NCBI GenBank assembly: GCA_030248295.1
Contig: JASANH010000183.1
Span: forward strand, 248,001-312,000
Length of the DNA stretch: 64,000 nucleotides
Source: Mesodorylaimus sp. YZB2_4
Lineage: Eukaryota > Nematoda > Enoplea > Dorylaimida > Dorylaimidae
Reading direction: 5' to 3'
The notes beneath the pieces are model-generated. The model saw only the letters and a program-made list of their open reading frames with translations. It did not search any database and was not told where the DNA came from. The position numbers and the translations under genes were made by a program. Below, piece after piece: positions 1 to 64,000 of the stretch (the stretch's first letter is position 1; each line of letters starts with the position of its first letter).

Positions 1-3000
1 CGAAAACAAGAAACCCTAAGGTTTTGATGTAGTCTTTTAGAGTGACTCTCATCAGCCTTCGGAACCGCCTTTTATCTCATTTCCGCAACATATTTTCTTC
101 TATTCAATTTTAACCGGATACTGAATAAATGCTAATCGTAAGTTGAGACCACTATTTCCGACTTGATGCGTCATGAAATGCATAAAAATGGAGAGCAGAG
201 TCGAAGGGTTGCTATCCTATGCGGAATCACCCATGAAACCTCACGATCACGATTTTCCTTCAAAGGTCCCAGTTCTAGTGCAGCAGCCGAAAACTGAATT
301 ATCGGTAGTTGCATCATGATGAACGGCAAATGCTCGGGCCAGTATCGATTTCGTGAAAAGACTTCATCATTCTGCACCAGCCCTTCGTAGAATCGACATC
401 CTGACCTTTTTTGAGGTCAAAAAATAACTGGCCAAATTTAGAGACTAGGCCTGCTACGAAATCGAGCACAGGACTTTGAAATTATGACAAAGGAAAAAAA
501 TGCAAATGCGTGAAAGTTTTTTAAAATTGCATTCTGTAATTTTTTAAAATAGCACTGGAATTTCTAATTCTGCTGTAATTAAAATTGCGAAAACGCACGT
601 TTGGTGACAGACGAAATTCAAAGAATGTAGAAAATTTTAAACGGCTTCGAGGCGAAAAAATTATTTGAGTAGAGAAGAATAAACATTTCTACTACATCTT
701 GGACCAATTTTTAAGCACTCAGAATGACTCACGATCAGGATCTTGCTGCACACTCATCTCTACGATATCATGACAGGATGTCCAAGGTGGGTCATCATGG
801 ACTTTGCAGACCACGGGTAACCCATTTTCCCGGGGACTAATGAATCCGCAAATGAGTCCAGCCAGAACAGGACCTCCTGAAACCAAAATTTCCAATTTGC
901 GGAATACTTCAAGAAGACGGATGGAAGCCAAATTTTTCTTCCTATCGTCACGGAGACTAACTGTAAGTAAATGGCAGGCAAACTGGACTGAGAGTACAAA
1001 CCCAAACAATAATTAGTCAGAAAAGTTCAGCAAAAACTGGGTAAAAATATGAGCGTCAACAAACCACAAGATGGGATGATCTTGTGCGTTTGTCTCAAAT
1101 TAAAGAAGCTTTTATAAGCAGCTGCTATCGTACAAACCGATCCGAATATTTTCCTTTTCCCTGCTGTCTAGTCCAATCTTGGTCAAACCAAATTTCGATA
1201 CCTGTTTCGTTCTGACCATAAAAAGAAAGCCAAGCACAGTCCTAAAAATCCCCCCAGACGGGTATAAGGTATAGAAACCTAGCAACCAAGAACAATCCTA
1301 TCCATACATGGTCAACTGCGCATTCTGCAAAAACCAATGAAAGAACTATTAACTCGTACATTAACGACTGTAGACGTCGATTGAAACACGGTCTGCGCAC
1401 CAGACTATCAAGTAAGCTGCCCTTGGTTTTTTTCAGTGTAACGAAATCAATTTTTCCTTGACATGACACGCAATACTAGCGTGCCCATGGCTAATAAATC
1501 TACTTTTAACGGCGTGGGAAAGCTTAGATTTTTTGAACGGACCTAGCTTCTATAAAGAAAGCATAAATTTCAAGAAAATCCTCCCCTTTTCCTTCCTCGC
1601 TCTCTCACCTCGCTTTCTCCGTCCATCGATCCGATCTGTGCGTGAGAAAAGATCTAGCACAAATGTTGAGATCGTCCTCACAAGGGAATGATGGAGAGAG
1701 AGGAAGACGTAGGAAAGAGGAACTGAAACCCTCACTGGATCAAACAAAAACAAGAAGAGGACAGAACTGAGAAAGGTTTCAACAATTTACCTAATACCAA
1801 ATGGCTATCATCGTTAGCTAGATCTAGCGCGCAACGCGAACCAGCCATGCCATGCCACGAAACGAGAGTTCATTTAGAATAGTAGTCAAGAAACGGAAAT
1901 GGCATAGTTTGATGCTAGTGGAAAAGGGACTGTGGGTAACAGGAGTGCAAACAAGATCTATGCCAGCAAGCAAAGATGGTTGGACGGTTAGGTTTGTGTT
2001 TGAATGAAGAATCCAACCCCCCTTGCAGATTTTATCAACAGACTGGAACCAAGGCAATGTTTAAAGTCCGCTTCTGTATCTTGTGCCGCGTAAAAGTGAC
2101 TGTACGGATGGAGGGAATGGAGATGAGGGTCAAACTGAAGATTGAGGGTGGCAACTTAAGAACCTGACCACGGGCTAGATGAGCATCCAGTTTAAGACTA
2201 GGTTTAAGTTGTACGATCATTAATCAGCACCAGGAATTCTATAGCGGTACATGAAGGTCATTTGTAACATAATATTTGAACGGCAAACAAAGAACTAGTA
2301 AAGGCTGTTGAAGCAAAAAGCGGTGGAGGTTGCATATTGTATATGCAACTGCAGTTACTGCTTCTTCTAACTTAGCTATGTTGCCGTCGTTTTCACCTCT
2401 TTCTGTCCGACAAGATAGGAAATGTGAGTGTGCAGGAACATTGAAGGGTTCGCAGAGAAATCAGCACGCTTCCATGTCAGTGTTTTCTGCACACTGATCA
2501 GTCTTGTCGAAAGAAATGTGCATGTAAGCGGCAAGTACAGTATGAACCGACTCTATAGTTACGTACCTGGTCTCTTTACCGCAGCAGTCCATGTCCAGAC
2601 TGGGGTGCAAATCAGTCCATGACCCTGTCCTTTGCGTGCACCTCTATACGTAAGTCAAAGCGCACCCCAGTCACCTCCTGCCGAAACATGAACATCCCCC
2701 CTCGCCCCCAACAACAAATCGGCCCAACGCCAAGCCAGACAGTCATAAAGAGCTGACACGTCCCCATCTCATCCCATACTTCATCGACCCACATCGCCTG
2801 CTTACTACTGAGTGAATGTGGCTGACTCAAGTCAATTCGAGTCGAGTCGCCTCGATTCGCTGGCGTTCGTTGACATTTCGAGTGGCTCGCCTCGAGGCCA
2901 CAGCCTGCATGCACGTATTTCCCCGCTGACATCGGCATTAGGCTGAATGGAATTCCTATTTCAATTTTCCTTCACCGACCCACAAATCCTAGAAATAGCT

Positions 3001-6000
3001 TCATCCCTTGCTCAGTGTCCGTCTATTGCGCACGCACCCACCCCATCTTCTATTCACTTCCAAAATGGAATGCGATGTGAAAAAAGCAGCGGACGCTTGA
3101 ACAGAGCAATCCGCATCCAGAGGGGGTGCCGGACGACTAGTGGCAATCTAAGTGCTTCGATGCCAACTAGGGAATCTGTAAAAAAGAAAATTGCCATTTT
3201 GGGCATTCGGGGCTTGCTCGAATTAGGTTCGGAGTAGAGATGACATTTCTTATGTGCTGACTGCTATGCTGCACAGTGTTCGTGCAAGCCCCGTGGTGAC
3301 CCCAGGATGACATCACGACCATGTCTGTCATAACACTATCTGCATGGCCAACACACATTCGGTATGCACATGTGCAGTAGATTATTCGAGCCTAGCAAGG
3401 GTATAAGCATGGCATTCGATAATCTACTGTACATATTTTCCTGTTATGAGCAAATACTGCAAGCAAATCCGAAGTCTCGTGCAATATATCCGCACTAGTT
3501 CTGTCAAACTTCGAACCTCGTTTGGCTGCTCAAACAGGCTGTGGTATAATTTTGCACAATAACATAGCCTACACATGTATTCCACCGAAGACATACTCCG
3601 AAAGATAGTGCAACAGGCCAGCACATAAAACACGCAGAAATATTGACCAATCTGAAATACAAAAGCTTCATCCTCGCGAGCACATACCTGCGTTTGGTGA
3701 TGTGGTAAAATAGTGTATGAGCCCTAAGTGATGCTTAAAATATGCTGAAACTCATCTGACCATAAAATCACCAAACTGACGATATCACTGACCCCAATAT
3801 GCACAAATTCAATGAATATTTAAAATTACATCAACTTTAAAGCTGCCCCGACTAATTGCACTTCTTTCGCGTTTATAATTGTGATAGGAATCGAGGACAC
3901 CTCATTTCCATTTTTAAGCTTTAGTTTCCTTTCCAGCCTGACTCCGACGCAAAACGACGCCCCACAGAACGACCACCGTGTTGTTACGCTTCATAAATCC
4001 GCGATGCAGGGGCACAGTTATGGTAGGATCGCCCGAATGGCAAAACGAAGAACATGGGTCATTGTCGCCCAAATAAGGATCTGAAAAAGAGACAACATGA
4101 GATCGTGATGGGTCGTCGGGTCGGGCGTCGAGCAGTCAAGCTTGATAGAATTATGCCAGAAGCTCGTCTGCCATCGATTTGAAGCATAGAGCAAGCAGAA
4201 GGGTGTGTCACCTACGGTTGGTAAAAATACTTGATTTGAATGCGTATTGCGTTATTCGCAAATTGCGTACCTACTTCACAAAGTATGCGTACAAGTTTGC
4301 GTATCGCGTATTTTCCCTAGTATAGCTAATGATATATCCAGTCCCAAACTGCAACTAACAGGATGTCAATAACTAAAATGTCACCCCCCCTTCCCCCCCA
4401 CGGCAGTACCACAGACATTAGTCATGGCAGAATTTGTCGCTGCCCTTTATGATCAGCTTCAAAAACGTTTGCGGGGAGAAATATGTCAGGTTCGATCATG
4501 GGTTATTTCTCAGGGGCCCATCCTGGCTCAGCCAGCAACCCGTTTGGGCCAGAATCTTTTTCTGGCCAGTGTCCCTTTTGAGCCAGTGGTCAAGTGTTCC
4601 TGTACGGCCAGTTCCGATTCAATCTCTGAACAGCAAGTGCACAAGGTGGGTGGTGTTCTTTCGGCATGCCCGCACCCATGACGTGGTTAAAAATGGTGGC
4701 TGTAAGGCACTTTGTGCGTCCTCCCGTGCGACTGAACAGCATTGGCTTGCTTGTAGGTAGGACAGTCATGGACGCTAGGACAAATGAGACAGCATACTCA
4801 GAAAAAAGAAATACTGTGTATGGTAATTGCAGCGCCAAGAATTCGAAGAAGGCAAACTACTGGCAGTGCTGGAATCATCTGCTCCCATTTTAGGACACCC
4901 CATAGAAGACAGTTTAAGTCCTCTTCCCTTTTCCGGCTGACCAACGACCAGCACTATGCAGCATTGCACGTAGGAGGTGAGGGTTCGACTCCCACCTCGG
5001 TACAAAATGATTGTCGTTTATTGTGTTCCTTAGCCCTCGAGCGCGCTGTATAGTGCTTGGCCCGTGGATAAAGTATGACATGACATGACATGAGGAGGTA
5101 CTGAGTGCGTGCGGTAAGCACAGACCAATGCCGCATACTGTATGTTTTCAGGGAATTCTGAAATGCCTGGAAAGAATCGGTCAATTCGGAAAATCAAAAC
5201 AAAACAGCATACATGGCAGCATTCGGCGCGCGGAGCAAGCAATGAATGAAAAATCAACCAGCGCACTGACGGCAGCTTCCTGGTATTCATAGAAACTACG
5301 GCAGGGTGCTCGATACCGTCACATATCAGCATTATTTTTCAGATATCGGATGACGAAATGGAATAGTGTTTCACGCCAGCAGATGTAAGTTGCTTTGCAC
5401 AGCTTTTGGACATATGAGGAAAATGCGGGCCTGCTCTTTTTTTCAGCAATCGATCTTCATGGGACAAGAATCGGCAGGCTTCCTGAACATGCACCAACAG
5501 TGCGAGCGAGAAATAAGTCAAGAAAGATATTTTCGAATAATCGAAAGTAAGCATAAGCTCTTGCCTAGTCGAACAGTAGTACTACGGATACAGACTGAAA
5601 CTGTAACTGCCTAGTGACTCTCATGCTTTCAGGCATTTGGCCAAGCCAATTAATACGCGATGATCGAAAATGGTCATACGCCATCGCAAGCTTTGACGAG
5701 GAAAAGAAGCATTCGAAGACAGCGTTTATCGACGAATCATAAGCTACTGCGAAGGAAAAATGTAAAGCCATAAGAGTTGCTCAAGATCTACACGATGCTG
5801 GCGAAGATGACGATACGATCACTAAAATTGCTCTGGCCTATACGGCTTTGTGCCTTCTCACGCAACATCAGTGTGCGAGTAGACGATGCGTGGAGAGGAT
5901 TCAGAAAGTACCGATAAGTAGTAAGTGGGAAATCAAATGCGGATAGCTGGACAGAAACATTGTTATAATCCAACAGTATAAAGAGCAATGGCGGTAGGGA

Positions 6001-6740
6001 ATCGATAAGAATCTTATGAATTCTTTTAACCTTTCTTATAAGACATTTGAAAAATCCAGTCATTCTTAAAATTTCTTATAAGTATTCTTATCTGAATTTC
6101 GTGCAAGAAATTTGATACGTCTTACCAGAGTTCTTGTAAGTCTCAGCCATGTTTTGTCAGCGTGATGCATCAAAATGCGCATTGCATTGTATTGCGTACA
6201 AGCAAGTTTGCGTATTTGCGTACACCAGGTCAAATGCGTACGCGTATCCAATTTTTCAAATTTCCAATCATCCAAATTTTAATGCGTAATATGCAAACTT
6301 TGCGTATGCGTATTTTGAGTGCAACCAAGTGTACACGTCACCCGTCAGGGTGATGATTCAGCAACGGAATAGGTAGCGCCCCCAACTGCCCGGTCGATCG
6401 ATTGGCAGACGAACATTTGCAATATTCCTCCCCAGATAAGAACTGATTAAATTCTTGTCACTACAGTAAATTTTGGCATCAGTAACCGCAATGTATATCT
6501 CTGATCAAAGTCAGTCTTTTTATCATGAAAATGTCTCCTAATTTTTCCAAAGGCTTTCTCTCATTGCATGACCAGGCTAAAGCGCGCTCGATGTCAAGGG
6601 TGTGGCTCACAAGATGTTGAACCTATTCTGTATAAATGCACCCAAAATGTAAAATTAAATCGCATAGAAAAAAGATTCGCGTGCAACCCAGCCTGGCAGG
6701 TGTAGGAGAAAATGTGACCGGCCAAAGTCGGTGACACAAG
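1..6740. other. Gene-poor stretch, no supportable gene
   Basis: I looked through both strands and found only short open frames without recognisable domains. Around 719-1009 on the minus strand two overlapping frames are open, and one follows a plausible splice acceptor, so a single exon of an unknown gene is possible there, but I cannot choose a frame. Several stretches rich in TGCGTA words (about 4230-4320 and 6170-6320) look like decayed repeat sequence. Confidence 0.5.
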
Positions 6741-6830
6741 AACTCCGACTGGAATAGGCAAGTCTTGCGACTATACTCTACGTACGGCTGAAACATAAAC
6801 CCGAGGGGTTGACGTCTCTTCGACTCGCCA
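6741..6830. repeat. Dispersed repeat fragment next to dioxygenase 3' end
   Basis: This segment resembles 20671-20750 in the same orientation: both contain AACTCCRAC, then GGCAAGTCTYGCGACTATAC, then a GACGTCTC block. It lies just downstream (minus strand) of the last recognisable dioxygenase exon, where the missing C-terminal exon would be expected, so it may mark an insertion or rearrangement. The family is not identified. Confidence 0.45.
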
Positions 6831-6893
6831 AACCCCGCCAGGCACGAGAATTGCTCAGGCGATAGTGCAGTTTTCTACAGCCAGAACACTCAC

Positions 6894-9800
6894 CCCGCTG
6901 AAAGTACAATTGTGTGGTCAAGGTGTCGTTGAGTTGATTTAACGGAGTGATCTTCCAGTGAATATGGGCTGGTCTATAGCCACCAAGATCCGCATACCAT
7001 CCAGGCATGACTGTCTCGACTGTGAAATATCCTTTCGGATCGGTGTGCAATTTCCCACGACATAACTGAAATTCAAAATATATTCCCGCCTTTTAGTACT
7101 GCCATTTAAACACGCAAGAAAAGCAATCATTGCTTTGCACGCCTACCATTCTTCGGATGGGATATCAAAATAGGACTACTTGAAATTATTAAAAGATAAG
7201 CACAGAAAACACACAAGACAGCCCGCTTATAACAGGGGATTTTTGATAAAGGACCTACATAGTCTCCGTGGGGCATTGAATATTCGCCAGCCGAATCAGC
7301 TTGCCAAATGTCAAGCAAGGCAGGAATGCCAGTTTGGCAATTATCCTCTGTCACTCGGCCTTTGATAATTAAGCTCGTCCCGTTGACATTCCTGCAAGAA
7401 AACATGGAAAAATGAATACAAGACACATTATTTAAGATATACTACATATGATATAGTGAGTTAGCGGCATATATCGACATATAATAATGCATGCACATGT
7501 CGTGGGTTAAGCTAAGCTACTGTACATATACAGCTTATAGTCTGTGCAGCTAACGCTTCTAAAGCTGTTACTTCAGCACAAAGCAGGAAATAAAAATATT
7601 TAAAAGGATAAAGCGAAGTAACTTTTGCATTGTATAAAGGACAACAGTAGTGCAAGTTTGGCATGTAAATAATAAAATAAACATAAGAAAAATGTGCTTC
7701 ATCAAGACAAACAACAACAACATTTTCATGCGTATTCATAAAGAACTCAATACAGCTAGCAAGAGACAGCTTTAGAAATATCTCCTGAAACTGATGAGGG
7801 AGCAAAATGTCTAGCCCTCTCCGGTGCCTTTTTCGCGGTAATACCCACAGATTAACTCATAAAACCAAACTTATCTCTGTGCCAAGTGCAAACTGAGAAC
7901 AGATTACTTCTTTAAATAGATAATCCTGAAAATCATGCTTGCTCTAGTGTTCCAATGACCTGGGCTTTCCACTGTCTGACCTGACCCTGACCTTGACCTT
8001 GACCGAACCAAAAAACTTTCTGACCTGACCTTTGACCTGCGAGGAATTGTATATTTTCTGGCTCTGACTTTGACATTGATCGGACAAATAATTTTGCTTG
8101 TAATCGGCACCAGCAACAAGGATTCTCTGTGCTCCCAATTTTACCAAGAAATTTCACTACAGCTGACAATTTCCCGGCATTACGTGAAATTTCACGTGCA
8201 GCCTAAGAAACTGAATTTTTATCAAGCTCAAAAAGATATGCAAAGCTGTTTTTTATGGCTTTGGGAAAACTAGAAAAGCTAACACCCATTGAAAATCAGA
8301 AGTAGATCTAATTCGTTATAACATCGATTCTTGCTCTAACTGCCTCCACACGATCGATATCTTTTCCGACCAATCGCAACGCTGGCTTGCGAGAACAGGA
8401 GCCTTACCAGGCTGGAAGTGGCTGGTACAGCCAGAATACCTTGCGCCAATGAAGCCAAGTTTGGATTAGAACGAATGAGAGGAGAGAGTGGCTGCCACGG
8501 ACGGATGGCATACGCAAGCGCACATTACGCTGGCACACAGAACATAGTCTATGCAGCTAGGCTAGTAGGTTACTTTAGGAGAACATAGTCTATGCAGCTA
8601 GGCTAGTAGGTTACTTTAGGAGTCAGCTAAGTGCAATAGCACAAGACTCACAATCAGCAGGGGGGGGGGGCAGTTTCACAGTGCGATTCTAATTTCAGGA
8701 CGGGCACGAATTTAGGGCGTGTCACAATGCACAAGCTAAATAATTTTGTGAAATGACTTAGGACTGTCGTAGGATTCATGGAATGCCTTAAGATTCAGAT
8801 TTGCGAAACTGCCCCCAGATCCCCAGGCAGGAAGGCGGGAGCTTGAAAATTTTTTTACCAACATTTCACTAAATTTGCTTTCTTTCGCTGTCAAAATACT
8901 CTGACCAGGTGCAAGAAATTCTCACCTGACCCTGACCTTGACCGACCCTTCAAAAAATTTTCTGACCTTGACCCTGACTTTGACAAAGGGTCGGTCAATC
9001 AGCGCTTTGACAGAATTCTGACCTTGACCTTAAGGTCATTTCTAACACTAGTTTGCTCACTCTAATTTTACTGACGGGTCTTTTTTCCGCACTCCTTCCA
9101 CTTCTTTCCAGAAAACGTGGTATACATCCTCGTGATTATCCTCTCTCTGCAGTATTTGCCCATATATACATTGTACTGTACATATATGTGTATACTGTAA
9201 TAGAAATCAAACAGTACAGTACACCCGTGCACATAAGCAGGTATTTATAAGTATATATACATATATATGCAGTACATATATATATATACAAATATATATA
9301 CTTTTTTTTAAAATACACACATATATATATGTATGTTATATACATACATTTATATGTATATATATCATATATATCATATATATGTATATGTTATATAAAT
9401 ATAAATATATATCATATATATCATATATATGTATATATCATATATACTATATAAAATGCAATTGAGCCATACCTGCCCATATATAGCGCATGACCAGATG
9501 TTACATTATGTCATCCTCATGCTGGCAGCCATGCATTAAAAACAATAATTCATACTGCTCAAAAACAATAATTTTCAATCACCTGTGGGCTGAAATTAAC
9601 ATCAGGAAGATAAATAAAGGTAAAGCAGAATTCGTTTTGTAGTCAGTACAGAGGACAAATCTCAAAGACTTTTCTTTTCTTTTGGTTTTTATGACATTTG
9701 TTTGAAATATCCTGCCGTCTAATTGAGCTACAGTAGTTAAAGTGTAGTAAGGAGAAAAAAAGCAAAAGCTAAGCAGGGAGTGGCTAGTAGTCTACATGTC

Positions 9801-10046
9801 CAAGGCTGGCCAAATTGCAGCACTAGAATAGGTCACTTGACTCATCCTATCAACTTTAATGTGGAACATTTGACAAAACCATGACCATAATCCGATTTAT
9901 AAAACTTCTTACTCAGTTAAATTACAGATGATTCCAGAATTTCGAAACGGTGCCCCGTAGAGATAATAAGGGCCTTCGATATCAGGCATTGTTGGTCGAC
10001 ATGTGGATTGAGACGCAAAGATAACACCTGAAATTCTGGTTTCCAT
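6894..10046 (-). CDS. Intradiol ring-cleavage dioxygenase, three exons, C-terminus not found
   Basis: Family enzymes use Fe(III) to cleave catechol-type rings between the two hydroxyls. Exons on the minus strand: 10046-9913, 7391-7259, 7065-6894. Joined, they read CRPTMPDIEGPYYLYGAPF near residues 15-35, then KGRVTEDNC and DIWQADSAGEYS, then LCRGKLHTDPKGYFTVETV, MPGWY, RPAHIHWK and LTTQLYF. The ligand set is complete: Tyr82 (GEYS), Tyr113 (PGWY), His123 and His125 (HIH). Phases match at both junctions (2 and 0). The ATG at 10046 is in frame, but a splice acceptor ends at 10028, so an upstream signal-peptide exon is possible; a hydrophobic open stretch lies at 10.11-10.36 kb. After the donor at 6893 I found no exon with the usual C-terminal GDP-type segment, so the gene may be incomplete. 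Animal members are rare; those of spider mites are established horizontal acquisitions. The introns argue against contamination. Confidence 0.8.
7945..9050. mobile_element. hAT-like non-autonomous element in dioxygenase intron
   Basis: The ends are inverted: left TAGTGTTCCAATGACCT and right, reverse-complemented, TAGTGTTAGAAATGACCT. Both are followed inward by reiterated TGACCTTGACC words. The flanks GCTTGCTC (7937-7944) and GTTTGCTC (9051-9058) match at 7 of 8 bases, fitting the 8-bp target duplication of hAT elements. No transposase frame is visible in the 1106 bp. It lies in the 2.5-kb intron between the first two recognised dioxygenase exons. Confidence 0.7.
8540..8621. repeat. Perfect 41-bp tandem duplication (two copies)
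   Basis: The 41-base unit starting GAACATAGTCTATGCAGC occurs twice back to back (8540-8580 and 8581-8621) without a visible mismatch, inside the hAT-like element. It is a recent local duplication with no coding content. Confidence 0.85.
9245..9460. repeat. AT-rich TATA/CATATATA simple repeat
   Basis: About 200 bases made almost wholly of TATATA, CATATATA and TGTATATA words. It sits in the dioxygenase intron just past the hAT-like element. Open frames across it encode only Tyr/Ile repeats and are not genes. Confidence 0.9.
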
Positions 10047-10769
10047 GACGTCAGTGTACAGTATACGCAATCGAAGCCCGCGCAGTACATTGGGCTGTTA
10101 CAGCGCCAATAAATTACTTAAGTAAAACACAATCATGCTCTGATTTAATCGTACTGGAGTCGGGCTTGCAAAGTACCCAAGGCACTGTACAGTTTGCAAA
10201 AATCTGCACATAAAACAGGATAAGTACTGTAAATGCGTAAAAACTAATCCAGACCTGTCCAGTGATTCGAGAAATGAAGACGAGCGAAAAAAGCAGTTTA
10301 GCAGAGTGAGACTGATTGGCTGGTCTCAGGAGCATCGATTGATCCGACTGCTGGATCGGCAATTAGGATTTCCACGCTGTATCTGCTTCCAAATCAGTGT
10401 ATTGCCCTTTAAGCGTGGAGTGCGCACAAGCCTTTGGTGATGTGGCTAATTGTAGTGAGCACGATACGTTTTCTTATACCGGTAGGTCCGGTGCCTGAGG
10501 AACAGTCGTTGCCAGGAACCAGAACAACATTGAAGCATGTGGCGCCAGTTCCGTCATCCACACATATTTTTGGCCATATCGGCCGGATCAAGTATGGCCA
10601 ACTCAGGTCCTGCACCTGATCAGGATCAGGATCCAGACTCAAGAGGGATTAGTCGATGATTGGAATAAGCTAGGTAGGCCGATGCCAATGTTATTTTTTA
10701 AACTTTAGTCGGTTGTGCCCCGCGCTGCCCCAGTTCCCCCACGGGATATTTTACCTGATTCGCCTAACG

Positions 10770-11125
10770 ACCGACCGAGCGATTCGTAAGACATAAGCGA
10801 GGCCGCGAGGTGACCAGCTCTGACGGCAGGTCCCTCTGCGTGTCTCCACTAGGAGCACCCCCACACGAGAGCATCCTTGAATGCACTCCGACTTCGGGTG
10901 GGCTGCGAACCCTGTCGCTGTTCGAGGCCGCCTCCTCGTTTGGCTTCCATCTTTCCACTCGGAGCACCTCTGGAGTACCGGGTGAGTCCCCCACGGCCTG
11001 GCGTGCAAGGTCAGCGAGGGTTTATGGTTCGCAAACCGACCTCCATCACTGAGGGATCGAACCCGGCACGAGCACAGTCACTCGCTACCAAGCAATGCCG
11101 AACCGCTGCACCACCGCGGCCACTC
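10770..11125 (-). mobile_element. tRNA-derived SINE
   Basis: Read on the minus strand, the element starts with a tRNA-like head. An A-box-like GTGGTGCAGCGG is at 11114-11103 and a B box GGGTTCGATCCC at 11064-11053. A tRNA-unrelated body follows, containing GAGGTGCTCC, GGTGCTCCTAGTGGAGAC and TGCGAACC words. The same body recurs at 43020-43410 (with head) and 28940-29090 (body only), so it is an interspersed family. RNA polymerase III transcription is expected from the boxes but unproven. Confidence 0.65.
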
Positions 11126-11417
11126 ACCATACCAAAATGCAATTCACAAATATCCTACTGTACACATAAATTTTAGAATCTGGGACATACGTACACGTAC
11201 AGCAGATCAAGAAGAGAAATGTCTTCCAAATTTTATATTTTCGAAAATTTTTTGTTTTCACTCGATATCAGTTTATCAGCTTATCAAGATGAATTTTTGC
11301 AGTTCATTCATCATGCCTTTCCCTGGTAAACCAACTATCGAAAATGTATAATCTATAAGCTTGCTGAAACGTGGCAGAAAAAAGAAAAACAGAAAGAAAA
11401 GAAAACAAAAGAGAAAA

Positions 11418-11471
11418 ACAACAAAAAAAAAAAAAAAAAAAAAAAAAAAACCCAAAAAAAAAACAACAAAA

Positions 11472-11520
<49 letters not shown>
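11418..11520. repeat. Long poly-A tract
   Basis: About 100 bases of nearly pure A, broken by CCC and a few AAC units. Frames through it give poly-Lys on the plus strand and poly-Phe on the minus strand, which is an artefact of composition. It could be the tail of a retroposon or a sequencing or assembly expansion; no element body is evident beside it. Confidence 0.85.
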
Positions 11521-11522
<2 letters not shown>

Positions 11523-14500
11523 GAAATCGACTTACTTCCAGTTAGAACCAAAAAATACAGAGTGACTCCAAGCCACTCAAATCTTGAATTCCAATTCTCA
11601 ATGCTTTTGGCCATTTTCAATCCACAATTTCTAAAGCAGCAGGAAAAAGTGCAAAGGCCAGTCAATTTTCTCTGAACCAAGCAAGTTATAAATGAGCCTT
11701 CACACACAGTGCTTCCCACCAGCTGAAACCTTTAGGCTTTTAGCTTTTAGATTCTTTCATAAACACCTAATCGCCCACTCACCAGTTATGGAAATCTTTC
11801 AAAACTTTCTCTTCAATATATTCCACCTCTTTTCACCAGACTGCCGCTTGACTGACGCGTCGAGCGTTCATGCCATCCATCCCAACTTTCACTTTCCTAC
11901 CCCCATCAGCTAAACATTGTCAGCTACACACCTTGCCATAGTCCAATGGCATTGCCAGATTCATCATCAGTTTAGAACAGTCAGCAAGTAACCAGTCGGC
12001 AATCTTGTCCTTCCCCCTCAGAGCAAATCCTCCCTTTCCACCAGCACTTTTAATCAAAACTAGTTTACATTGTATTTATTGAATCTAGAATCATAAAATT
12101 CTCCATTTTCCATCTAACGCCTCGTTGAGATTGACATGTACTGTGTGACTCATTGGGTGCTTCTAAGGACCGTCTACGTTGCACCTTGGCTATTGAGCTG
12201 ACAATGAGCCACCCCAACTTGTACCTGATCGTGACATATCCTTCGCATTACAGTGTATCTTTTTCTAAAACCTCAGGGACAGTGTTTCTTTCTGCAATAC
12301 ATGCTCAGCTGTTTGCATCTAGACAGTTTGTTCATGTTACAATCTGAGTTTTTAGGTATCATAACCTGACAAGAAACAGTCGGCACCGTCGTCTGGAGCT
12401 TTCTCTCATCCAAATGACCTTCCAACAACCAACATGCAGCCAAAGTCACACCTTAAACAATGTGAGACCCCTAATTCGACGATCAACGCAATGGAAAAAG
12501 CTTTCACTATGATCTCAGAACTGATCACAATCTGAAGATCACAATGAAAGCCGAATCCACGAGCGAGTCTAACAGTCACATCCTCCCACCAAGGATCAAG
12601 TCCCTTCGTGACCACTCGTTGCACTCAACTGCAAGTTGCACGTAGCAATCAGACTGCACACACTCCACGGAACCAGAGCCACCTGTGCTGAACTGATGTG
12701 CACCCACGCAGGCACAAATGTCAGATTTGTAAAGTCGACTTCCATAGCACACCCGTCAGTAAGTAAAACAAGCCCAACTTACCATTCTTCCGTCCAGACC
12801 ACCAACTTGCACTCCACGCACTGCAGGTAAGTCGCAGTCGGCCATTCTTGCAGGGCGTCCACCAACTCCGCGCCACCCATTTCCTGGAGTGAATCGGGCA
12901 TTCTCTCACTCCTATCGCCCTTCTTATTCGGCCCCGAAAAAATGTTTCTCCATTCTCAGGAATGCGTAGTCTTCTCGTCGAAAATTGCAACGAACCCGAG
13001 ACCGCGCGCCATTTCGTCGCCTTTTACATACCCGACTCCATTCTTCATCCCATTCTAACACACACCCGAATGAACTCACCTGAATGTCCGTGACAAGGCG
13101 ATTCGAGCTGCCGATAATTCCCGCCATTGATAGCCTATCTAACGCCCTCCTTCGCTCGCTGCACCAACCAATGTGAAATTCCTTACTACAACTATCCTGC
13201 GCATAGCAAGTTCAACTTCGGGTCACCAAACTGTACGCGCCGACGACTAGGCGCGGCTGGCTGCAACGCAACGAGACCGAGTGACAAGGGTAGTCGAACG
13301 AGACGAAATTCATTCCACTCAACACTTGCCATACCGACATTCACGAGTGGCCCGCCGTGGGCAATGTAACCGAACCGAACGCCCTCCCCTTCACCTTGCA
13401 TTCTAATAAAGACATCCCCAAATGGCCGCTCAAAGGGCAGAGGAGATGCCAATCTTGTCAAATCGATCACGATACACTCCAGCCAACATTCCACTCCTAC
13501 CTACGTCATCCCGCACCGTCCAGCCCGACCCAGCCAGCCACCCCAACCCACACACGCGTCAAATGCCACACGTCCACCCTACCATTCCTCTACAAATACA
13601 AGCGCACGCGTGCACACCGACCCAATCACCTGCCCTCCGTCCCTATTATTCCCAGAACCGCCATATGTTGCCCATGCAAACAATAAATGAAATGTGCTGC
13701 TCACTCGCTACCGCACACACCACGCACCATCATAGCAAAACATGACCCCTCCACACAGCTTGCCCTTGCGCAAACGTCGCTGAATAAACGCCCCACACGA
13801 ACTGTTATCTCCCGCTCCAGTCACCATTTGGAAATGCCGCATATTTGAGGCGTGTACACACCAACGACTACGCTACAGACGAAACCCGCGTCACGCACCA
13901 GCAATGCACCTACCGATAACACGATCACGGCCCGTCCAGCAGACCATACGAAACCCGAGCCCAGCTGACGACCACATGTTGAACAATAGCAACCCCCAGC
14001 CAACCAGTACAACACGTGCGCCACATCCACTTAGCTCTCAATGCTTCACCCCCCACTCCACTGCAAAGCTGCCCCAGCTTAGCACGTAATTGCGGCCCAC
14101 TCCTTACTAGTCCACCATAGGCCGCATCGATGCGGCCACTCACGAGTCCATCCATCCGATGGCCGCACTCACGCGCCACTCCTCAACCATCCGCCACCAC
14201 GCAAGCCAGCCAACTAATCCTTGTGACCTCTTCCAAACGGCCAGCCCTAAAAATAAACCCCATTCACCCTTGCTAGCCTCGTCAGCATTAATCACTGGCG
14301 CCAACGTGGCCCCATTCATCCTTTACTCATTTCCTCTTATCCAACAGCCGCCCTCCACGCATCACCATCAGAATAGAAAACTTAGTAAAAAGCACAAATT
14401 CTAAACTGGTCAAGGGCTAGTCAACCAATCCACTTTAAGCCTCCTAGTAAACCAGAAAAACTGCATTCCAACGCGTATCCGGCCAGCTGTTTTCCACAAA

Positions 14501-17500
14501 CCGGGACCCCGTTTCACATTCTACACAACACCCACGCAAAATCAGTTACGTACAAAAACTAAAAGAACATCCAACAGAGGCCACTACTCGGACGCAAATG
14601 GGTTCTTGTTCTTGTTCCCTGTGAATCAACCTAGTACACACCTGGCCACCGTTCCTTCCACCACCACCCCATAAGCTCACTCTTTCGCCTCGTTCCAGCC
14701 AGCACTCAACAAATGCCATACAAACATAGCCTTAGCCATCGTAGTAGTATTACGAGAAACAGATACATTCTAGCCCCGACTAAAAGTCCAGAATGACCGA
14801 ACCTTTCAGAAAAGATCACTTTACGCGCCCCATTCGCCCTTCTCTTCATTCTTTAAGCTACAAACTTGAAATCCCCTTTTCGTCCACTCGCACACATCTC
14901 GCTGCACCTTAGAAATAGAACAACACACAAGCAACCGACTCGATCGGTCAAGCTAAGTAAGCAAACGGGCACCGCCACCACTCGCCACCGCTTTCTTTTT
15001 AACTTTTCACATCGAATAGTGGCAGCGCAGGCAGCCAACAACTTTAGCTTGCGCCACTATGAGTAGAAAAAGGCACATTCGACACACCAATCATATACTG
15101 TACAGCTGTCGCCATAGTGGTGAAATTGGGATAGGCTTACGTAAGATAAACACACATTTGCCAAAAGAGACGAAATCTGCTTCGCTCATTCTGGGAATCA
15201 AAATTCGTACAAGTAATACAACTATTCCACTTCCTGATTGATCATCTCACAATCAGACATCGCGACACAAGATTCGTTCAGTGCTCGATCTGAATCCAAT
15301 GATGCAACAGTTTATGTCGGGCACGAAGCAAACTTTCTCCATTTGCTTCCTTTGAAATACAGACTATAGAAACCCTTGGATCGATATGAACTCTATCAAA
15401 CAGACAAATTGCAATGGCAGTTTTGCAATCGATCAATTAATAAGTAATCTTGTCAAAAAACACAGATCAAGCCATGGATCGAACAATCAACACTAATTCC
15501 AGATGGAATTTTTATCGATCACCACCTGATCGATTGATTACAAAAAATCCCCCAAAGTAATCAATGTGCCAATTACCCAATTCCATCATCGACCCCCAAT
15601 GAACCCATTATCGTGTTTGAGTGACACACCTACAATATTGACAGTCACGCAGTTCGGCAGTACGTAGGTCATCGGCATCAGTCATGGTGTGATTATATTT
15701 TTGAAACGTCAGGGTCCCTGAGCATAATGTGGCAGGCAGGCAGATTCCATCGATCGATCACTTGCCCACACACAGCAATCGGCCGATCCGAACAAGATCT
15801 CAACTCAGAGAAAACTACTATGACACTGTATAAGCGGGCAGAAAAAAACCTCATAAGTTTTACGATTAGGGAAATTCTAATACAAAGAATGAAACATGTT
15901 TCTCTCATAATCGTCCTTGTCCTAACTTCAGCAACATCATAAATGCCACTAAAAATGCGTCAAGTACAGAGCAAGAAGAAGAGCATGTGCTGTTCGGGAA
16001 AGCTAGCCCCCGCCTCCCTCAACTGCAAGGTTCAAGTTGACTCCTTCGACATATGGGAGCCCTCGGGAATATCAGAAACCGTCCATTTTAGACATAACAT
16101 CATCCACAAGTTCGTTTGCCCGTCTCTTTACCAAAAATTTCATTCCTCCTTCACTTGTGTGTACCCACGCCTGGTACACACAAGTCGGCTGCAAAACCAC
16201 CTCCTCATAGCAGGTCTATGTGATGCACAAAGATCACTTTATGCTTATCTTGTCCGTCTAATCAACTTATCACACCAATATCTATTAGCTATATTTCCTT
16301 ATCTGCAGATGTCCTTACACCGACTATTCCCACTCCCGAGTCACCTCGCCAAGCCCACAACCCGAGCGCACTAGGGCCACACCTTTCTCTCCCACATACC
16401 GCACCCTATCAATTTCACATCCGTTTTTCACATCATAGCTTGCCTGACTCACCAGTCCAGTCCACTTTACACTCGTTCGATTTACATGGTCCAATTGTTG
16501 AACGATCGAGCAATACGAACTGTGCAGGAACGCGGAACTGGCCCCACTCACTAGTCCCGTGACAAGCGAGAATAACGGGAAATGGAGAAACGTGTCTACA
16601 CTCGCCGAAGACCTACCAGACTGCCAACACTAGGACGAACGACCCCGACTGAACAAGTGAACGAAGGCCCAGCCCCGACATCAACGTCAATGGCTGCTAC
16701 CTAACAAAACTCTGCGCGCAGCACACACCGGTTTAATGTTAAACGGGCAACACGCGCGCCAGTCTGGCCTCCTATTATGTATGTGCACATCGGGACTACC
16801 GGGCGCCAGCCACCTACCTATATACCGTACTAGCCAGTGCTTTGCTCACCTGCAGCGGTGGCGCGATTGAACTGCCTAGCCAGCCCGCACTATCCACCAG
16901 CCGACGACTACGTGTATTAGCGTCAGAGCGCAGTACCCCCGGCCCGCTAGTTCAGTTGTTAGTCTAAGCCGAATTCTACGCATACCAAAACGCACTTGAA
17001 GCATTCTCCATGCTCATATTCTTCTACCCCCCCCCCCCGCCAAACAGCCGCATACCATCGTCCTACCCGTACGTACCTGTATCCAAGCCCACTTCATCCT
17101 AGGCCTATTTTATTGCCATCATCGCCCCCTCCTCTTACACGACGACCAAAACCAATTTAGCCTCCCCAATCGGCCACCAATCACATCTGCACGTGCGAAA
17201 AATGCGATAACAGCTGCACACAACGATTAGCCAACAAGGCACAAAATGTGAATTGCATATGCCAAGAAAAGTGCAATATGCAATGCACAGCAGGCGTAGG
17301 CGTCGAGGCCGGTACATACCCAAGTGCAAAGGTGCACCCACAACCGTATCGCTCTCAGCTACTCGTGCTAGAGTACAGCTGGCTGCTAAAGATAGAACGG
17401 GCTTACAACAGGGAACAGTCGGGCAAATGCTGTGGGCCACGAAATACCATAATTGAAGTAACTAGACAGCAACCAATCTAAATTATCAAAGCAACCTGTT

Positions 17501-19820
17501 TGCCCATGCAGTCGCCAAAAAACTGACTTTTCAAGGATTTACCGCCAAAAATCCCTAAATTCCGCAATTCTAAGTATAATTTCGTCAAAACGCTGACATA
17601 TGCTCATTCAATTTAAGAAATTTTCTAACACCTATTCAAAATGGGCGCGAATTCAGCATTCTCAATCCTACCACATCAAGAATCCGAAAAATCAAAATTG
17701 CTGTTATAAACCAAGACAACAAATCAAATAAACTACACTTGTGAGAAAACCAACGTCTAGAAAAGATGGCACTTAAACTGCACCGCACCTACAAAATTTT
17801 TGAAACTTTCGATTGAACAAAAGGTTTCAAGTCAATGGAAATCAGAAAAGTAGACGTAGACAACGCCAGATGGCGACGAGTGATGGCTGAAATGAGGACA
17901 CTAGTTTTCATTTACCATTCGCATCATCCCTCGACTTTACATAAACCCTCCGCCATTCAAACACTAACTCACTCAGGGGAAAAGAAATGCTTCTTCGTTT
18001 CTTATAGTGCGTCGTCGATGAAAAGAATTGGCCAGACAGACCAGACCAGACGAATGAAGAAAAACCAAACCTGAACCTCACACTGCCCAAAACGACGCCC
18101 ATGACTTACAGACAAATGGAAAAAATGAAGCATAAGTATTTGCTAAACTGAATTCGTCAGAAGACCGATAAAGACGCGGAACCTGGCGCATTTGCTTTCA
18201 AAAACTAGCCGAACGAACGAATGGTAAACGTTTTCCACAAAGATCTCGTCTACTTCCTCGTCCCAGTTCGACCTCTTTTCTTTGCCCTACCTTCGCAATC
18301 ATAAGCAGCAGCAGTTGGCCGAGCAAGCAACGAGCCAGCGGCGCAACATGAGGCGTACATTTCGAAAGAGGAGAAAAAACTTGAGCAAACGAACGAAAAG
18401 ATTCTTTCGCAGTATGTATGTTACAAAACCTGAAACCCCGCCTTTGCCAAACGGAACTAACGTATGGGGATGAATAAGCGAGTAGAATCTTTTATTGCCA
18501 GAAATAAAAAAAGTCTACGCTGAAAAAAATGGGCGCACAAGACGATACTCAGTCATGCCACCCACAATCAGTCAGCTCAGGCTGTACCAGGCCATCCAGT
18601 CATCATCATACCACCCACGATGTCGACGCCGTCTCGAAGCAAAAGGGTAAGTTTACCGAAAAAATAGAAAACTAGTGCAGTCATAAATTGTTCACCGAGT
18701 GTTAGCATAAAATGCGTCAGACACGGTTGTAAAAATGCAAAGAAAATGTTACACAATGATGCAAAGAAACATCACCAGCAGCATGTAAGCCTATCAAAAT
18801 GCAATAGAAAATACTGTAATCGAGTAGGATTACTTTGAAAATGCAAAAATTGACAGCCAAATCAGACAAACTGTCACGAAAAATTTTTCCGTCAAGTTAT
18901 TCACGCCAGGGTATCTAATTTAGGTGGGCTACTTCGAAAAACAGTGCAGAAGGGAAAAAAGTTTAGAAGGCAAAAAACATTTTTACGTCAGAATTTTGAC
19001 AGTGCCAAAAACTCGCCATGGAATGCGTGCATACCTATGGAATGGAAAATCCAAAAATCAAGGTACTTACACTACTTCGAAACAGCCGTCGGATTTGCAT
19101 CGAATATTGGATCTGTAGCCGCAGGTTGGTCGCCTCGACCCGCTAAGCAGTACATATGCACAACCTGAAATGCCAGTTTTCGAAATTTAACACTCTTGAG
19201 CGTAAGTATGAGTGAGGTCAACTCCTCAGCATACTCTAAGGCTACACACTTATTTATACAGACAACATGAAGCGTTCAAAAGTGTGCTTGAAATTCATTC
19301 TGAGCCCTCGATCTCCTCAAATCGCATTCCTTTCGGATTTCGCGCGTTTTAGCAGACAAATGCGCCTGAACATAACTTGATTGACTGACCCGCGGGAAAT
19401 TCAACCTACTAACTTTTCTTGATCTTTCTTGACAAATGTCTTTGGAGACAAAGACCATATGAACATACTCAATAGAGAAATCATGAAGTCAAATCAGGCA
19501 CGTTTACAGCAGATAGGACTTGTTCAAGCAGTACAGTGCAAACGGATGCAGAGAACAAAATAAGTGAGAATAAATACAAGCAATAAAAGCTCTGTTCTCC
19601 GGGATACACAATAAAAGGCTAGTGCATTCTCACTAGCCTAAAACAATCCATCCTGACACAGAATTTTGCAGAATTGACCGAAGTGCATGGCACCCATCAA
19701 TGCAATCACAATCATCGCAGCATGGAGTAGAGCAATCATATCAGCAGGAATCACAGTCTTGTTTTGCATACGGCTTGTATCATCGCCTGCACTGGGGCCC
19801 GTTGGATCATGTTCTTGCAG
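11521..19820. other. 8.3-kb gene-poor region
   Basis: Much of 12.6-17.2 kb on the plus strand is C-rich and G-poor (many CCAC, ACCC and CCAGCC words). Because stop codons are scarce there, many short Pro/Thr/His-rich frames stay open. None has a signal peptide, domain or convincing splice context. Many ATCGAT and GATC words occur at 15.3-15.8 kb. I see no gene, RNA gene or clear transposon end. Confidence 0.5.
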
Positions 19821-19824
19821 GGAA

Positions 19825-20348
19825 CTACCCATGCTGGGAGCCCGATGACTGCCCCTGCCCCGTGCGCATTGTAGGATTGCATTCAATGGATGATGATTGC
19901 ATGAGGGAAGTGCAGTTTGGGGCAAAGACAGGCCTGAATTGTGGCGGATGGGGAAAGCCATATGGCGTGGGTTGCATTGCTGGTGGCGGCCAGTGTATAG
20001 ATTGTACCGGGCATCGGTTGGGGCGAATTCGTGGTGGCAATGCTCTGAAGTCATTCGATGGAGCTGCTATTGTACAGACGTCTGTAAGGCCTGCTGGGGC
20101 AGAACTAGAATCGCCAGTGATTGTACCTATAAATAAAAGACACCAACAATGGCAAAGACACGGCACAGTAACCGTATCACAAAAAACAACTTACATGGCT
20201 GCAATTGTTCGTTCATTACCAGACTGGCTGCTTCGTCTTGTTGGATTGGTTCTGGTGCGAGAACGCAGCCATTTTGCGCGTCCGCTGCCTGTCGTGCGAG
20301 CTGGTCGTGCGAGCCAGTAACGGGTGACTGTGCTGTCGCTGATGCCAT
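19825..20348 (-). CDS. Tentative small proline-rich protein, two exons
   Basis: Exon 1 (20348-20195) starts MASATAQSPVTG and ends at a GTAAGT donor in phase 1. Exon 2 (20126-19825) follows an acceptor after a T-rich tract and gives a frame with SSSAPAGLTDVC, LPPRIRPNRCP, a Pro-rich stretch (WPPPAMQPTPYGFPHPP) and stop. The sum is 456 nt, 151 aa. No domain is recognised. A second minus-strand frame continues past the stop and contains a hydrophobic run (IALLHAAMIVIALMGAM), so an extra exon or a different frame is possible. The plus strand is also open here for 206 codons. I favour the minus strand only for its splice sites. Confidence 0.35.
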
Positions 20349-20484
20349 GTTCGTCAAAGTCTCGCCGTATCTACAGCAGATATGCAGATAAGGAGGATAT
20401 CATTACAAGTTATTTCAGGCACAGAGAAAATCAATGGATCCCACGCAATTTTAAAATGTTTGCTGCCAATTTTTGCAGTATCTT

Positions 20485-20627
20485 AAGCTGGAAGTATAGT
20501 TCGATGCGATGCGTAAAATAGGCTTGCGATGCGACGTTTTAGGCACCTTTTTACATTATCAGTTGGCCCATAAACGTCGCATCGCACGCTCATTTGACGC
20601 ATCGCATCGAACTATACTTTGGGCTTT
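20485..20627. mobile_element. GATGCGATGCG foldback MITE, copy 1
   Basis: A 143-bp near-palindrome. The left arm begins AAGCTGGAAGTATAG, then TTCGATGCGATGCG. The right arm is its complement, ending CGCATCGAACTATACTT and GGGCTT. The arms flank a short spacer (ACCTTTTTACATTATC). Copies are at 55194-55338 (full) and 58729-58819 (right part). It has no coding capacity. Confidence 0.8.
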
Positions 20628-21019
20628 AGGTGACCCTTGCTTCTGCACCCAGCCGGCGGGAGAAGCCGGAAAAACTCCAACGGGAGGAAGGCAAGTCTCG
20701 CGACTATACCTGCCCTAGAAACATCAACCAGAGAGGCTGACGTCTCCCACCCAGGGTGGGGGGTATCGATCTCCCGACCGCCAGGAATGCTGGTTACACT
20801 TAACACAGGAATCCTGATTTTCAGGACCCTTATTTTTGACTCATATTCAGCACAGAACTTTACAAGCTCATCCAATTGAGTTGCAAACATTTCAGTACTT
20901 TCTGCTGACAAGTTGCAGCGGCAAGTGTCAAGTGCACAAGCGGGTTCTAGCTGCATCTGGTAAAGCTGCTAGCAACATGTTTGCAAGAGTTCAACAGTCA
21001 GAAAGTGATACCGCATATC

Positions 21020-24000
21020 TTACCTTGGGTCACCCGGTCGTGCACACGTCTGAACGAACTGCGTTACCGGCAGTCGTCGATTCGACTCCTCATTATGCGA
21101 GCGATATGTGGGTGGCGGTGATCCAACCGCAGCGTGCAAACTCTCGCAGGCACCATGATATCCAAGCAGGCTACAAAACAAAATTACGGGGAAGTCGACC
21201 AGTTATAGTCCACAAGTCGTTCAAGTATTTTAGTTTTCTATTCATGCTATGTTCAGTGAATATTACTCCCCCTCAGTTCTCCCTCCAGTGAAATACTGTG
21301 TAAGGGGGGGGTCTCCACGGTAGTGATCAGTGGATCACCTATTTCTTACGATAGTATGTGGTAGCCCAGACACTTACGATTGTGTTTTAGTAGAGGGTAA
21401 GGCCATAAATTATGCTCATTGCGTGGATTACATGCACTGCAAGGGAGTTTGGGTTGAGTTCTTTGGCAGAACTTGCATTCTAAAATGCTGCAAATTCCCC
21501 TCACGATCAGGTAAACCCCTCAACTTGCCCGCGATATTATCTGAGTTTTACAGTATATATTCATGATCGATACACTAAATTGTTGCTTAAAAATGAAACA
21601 TAATCCTGGAAAGACGTCATGGCGTAAAATGCAAAAGACACTACAGTCCATCATTGCCATGCTAGGAGCATTGTTACAGCGATGATACTGACGATGAGAC
21701 TTCGACAAGAGCAGGGGAAAAACAGTTCGAAATGCCCCCCCCATAAGTAGCATTGGCGATAGATGCTTATAAACTCACCACACCTTATTGGGGGATATAT
21801 AAGACGACTCTCGGGCGCTACCCTCTTCTTGCGTGGGAACCTGACCTTTCCCTAACAGATGCAAACAATATTGGTAATTTGGATTAAAAAGCAAGATATG
21901 GCATTGATAGCAGTACCCGTGCAAACTTTGATAGTGTATGGGACACTATGCATATCACTGGTAATGAATGATGGTTAGCGCAGCACGAGCTCATGGAGAT
22001 CCTACAGTAGGGGTGCATCAGCATGTGCTGCAGTTTGGGTCAGGACGGGAGTTCTCCGTACCTTCGCAATCTCTCTTCTTGCACCGACGCATGATAGGAA
22101 GGAGGTGGTGGCCTCCAAATGAACTCTGGTGGCACGCACGTCAACGGCGGTGGAGCTGGAATTGGAGCTGCACGATTAAAACTTCGAACTCGAGCGTAAG
22201 CCACAGTTGAGTGGCATTGACCAGGTAGAACAGCGGCTGCACGTCGCCGGCGCCGATTTTCGGCAGCCGATCGTAATCCGCACAAGTTCAAGCAACAAGT
22301 CGATAGGATGCAGTCCACGCTCACACACTCGTCGGATGGTGATGAATCGAAGGTGGTCAATCGCCATGCAATGCAGCTTACAGTCACCAAGACGACACCG
22401 ACACCTGAAATGTGCGGCAGAATTACAAAATTGTAGGCAATTTTTTTAGTTTTTCTTGAAGTCTCGCATTGATTTATTATTCATGGAGACCATCCAAAGG
22501 CAACCGTGGCTGATATACTGTGCTATGTTAGCTTGCACTTTTATGTCACTCTCCCCCAATTTCTTATCGATCATGTTCAAAGGTGGACTGCCAGAATAAA
22601 GAGTAGTCCCTCAAGAAGCTGCAAATTTTTTAAGCCCATTAGCGCAACTGTGCAACTGTCTCCTCGCCTTCGAGAAGAGTTCCCTCGCATGCCGAACTGC
22701 AGTTTCAAAGATGCCATAAAATGAAGATTTTATTGTTGGTTTCGCTCTACAACCTTTTTCTGTGCTCTTACTCACCGATCATCAATAGGCACAGCGTCAA
22801 TCTTGTGCTTCCCGACACGATCAAGGCGCCCAGAACAATGCCCACGATCACGCACGAGATTCCGATCACGCTTATAATGCCCACAAACCATCGGACGAAG
22901 GTCGATTGAGATTCGCGTCCACTCCCGCAACAACCTGCAATGACAGAAAAGGGGGTTATCGGTGAACAACTGTTGACAAAATGCTGGCTTGATTCGGTTA
23001 TGACAGCAGGCTTCGAAAAGTCTATGCATATGTATGCGTTCAGCAAGTCTGCACTCTACAGAGTCCGTGCTCGATGTTTCAAATCTCTTTTATGCTTGCA
23101 TAGCTCTAATGTATACTGTGTAACTGACGTATTTGTCACCTTTGGACTCCTCGTCCAATTGCTCTTGAAACCGGATCGGTGCCGCCATAGCGTTCCACAT
23201 CCCGTTTGGGTACATCCTCGGCAAATCATCGGGCGCCAGCACATGACCTCGAGCGCCCACGCCCGCCCCCGATGGCCCGCCCAAATCAAATGGCACCTCT
23301 CTACCCGCAGTGGGCGCACCACGGCCAGGGTCACCTACATTGCTCAAATGATGGTAATGCCCCGCAGCTGATGGCTGAAATGCGCCAGAACTAGTCAATG
23401 GGGGATGAGCAGTTGTTCCAGGCGCGTAGAGTAGGTCTGGACCGGGCGCGAATATGTGACTGGTCCGTCCAAATGGCGAGTCAGTGCTGGGGGACTCTTC
23501 GGGTCCATTCACTTTCACAGTGATGGGGGCAGGGGTTCCAGAAGAGCCAGTGGAACAAGTTTCCAACGAAGACGAACTCGAAGCTTCCACGTTCATCCGT
23601 CCGTTCGGATCTGGTGTCCTAACGTTCGAGCCCGCCTCTTCGTCCACAGCGTTTACTGTCACGATGTTAGGCCTACCGAAACTCGGCGAGGCAAGGGTAA
23701 CCTCAAACTCCGTTCCACTCCCATCGTGTCCTGCGCCAGAAACCTGTTGCGCATTCGATTCATCGATCACAGCCACCACGGTACAGAAGTTTGGCTTGTT
23801 CACTTCGAGCCATCGATCATCGTAAATGATGGTCTTGTTGCTCCGGCCACTCTTCGTGCTACTTATGGTACTGGGACAAGTGGGTGTGGACACGACACTA
23901 CCAACTGTACTCGCCCGACGGAATAGGTCATCCACAAATCTCCAACTCCCACCGCCGCCTTGACTCACTTGACTCCTCACCGTGCTACTGGCGCAACTGG

Positions 24001-24256
24001 ACAGAGTGCCCACACGAATCACAGTGGGACGGCCAGTGGTTGAATATGGATCTTCACTAAATTCCGAGGAAGGAAGTTGAAATTTATCCTTCAATCTTTT
24101 CATTAATCGACGGCGATAGCAATTGGAATTTGATAATCCGCCATTGATCGATTTTGGGTGCGCATGGAGATGGCCGCTGGATATGGTACTGTGTGCATTG
24201 GTACTATGAGAAATATTGTCCACACTGCTACCATCGCAAACGATTTCAGTGGCCAT
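21020..24256 (-). CDS. Two-pass membrane protein with two C-terminal PPxY motifs
   Basis: Exons 24256-23140, 22934-22776, 22404-22062 and 21170-21020 have matching phases (1, 1, 2) and total 1770 nt, 589 aa. Residues 1-372 are a Ser/Gly/Pro-rich, presumably cytosolic region with a basic patch (LMKRLKDKF). Transmembrane segments lie at about 388-411 (WFVGIISVIGISCVIVGIVL) and 418-440 (RLTLCLLMIGVGVVLVTV), separated by a few residues. A Cys-rich stretch, an R5 run and a Pro-rich tail follow. PPPPSYHASVQEERLR near 525-539 and SPPPTYRSH near 558-566 each contain a PPxY motif, which in known proteins binds WW domains such as those of Nedd4-type ubiquitin ligases. If the last intron is retained, a stop at 22040 gives 546 aa. 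I do not recognise the family. The only in-frame start is at 24256. Confidence 0.75.
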
Positions 24257-27200
24257 TATGGCTTACAATCGCGTTCAATAAAATCAATCGATTAAAATGA
24301 GCAAATAATCGATTTATGATCAACAAGGAGCGAATAGCTTGGTTAGCTGATCAGGCAATGACCAAATCGATGATTATCGATCACTTGATAAGGTCAGATT
24401 ATCGATCGAGAGAAAATGACAATGTGGTCACTTCTTGCTGCGTCAATAAATATCAAACTGGGTGACAAAGTCTGAAAACAAAAACACAAAAAATTGAAAA
24501 AAATGCTTCTTTTAATTTTTGAACTGTCTGATAAAATCAATATTTTGTGGCAGGTTATCTTCAGGATGATCACCCATAACGGGCAACAGGCATCCAAAAA
24601 GTTTTGTTCGATCCGATAATCTGATCAATTTTGATGAAAGTTAGACATTGCGAAAATAAAGCACTTTTTTCTTTCTGCTCCCGCACATTCTATGCATATT
24701 CCTGCACATTCTATTGAACGTACCTGCGTTCACAATTAGCCGACTCAACCAGTCAATCTTCCAACTGCCATGCTTCCATTGTCAAAACAATGCCCCCCCC
24801 CCTTCCCAGTCTGACATTTTTCAGGCTAGACTCAAGCAAACATCTTAGAAATGTGCACTGAAGCTAATGACAGGAAAACAAATATTGCGCCAGTCAAACC
24901 AACGAAATTTGAAAATAAGACAGAAAACAGATCGGCAATTTGTAAATACAGTAGATATCCTATAATCCTCGATTTGCACATGTCCAGCCAAAATGTCTGT
25001 AGCGCCAGGACAAAGATCCAAGTTGGTTTTTGTCGAAGATGAAAGCTTTCAGTGAACAAAACTCGCCTCTTTTCTCTGGTGGCCCCAAAACCGCATTATT
25101 CTCAGGGATTGCAGGAGAGAAAGTCCATTTTCTGTCTAAATGTAAATATTTGCGTAGTTTTCGTCAGTCCGGCGAAATGTCTGGGTTTTTCTAAGCGCGA
25201 TTTCAAAAATTTGTTTCGCAGATTTTTAATCCATCAAAGAATCAAGTTTAGAATAGGGGACAGAAGTCGACAGATTTCCATGTGGAAAATGTTTTTAAAT
25301 TAAATGTTAATTGGTCAAAAATTTTTTTTACAGAATCGAAAATTCCCCTACGTTTATGCAGTAGTGGACATGAATTCAGCAAACTCTGACGATGCTAAAT
25401 TTGTAATAAATTTTAAAAGTGGTGTCCCAGAATTTTACTCTGCATAAATGGGGCGAGTCAATGAATTCGGGCGGAAAACCGATTTGCGCTCAAGCATCGC
25501 CTGAAACTCATGCAAGTTACTGCAGTATATGGAAAGTTATTCAAGGGTATTCTCCCGTGATCACATTTTTACTAGTCAAGCGAAGCTATGCAACCAAACT
25601 GAACCGTACTGTACTATGAATGCCCTGAAACTGGGTCCCAATCCCGTCTGTGTTGCTGTAATCCTCACCAGCCCTCAACCCCAACTTTAGTTGGGTATGT
25701 CTTCCCAAGGACTGCTTGGTTTTACCTTATGGGCTTGGCACTTCAGGCATGTTCTGCATCGCTAAACAACCCGAATTCGCTTCGTTATGCTCGTCTCCGA
25801 TTAACCTGCGAGCACTGTCTTGAATTTCTCTAAAATCGCTAAACGTCTCCCGACGGGAAAAAAGACAAAAGAGACTTATTCTTCAATCATTTCCCTGGGA
25901 AGATAATTTCGCTTCGCGAGCAGAAAAATTTGGGTTGTGGGTTGTATATTTTGAAAAATGAAGCCATGAGCTGCTGCTCTCTAATGTCACTCATAACCTA
26001 ACACAAGAAGGCTTTGCAAAAGTATTTGTGTTCCGAAGTGTAGAGGTGAAATAGCTGCACCCCACAGAAGAAAGCAGGTGCTTGGCAGTGTCTCTTATTC
26101 CAATCTATGGTTACAGTGTACCCATGGTCAAGGGCACGTATTCTACTCTACTGAATGTGGCATAAAAGACACCAATATTCTGAAACCGCTTTTGGCACCC
26201 TGGGAGGCACTGAACGAGGGACACAAGTGGGAGAGGACATTCGACGGAGACATACTCGAGGAAGCACAAACTATGGCACATTTATGATCTTTTTCCTGGC
26301 TGGAAAAATCCTGCTGTCAAGTAATAATGAAAAAGGAAGACTAAATTTTGAAACAAAACAGTTGCGCCTACGTCTCTCGTTGGAATCGGCTTGAATCGCG
26401 AACTTATTGCGCCTGGAGCCTTCACCAAAAACATGTCCCTTTGACATGTGGAGTATCATATTTAGTTACAGTCCTTGGTTGTTCAGTCCGAACACAGTAC
26501 ATTTAAGACAGGACAAAGTACGCTGTACAATCGATGTCAGAATATTGGAAAATGAGTGTGATGATTTAGCACGAATGTTTTATAGGGATAGCCAAAATTC
26601 TGGACCGCCATTCAGATTATTCGAGAAGTAGAAATTTTCGCTTCTAAATGATCCCCCTTTGCAATCAAGAATTTTGAAGCTACATAAGTGTTGCAGGTCC
26701 AGAACTTTGGCTACGCTGTATAATATGCAGGTGCTGAATCTAAATACGATGTTCTTTTTGCAATATTCTGACATCGATTCTATGAACAGTGCATCTCGAT
26801 ACAGTATGTCCCAAGTAGGCTGAATTTTGCGAAGCCTCACTTCAGGGTTATCGAATGCTATGCATAGTACACTACAGTCAAAAACTATCGAGATCAATCA
26901 TGCGGTTTCCAAATGGCGCCCTGAAAACCTCAAAAAAGTGCATAAAAATAACTAGCTGAAGCATGAATCGTAGAAAAAAGAACTAAATTGTATGCCTCGA
27001 TAGGTGCATGGTACAGAGGGAACTTGATGCTGCGAAGAGCGAAGAGTTGGGCCAACAAGTTACAAACAGGCCTGTTTGAGGTTACACAAGTTGCATATAC
27101 ATAGCAGACAGTACAATCGTGTTTGGTTTCCATTGCATAAACCTGTCAAAACCCGCTCAGAGAGATTCTTGAAGATAATATTATCTCAATCAGAATCTTA

Positions 27201-28939
27201 CCTGCAGCAATTTATTATCCCATTAGGAAAGAACCATCTTGCTTGATTGGGCCGATTCTATCTTGCGGACCGTCCTCTAGTCTGACCATCGATCCTTCAA
27301 TGTCCCTACTCAAAAAAGGTCGTTGTCGGCGCGTGTCCAACAATGTCCACTATTTCACCATTTCAATTTCTTAAACCGCAAAACATCATGAATCGTCGGG
27401 GCCGGGAAACTCGTGCCACCAGGATCAAGTTGGATTCGATTCGAGAGTCGACCCTTTGAAGGCAACCTTGTGCGCAGACTTGAGTCGTATCGAGTCGAGG
27501 GTGTCACGAAAATGAAAGGACAACGAACGTCCACTAGCACACTTTCACGGTTAGGAAAAGGATTCGGTGACGAATCGTTGCGCACTGGCTGCAACTCAGA
27601 CGCGCGCCTATGCCCGAATATGGACAATAACGAAAGCGTAGGTGATCACATACGATGACGAGTATGGACGCAAGGGGCACATTCTACGAAAACTGCCTTG
27701 TCTGCATAGAAATAAAAGGAAACGGAGCGCGCAATGTAAAAGTACGAGACCCGCATTTCACCCCTACACTACAATCCTATTTTCCATTCGAGGCCATCAA
27801 CCCTCCCTGCAATACGCTTCGCTTACTCGCGTGCCCATTGCCAAATATGGACGTATGGTCATCCCGATCAGTGCGCGTTGACGCGTGCTCTCTTACGCGC
27901 CCTCTCCATATATAAAACTAACATTCTAAAAAAGGAAATTTTTGATTGTGGCCTGGTACTCGCCCTGTTTGATGCGCCCAACTTGAACATTCTTAGGCGG
28001 GAATTCTAAAAACTACCACAACTGCCCGTTCGCAGAGATTGTATAAAAACTGGTAATCAGGACGAAACGCCCGATGAACTTATCTCCTTTTGTGGAATGC
28101 GCCAGTTACGTCCTTTACGTGTTGACCACCCGCTGTCATCGCCTACAGGCCGGGGGGATAGGGAGAAAATAACGAGGAGCAAATGAAAAGAGAATTATGA
28201 TGAAAAGGGTCTAGTTCACACGGTCTACAATAATGGTAATTTCTTGTTTGGATTGTTCGAAAACAATTCGATGAGGTCAAGTGACAATAAGTGTTCACGC
28301 ACTAATCAGCACCTGACGACTTGTCATTTCATAAATTCTATCCAATTCTGCGCAACACAGCTCATTCAACCACGTGTTCTACGCGCATTTCAGGCACTGC
28401 CCATTGGCCAGCATGGATGCACTTAGGTCGATTATTTCCCCATTCCTAACCCAGCTCGGCCAGTGTAAACAAACTTGAGGCAATGGCAGCAGAGCGTGGC
28501 TGTCCGAGCAGCCGAGTGCATCCGTTTGTGTCGTCGTGAGTGGTGACTGACATCTGATACGCCATCTCCATCCATCCACCACGACATCAATGTCCTTTCG
28601 AGTCAATCCAATGATCCCCACAATAACGACATCAGTGCAAATAGTCTTGTAAACTGCGCGACTTGAAACCTCGGTGGCCAGTGCATGCATTTTCCATGTT
28701 CACACTCACTAGCAATACTCCTTCCTATCATCCTTCCCTTCCTTCATCAAAATTTGAGGTTTCTTTTTTGAGTTTAAATTATTTTATAAAGGACCATTCT
28801 AATATAAAGTGAAGAAGTGGAGACCCAGTATTCTTTCTGTGTCTATACACGAAGAGTCTTACCACCTTACCACCTTTTCATTTTTATATGTTTTGCAATT
28901 TTTTGTGGGCCGAAGTTCCTTTTTGCCTCTAGCCACCCA
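24257..28939. other. Gene-poor region, upstream of the membrane-protein gene
   Basis: The first 170 bases carry many ATCGAT-type words and include the likely 5' UTR and promoter of the minus-strand gene, since part of this sequence is conserved in the duplicate at 57.3 kb. Beyond that I see only short open frames with no domains. A minus-strand frame at 28379-28690 (103 codons) follows no clear splice site and was not accepted. Confidence 0.45.
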
Positions 28940-29090
28940 GCAGTCAAACCTTCTAAGAAAGGCTGTGCGGGGACTGGCATACACAGCAGCTTTCCTCTGC
29001 GTGTCTCCACTAGGAGCACCTCCACGCGAGGGCATTCTGGACTGCTTCTGCTGTTCAATTGCCCTAGAGAGCCACCGAGGGTTGTAAAGT
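28940..29090 (-). mobile_element. Truncated SINE body
   Basis: It shares CAGCAGTCAAACCTTCTAAG, then TCTGCGTGTCTCCACTAGGA and GCACCTCCAC with the SINE at 43020-43410, and the last two blocks with the one at 10770-11125. The tRNA-like head with A and B boxes is missing, so this is a partial copy. The minus orientation is inferred from the full copies. Confidence 0.6.
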
Positions 29091-30763
29091 CCCTATCACA
29101 CCCATATTATAATTGTTCACTGTACATAGACATTGGTGGGTGGCTCATATGCTTTCCCAGGTGTCACTTCATGGACTCCCACGCGTTCAGTCGGTACCGG
29201 TTTCGATAGTGTCGGTCTTGGGCTATAGCGATACTGGTGCCGAAAAACAAGTGTCGATACACGTGTGATGAAGCTGTGCTGGAATGATAGCGTGCGTCCG
29301 CGTGTATCCGAGTGATAGTGTAATGCTGCATACTTCTGGTCGGGCGTGTGCGTTGCTATGATGGGAGACTGTTGGTTGACTGTCACCGAGAGTAGTAGTG
29401 CGTGCGTTTCGGGAATATTTGTGTGGTCAATAATCGAGTATGGCTCATCGTAGTCTGTGCACGTTCGGTGAGTTCGGTTCCGGGTTGTGAGTCCTCACAC
29501 TGCAACCCAAAGCCCCTGAGAACCCGAGCCCGTAGACAAGTGGTTAGGCGAGCAACATCGGGGATCGTCATTACACACGTACCAGTCAGTCAGTGGTAGG
29601 TATCAGTCAAGAGCTATTCCTGACATTACAGAGCGAAATGTGAACGACACCTACTCCATAGCATATGCATAGCATGACTATGTTTTCTCTAACGACTTTT
29701 TAATGGTTCCGCTCTTGACTTTGTTTTATGCTTTACGCTATACCTTATGTGGCTTGCTGTCTCAGAGTGCACATTAATGTGCTTCGGCAAGAAATACATA
29801 GAAACAGAAATAGGTATGATAGGTGTGATCAAGCATGCTAAAGTAAAAACGCTCATATTGGATCGATATTGCCCAGGGACGTGAGGCCTATCACCCTGAT
29901 TCAATCCGATGCCCTTCCTACCATTGCCATTTACAATTGGCCTCGAACACTAAGCCCGATGACTGTACACTGCAGTGAAAGACAATGCATGCCCCACCTA
30001 AGCGACCGCGCCCCCCTACCGGTAACTTTTCTTTCATCGATAATGTAGCGATCCGATCAAAAATCGAATATAAGATTAATACCAGTTTTGTAGAGCTAAA
30101 AAATCTCTACAACTTTCGTGCCGGGATCGAAGGTGGTCGTCGCTAAAAATTTCGAGAAAATCGACAAAAACCATTCTCCCACGTTAGAAAAATTATCGAT
30201 TATCTAACCATCGGATGAAAAATCGGGAAAAAATTTAATGTTTCCCTATGGAGCTTGGAATTCAGCATTATTCTTTCGTATTGCTATCGAAGGCTGTCGT
30301 AACTTATAATTTTAAGAAAATCGACAAAAACCGTTTTTCCTTTGGCCTTTAGTATTATAAATTCATGATTCTTCACGTCAATGGAGCTCTCGCCCTACAT
30401 GCTATAGCTTGCACACTCCTGTAAGTCATCAGGAGTCACTGCATCAGTCCTTCCTACTCATCACTTTAGGATCTATGCATTGCAGTCACGGAATCTATTC
30501 AAACATGCGTGCTGGTTTTCGTTCAGCGAGATGTGTCAGTTTGGCATAAAATCGTTACGGTTGGTAAAGTCTGGTCGTAAGCTCTGCATTCTTTACTTTC
30601 CTCTTGAGACGAAAAATTCCACCTTAGCGCATATTTTATGGTTTGCTTTGGATTCCCAGTGTACAATTAAAACATACAGTAACTTGCACTGGCGCACGTG
30701 TCTTCTAAATATATCTGGGCATTTTCTCCTTTCTCGGATGTTGCAAAATCAGGCGGGCGTGAA

Positions 30764-33700
30764 ATGACAATGGTTCAAGTATTGCTCCGTAGTTTCTCTT
30801 ATATTTTTCTTATTCATGCAGTCGTTGCAAGCTGTAAGTCAAATTTTTTACAAGGAGGACCATGGACTGACCAAACGCCATTTCAGATCAAGCATCACGA
30901 CAAAGATCAGGGACCGCTAGCTCTCAGTTTCAAGCAAACCTTTTATGTTCAAACTGCAGAAATAATACTCTAGCGTGGAAAAGTCCAAAAACTAAAGCAC
31001 TTATCAAATGCCAATTATCAAAGATAGTCTGCAAATGCAAGTTGCAAAAATGTTTAAACAAGTCGGAATTGCAGTTTCAATATTGCAATGTCAGCAACTC
31101 TGATCAGCAAAATTTCGTCTATTGGACAAAATTATGCAAGAAAGTCGGCTGCACACAAATACAAGCTGCTGTCCCAGAGAGCGCTCAGTATCCTTTGTTC
31201 TTCCAAGGCTCTTTCAGACCCGGGTTTTACGTATGGAAAGGGACGAAGGTACAAATTCGGGAAACGACTACGATTAGACAAATTTGTGGTCTAATTGTGG
31301 GCAAAGATGAATATAAATTGATGTCATTTGGTGAAAAAACGTTTGCAAAGAAGAAGGCTACGAAAAAAATTCAATTTTCGAAACATATTACAAGCATTTC
31401 ATCAAGAAAACACTCCTTGTCTGGATCAAAGCAAAAAAATCACGAATTCAAATCACAAAGAAGCCCAGCTCGATCGAAGTTTATTCCAAAGCTCCATGCC
31501 ACCGAAAGCAATAAGCAGCAGAAAAAGGAGAACAACAAGCAAATGAAAAAATTCGATGCCAAAGGCACAAAAGCCTACACGGTAAAACGTGCATCCCAAA
31601 AGATTAATTCTAGACAGTCTGCGAAATCTAAAATAGTTTCATTCAAAGCTGCCAGAACAACAAAAGCTAAGAAAATTAACCCGCAGAAAAAAAACAAACC
31701 TGGAGAGAGACCTACCACACGGTCATCAAAGACTTCACGAAGGCCTGGTGGATTCAAAAAGAGCCAGAACCGATCAAAAACTCATTTGAGCTCAATTAAG
31801 GGCGATCGGAAATTTTCCACTATCAGAGGCACGACAAAGTTCAAGAAAGACAAGCTGAAGATTTCGACTAGGCAAAGGGCTAAAATGCGAGGAAATGTAA
31901 CAAATTCGGCAAAGAAATTTCAAACACGTCGTTTATTTCCTGGCTCTACTTTATCCAAATCTCATAGAAAAACGACGGGCCCTCATTCACGTTTTAAAGG
32001 AAAGGTAATAAGGTCTGCACTGGATGACTGGATCTGTGTGTGGGCACCAGGTGTGTCCTTGGCAGGAATCCTGGTGGTGCTCTTATTTTTAAACTTCAAT
32101 GGAAACCAACGCCTGTTTGTTGTGAAATAGGATGTTCTATGGTCACGCGCTGGAGGGTTCGGGCTGATCTTACAAGCGAGCGGTCCAAGGTCATTGACAG
32201 CCCAAGCCTGGTAGAAAGGCTTATTCCTGCAGAGTAGTGATCCCCTGATTCCGACAAAGCCTTCAGGCGTGTTTGCCGCGCCTCCCGAGGGTGCCTGCAA
32301 CTGTTTTGTGCGATGATACACGTCTGGCTGCTGGTCGAATGCACCCGATCCTAGATGCCTACGCTGGCGAGCAGCTCCACTTTCGGTAGGGTAGTAAAGA
32401 CCAAAGTTACACCAGGGGATCGTTTACGAGCACGACAATGCACGACAATGTTCTCACAGTCCTAGATTGTACCCACAGACCAACCAAGTACCCAACCTTT
32501 GGACTTCCAGTATGATCAATGGAAAACGACGACCGCAGAGGCCCCTTGAGAATACTGATCGAAGTACCTGGCGCGCCTGGCACGCCCCGCAGTTCTGCCG
32601 ATGGGGTGGATTACATGGAGGGATGGCTTCCCCCGAAGGGAGAGCGCTAATCTCACCCAGCGGACTGTTCCTATGCTGCCCTGGCTCCTCCCTACAGCCA
32701 CCTGCCCAGCCACACCCCAAAAATTCTAGGCCACCTCAAGCGACAAAATTCGCAATACGTCCAAACTCCCATCCGCATTTTGAATCCGTCAATCTCCAAT
32801 AAGCACTTATTAGGGAAGTTGCGTGTTTTTTCTTTAGAGCTCACCAAAAATTACCAATGTGACAAAATCTACGGCATCTGGACGACGAAAATGCAAAGGG
32901 AAAGGTAAGAACACTGTGTAAGTGGTCTCTGGGTGGACATATTTCAAATGCAGGTAATTTCAATTTTATTTTGTCCAACCACTGCATTTTGGCTCCAGCA
33001 TGACATACTCGCAGTACCGCTGGCAAATCGATGCGAGATTTTTTGTGTTCAGGCGGTCGACGATGCGATGATCCAAGTGATTTTGAATCGCCAGCAACTT
33101 GCAAGCCTTGTATGTATCACAGTAGTCCTTTATGGACAGGGTGTTGTACGGCTTCCATGGTTTCAAGAACAGTGCCTAAATCAATGTAGCTTCGGACGAG
33201 GACTTGATGCACAAAAGCTAATCAATGAAACTAAAAGTGCTAGGCAAATAAGCTGATTAGGCACAGATTCTGAATGATTTAGATTTTCTCTTCTTTCATT
33301 CAAACCAGGTATTTTCCTGTCAGTCGCGCTTTTTGCGTTAACCCTCACCTTAGAAATGAGTGTTCGTAATTTTAGTCGTGCCTCAGCTAAGGAACGTGAT
33401 TGCAGGGGGGGGGGGGCCGCAAACCAAAACGATTTTACTTGGGTGCTTCCGAAAATTCAAATTTCCCATGCCTTTTTTCAATCTAGCACGAAATCTCTGC
33501 GCTTATAGACCCGAATAATTTCCAGCTTCACTGCCTCGATTGCATGAACCAACCAAATACCGAATCATCCATCGAACATCGACGAGATTGCGAAATGACC
33601 GAATTACAATGCCGATGCGACTCGAGAGCGTGTGCCGCCAACAAACCAACAGTTTCGCTCACTTTCTGCAACATAAGCGATATCCCTAATAAAAATGACC

Positions 33701-36700
33701 TGAGTCAGGAGACCGAATATTGCACTAGAACTGGAAAGTGGTGCAAATATGTGCAAATATTGTACCCTGCCAAAGGCAATACCTACCTGCTCTTCTACAA
33801 CGGGCAACTGTATCCAGGTCGTATTCGAAATGCATCAGCCAATTCCAGTTTTTTAATCGAAACTAAGACGAGTCCAGGGGACTTTTGCAGATCCAAATCT
33901 GAAACGGGTTATGTTTTGAAGCCGAGTTTTAAAAGTAAGTAAGTCTGATCCACTCACCCCACCCCCTTTGCAGTGAAGTCAGACAAGTTTTTTTCTAGAG
34001 GCTCGCTATTGCAGCCCTCAAGCCTCTGCCAGTGGTGAGTGCAATCTATTCCCAAAAATCATTCCAATAAGGAGTCAGTGTTTTCTTTAATCAGCCACCA
34101 ATCTTTGATAATACAGTGATGTTTCCTCAAAAATGCAGAAAACGTTGATTTGAGAGTGATTTGTACCAATTGCAATGGTCTACTACATGATTTAGTCGAA
34201 ACGACATTCACAACAAAATGTAGCATGTTCAAGCTCAGTTGCGAGGGAGTGGGTAACGCGTGTATAGACACCATAAAAAAATACTTTTCCATTTGCAATG
34301 CCACTGAAAATGATGACTCGAATTGGAAAACGTTTTGCAAATCCAAGAATTGTCAATGGGTTCAAATAAAAACAGTGGACAACAGTTGGCACCTGATGTA
34401 CTATGACAGAGCAATTCATCCGGGACTGCCACGAAATTTGGCAATCAAAATGGAACAACCTGTGACTGAAAAAATATCCGTCCACGAATTTTGCGGAACA
34501 CAGAAAGATAGTAAGAGAAATTTTTGAATTTTCAAAAGCAAGCAAAGGTTTTTTTAGGAAAACTCGTGACAAAACTGGCTTGCACATATTGCGACGATGG
34601 TCGTGGTACGAATACCATTCGTGAATTTCAACCTGACCTTCCCGTCACTTGTCTCATGGTCACTCTGATATGCGCTTGCGCCAAGCCACCTTGTGCGAAG
34701 GGAGTTCGTGTATTCATTCCAGTTTGCGACATAAATTATTATTACGGCTCAAATGCCTCTGAGGTCTATTATAGATGGGGGCTGGCGTGCCTGCGAAAAG
34801 GATGCAATACGCCCCAGGTCTATAAGGACGTTGATAATCGATATTTGATCATGGAAGGTAACATCGGCTACGTTAAAATGGGAGGCGTCCGGACTGGGTC
34901 TGACGAGCGGAAGTATACGCCGGACTTGAATTTTGACGTCATTATGAGGCAAAAGGAAGCAAAGATTTGTCAATTTGTGGGTCAGAATTATACCCTAGTC
35001 AGTAAGTTTCCTCGCACACGACAACGCTTATTTGATCAGTCGGTCAGTCTGTCATATTTCAGGGGGGTCGCAAATGAATGAAGAGGAAACTGGCCCAGGT
35101 TTGCGTTTGAGCGCGAGTTTTTCCAACAATCAGCTGTGGCTTTCGAGGTTTTTAATGTCCTTTTACTGTAGGTTCGTCATGCAAACGTCCGCCCGCCTCC
35201 AGCGAATCTTCAACGCAATACCCACTACAGAATTTCCTTCGTCCTTTTATCGCGCTATCTCTGGCTGATAACCGACAACTACCAGTCGTTTGCTCCAATT
35301 GCCACGGCAACCTAACTCATGTGATACCACTGCAAAAGTCAGCCTGGTGCACGGTCACTGGACTCGAATGTCACTGCGTCAGTTCAGCAAAGAAGCATTT
35401 GACAGTCTGCGATGTGGAATATTTGACCGTAGTGACCACCAATCACCACATGATATTCGAGATGGAAGAATGGCATCGCGGATGTCTGGAAAGGGGCTGC
35501 ACATTTTTCCAGATTAAAAATTACAATACCGAATTGTTTTTGATTTATCATAACAAATTGTTATATCCGGGGGTGGTTAAAAATGGTTCAGCCCGATTGA
35601 TGTTTCCTGTCACGTCACCGATGACCATAGATACTTACTGCAGAGGACTGGAAATGGAAGAAATGCTAGCGGGTAACCAAAGTGAGTGAATGTCTCAAAA
35701 TGCTTAACCCATAAACTTGACGTTATACATAGCGTACATAACACAGCAGGAAGCCTAACAGTTATTACACAGGAGAAAACGTTTTAGGCGCCCCGACTGC
35801 TGATCAAATGAATCCTGTCAGTAAGTAGCAGTTAGCTTTTCCTAAAGCTTAAAAGTTGTCACATAAACTAAATTTCAGCTGATAATGAAACAACTGCCGG
35901 AAATATAGGACCAAGTAAGTACATATAATGCATTACACTACATTTGCAGTCAGCCGCCGCCGATAATTTTCGCACGACACCGCAACACGTTTCCTTTACG
36001 GCTTGGATTTTTGCAGTGGCCACGCACTAAAAAGTCGAGCAGACTTGGGAGACCTAAGCTACACTACTGGCCGAAATTATGGATCTACCCCTCAGCATTT
36101 AGACTTTTGTTGCTTAAATTTCTATAAATTCACCCAGTATTGTAACTACAGTAGTCCAAGTAGAGCCCTCAACTTGCACCTGAGAAACTTTTCTAAATTC
36201 GCTTTTTGAGTGCGAGAATATGTACAGTAGGGGGCACTACGTGTCTTGTGCATGAAAGATATTAATAATAAATAAAACTGGGTTTGAAATCTGGCATTTC
36301 CTAAGTATTTGTTTGAAGCAGACTCCTCTACATTGTAGTTATCTATCATTCCCTCTGGTACAAGAAGTTACATACCTTACACCAGCCTGCGGACTGAGGC
36401 TACAGGGTACCCGCGCTAATCGATGTCAAAGTAGGTATTTTGTTTTTGAAACACCCGGTACATGTGTATGTCAAGACCACAAATACTGTACATCTCTGTT
36501 AATCTTGTTAGGGAGCGCAATTACTGGACACTGTAATTTTCAAAATGCTGTAAATAGGCAGAAATCACTGATGGGTTAGGCAGGGGTATCTCAAAAACTA
36601 GTTGTTCCATGATCAAAGTCAGTGCTAATCCTGGTGAAGCGCCGCGTAACACGTGTAAGATAAAGTTTTGTGACTTAGGTACCGCAGACTTCACCATGGC

Positions 36701-39657
36701 ATTTTGCACTTTCTGCAATAACGACTCATTTTCTGTCAACTATACTAATCCACTCCAAACATTACCATGCAATATTCGACGGCTTCCCTGCGGTTGTGCT
36801 GGGAAAAGGTCGTGCATCAGGCAGTTTCCAGTTTGCGATTTGACGAGCGAGACGGAAAACAATGTTCGCAACTGGCTTGGTTCGTGTGATATACATTGCA
36901 AATACGCTCAAGTGATCAAAGGCAATGATTTACACGTGATCTATTTCAATGGCCTCATGCATCCCGGTCGAGTGCACGCGGCTGGACTGGATTTTGTTAT
37001 AACAACGGCGATCAGTCGAGAGGAATTTTGCCAAAATCAAGACACTTTTGAAGTTACCAGTCCTCCTTATGAAGGTATTTGATCGACTCTAAGAAACAGG
37101 CTCGACTCTGATATCCTGCGTTTTGAAATCTTTAAGACACGATCAGAACAGAACTAATTTGCTCTAATTGCGATGGCGATCCATGGAAAGCAAAAGAGCA
37201 GTCAAATACCAATATCGTGATCCAGTGCAAAGTTGTGAACATTTTGTGCCGATGCGAATCTTGTGCTAATTTCGCTAGAAAATTACATCCTCTTTGCATC
37301 CCAGCTTGCAGCATTAGCAACTTCAGCGAGTCGACCTACGACGAATGGAGACAGATGTGCCGAAGTATGAACTGCGAAAATCCACAGATCATTTTCAACT
37401 TGGACGCATATTTACTAGCATGGAATCAACCATTTGAAATCTTACCAGGCTTAGTGCGGGTTCGCTTATACGATCTACAATACAGGCTTGATAGAGCAAA
37501 GACCCACCAGAAATTATGCAACGACCTGAGTCTCGAGCATCATCGACTCGGGAATTATCCTTCGAACCCACCAGCGAAAGAAGGTGAGTTGGAAGAGGAT
37601 TCTGGTAGGCATAAGGCTCCCATTTCTGGGATTGTGAACTTGAGCACTTAAGAATGGTAGGACCCCTAAAAATTACTTTCCAGCAAAAGACTCACAACAG
37701 CGGAGACTAGGGAATGCACACACAAAGGGTAACTGAATATTTTAATAATTTCAAATTCTTACTGTAAAACAATCGCCAGTGATCATCAAACAAACTTTTC
37801 TTTTCTTAAAGAAGCATCAGAGTAGCATCAGCTTGGTGTGTCTGCGAAAAGACACAGCGTGCAGTACCTACTGTATTGTTGTGATAATAAAAATGAACGC
37901 CCCGAAGACAGTAATGCCTTGAAATCATCGAAGGTAACAGCTTCGTTCAAGCAGGCCAAAATGAACTCATATATTGCACCATAAATGCTGATTAGGTCCC
38001 CCAAAGCCCACTACGGGTAATTGGGGAGGGGATAGGTGAGGGGTGGGATTTGACAGCATAATGTATGCTGTGACCCAGTCCACAGACATACGGTTATGAT
38101 GGTTTTATATGAGGAGAGCAGACGGGAAGGTACAATGCTTACTGAGAGAATGTAATGAGAGAGAGTTCCGCGCTGGTTTTAGATGCAAATCATAAGGTTT
38201 TTTATGCGAAATTGTGGCAATTTTAATTACCCCTCATAGTTCCCTTGACTCATTCGCATTTGAAGTAATAATTTTCCCGTATATTATGTATATAAGTATT
38301 ATCAAGCTACCTACCACAGGTGACCGCTTGAGCACCTTAAGTGGGTCCTAGCAATAAGCCGTGTATGACCTACTTTAAAATTCCACTCTGCTGTCGGTAT
38401 GTGCATTAACTGTGTGTGTGCGTAGTCGGTAAATTCACGGATGCTTGAAACAATATATGATCCGACAGACCTTTATTATAGTTTCGTGATAAGGATCTGC
38501 AAAACTACATCGGCATCGAAACAATACAGACCTGGGATTTATTTGGAAAAAGTACACATTACTTGATTGGGACCTTGTAGAATTCAAAAAAGGAGTGATG
38601 TAGATATAAAACAAATTATGGTAGATAATATGTACTGTATGTGTATAAAAATTTCAGGCGATATTTGTGGCGTGTTCGACTGGTTCTCAGGTGCGTGAGT
38701 AGAGTACATGAAATCCTGTCGTTTTACTGACTTCAAGATTTTCAAATGTTTAATTTTCAATTACGAAACATGAAAAAACAAAAGTGTGTGACTACTGTAT
38801 GTATACACTGATGTGTACTGCATACATCGACACACGCTTTTGTTTTAGTGTTGTAATCTGCATACTGTACTCATACACTTGTATCCCAGCTGGTTATTGC
38901 AAAGGCCCAGGTACGGGGTTTTACTGTTGCTGTTTATCCCTCATGCTTTACCGCACAAGGCAGAGCGAAACACGGGCTTACCGTTTCGGAGCCCCTTTCT
39001 GAGATCAACACTAGCTAATCTCAGTTTTGTAAAAACTATTAATTAACGAAATAAGTCAGTAAAAACTGTACCTTCCTGAATTTCAGTTTTTGTTCTTGCC
39101 TGTAAGTAAGGAGGCTAACAAGTGTATAAATACGGTATCAAATTTTTTCATAAGCATGACAAACTTGATCAATAACTTACCAATACTGATCGATATGCTT
39201 CTGTGTAGGAAGTCGCGAAATAAGATTTTCGTATGTGGCCTGCACAAAGAATCGTGAGTTCCCAGTTCGTGGAACGGCGCCGCCTGGTGTGGCTGGGACT
39301 AATCCGATAGAAGTTATGCGTAGATACTCCAAGTACCCGGCCTACAGGTATTTATGCAATCCACCAAGCAACATCAAACGGGAATGTGACTCGAAATATT
39401 ATCGCATCAGTGGCTATTGGCTGGAGAAGAAGCATAGCCGATACACTTTCGCTGTGACATTCCAAGAGTATGATCGAGCGCTGACGTTCTGTCAGGCTTT
39501 ACCGGGCAACTATCTGTATGCCCAGCCAGTCAGTAGTAGTCTCGATAGACTGTGGTACTTGTTCGAGCTTGTCGGAAGCTCGACTGAGATGCCTGGATTT
39601 CGTACCCATTTTAGCGCAGTTTTTTCGGAACCATCGTATCCGACGTTGCGAGTTTAA
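30764..39657 (+). CDS. Modular secreted cysteine-rich protein, 17 exons, seven repeated domains
   Basis: Exons: 30764-30833, 30935-32004, 32838-32904, 33509-33934, 33999-34034, 34139-34510, 34558-35001, 35063-35098, 35172-35681, 35788-35820, 35879-35914, 36679-37074, 37137-37583, 37684-37728, 38658-38690, 38890-38910, 39209-39657. The sum is 4491 nt, 1496 aa, in frame throughout. All introns are phase 1 except intron 2 (phase 0). Exon 1 is a signal peptide. Exons 2, 4, 6, 7, 9, 12 and 13 each encode one domain of about 120 residues: C-x2-C near the start, then C, L-x-C-x-C, C, W-x2-C-x4-C-x3-Q-[IV], an aromatic strand ending [YH]-P-G, and FC. Domain 4 lacks a clear PG and domain 7 has LPG. 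A Lys/Arg/Ser-rich tail (about residues 150-400) follows domain 1. Exons 5, 8, 10, 11 and 14-16 are 21-45 nt linkers. The C-terminal exon is a different Tyr- and Cys-containing module. No transmembrane segment is seen. The family and function are unknown to me. Confidence 0.75.
32200..32755 (+). repeat. Intron-2 repeat, copy in unit A
   Basis: From AGCCCAAGCCTGGTAGAAAGG to TTCTAGGCCACCTCAAG this segment resembles the reverse complement of 61853-62487 and is carried along in unit B at 47409-47965. Shared blocks include GGCTTATTCCTGCAGAGTA, GACGACCGCAGA and GCCTTGGCTCCTCCC-like words. It has no long conserved frame, so it is more likely a dispersed element than an exon. The ends are not defined by target duplications that I can see. 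Confidence 0.6.
37750..39208 (+). other. Introns 14-16, containing two micro-exons
   Basis: This stretch contains only two proposed micro-exons. Exon 15 (33 nt, encoding GDICGVFDWFSG across its boundaries) is conserved base for base in unit B. Exon 16 (21 nt, AGYCKGP) has a TGC to TAC change and a GT to GC donor change in unit B. The rest is AT-rich intron with (TA/TG)-rich words and no other open frames of note. Confidence 0.5.
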
Positions 39658-40126
39658 GCTTTACCTTATAGACTAAAGCGTGTAATTTAAAAACGTTTGA
39701 ATATAGGATCTAATTTCTGTCACCGAATCATATGAATAATATAATTTATGTTGTATCTTTGGAGGACTGACTTTGGAAGTAAATTTATTGCTCTCGGCGC
39801 TGACGAGTCAGCAGGTGTGAAGGTGTGAAAATAAGAGAGCCTGTTACACCTCCGTAATAGTTCATTGGGCAGGCTCCAGGGTGTTACAAGTACAGGGTTG
39901 GCAATAAAGCCCCGCGGATTTTCAACTCAAATAATTCGCGCGTTTTTAAGAATTTGAAAGCGATACTTGAGCACAGCATATTATGCAGAGCGGTATTTCG
40001 TTTTTTGACAAAATTTAAAAAAATTTCACTCTGTCCGAAATTTTCAAATTTTGCGCGTTTATCGACTTGAAACCTACATCAAAACGGATTTTGTCTGCTG
40101 AAAGGAGCAAACAGCCCGATGATTAA

Positions 40127-40259
40127 TAACGAAGCGGGAGGGGCTAATTGCAGGAACAGGAGTAGGAACGATCTTGCGCGCAGGAACGGGATCTAAAAGC
40201 AAGAAAATGCAGGATCGTTCCTGTTCCTGATCTTGCGATTAGCCCCTCCCTAACGAAAC
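40127..40259. mobile_element. 115-bp MITE with 9-bp target duplication
   Basis: The element 40136-40250 has inverted ends: left GGGAGGGGCTAATTGCAGGA, and right, reverse-complemented, GGGAGGGGCTAATCGCAAGA. The arms also share GGAACAGGA and GGAACGATC words. The flanks TAACGAAGC (40127-40135) and TAACGAAAC (40251-40259) match at 8 of 9 bases, the signature of an 8-9 bp target duplication. It is too small to encode anything. Confidence 0.75.
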
Positions 40260-40317
40260 GCGTTATTCCAACGGCGGCTGAACTGGATGGCTTGCAGGAA
40301 TTATTGTTTCCAGCAGG

Positions 40318-40548
40318 ATGGCGCCCTTAATCTTGTTACTAATCCTACTGGACTTTCTCCAGCACCATGATAACATCGCTGACAGAGTGATAAGTCGCAG
40401 TTCCGCCGAATGTTGCCATGCATTCCAACAAACATGTTACAGAACGCATGCAGCAGGAATCAACGTCATATCAATTGCAAATATTCAGTGCCGTATTTGT
40501 GCCTTTTGCTGCAAAAAGTGCTGCCTAGTACAGAGTCATAAACAGTAA
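40318..40548 (+). CDS. Small secreted cysteine-rich peptide, single exon
   Basis: 76 aa. The start MAPLILLLILLDFL is a strong signal peptide, with likely cleavage around residues 20-22. The mature part carries nine cysteines: a CC pair (32-33), C40, then a dense C-terminal cluster with C58, C61, CC 64-65 and CC 68-69, and ends SHKQ. The odd count and late cluster match no peptide family I can name. It lies between the two copies of the large cysteine-rich gene but lacks that domain. It could be a defence or signalling peptide, or a chance frame; the signal peptide and cysteine density favour a real gene. Confidence 0.5.
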   Translation: MAPLILLLILLDFLQHHDNIADRVISRSSAECCHAFQQTCYRTHAAGINVISIANIQCRICAFCCKKCCLVQSHKQ

Positions 40549-40829
40549 CCCAAACAAACTCACAAGTTAGAAATGCAAGCGTGAGAGATACCTGGTTGCA
40601 AGGAGCCTGTGGGCCGTCCAGTAAAACCGCGTGGCAAGTATAGAGAACTACGGGCAAAGTCACAAGCCTGACGAACAAGCGTTTGACCACGACTTTTTCG
40701 GCCCTCGTGGAAAAGCGGGCTTGTATGGAATGACTTGTGAAAGATGGAGGCAGAACTTATAAACGAGCCCAAATTCGGAAGGCAGCAGCGCATTGATTTT
40801 TCGGAAGGTGAGGGGACAAGGTGCTTTTA

Positions 40830-41407
40830 TAAGGGGTCACGTCAAATTCGGACTTCCAACTTGAAGCGTTTTTGCTTCCAGTTGGAAGTTCTACTGGAAG
40901 TAGCAACTGGAAGCAAAAGGGCCCGTACAGGTTCCAGTTTTTATGTCCAACTGTCCAACTGGAAGTGTGAACTTCCAGTTCTTTCGCGTCCTACTTCCAG
41001 TGAGCAGTGGTCAACTGGAAGTAGGGCGCGTGGCAATCGGAAGTGCGAGCTTCCATTTGGAAGTAGGGCGTGTGGCAAATGGAAGCTCGCACTTCCGATT
41101 GCCACGCGCCCTACTTCCAGCTGGCTCGCTTTTCAGAAGCGACCGCATGCTCGTGCCACAGCCTATGTCCACTAATGATGGACGCCAACCAAATGGAACA
41201 TCCAGTCGCCACGCGCCCTACTTCCAGTTGACCACTGCCCGCTGGAAGTAGGACGCGAACCAACTGGAAGTGTGGGCTTCCAGTTGCTCATCAAAAACTG
41301 GAACATATATGGCCCCTTTTGCTTCCAGTCGCCACTTCCAGTAGAACTTCCAATTGAAAGCGTTTTTGCTTCCCTGTTGGAAGTCCAAATTTTGATGTGA
41401 CCCCTAA
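40830..41407. mobile_element. 572-bp foldback element built of ACTTCCAGTTGGAAGT units
   Basis: The element 40833-41404 starts GGGGTCACGTCAAATTCGGA and ends with the complement (TTTTGATGTGACCCC). TAA flanks it on both sides (40830-40832 and 41405-41407), a 3-bp duplication as in PIF/Harbinger-type elements (TWA). The interior is a mosaic of short palindromes, CTTCCAGTTGGAAG and GGAAGTAGGGCGCGTGGCAA, in both orientations. Around 41022-41120 they form a long nested hairpin. The 143-codon open frame across it is a by-product of this repeat structure. Confidence 0.8.
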
Positions 41408-42490
41408 GTTAGGCCCCTTTCGCAGGGCAGACATTCTGGTTTCCTGCCATAATCATTGACCTGCCTAAAGATGAAAGGAAAGGGATCCATGGCGAAAACA
41501 CAGGGGAAATGGATGAAAACCTGCATGCTACAAGTCCTACTAATCTCGTTCTGACTCCTAGAAAATTCCACGAAAGTTTCGAGTCTCCGTACACTTTTTC
41601 TAAGAGCTTGTAACTTTGTGAAACCGAACTGCTCGTAGTCGTGTAGTTATGCCGTAACAAATCTTGTAACTCTAGATGCTGTCGATGGATCATTCACTTT
41701 GGTGAAACGCGAGTCGCTTGTGAACTTGGACTTGTTTTGCTTGTAATTTGGTGAAACCTGGCCCAGGGGGTGTCTCTGACGACTTTTTAATGGTTCCGCT
41801 CTTGACTTTGTTTTATGCTTTACGCTATACCTTATTTGGCTTGCTGTCTCAGAGTGCACATTAATGTGCTTCGGCAAGAAATACATAGAAATAGAAATAG
41901 GTATGATAGGTGTGATCAAGCATGCTGAAGTGGGAACCGCTCATATTGGATCGATATTGCCCAGGGACGTGAGGCCTATCGCCCTGATTCAATCCGATGC
42001 CCTTCCTACTATTGTTATTTACAATTAGCCTCGAACACTAAGCCCGATGACTGTACAATGCAGGGAAAGACCAATGCATTCCCCTGCCCCCGACCGCGCC
42101 CCCTAGCGGTAACTTTTCTTCCATCGATAGTGTATCGATAATTATGTATCGATAATGTATCGATAATCTTTTCTTTCATCGATAATGTAGCGATCTGATC
42201 AAAAATCGGATATAAGATTTATACCAATTTTGTAGAGCTCGAAATTCTTCACAACTTTCGTATCGGGTTCGAAAGTGGTCGTCGCTGAAAATTTCGAGAA
42301 AATCGACAAAAATAATTTTCCAACGTTAAAGAAATTATCGATTATCTAACGATCGGATGAAAAATCGAGAAAAAAATTTAATGTTTCCCTATGGAGCTTG
42401 GAATTCTGCATTATTCTTTCGTGTTGCGATCGAGGGCTGTCCTAACTTAAAATTTTGAGAAAATCGACAAAATCCGTTTTTCCTTTGGCC

Positions 42491-43674
42491 TTTAGGGGCC
42501 GTTCAAAAACCACGTCGTATGCAAATCAGCAATTTTTGACCCCCCATCCCCCCCTATCGTATTTTGTCGTTTTGCGCCTGACCCCCCTTTTCGACGTCGT
42601 ACAAGCCAATACCCCCCTTAACTTTATAGAGGGGAGTAAAGACATACTTCAAAAAATGTCATGAGCATCGGCGCACTTCACCCCGCCGCTGCTCATGTCC
42701 ATATTTCGTGCGAGCCCACATGTTCCCATCCTCAGATTGGTATACATTCCAACAATGTTTTTCGGAATGTTTACAGAAGAGACATTTAGTAATTTGATTT
42801 TAGTAACAATTTGGTGGAGGTAAAATGTGCTGATGGTTTCACAGCTTGACTCTACGCCTTTAGTTCCCAAAGATTGTCTGTCAATTTTTGAAATGCACTC
42901 GTCGAAAATCGAATAGCAGTATAAAAGCAAAACGAATAACTCTTTATGATAGAGCACATTTTTCTTTATCAAACTTAAACTTTTTTGCTTTAAAAAATGT
43001 TTTGGACTGAAGCCCGTTTTCGCCTCCAGCTGGCCAGCAGTCAAACCTTCTAAGCGAGGCTATGCGGGAACCAGCTCACACACCAGCTTCCCTCTGCGCG
43101 TCCCCACTAGGAGCACCTCCACACGAGGACATCATCGATTGGACACCGACTTTCTTGGACGATGGCGGGCGGGCTTCGAGCCTTGCCCCTTAGACAGTCT
43201 CCTCGTTTAGCTTCCGTCTCTCCACTCGTAGCACCTCTATGTTACTGGCTGAGTCCCTCACGCCCTGGTGTGCAAGGTCAGAGAGCGTCATGGTTCGCAA
43301 ACAGACCTCCATCGCCAGGGATTGAACCCAGGGTGAGTCCAGCCGCGCTACTGACTAATATGGAGAGACAAATGCTAAAACCGCGCCGCACCAAGGCGGC
43401 CGCTTCCTATAACAAACTGAGTCTGGCCAATGCACATTATTGTAATCAAAACTATCATGAACAGGTGACCCGAAAGTGGCGGACCTGTGCTCATCTGACC
43501 GCAATTAGGCTCTAGCATAAGAGTTCGAAAAGGAGGAAAAACGCTGGAATACCTAGTGTAAAAACGATGTCGTTTTGCCTTTGACCAACCTCTCCCCTTG
43601 TCGTTTTTTGTCGTTTTGGTGCTGACCCCGCCCTCCCCCCTGGCGTACGACGTCGTATTTGAACGGCCCCTTTA
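42491..43674. mobile_element. TIR element with TTTA target duplication and nested SINE
   Basis: The element 42495-43670 (1176 bp) has inverted ends: left GGGGCCGTTCAAAAACCACG, and right, reverse-complemented, GGGGCCGTTCAAATACGACG. TTTA flanks both sides (42491-42494, 43671-43674). Unit A has a single TTTA at the same place (30348-30351), a clean empty site. If the ends are trimmed to GGG, the duplication would be CTTTAG. The subterminal regions contain GTCGTTTTG words and C-rich runs. There is no transposase; a SINE lies within it. The superfamily is not assigned. Confidence 0.85.
43020..43410 (-). mobile_element. tRNA-derived SINE nested in the TIR element
   Basis: On the minus strand the head carries an A-box-like TTGGTGCGGCGCGG near 43396-43383 and a B box GGGTTCAATCCC at about 43329-43318. 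The body words TTTGCGAACCATGACG, GGTGCTCCTAGTGGGGA and CTTAGAAGGTTTGACTGCTG follow. It matches the SINE at 10770-11125 over most of its length. It must have arrived in the TIR element before or after that element entered unit B; unit A has neither. Confidence 0.65.
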
Positions 43675-44518
43675 GTATTATAAATTCATGATTCTTCACG
43701 TCAATGGAGCTTCTCTCGCTCTACATGCTATAGCTTGCAGACTCCTGTAAGTCATCAGGAGTCACTGCATCAGTCCTTCCTTCTCATCACTTTAGGATCT
43801 ATGCATTGCAGTCGCAGCATCTATTCAAACACGCGTGCTGGTTTTCGTTCAGCGAAATGCGTCAGTTTGGCATAAAATCGTTCCGGCTGGTAAAGTCTCG
43901 TCGTAAGCTCTCCATTCTTCACTTTCCTCTTGAGACGAAAAATTCCACCTTAGCGCATATTTTATGGTTTGCTTTGGATTCCCAGTGTACAATTAAAACA
44001 TACAGTAACTTGCACTGGCGCACGTGTCTTCTAAATATATCTGGGCATTTTCTCCTTTCTCGGATGTTGCAAAACCAGGCGGGCGTGAAATGGCAATGGT
44101 TCAAGCATTGCTTCGTAGTTTCTCTTATATTTTCCTAATGCATGCAGTCGTTGCAAGCTGTAAGTCAAATTTTTTACAAGGAGGACCATGGACTGACCAA
44201 ACGCCATTTCAGATCAAGCATCACGACAAAGCTCAGGGACCGCTAGCTCTCAGTTTCAAGCAAACCTTTTATGTTCAAACTGCAGAAATAATACTCTAGC
44301 GTGGAAAAGTCCAAAAACTAAAGCACTTATCAAATGCCAATTATCAAAGATAGTCTGCAAATGCAAGTTGCAAAAATGTTCAAAGAAGTCGGAATTGCAG
44401 TTTCAATATTGCAATGTCAGCAACTCTGATCAGCAAAATTTCGTCTATTGGACAAAATTATGCAAGAAAGTCGGCTGCACACAAATACAAGCTGCTGTCC
44501 CAGAGAGCGCCCAGTATC

Positions 44519-46398
44519 AGCAGGCACGGTAGTGCCTGCTTAGACCAGCCAACCAGACGCCTAATGCTAAAGGACCATTTTCACCGACTAATAACTCGAG
44601 AACGATTTGACGAGAATTTTTGATTTTTTGCACACATAGCAGAATCGGCCGAATCTACAATCGTGCCAATTTTTATCAAAATCCGTCCGGCTATTGTCGA
44701 ATTCCAGGATAGGCGATTTCTTGTTCAGGGGGGAGAAGACGAGGAGGAGGAGGAGGAGGAGGAGGAGGATAAACATCAGCCTAGAGCAACAACCAGAGGT
44801 CGTACAGGTGTAAATATTAGTTTTTCTGAAAGCTTGCATCTTCAGAATCTGCCTTCTGGCATTCGTTTTTTGAACGCTTTAGTTTCGAAAAGGTTATTCC
44901 AGAAAATAATCACTTTTTTGGCTTTTTCAACCCGTCGCTTGTCGAGTACTCAACAGATTTTGATAAAAATTGACGTGGCAGCGGATCTGACCTATCTTGC
45001 AAAGCGTGCGAAAAATAAACTTTTTTGGTGTAATCATTCTTGAGTTATTGACTACCGAAAGTAGCTGGCTCTGGTGCTTCTGTTTTTTTCATTTTCGGCG
45101 CGCAGCTTAGAAACATCAACTGAACGGGTTGAGGTGCAGCGCTATTGATTGGCTAGGCTCACTTAGCGCGCTTTCACGAAGATGGGCTGAGGAAAATAGG
45201 AGCTAAAAATAACTTATAAAACTTGCGGATCCTAAATATTCAGTTTCAGCTTCTGATGGAATACTCTGAGGATATAGAACTTAAGACCACTCGAGCATGA
45301 GCTAGTCCTTACGAATTAGAAATCCTTACGAATAAGCTTTATTGTTTTTCATGCCGCCTGTATATCTGAGTATATATGCAAAAAAATGCGCATTTCATGA
45401 GCAGGCACGGGTGAGAGTTTCTGACTATGAAATGGTCGATCGATCTGTAGGCGGTCTTTACGAGTAATTTCATGGGCGCGGGTTAACGTTCCGTTCTATG
45501 TTTCTGTTTTGAGAGGTTTGGAAGAAGGTGTATGACAGTCAAGTCGCTCAATTCTCTCAGTTGTAGGAACAAGTGTTTTGGGCCAAACTAGTTTCTAGCA
45601 AAAAACGAAAAACGGTTTTATTATTTCCAAAAAAGTCTGTTATGACAGACTCAAAACTTTTAGGCCAGCCTATGCACACAGTGGAACCAGGGCTTAGGAT
45701 GGCTGGTCTACTCGGCCACAAGAAAAAGGGAAAGTGCCCCAACAGGCAGTGCACACACAGCTTGTAATTGCTCGCACACATATACTGTATGTATGTATGC
45801 ATTGATATGTCAGCATCCAAGCCACAAAGCTTGTGTTCGGTGCATGTACTGCTGCTGTTCAGACAGGCTCCCCAAAGGCAGCTGTACTGTTCCACACAAT
45901 TAACCTGCACACTGCATGCTAAAGCTGTAGCGCTGGGAGCAAAGTGATATTGCTTATCGTTACATGCCTAAGCCTCGATGAACACTGTAAAATCTTTCCC
46001 CTTCTTCCAACTTTATGTTCATGCTCATGGTTTATCATATCAGTAATGACACACTCTAGGATAAAAGGGCACATGACACAAAATGATTTACCTGGCCGCG
46101 AGTCGAACACTCCCTAGTAATGATACGAGCAAGCGCTACCACGCATAGCCCGAGAGTTAGACACTCCTAGCCCACTTTGAGGACCACGAGCACAGGATCG
46201 TGTGGCCCTCTACCAGGATCAGTCGTCCTGTTGATATTCATGCAGAAAAAGCAGCTTCTGCTCAGACATTTTTCTTAAACCGTGGTTGCGCTTAGCAGTG
46301 GCCGAGTAGACCAGCCATTCTAAGCCCTGGTTTCACTCTGTGCATTGGCTGGTCTAAAAGTTTTGAGTCTGTCATAACAGACTTTTTTGGAAATAATC
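44519..46398. mobile_element. Composite 1.88-kb insertion in exon 2 of unit B
   Basis: The unit A exon reads CAGTATCCTTTG; unit B reads CAGTATC, 1.88 kb, then ATCCTTTG, so ATC is duplicated or shared at the junctions. Inside are at least two structures. Inverted arms at about 44585-44700 and 44935-45055 (AATAACTCGAGAACGATT against AATAACTCAAGAATGATT, each with CAATTTTTATCAAAATC) enclose a GAG repeat. A 770-bp foldback element occupies the right part. A short hairpin GCAGGCACGGTAGTGCCTGC marks the left junction. No transposase was seen. Confidence 0.7.
45622..46395. mobile_element. 770-bp foldback element with TA target duplication
   Basis: The arms of about 90 bp at 45624-45715 and 46300-46393 are inverted: TTTCCAAAAAAGTCTGTTAT on the left and its complement on the right. 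They share CCAGGGCTTAG/CTAAGCCCTGG and TGGTCTACTCGGCCAC blocks. TA flanks both ends (45622-45623, 46394-46395), as in Tc1/mariner-type insertions. No transposase frame is present. It is nested in the larger insertion that breaks exon 2. Confidence 0.75.
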
Positions 46399-47408
46399 CT
46401 TTGTTCTTCCAAGGCTCTTTCAGACCCGGGTTTTACGTATGGAAAGGGACGAAGGTACAAATTCGGGAAACGACTACGATTAGACAAATTTGTGGTCTAA
46501 TTGTGAGCAAAGATGAATATAAATTGATGTCATTTGGTGAAAAAACGTTTGCAAAAAAGAACGCTACGAAAAAAAATCAATTTTCGAAACATATTACAAG
46601 CATTTCGTCAAGAAAACACTCCTTGTCTAGATCAAAGAAAAAAAATCACGAATTCAAATCACAAAGAAGCCAACCTCGATCGAAGTTTATTCCAAAGCTC
46701 CATGCCACCAAAAGCAATAAGCAGCAGAAAAAGGATAACAACAAGCAAATGAAAAAATTCGATGCCAAAGGCACAAAAGCCTACACGGTAAAACGTGCAT
46801 CCCAAAAGATTAATTCTAGACAGTCTGCGAAATCTAAAATAGTTCCATTCAAAGCTGCCAGAACAACAAAAGCTGAGAAAATTAACCCGCAGAAAAAAAA
46901 CAAACCTGGAGAGAGACCTACCACACGGTCATCAAAGACTTCACGAAGGCCTGGTGGATTCAAAAAGAGCCAGAACCGATCAAAAACTCATTTGAGCTCA
47001 ATTAAGGGCGATCGGAAATTTTCCACTATCAGAGGCACGACAAAGTTCAAGAAAGACAAGCTGAAGATTTCGACTAGGCAAAGGGCTAAAATGCGAGGAA
47101 ATGTAACAAATTCGGCAAAGAAATTTCAAACACGTCGTTTATTTCCTGGCTCTACTTTATCCAAATCTCATAGAAAAACGACGGGCCCTCATTCACGTTT
47201 TAAAGGAAAGGTAATAAGGTCTGCACTGGATGACTGGATCTGTGTGTGGGCACCAGGTGTGTCCTTGGCAGGAATCCTGGTGGTGCTCTTTTTTTTTAAA
47301 CTTCAATGGAAACCAACGCCTGTTTGTTGCGAAATAGAATGTTCTATGGTCACGCGCTGGAGGGTTCGGGCTGATCTTACAAGCGAGCGGTCCAAGGTCA
47401 TTGACAGC

Positions 47409-47965
47409 CCAAGCCTGGTAGAAAGGCTTATTCCTGCAGAGTAGTGATCCCCTGATTCCGACAAAGCCTTCAGGCGTGTTTGCCGCGCCTCCCAAGGGTG
47501 CCTGCAACTGTTTTGTGCGATGATACACGTCTGGCTGCTGGTCGAATGCACCCGATCCTAGATGCCTACGCTGGCGAGCAGCTCCACTTTCGGTAGGGTA
47601 GTAAAGACCAAAGTTACACCAGGGGATCGTTGACGAGCACGACAATGCACGACAATGTTCTCACAGTCCTAGATTGTACCCACAGACCAACCAAGTACCC
47701 AACCTTTGGACTTCCAGTATGATCAATGGAAAACGACGACCGCAGAGGCCCCTTGAGAATACTGATCGAAGTACCTGGCGCGCCTGGCACGCCCCGCAGT
47801 TCTGCCGATGGGGTGGATTACATGGAGGGATGGCTTCCCCCGAAGGGAGAGCGCTAATCTCACCCAGCGGACTGTTCCTATGCTGCCCTGGCTCCTACCT
47901 ACAGCCACCTGCCCAGCCACACCCCAAAAATTCTAGGCCACCTCGAGCGACAAAATTCGCAATAC
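47409..47965 (+). repeat. Intron-2 repeat, copy in unit B
   Basis: Nearly identical to 32200-32755 because it was duplicated with the unit, and divergently similar to the reverse complement of 61853-62487. No coding content was recognised. Confidence 0.6.
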
Positions 47966-50900
47966 GTCCAAACTCCCATCCGCATTTTGGGTCCGAGTCA
48001 ATCTCCAATAAGCACTTATTAGGGAAGTTGCGTGTTTTTTCTTTAGAGCTCACCTAAAATTACCAATTTTACAAAATCTACGGCATCTGGACGACGAAAA
48101 TGCAAAGGGAAAGGTAAGAACACTGTGTAAGTGGTCTCTGGGTGGACATATTTCAAATGCAGGTAATTTCAATTTTATTTTGTCCAACCACTGCATTTTG
48201 GCTCCAGCATGACATACTCGCAGTACCGCTGGCAAATCGATGCGAGATTTTTTGTGTTCAGGCGGTCGACGATGCGATGATCCAAGTGATTTTGAATCGC
48301 CAGCAACTTGCAAGCCTTGTATGTATCACAGTAGTCCTTAATGGACCGGGTGTTGTACGGCTTCCATGGTTTCAAGAACAGTGCCTAAATCAATGTAGCT
48401 TGGGACGAGGACTTGATGCACAAAAGCTAATCAATGAAACTAAAAGTGCTAGGCAAATAAGCTGATTAGGCACAGATTCTGAATGATTTAGATTTTCTCT
48501 TCTTTCATTCAAACCAGGTATTTTCCTGTCAGTCGCGCTTTTTGCGTTAACCCTCACCTTAGAAATGAGTGTTCGTAATTTTAGTCGTGCCTCAGCTAAG
48601 GAACGTGATTGCAGGGGGGGGGGGGGGCCGCAAACCAAAACGATTTTACTTGGGTGCTTCCGGAAATTCAAATTTCCCATGCCTCTTTTCAATCTAGCAC
48701 GAAATCTCTGCGCTTATAGACCCGAATAATTTCCAGCTTCACTGCCTCGATTGCATGAACCAACCAAATACCGAATCATCCATCGAACATCGACGAGATT
48801 GCGAAATGACCGAATTACAATGCCGATGCGACTCGAGAGCGTGTGCCGCCAACAAACCAACAGTTTCGCTCACTTTCTGCAACATAAGCGATATCCCTAA
48901 TAAAAATGACCTGAGTCAGGAGACCGAATATTGCACTAGAACTGGAAAGTGGTGCAAATATGTGCAAATATTGTACCCTGCCAAAGGCAATACCTACCTG
49001 CTCTTCTACAACGGGCAACTGTATCCAGGTCGTATTCGAAATGCATCAGCCAATTCCAGTTTTTTAATCGAAACTAAGACGAGTCCAGGGGACTTTTGCA
49101 GATCCAAATCTGAAACGGGTTATGTTTTGAAGCCGAGTTTTAAAAGTAAGTAAGTCTGATCCACTCACCCCACCCCCTTTGCAGTGAAGTCAGACAAGTT
49201 TTTTTTAGAGGCTCGCTATTGCAGCCCTCAAGCCTCTGCCAGTGGTGAGTGCAATCTATTCCCAAAAATCATTCCAATAAGGAGTCAGTGTTTTGCTTTA
49301 ATCAGCCACCAATCTTTGATAATACAGTGATGTTTCCTCAAAAATGCAGAAAACGTTGATTTGAGAGTGATTTGTACCAATTGCAATGGTCTACTACATG
49401 ATTTAGTCGAAACGACATTCACAACAAAATGTAGCATGTTCAAGCTCAGTTGCGAGGGAGTGGGTAACGCGTGTATAGACACCATAAAAAAATACTTTTC
49501 CATTTGCAATGCCACTGAAAATGATGACTCGAATTGGAAAACGTTTTGCAAATCCAAGAATTGTCAATGGGTTCAAATAAAAACAGTGGACAACAGTTGG
49601 CACCTGATGTACTATGACAGAGCAATTCATCCGGGACTGCCACGAAATTTGGCAATCAAAATGGAACAACCTGTGACTGAAAAAATATCCGTCCACGAAT
49701 TTTGCGGAACACAGAAAGATAGTAAGAGAAATTTTTGAATTTTCAAAAGCAAGCAAAGGTTTTTTTAGGAAAACTCGTGACAAAACTGGCTTGCACATAT
49801 TGCGACGATGGTCGTGGTACGAATACCATTCGTGAATTTCAACCTGACCTTCCCGTCACTTGTCTCATGGTCACTCTGATATGCGCTTGCGCCAAGCCAC
49901 CTTGTGCGAAGGGAGTTCGTGTATTCATTCCAGTTTGCGACATAAATTATTATTACGGCTCAAATGCCTCTGAGGTCTATTATAGATGGGGGCTGGCGTG
50001 CCTGCGAAAAGGATGCAATACGCCCCAGGTCTATAAGGACGTTGATAATCGATATTTGATCATGGAAGGTAACATCGGCTACGTTAAAATGGGAGGCGTC
50101 CGGACTGGGTCTGACGAGCGGAAGTATACGCCGGACTTGAATTTTGACGTCATTATGAGGCAAAAGGAAGCAAAGATTTGTCAATTTGTGGGTCAGAATT
50201 ATACCCTAGTCAGTAAGTTTCCTCGCACACGACAACGCTTACTTGATCAGTCGACCAGTCTGTCATATTTCAGGGGGGTCGCAAATGAATGAAGAGGAAA
50301 CTGGCCCAGGTTTGCGTTTGAGCACGAGTTTTTCCAACAATCAGCTGTGGCTTTCAAGGTTTTTAATGTCCTTTTACTGTAGGTTCGTCATGCAAACGTC
50401 CGCCCGCCTCCAGCGAATCTTCAACGCAATACCCACTACAGAATTTCCTTCGTCCTTTTATCGCGCTATCTCTGGCTGATAACCGACAACTACCAGTCGT
50501 TTGCTCCAATTGCCACGGCAACCTAACTCATGTGATACTACTGCAAAAGTCAGCCTGGTGCACGGTCACTGGACTCGAATGTCACTGCGTCAGTTCAGCA
50601 AAGAAGCATTTGACAGTCTGCGATGTGGAATATTTGACCGTAGTGACCACCAATCACCACATGATATTCGAGATGGAAGAATGGCATCGCGGATGTCTGG
50701 AAAGGGGCTGCACATTTTTCCAGATTAAAAATTACAATACCGAATTGTTTTTGATTTATCACAACAAATTGTTATATCCGGGGGTGGTTAAAAATGGTTC
50801 AGCCCGATTGATGTTTCCTGTCACGTCACCGATGACCATGGACACTTACTGCAGAGGACTGGAAATGGAAGAAATGCTAGCGGGTAACCAAAGTAAGTGA

Positions 50901-53778
50901 ATGTCTCAAAATGCTTAACCCATAAACTTGACGTTATACATAGCGTACATAACACAGCAGGAAGCCTAACAGTTATTACACAGGAGAAAACGTTTTAGGC
51001 GCCCCGACTGCTGATCAAATGAATCCTGTCAGTAAGTAGCAGTTAGCTTCTTCTATAGCATAATATTTCCCACTAAAACATAATTTTAGCTGATAATGGA
51101 ACAACTGCCGAAAATATAGGACCCAGTAAGTACTGCATTACATTACACGTGCAATAAGCAATTTCCAAGGACCGTCATCTGGGGCTATTTCGGACCAGTG
51201 AGGCAATTTCGGATAATAGTTGCGTGTAGTCTCCGATAGAACCTACTGTACACAGAGAGCGTCACCGCTGAGCTTAGTCGTTTTATATACCCTACCATTT
51301 TGTAGCTAAAAGTCTATTCTATTAAACCCGAGCGCTGTGCGCCGCCTAAAAAGCAGGTACAGTAAGAAAACACAATTATTCTCAACCTATAAAAATTTCA
51401 GGGGATTTTCTGGTCGCGAGCTTTTTCTCGCGTTTGGGCTACGGATGAATGTGCTGAATGAAATTAGGTTTTTGACAGGTTTTCCTCCTAAGTTGCTTGG
51501 CTTCCTTGTCTTTTTGGCCTACCTTCTCCAGAGAACCCTATGTCAATAATTTGAGAAGCAAACTTTTTATTTCCCAAGGGGGGCCCCTTTGCAATCAAGA
51601 ATTTTCACTTTCGTAATTAGGAGGTGAAGGTCAACACAAAAGGTGAAGGTGCTTTTTTCTACAAAGTGCGAGTGCTGAATTTAATTATTACACTGTTTTT
51701 TAATATCCCGGCATCAATTCACGAGAGTGCACTTCGTATAGCATAGGTCATCCGAAAAAGCCCCATCCTTGGGTAATTTCGGACGCTACCAGTTTTTTAC
51801 AAAAAACTTCTTCTTGGTGCAGTCTAAGAGATTTTTCACGCAATATTTCGATTCTTCAACATCTTGGCATTCTACCGATACATTAGATAACAGGTTTAAT
51901 GGAATTTTTTGTAATATATTTAGTAGCAATTCCAACGCAGTAGGGAGAAAAAGTCCGAAAGAGGCCCGGATGACGGGACCGCATATGCTGTAATTTTCGC
52001 ACAAACTGCAATCTGTTTCGCTGTTGCGCTTGGATTTTTGCAGCGGCCGCGCACTAAAAAGCTGGGAAGACTTGGAAGAGCTAAGCTATACTACTACTGA
52101 CTTGCACCTGAGAAACTTTTTCTAAATTCGCTTTTTGAGTGCGAGAATATGTACAGTAGGGGGCACTACGTGTCTTGTGCATGGAAGATATTAATAATAA
52201 ATAAAACTGGGTTTGAAATCTGGCATTTCCTAAGTATTTGTTTGAAGCAGACTCCTCTGCATTGTAGTTATTTATTGTTCCCTCTGGTACAAGAAGTTAC
52301 ATACATACCTTACACCAGCCTGCGGACTGAGGCTACAGGGTCAGCTTCTTGTCCCATGCTTACGCCACAAATACATGTGTATGTCAAGACCACAAATACT
52401 GTACATCTCTGTTAACCTAATTAGGGAGCGCAATTACTGGACACTGTAATTTTCAAAATGCTGTAAATAGGCAGAAATCACTGATGGGTTAGGCAGGGGT
52501 ATCTCAAAAACTAGTTGTTCCATGATCGAAGTTAGTGCTAATCCTGGTGAAGCGCTGCGTAACACGTGTAATATAAAATTTTGTGACTTAGGTACCGCAG
52601 ACTTCACCATGGCATTTTGCACTTTCTGCAATAACGACTCATTTTCTGTCAACTATACTAATCCATTTCAAACATTACCATGCATTATTCGACAGCTTTT
52701 CTGCAATTGTGTTGGTAAAAAGTCGTGCATCTGGCAGTTTCCAGTTTGCGATTTGACAAGCGAGAAGGCAAAGGATGTTCGCGACTGGCTTGGTCTGTGT
52801 TATCCGCATTGCAAGTATGCTCAAGTGATAAAAGGTAATGACTTACACGTGATCTATTTCGATGGTCTAATGCATCCTGGTCGAGTGCACGCGGCTGGAC
52901 TGGATTTTGAAATAACAGCGGCGACAAATCGAGAGGAATTTTGCCTAAATCAAGACACGTTTAAAGTCACCAGTCCTCCTTATGAAGGTATCTAATCGGC
53001 TTCAACAAGCTGGTTTATCTTTTATCCTGAGTTTTGAAATTTTTAAGACACGATCAGAACAGAACTAATTTGCTCTAATTGCGATGGCGACCCATGGAAA
53101 ACAAAAGGGCTGTCAAACAACAATATCGTGATCCAGTGCAAAGTTGTGAATCTTTTGTGCCGATGCGAATCTTGTTTTCATTTCGCTAGAAAGTTACAGC
53201 CGCTATGTATCCCAGCTTGCAGCATTAGCAATTTCAGCGAGTCGACCTACAATGAATGGAGACAGATGTGCCGAAGCATGAACTGCGAAAATCCACAAAT
53301 CAATCACAACCTAGACACATATTTACTAGCATGGAATCAACCATTTCAAATCTTACCAGGCTTAGTGCGGGTTCGTTTATACGATCTACAATACAGGCTT
53401 GATAGAGCAAAGAGCCACCAGAATTTATGCGACGACTTGCGTCTCGAGCATCATCGACTTGGGAATTATCCTTCCAATCCACCAGCGAAAGAAGGTAGGT
53501 GGGAAAAGAATTCTAATAGGCATAAGGCCACCACTTTTGCAACTGCGAGCGCATCAGAGATTGCTAGGCTACCTTTTGCCAGAGATTGCTAGGCTACCTA
53601 GCAAAAAATTACCTTCAAGCGAAAGACTCACAAAAACGAAGAGGGGGACACGGACCGAGGGTCACTGGGTAAATAATTTTAAATTGTAAAACTATTAGTT
53701 TGCCAGTTTGTGAGTCATCACCATGTACTATTTCGGTTTTCTAAAAAGCATCAGAGTAGCATCAGCTTGGCGCGTTTC

Positions 53779-55097
53779 CAGGTCCGACAATGGGTTCACA
53801 GTTCGACCCAAACCCAACCCAAAAATTTTGAAGTCAAACCCAACCCAAACCCGTTTTTTAAAAGTCAAACGCAACCCATTCGCAAGTGAACCCAAATGCA
53901 ACCCATAGAAACCCAAATTTTTTAAAAACTCGACTTATACCCAAAAACACTTTTATTCAGTGAAGTATGTATATTATCAGTGTGACGCACATTTTTCCAT
54001 CATCATCAGCATCATGTGCCATCATTCTTCACTGAGCCTCCGGAGGGAAAGCAATGTTGCATGGCGGCTTTATTCGAATGTCTTCCTTCAGAGAGAAGTT
54101 GTGAGGATAGTGGATGAATCTCCCCCGGCCTCCCCAGGGCACCAGGTAGCACATAACTCTGAAAGTTGAACTTACGATGAATACATTTTTACGCAGTTGA
54201 TTGCGTCGTGCCCGCTCGCATCTTCATCTACAGTACTTTCAAAAAGATTTCCAGGGATACCGGAAGCAACTTATCTAGCATGAGCAAATCTGACTGCACC
54301 TCCACATTCGATTTTTGACCTCCTTCAAAAACAACCAAAGACCTTAGAAGTGTCCTGCACTCGACTGTACGTATCACAACGACCGTTTCCTTTTTGAGCA
54401 ACAAGTTTAAATAACATGACCCCACCTCCAGCTGGCCCCAGCTGAGGGAACATGTCCATCGGGCATTCAAATTTTACAATCCTTGTTCCTCAAACAGGGA
54501 GATGCTGGTCTTCCGCCATCATATTCACCCGACAATAGAGCTCACCACGGTGTCTAACGTTAGTTCACTCGCGTACGTAGGGTTTCAGGCTCGTACGGGG
54601 CCAACAAAAAAATTGCATAAATATGCTATAATTTAGAGCTCAAGGATGAGCACCGAAGGCACAATCCGAGGACGCGAAGGGCCCCAGAAGAGAATTTAGA
54701 CCCGACTGACCTATTCTCTGACTTTTAGTTGACAAGAGATCAGATCAGCTCGATATCATCTGCTGACAGATGATTTCTCAGTCCTGTCACAATGGGACTG
54801 GCATGTCTAATAGGACTAGCTGGGGGCACTGGGTAAGTTTTTTGAAGCACCAGGGTCTGTCGATTCGAAACCAACGGGAATAATAACTATCGCAGTGGCT
54901 TCAATACGCTGTTGGGTCATCCACATGGTCATTCTGACCAAAGTGGAAAAGTGGTTTTTGTGTTGGGCTCGTAAAAAGGTCAACCTCCACAACCCAAAAC
55001 CACCCTGTCTGCAAGCCCGACCCAACCCAACCCAAAAACCCAAAAAAATGGGTTAGTTTTGGGTTGGGTTGGGGTTTTGGACCCAATGTCGGACCTG
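53779..55097. mobile_element. 1.3-kb TIR element with AACCC-rich subterminal repeats
   Basis: The inverted ends are CAGGTCCGACAATGGGTTC (left) and, reverse-complemented, CAGGTCCGACATTGGGTCC (right). Inside each end lie many AACCC/GGGTT words in opposite orientation. The site corresponds to an uninterrupted stretch in unit A near 37840, so this is an insertion. Flanks GCGTTTC and GCGTCTG are only partly alike, so the target duplication is uncertain. No transposase frame is visible; a hAT-type MITE is a reasonable guess. Confidence 0.7.
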
Positions 55098-55193
55098 GCG
55101 TCTGCGAAAAGATGCAGCGCGTAATCGAATGTATGTAGTTTAGGGTAGGTGCTGTGTTGTAGCTTCGCAAAAGAATAAACGCCGCTAATACAG

Positions 55194-55338
55194 TAAAGCT
55201 AGAAGTATAGTTCGATGCGATGCGTCAAATAAGCTTGCGATGCGACACTTTTGGGTCAACTGACAATGTAAAAAGGTGCCTAAAACGTCGCATCGCACGC
55301 TTATTTGACGCATCGCATCGAACTATACTTTGGGCTTA
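55194..55338. mobile_element. GATGCGATGCG foldback MITE, copy 2
   Basis: Full-length relative of the element at 20485-20627, with the same arms (AAGTATAGTTCGATGCGATG and complement) and a spacer in the opposite orientation (TGACAATGTAAAAAGGTGCC). It lies in the 3' introns of the unit B gene and is absent from unit A. Confidence 0.8.
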
Positions 55339-56769
55339 AAGCGTTGAAATCGTCAAAGTAACAACTTCGAGCCAGGCCAAAATTTATGTGCATAACAATT
55401 TCAGGCGATATTTGTGGCGTGTTCGACTGGTTCTCAGGTACGTATGTACAGTATGAGCAGCAAAGGTAATCCTGTCAGTTTACTGATTCAAAGTTTTTGA
55501 AACAGCGCATCGTGTTATTAATTTAAATTTTCGATTCCCAATATCTTTAGAGAAAAACCATTGTACAGTATACGCTGATGTATACTAAATACCTTGATTC
55601 ACGCTTTTGCTTTATTTTGTAATCAGCATACTGTGCTCATACACTTAGATCCCAGCGAATCATTACAAAGGCCTAGGCACAGGGTTTTACTGTTACTGTT
55701 TATTCCTCACCCTTTATAGCGCACTAGCTAGCCAGAAACAGTGGCGAAACGGGGGCATATCATTTCGGTGTCCATTCCTGAGATCAGCACCAGGTAATCT
55801 GGTTTTGTAAAAACTACCAAATAACCGTATAAAAGACAGTAAAAACCCTGCCAATTTTTCTAAAGTTCTGTTTTTCTTCATAATAAAAGTAATAGGAGGC
55901 TCCATGCAAATTTTCGTTTGGCGCGCGTCACTTATGATGAATATAAAACACTAAGGGACCTACGTATAGATAAGGAAGGCTCATACGTGAAGCAGAGTTT
56001 CAACGGGCGCTGCACCGACCCATGGCTAATGACTTAGGGGGTCTGTATGTGAGGAGGCTAACAAGTGTAGAAATACGGTACCTATCAAATTTTCAATGAG
56101 CATGACACACTTGGTCAATTATTTGCCAATACTGATCGATGTGCTTTTGTGCAGGAAGTCGCGAAATAAGATCTTCGTATGTGGCCTGCACAAAGAATCC
56201 TGATTTTTTGTTCCCAGTTCGTGGGACACTGCCGCCTGGTGTGGCTGGGACTAATCCGATAGAAGTAATGCGTAGATACTCCAAGTACCCGGCCTACAGG
56301 TATTTATGCAATCCACCAAGCAACATTAAACGGGAATGTGACTCGAAATATTATCGCATCAGTGGCTATTGGCTGGAGAAGAAGCATAGCCGATACACTT
56401 TCGCTGTGACATTCCAAGAGTATGATCGAGCGCTGACGTTCTGTCAGGCTTTACCGGGCAACTATCTGTATGCCCAGCCAGTCAGTAGTAGTCTCGATAG
56501 ACTGTGGTACTTGTTCGAGCTTGTCGGAAGCTCGACTGAGATGCCTGGATTTCGTACCCATTTTAGCGCAGGCTTTTCGGAACCATCGTATCCATCACTG
56601 CGAGTTTAATCTTTACTATAAACTGAAGAAACTGTAACTTCAAAAAACGTTTGAACGAGATCTACTTTCTGTCACCGAATCATATAAATGACATAATTTA
56701 TGTTGTATATGTCCGTCTATTATATGTCCAACTCCTTGGTGAAACAGGGAAGGAAATTCACGTTTTTGA

Positions 56770-57240
56770 TTAATGGACAGCATTACATTTTAAATCGAAA
56801 ATAAAAATAAAGTGGCTGAGAAAAATAAACATGGGATCTAATGATGACTTAATTCCTTTGAGCTCAGAATATCCAACTCGCAAACCCTTGCAAGATACGA
56901 TTCTCTGAGTTTTGAGTGGCGTTGAAAAAATGTACCGTACGGCGGTACGGTACGGCCGATACGGTGGTACGGTCGACCCTTGTCTGTAACTGATAAGTAG
57001 CAACTTGCAAAATTGTCGTATTTTTGACCTGTTTGACCCGATATTTTAAAAAGTAACCCTCCCCGACCCGATCAGGTGTCTAATTAGGTTACAAAAGTGC
57101 GATTAGAGAAGCGGCCGCTTGCGTCCATTGATCCAATACTTTATCCATTTGATGCTGTTTTTAAATATTGGACTGATTATCCTATGCTAGGCTTCACTGT
57201 ACTAAAAACTTACCCTGCCATCAACTCACTAACCAACCAA
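56770..57240. other. Intergenic stretch with GTACGG-rich palindromic words
   Basis: Around 56930-56985 GTACCGTACGG, GGTACGGTACGG and GGTACGGTCGACCC words form short overlapping palindromes, followed by GACCTGTTTGACCCGA and CCCCGACCCGATCAGG near 57030-57075. This looks like the decayed end of a transposon whose other end I could not find. No gene is visible. Confidence 0.4.
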
Positions 57241-57309
57241 TTTTCGACCGTAGATCATAGCTTTTGATTGAAGATCGATAATCTGATCTTTTTAATTGAT
57301 TGAATTTTA

Positions 57310-57610
57310 TTGCACGAGATCGTAAGCCAAAGTGGCCACTTGAATCGGTTGCGATGGTAGCAAGATGGACGACATTTCTCATAGTACCATATCCAGCGGC
57401 CATCACCATTCGAACCCGAAATCGATCAAGGGCGGATTATCCAATTCCAATTGTATTCGTAGTCAATTAATGAAAAGATTGAAGGATAAATTTCAAATTC
57501 CTCCCTCTAAATCAGAGTCGGCTGGTTCCACTGTGATTCGTGTGGGCACTCTGTCCAGTTGCGCCAGTAGCGCAGTCAGAAGTGAGGGAACAAAAATTGG
57601 GGCATACTAA
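57310..57610 (+). pseudogene. Truncated copy of the start of the two-pass membrane-protein gene
   Basis: Read on the plus strand, this matches the 5' end of the minus-strand gene at 21020-24256. Shared protein blocks are ISHS, TISSGH, HPKSI (here NPKSI), GGLSNSNC, LMKRLKDKFQ and the block TVIRVGTLSSCASS. Similarity also reaches the 5' UTR (ATCGTAAGCCA against ATTGTAAGCCA). The ancestral ATGGCC is now GTGGCC and the frame shifts just after, though a downstream ATG at 57365 gives an 81-codon frame. Similarity stops after SAVRSE, about residue 96, well before the membrane segments. It is a partial duplicate, inverted relative to its source and 33 kb away. Confidence 0.75.
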
Positions 57611-58056
57611 TCTCATTTATCAATAAAAGTATTCTCGAAAGGTTTCTATTCGTTTTGAAAAAGCTCCTGCTTGCCTCGATTATACTACTTATTGTTAGGA
57701 CCTACTGCCACTTATTATCTACTTAGGATTTTCCCCTTTTGCTATCACAAACAGAAGTAGGATACATATTATTATGGACAAGTTTGGAGGCTGACAATGG
57801 CACTTTCAGAGGATGCACTGGACTTGTTTGAAATGCTGTGAATCCCTCAGCTGTCTCAACCTCGGGGCCCTGGGCAGTAACAAGTGAGTGTACAGTATAG
57901 CTCTGTTGGTACGGCCAACAATTGACCTTCTGCTGGACCTATGCAAGCTGTTTTTTACGTCCCTTTTTGCCCATCGAGACCCACATTCTTGCCAATAAAA
58001 TATTCACCCACATCATCATCAGATTATAACAGCTCATCAATCTTATTGTTTGTCAT

Positions 58057-61000
58057 TCAAGCTTTTCTGAACCCGCGGCAATAGAAAGGGTAGGCGCACA
58101 TATCACCAAAAAATTTGAATGTTTCTTTCGGATACACTTTTTGATAACACAGATCCCCAGGTGCCATTGGTTTTTCTATTTTCAAAATGCTTCCTGTCTG
58201 GCCAGGGTATACGAGACCAGATTTTTCGGAATAGAAGAGAAACCAGTTCCCTTCGCGATCTAGGGTTTGGGGATACTTGCAAAGAGGCGGCCTGTAATAA
58301 GGCTCTTCATTTTGGAAATCGCCAGCAATGGACCCTTTCGAGCAAGCTGACGCCCATGTTCCGCCATCTTGTTTCAAATACTCTAAATTAAACGTGCTTG
58401 GCAAAACACAAATGGCAACGTATTGATACTGCGTGGTGTACATTGCGGCAGAATCTCGATCGATCCAGAACCCATCACCCACATAAGTGTCCGAATAAAA
58501 ATCGGGTTGCTGGGAATTTGTATTCTTACACATTTGTGTGTCGCTATTCCAAAAGTTCGAATCGCATTGGCAGACTAGCCATTTAGGTGTGCAAGGCACT
58601 TTGATGTATACGCCAGATCGCTTGTGAAAATCAAAATACTGAATGCCCTGACGCTGGCAACCAGTGCAGACCAACATTAAGTCCGGCCGAGTTGTCATCT
58701 TTTCTAAAACGACTACTCATGAGATTCCTTGAGATACCGTTTTACATTGTTAGTTGACCCAAAAACGTCGCATCGCACGCTTATTTGACGCATCGCATCG
58801 AACTATACTTCCAGCTTTACAGTAGTTTACTGTAGTTTTAAAATAGGCGGGAGAGTGTTATCTATTAGGACTGAGATGTACATAATTCTGGGTCCATGCA
58901 GTTATTGAGCTACAATCTAATGTTTTGGGCTTAAGAGCGAGCAAACTCGCAAAAACTTTCTGCACCCAAAACACAGACTCCATCTTGCTCCTTACTTGTC
59001 AACGCTTGCACCACTGCGGTCGTCTCCTGTGTGGTCATTCTGGTAGTTGCCATTTTGTTTGTAGTCGTTGTCGTTGTCGTTGTCGTGGTTGGCTTGACCA
59101 CAGCATGATCAATGGGGGCCGCACAAAATTTCCAGTCTGCGCACAAAAACAGTATTAAAAATTCCCTACATTTTCCAAACAAACGGCATAGCTTCACCTC
59201 TCAAACTATTTACAGGTAGATCATTCCAATCCTTCTGATCGACATAATCTGCAACAGCTCCTTCGGCAAGTATGCACATGGATTCCTGTTTCTGCCTTGA
59301 ATCTATGACCAGCTTGGAATAATGACTGGTATAAATTCCAGGATATAACCAGCCATCGTGGAATATCAAGTGATACAATTTCTTTGGCTGGTCATATAAT
59401 TGCGTGTTCTGGCATCCTACTCTTTTGCACGAATCAGTCCACACTTGTAAATTTGCTGAATTAATGTGAATCGAAGCACAATATAATGTAGCCGTATGTA
59501 TTGCCATCCCCTTTGGATACGGTTTCTTACAAAGGATTGGTGTCATATTGCAATAAACTGTGATGTCCTGGTCAGGGTATTTGATATCTGAGGCCGACAG
59601 TGCAGTGCAGGCTGAGCACACAATTGATGCAGGCGTCGATTCTGCAAACAAGCAAGAAAGAGCGAATGTGTGAGGAAGTACAGCATTTTTCTCATGCCTA
59701 CCTACAGTCTTTTTTCCACAACAGCACAGTCATTGGAGAGCTGTTGTGAGAAAAGTGACATTCGGCACGTCAATGCATGTCACCCATGTTGTCGCTCACC
59801 CATGGGAACGCCATGCTGATTGGTCAATGACGTCATTGACTAATCAGAAAACGTTGAGCTAAGCAGTCAATGCGCTGATAAAATACTGCAGATAGACAGA
59901 CCCTTCTTCTCGAACTGGGGCAAAAAGTTTGTCTTCTTACTATCTGCAAAAGGGACAGATGCCGTATTTTCTCAAATAAGACCCCGGGGGTTTGCTGTTT
60001 CAATCCTTGTATAAAAGGGGTTTATTCGAGGGGATACTACAGGGGAAAAATACATTAGCGCACCCATTACTTTATAGCATTTGTTAATGCTTACAAGTAT
60101 GCACTGTTAGGGACAAGTTTTGAGGCGAAACAATGATCACTTTCAAAGGATGCACACACATGATCACACAGGATGTTTGAGCCCGGGGCACTGGGCAGTA
60201 AGTGAGTGTACACTATTTTGATTCTAGCTCTGTAAGCAGCCGACAGCTGAGCTTCTGCTTGACCTATGCCTTATTGTAACTGTGTCCCTTCATGGATACC
60301 CAGTCGATAAAAACCTTATAAGACAGGCTTTCCGTAAGGGTCGACCCGGTTATGGTCAGGCTTCAATATTTGACTCCCCCCCCCCCCCTATTTTTATAGG
60401 ACACAATCAGGCAAATACAGTAGGTACTGGCTCACAACTATTTGCGCTAGGACTATTTGAGTCTACGAAATCATAATATTGCATCTGCATATAATCCATC
60501 GATAAAAGCGTGGAAGCACAACTTATTTGCCTCACTCGAAGACCATAGAAAAGCCAACAACTTCCTGCCCTCGAAAAGTTTTTCGCTCACTTACCATGGC
60601 AAGAATTTTTAGAGCCCGGGTCGTCACATTTTCTTGCTCCTACAATAAAAAATAATTGTTTCTGCAGTAATGAAAAATCCAGCAGAAACATTTTCCTACC
60701 TTTGCAACGGCTTCGAGTGTGTGCTTCCTGAAATTTTATTGGTTTTTGCGAACTGCCGAACACTCGAAATGGTCTATTTCCTGGGGGCGTTTTCTGTTTT
60801 GTGCTTGACTTCTTCACAAATTTAGTTTGCATCCCAGGTTTTTTTGACCGTGTTGACTTTGGTCTTTTTCTTTGCTGCGAATTTGTCCTAGTCGGATGCT
60901 GGAACTGCTTTCTCGATGAGATTACTCGCTTGTCTGTTGAGAGCTTCGGTTGTCGCACACGTTTTTTAGTGGTTTTACGATTTGCATATGGAGTACTCGG

Positions 61001-61540
61001 CGGCTTTTTTGTCTTTCGACCAATCACTGAAGTTGACTGGTGCTTCTTGAAGTTGTTCTTCAGCTGCCGGCAATACTCTGCATTTGATATTTTTGACTTT
61101 ATCACAAGCTTTGTCCGTCCCTTTTTCGATCGATCGTAAAACGAAAAAGTACCTGGATACAGGGAGTTCCTAAAGACTATCGGATATTGGCTAGAATTGG
61201 TTTTCTCAGTTGCTTGGACGTTCCGGCATCTATCGCATATTTTAATTATTTCTTCCGCAATTATGCCTTTAGCTTTTATTATTTCGCAATATTGCAATGT
61301 CTGTCTCTGGATATTTTTGTTGCTTAAACTTTCGCAAACCAGCTGAGAAAATTTGCACTCAACTGTAAATCGAGGCTCTGCATATTTCGCAGTATTACAT
61401 TGAGTACAGACGATAAACATTGATGAAAAAGCTGAACAAAAGCGGGAATACACAAATGGGCAAACCCAGGCCGATTCCATCGCCTTACCTTTCGATGCTG
61501 ACAAAAATATTGTCAAATATGTATGAGCTATAAGTCCCAT
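58057..61540 (-). CDS. Three-domain secreted cysteine-rich protein, six exons
   Basis: Exons: 61540-61489, 61431-60700, 60639-60595, 59641-59198, 59136-58996, 58703-58057. Every junction is phase 1. The sum is 2061 nt, 686 aa. Exon 1 gives MGLIAHTYLTIFLSASK, a signal peptide. Exon 2 holds domain 1 (VCTQC, then VECKFSQLVC, then CDRCRNVQ, then NSLYPG, then YC) and a Lys/Arg/Ser/Thr-rich tail like that of the unit A gene. Exon 3 is a 45-nt linker, RKCDDPGSKNSCH, comparable to ARYCSPQASAS of unit A. Exon 4 is domain 2 (VCSAC, then WTDSCKRVGCQNTQ, then WLYPG). Exon 5 is a Thr-rich linker with ten consecutive Thr codons, a likely O-glycosylated spacer. Exon 6 is domain 3, with longer spacing between cysteines (LVCQCDS, CKYPQ, LVYPG). 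No membrane segment is seen. It is an inverted, diverged paralogue of the 30.8-39.7 kb gene; the function is unknown. Confidence 0.75.
58729..58819. mobile_element. GATGCGATGCG MITE, truncated copy 3
   Basis: It carries the spacer (TTTACATTGTTAGTTGACCC) and the right arm (CGCATCGCATCGAACTATAC) of the family found at 20485 and 55194; the left arm is gone. It lies in intron 5 of the minus-strand cysteine-rich gene, close to the acceptor of the last exon. Confidence 0.75.
59816..59847. promoter_or_regulatory. 32-bp palindrome around a TGACGTCA (CRE-like) core
   Basis: CTGATTGGTCAATGACGTCA and its continuation TTGACTAATCAG form a near-perfect palindrome centred on TGACGTCA, the consensus of CREB/ATF factors, with ATTGG (an inverted CCAAT) in the left arm. 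It lies in intron 3 of the minus-strand cysteine-rich gene. Whether it is a regulatory site or chance is not known. Confidence 0.3.
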
Positions 61541-61852
61541 AGTATGTACGGCCTATCAACTACAAGCCAGTACAGCTGCTCTCGTAAATTACGATAGCTA
61601 ACTGGTTTGCGAAACCTGAAGCAGTATATGGAAGGAAAAATTTAGTACGTACAGTTTATAAAATTTCTTGCGTCACAATGACACGCTGTCTTCCAACAGA
61701 CTACACTAAAAATAAGTCGAGTCGAGTTTTTTTCGTGCATGCCTACTCATCAAAGAAAAAATATTCTTAGCAAACAGAAGTTCTTTTTACAAAGTCTGTC
61801 AGGTCCGTCAGTTATTGCAGACCAGGAGTGCTATTGGTAAAGAATTCTTACT

Positions 61853-62487
61853 TTTGTTGCTTGAGGGCACCTAGAATTCTAGGGGGTGTGGCTAGGGCAG
61901 TTGGCTCGGTGGGGAGGAGCCAAGGCAATGTAAGAACAGGCCACTGGACGAGATCAGTGTTCACTCTTGATTTCGCTCGCTTGATTCGTTTCCATCTAAC
62001 TGCTCTAAATTCGTGGGGAGCCACCCTTCCTTTTTGTCCAAGCCATTTGGCAGACCTGCGGTGCGGGCCAAGCGCCAGCCAGAAACTTCGATTAGCATAC
62101 TCTCACGGGGTGTCTGCGGTCGTCGTTCTCTTTGGTTCATACTAGAAGAGTCCAGGAGTTGACTCCAGGGCAGACTTTTCTGCGTATTTGTCTGTGGGTA
62201 AGATCTAGGACTGGTGAGACATCGTCACGAATTGCTGTGCTCACAAAGGATCCTCCGGTGTTAACTTCGGTCTTTCTACCCTGCCTGTCGACAGTGGAAC
62301 TGTTCGCCAACGTTGGCGTCTTAGGTTTGGGTGCGACCGATCCGCGGCCAGGTTAGTGTATGATCGCACAAAGCAGTTGTAAGTACCCAGAGGCGTGGCA
62401 AACAAGGCTGAGGGGGTTGAAGGAATTTGGGTCGTGGCGATCAATACTCTGCAGGAATAAGCCTTTTTACCAGGCTTGGGCTAGAAA
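61853..62487 (-). repeat. Diverged copy of the intron-2 repeat
   Basis: On the minus strand this segment follows the order of the intron-2 sequence of units A and B, from AGCCCAAGCCTGGTAAAAAG through GGCTTATTCCTGCAGAGTA and CAGTCCTAGATCTTACCCAC to CACACCCCCTAGAATTCTAG. Here it lies upstream of the minus-strand family member instead of in an intron, which favours a mobile or dispersed repeat. No conserved frame is visible. Confidence 0.6.
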
Positions 62488-63129
62488 ATACAAACGCATA
62501 TGGACTAGACTCAGGTGCCAAGAGGGTGCAAATGCAAATGCCAGGAAAAATTTCAAGGAATTATGCTGTAGGTTCTGGCTGTACTGTAAGATGAACCTTT
62601 AGACGAGTTCTGGTAAATGCTGAGGTATCCCCATCTCCATGAGACTTATCCATGACTCACGTGTTAGAACACAGCATGATACCCTTTTTCACCAATGGTA
62701 CTCGTATTCCTGGTCTGCAGGAAGCAATATCGGTAGATAAAAGCTGCCTTTGTAAAAAAAACCAAAAAACTTTTGTGGATAAGAATATTTTCTCTTTGCT
62801 AAGTGGGCATGCAAGAAAATAGCTCGAGTCGAAATATTTTTATGTAGTCTGCTCAATTACATAGCTTTAATAAACCAGGAAAGAAATAGAAAAAAGCAAT
62901 TGATTCCATCCATCTATCCCAATACCTTGCCTTATCTTATCTTTAGTCCGTCGTACCGCCACTAGCGATAAGGTCGGTATACCCTGTTCACTGTAGGAGT
63001 CCTGGTTACTTTCCAGCAAATAAACGCCAGAATCACCCTGTCCGCACAGTGCGACTATGCTAGAACTGGCAAGAAATATCAGTTATCTTGGGATATGCAG
63101 TATTTTAAATCAGGTCTGAGAAACCTGAG

Positions 63130-63392
63130 GCTCTTCTGTCCTACAGCTTGAAAGCAGAAATATGGAGTGCATTAGCCTTTCAGCAAATTTAGTGCAGTTG
63201 TGCAAGCCAGACTGTTCAAAAACAAAATGCCAAAAAGATCAACATGCAAAAAGAGTTTTCTATTTTACTCCTAAAAAAGATTTTTCGATCAACACCACTT
63301 CCCTTTTTGACAATACTTGCACGTGGGCAGTTTCATTAGGATGCTTAATGGATTTAGTCAATAGCCAATTCACAGTTGCTCCTGGTCATTGA
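63130..63392 (+). pseudogene. Possible fragment of a cysteine-rich domain
   Basis: A 76-codon frame from 63162 reads MECISLSANLVQLCKPDC, then KTKC, FYFTPKKDFS and CTWAVSLGC. The order of C, L-x-C, C, aromatic stretch and paired cysteines faintly recalls the middle of the repeated domain in the neighbouring genes, but the C-x2-C start, the W-x2-C spacing and the YPG strand are missing. An acceptor-like TCCTACAG precedes it. It could be a decayed exon or chance. Confidence 0.25.
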
Positions 63393-63600
63393 ATCAACAA
63401 ACGAGAATAGTAACAGGGCCGTGAAGAATATGAGGAGGCGAGTCGTGGACCAGTTCTTGGCGATTTGTACTTGTATGTGCATTATGCCATTGTCGCAAAC
63501 TTGGCCTCTTCTTTGAGTTGGTGGAACATCGCGGCAAAGGCAAAGCGCGGTGAACGTGAGTTGTTCGAAAGAAGTGATTGGAGTGGTGAGGGTTGACAAA

Positions 63601-63730
63601 ATGGGTGGCAGTTTGAGGATCATGTATTGCATAGTCCTGCTTGGGGGTAAGTGTTTGATGCTACTTATTTGCATGATAACCAGATTAATCAACCCAACCC
63701 TCATGCAGTCCTTTGTTGGATGAAGTCATA
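63601..63730 (+). CDS. 5' end of a secreted-protein gene, interrupted by mariner (partial)
   Basis: Exon 1 (63601-63646) encodes MGGSLRIMYCIVLLG and ends at a GTAAGT donor in phase 1. A 62-bp intron ends CTCATGCAG, and exon 2 opens at 63709 with VLCWMKS before a mariner end begins. The joined start is a good signal peptide split by a phase-1 intron. The two complete family members also have a separate signal-peptide exon ending in phase 1, so this may be another family member, but no domain is visible. The overlapping minus-strand frame (63354-63704) was judged the weaker reading. Confidence 0.45.
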
Positions 63731-64000
63731 TACGAGGGGAGTTCAAAAAGTTCGTAGCCTGACCACATGTTAATTGAAATTGTACGAGGTAATGCTTATT
63801 TATTTTCGACATAACATCCCCTGAGACCAATGCGCTTGTGTAAACTTTGGTGCACCGCGTGCATACCCGTAAAAAAAAATATTACTCGCACCCCTCAAAA
63901 AACGCTTCAGTCGCTGGTTTCACTTCCTCATCACTCGAAAATCTCTTGCCACGTAAACTTTTTTTGAGTTTTCCGAGTAGGTAATAATCGCTGGGTGCCA
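63731..64000 (-). mobile_element. Mariner-family transposon, 3' end of a defective transposase
   Basis: The end sequence TACGAGGGGAGTTCAAAAAG at a TA site is typical of mariner termini. Read from the window edge on the minus strand, the frame gives APSDYYLLGKLKKSLRGK, then RFSSDEEV, then a stop codon (63884-63882) after EGCE, and then recognisable remnants of the C-terminus (SGDVMSK). APSD contains the third catalytic Asp of the DDD triad, and the LRGKRF-SSDEEV order is the mariner signature. The internal stop shows this copy is inactive. The rest lies beyond the window. Confidence 0.88.

Follow-up and report, generated by a model that had tools for sequence, protein, structure and literature searches.

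A ten-cysteine domain repeated across a tandemly clustered gene family and encoded by exons with phase 1 borders

Introduction

The window analyzed here, a 64-kb stretch of contig C23 in an assembly of 145 Mb and 1,067 contigs from what is probably an animal genome, carries a series of cysteine-rich exons. Do these exons encode variants of a single extracellular domain, and does that domain belong to any family or fold already described? A sequence-only reading of the window had proposed one repeated domain and could give it no name. We assessed the exon structure of the genes involved, the distribution of the domain over the assembly, and its relation to the available family and structure libraries.

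Exon structure of gene A

The gene at 30764-39657 on the plus strand (gene A) was rebuilt manually on the basis of its open frames and splice sites, with introns running from GT to AG. Its 17 exons join in frame to encode 1,521 aa, with a stop at 39657. Fifteen of the 16 introns are in phase 1, and the one phase 0 intron lies within the basic segment. The sequence-only reading had also arrived at a 17-exon model that closes in frame with consistent phases; this closure and the phases were reproduced, but its length of 1,496 aa was not, and a different choice of a few exon borders would account for the disagreement. The seven exons that it had described as variants of one domain were all recovered. 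The exons of gene A are as follows.

30764..30833, plus strand: exon 1, start and hydrophobic leader, a putative signal peptide by eye
30887..32004, plus strand: exon 2, domain 1, then a long K/R/S/T-rich segment (232 residues, pI 11.8)
32838..32904, plus strand: exon 3, basic segment with the terminal residues RRKCKGK
33053..33109, plus strand: exon 4, CDDP linker, with paralogs on other contigs
33509..33934, plus strand: exon 5, domain 2, phase-selected acceptor
33999..34034, plus strand: exon 6, short linker
34139..34510, plus strand: exon 7, domain 3, used for the first AlphaFold model
34558..35001, plus strand: exon 8, domain 4
35063..35098, plus strand: exon 9, short linker
35172..35681, plus strand: exon 10, domain 5
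35773..35820, plus strand: exon 11, short linker
35879..35914, plus strand: exon 12, short linker
36679..37074, plus strand: exon 13, domain 6
37137..37583, plus strand: exon 14, domain 7
38658..38690, plus strand: exon 15, mini-exon containing CGVFDWF, with weakly matching paralogs (E 0.03-0.07)
38890..38910, plus strand: exon 16, 21 bases
39209..39657, plus strand: exon 17, C-terminal domain, member of another dispersed family

For exon 5, the acceptor at 33509 was taken over that at 33487, which the automatic scan had favored (phase 0), because 33509 is the only one that fits phase 1; this border is among the less secure of the model. The 232-residue basic segment has a pI of 11.8, compared to 8.7 for the remaining protein.

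A tandem copy of gene A and a related gene on the minus strand

Two further genes of the window share the architecture of gene A. The first duplicates gene A in full and in tandem, and had gone unnoticed in the sequence-only reading.

43669..56708, plus strand: copy 2 of gene A, with about 1,880 bases inserted into exon 2

Each of the 1,521 codons of gene A can be aligned with copy 2, and none has been turned into a stop. The differences amount to a pS of 0.054, a pN of 0.022 and a dN/dS of 0.40, and dN/dS was below 1 in each of six regions (0.24-0.76, the highest value being that of exons 1-2). Exon lengths are the same in the two copies except for exon 2 (+1,880 bases) and the last exon (+6); all acceptors of copy 2 are AG, and its donors are GT, with the GC of exon 16 as the sole exception. 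Between 37075 and 39208, 19-28% of the aligned bases of the four introns differ from copy 2, while the exons differ at 43 of 396 bases (exon 13), 37 of 447 (exon 14) and 14 of 449 (exon 17). Exon 16 (38890-38910) is the least secure exon of gene A: 6 of its 21 bases differ between the copies, as much as in the introns, and the frame of gene A survives its omission. For the chain as a whole, the intron phases, the paralogous layout and the pattern of substitutions between the two copies support the predicted joining of the exons.

Identity between the copies is uneven along the gene, at 96.7% (30346-31192), 98.4% (31190-35954), 85.4% (36172-37836), 72% (38638-39095) and 91% (39100-39756). Parts of the gene may thus have different histories, perhaps through gene conversion. 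The insert in exon 2 of copy 2 (44516-46395) has a stop just inside it. Its 3' part carries 100-base inverted ends (45620-45719 and 46298-46397) that are alike at 95 of 100 positions, and resembles a small DNA transposon.

The second related gene, at 58057-61540 on the minus strand, has six exons that join in frame to encode 686 aa, with all five introns in phase 1.

61489..61540, minus strand: exon 1, start and leader
60700..61431, minus strand: exon 2, domain and basic segment
60595..60639, minus strand: exon 3, CDDP linker
59198..59641, minus strand: exon 4, domain
58996..59136, minus strand: exon 5, threonine-rich linker
58057..58703, minus strand: exon 6, longer domain of divergent sequence, then the stop (profile E 4.1e-06)

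Its 5' layout is like that of gene A, with a leader, a domain, a basic tail and the CDDP linker, after which come a domain, the threonine-rich linker and the divergent last domain. The three further copies of the domain that had been noted in this gene are real; the gene closes in frame, and all three were found by the independent profile described below.

The ten-cysteine domain

The domain measures about 120 residues, has ten consensus cysteines, and is encoded by exons with phase 1 introns on either side. In an alignment of 57 copies, both cysteines of the C-x2-C motif are present in 55; five of the other cysteines are present in all 57, one in 56, and two in 50 each. The number of cysteines per domain is ten in 36 cases, eleven in 10, nine in 6 and eight in 5. 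Besides the cysteines, the only near-invariant positions are one Gly (57/57) and one Gln (54/57). Further residues of the motif are less constant: Trp is found in 30 domains, Pro before the invariant Gly in 31, and Phe before the closing Cys in 29, with Tyr taking this place in 12. In no column does His occur in more than 9 of the 57 domains, or Lys in more than 12. Overall, the domains are diverged, with 14-34% identity to domain 3.

The pattern of cysteine loss bears on pairing. In the numbering of domain 3, Cys 34 and Cys 39 are jointly absent in five of the nine domains that lack one or the other, which points to a C34-C39 disulfide. Cys 6 and Cys 64 are each absent once, in the same domain, and this single case of joint loss weakly suggests a C6-C64 disulfide; another domain lacks Cys 9 alone.

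To find the domain by means independent of the window, we used a profile of 43 aligned domains from outside it, with the ten domains of the sequence-only reading excluded. This profile matched 17 frames of the window at E<0.01, of which seven lie in gene A, seven in copy 2 and three in the minus-strand gene, whereas the same frames gave no match at E<0.01 when either reversed or shuffled. The weakest true match, at E 4.1e-06, was the last domain of the minus-strand gene. In copy 2, the 3' part of the split domain was not recovered (E 0.3). An automatic scan took, for each of 60 near-complete domains, the nearby splice sites with the best scores; with near-identical copies counted, the best donor was in phase 1 in 43 of 46 cases (14 domains had no donor above the threshold) and the best acceptor in 48 of 60.

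By its exons flanked with phase 1 introns, the domain is of the class 1-1 kind of extracellular module. EGF, CCP and fibronectin III are examples of such exon-shuffled modules. The likeness extends to the tandem repeats, to proteins that bear a putative leader, and to a disulfide-rich character, in so far as the predicted disulfides are formed; the difference is that the ten-cysteine domain has no significant Pfam family match and no PDB fold at E<=0.001.

Distribution of the family across the assembly

When the seven domains of gene A were searched against the assembly, seven contigs gave at least 50 matches (E<=0.1), a lower bound because 51 of the 70 candidates were scored. An iterative search of 2,839 open frames of at least 40 residues, drawn from 16 stretches of the assembly and the window, gave 76 domain matches at a per-domain E<=0.001 on seven contigs (that of the window and six more), a count in which one domain on C73 and one on C451 seem to be included twice, split by a locus edge or a frame change. 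Sixty of the 76 matches are near complete, and removal of three identical or nearly identical copies left the 57 that were aligned.

The layout common to the family consists of a leader, a first domain, a long polybasic segment, the CDDP linker and more domains, with the C-terminal domain present in some genes. At other loci, the K/R-rich tail after the first domain runs to the end of the open frame for 257 (C73), 287 (C451) and 295 (C73) residues. The mini-exon motif CG[VI]F.W gave weak matches at other loci (E 0.03 and 0.07), with one more seen by eye on C232, and the C-terminal domain was found at other family loci on C15 (E 8e-10) and C451 (E 5e-6).

In a tree of the 57 domains, in which 24 of the 52 inner branches are open, some groups follow the position of the domain within its gene. 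Domain 2 of C23 groups with domains from C15, C73 and C451 (97/97), domain 3 with C15 (100/93) and domain 6 with C15 (99/98); part of the array, at least, therefore predates the gene duplications. Domains 1, 4, 5 and 7 had no supported positional group with other contigs in this tree. The proteins of this tandemly clustered multigene family contain the domain in repeated copies. On C73, identical domain exons lie about 11.6 kb apart (L045:3650-4030 and L046:5217-5597) and represent a second recent tandem duplication.

Searches for a known family

The proposal that the repeated domain matches no named family was upheld in the libraries that we searched, as there was no significant match in Pfam, NCBIfam or the PDB sequences. 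When the 57 aligned domains were scanned singly against Pfam, the best E was 0.012, no family was matched by more than two of the 57, and none of the matches was above its curated cut-off. The ten window segments gave a best Pfam E of 0.11, and the ten domains a best NCBIfam E of 0.041, which is not significant. Against PDB sequences, the ten-sequence profile had no match and the 57-domain profile a best E of 0.04, likewise not significant.

In protein searches, the whole of gene A gave 2,689 candidates with none at E<=10, and the domain alignment gave 419 candidates with none at E<=1, a result that says little about animals. A control search with the neighboring intradiol dioxygenase returned 20 matches among 27 candidates. 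Because the named ones were bacterial or functional only, animal relatives appear to be poorly covered and the negative results for them are weak. This leaves room for an earlier description of the domain, whether in a paper or in animal databases for the lineage; it would then seem new because animal proteins and the AlphaFold DB lay outside the search. The bacterial or functional names in the control agree with such an explanation, but Pfam of 2025, which covers all life, gave nothing above cut-off, and no paper on a fitting domain of this kind came to light among those listed, as judged by their titles and abstract openings. We regard prior description as rather unlikely. "Undescribed" is accordingly used here relative to Pfam, NCBIfam and the PDB, and both this term and "lineage-specific" are provisional.

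Comparison with known folds

The fold prediction that the sequence-only reading had called for was carried out for two of the 57 domains, with both AlphaFold models built from the same alignment. Both were confident (pLDDT 88.4 and 92.2), and neither matched a fold in the PDB at E<=0.001 by Foldseek.

That the domain belongs to a known fold as a distant, unrecognized member, and hence is not new, we consider improbable, somewhat more so than prior description. Two candidates can be named, the RNase A superfamily and an OB-fold module of the netrin/TIMP-like kind. The former owes its place to the PDB sequence search, in which four of the five rows for the 57-domain profile were RNase 7 or RNase K6 (E 0.04-0.065), and to the similar spacing of some cysteines. 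The RNase A superfamily has conserved catalytic His and Lys residues; membership was rejected because the domain family conserves no His or Lys, and the best E of 0.04 is not significant. No RNase A fold was among the Foldseek and VIA rows shown for the domain models, although absence from such a list is no proof. OB-fold proteins, as judged by their titles, appeared among the low-ranking Foldseek rows only, and their TM did not exceed 0.30 in three Foldseek lists.

The C-terminal domain

The C-terminal domain of gene A (about 39208-39657) belongs to a second dispersed family, which is represented on 11 contigs by 14 matches (E<=0.1). A search that started from one of its relatives gave 16 matches, including six tandem copies on C24. 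In Pfam and NCBIfam, the domain had no match above cut-off. A six-sequence profile of the C-terminal domain weakly resembles the C-type lectin-like domain in that it matches KLRG1 and SRCL chains (E 0.055-0.26); it differs in that the match of the C-terminal exon is not significant (best PDB E 0.055), and no CTLD model was matched in Pfam by six members of the family at E<=1. An antibody chain matched by the C-terminal exon alone in the PDB sequences (E 0.57) was rejected.

When the C-terminal and ten-cysteine domains were compared by hhalign, the helix, cysteines, Gln and Pro-Gly fell in register (probability 5; E 0.0074 for a single comparison). That the C-terminal domain might be a decayed ten-cysteine domain is a lead only.

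Possible function of the family

The module itself is very likely a real and undescribed one. Taking the exon structure, the repeats and the family together, we favor, with reasonable though not high confidence, the reading that an undescribed, exon-encoded extracellular module underlies a family which expanded in tandem and carries a polybasic segment, and whose members may be multivalent matrix or adhesive proteins. Secretion of these proteins is suggested by their leaders, and the matrix or adhesive role is put forward tentatively. Such a protein would be secreted, multivalent and locked by disulfides; its polybasic segment could anchor it to polyanions, and its domains would present binding surfaces that diverge while the disulfide scaffold stays fixed.

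The same diverging domains could instead serve recognition in defense, reproduction or host interaction, rather than a structural matrix. Their divergence (14-34% identity to domain 3), the tandem clusters and the mosaic age of the gene copies would suit that role, but the overall dN/dS of 0.40, with all six regions below 1 (0.24-0.76), does not indicate positive selection at the level of whole exons, and we consider a recognition role improbable. It is very unlikely that the exon chain is an artefact of decayed pseudogene pieces or of exons not joined in one message. The insert of copy 2, with a stop just inside it, speaks for an artefact; the closed frames, the phases, the way substitutions are distributed, and the preservation of exon lengths and of splice dinucleotides speak against one.

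The favored reading of a multivalent secreted family might be extended to a more specific history, in which the fold is absent from solved structures, the domain is private to the lineage of this animal and was multiplied by 1-1 exon duplication into a repertoire of polybasic, many-headed secreted proteins, and the C-terminal domain, sharing this fold in decayed form, dispersed through the genome on its own; this combination is doubtful. An extracellular domain family that has neither a described family nor a solved fold would be worth a structure. One experimental structure would suffice, given the 57 aligned sequences, the cysteine pattern and the two confident models that already exist. If the domain is confined to one lineage, it would show how a single new module let an animal group build up a large set of secreted proteins.

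Other features of the window

A dispersed repeat at 32152-32746 lies inside intron 2 of both gene A and copy 2. It has at least 54 DNA matches, 51 of them elsewhere in the assembly and most at 73-79% identity, as counted from 40 scored of 668 candidates. An intron-bearing intradiol dioxygenase gene is located at 6778-7441 on the minus strand, where two frames match Pfam Dioxygenase_C (E 2.2e-07 and 2.8e-05). Its best relative, 64% identical, is on a 975-base JGI contig. Clusters of intradiol dioxygenase genes have been reported from tardigrade genomes (PMC5531438), and such genes have also been reported from spider mites (PMC9167512). The dioxygenase gene may hint at a tardigrade or a mite as the source of the window. 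Finally, the region 12001-18000 has a GC skew of -0.26 to -0.31 across 6 kb, unlike the remaining window.
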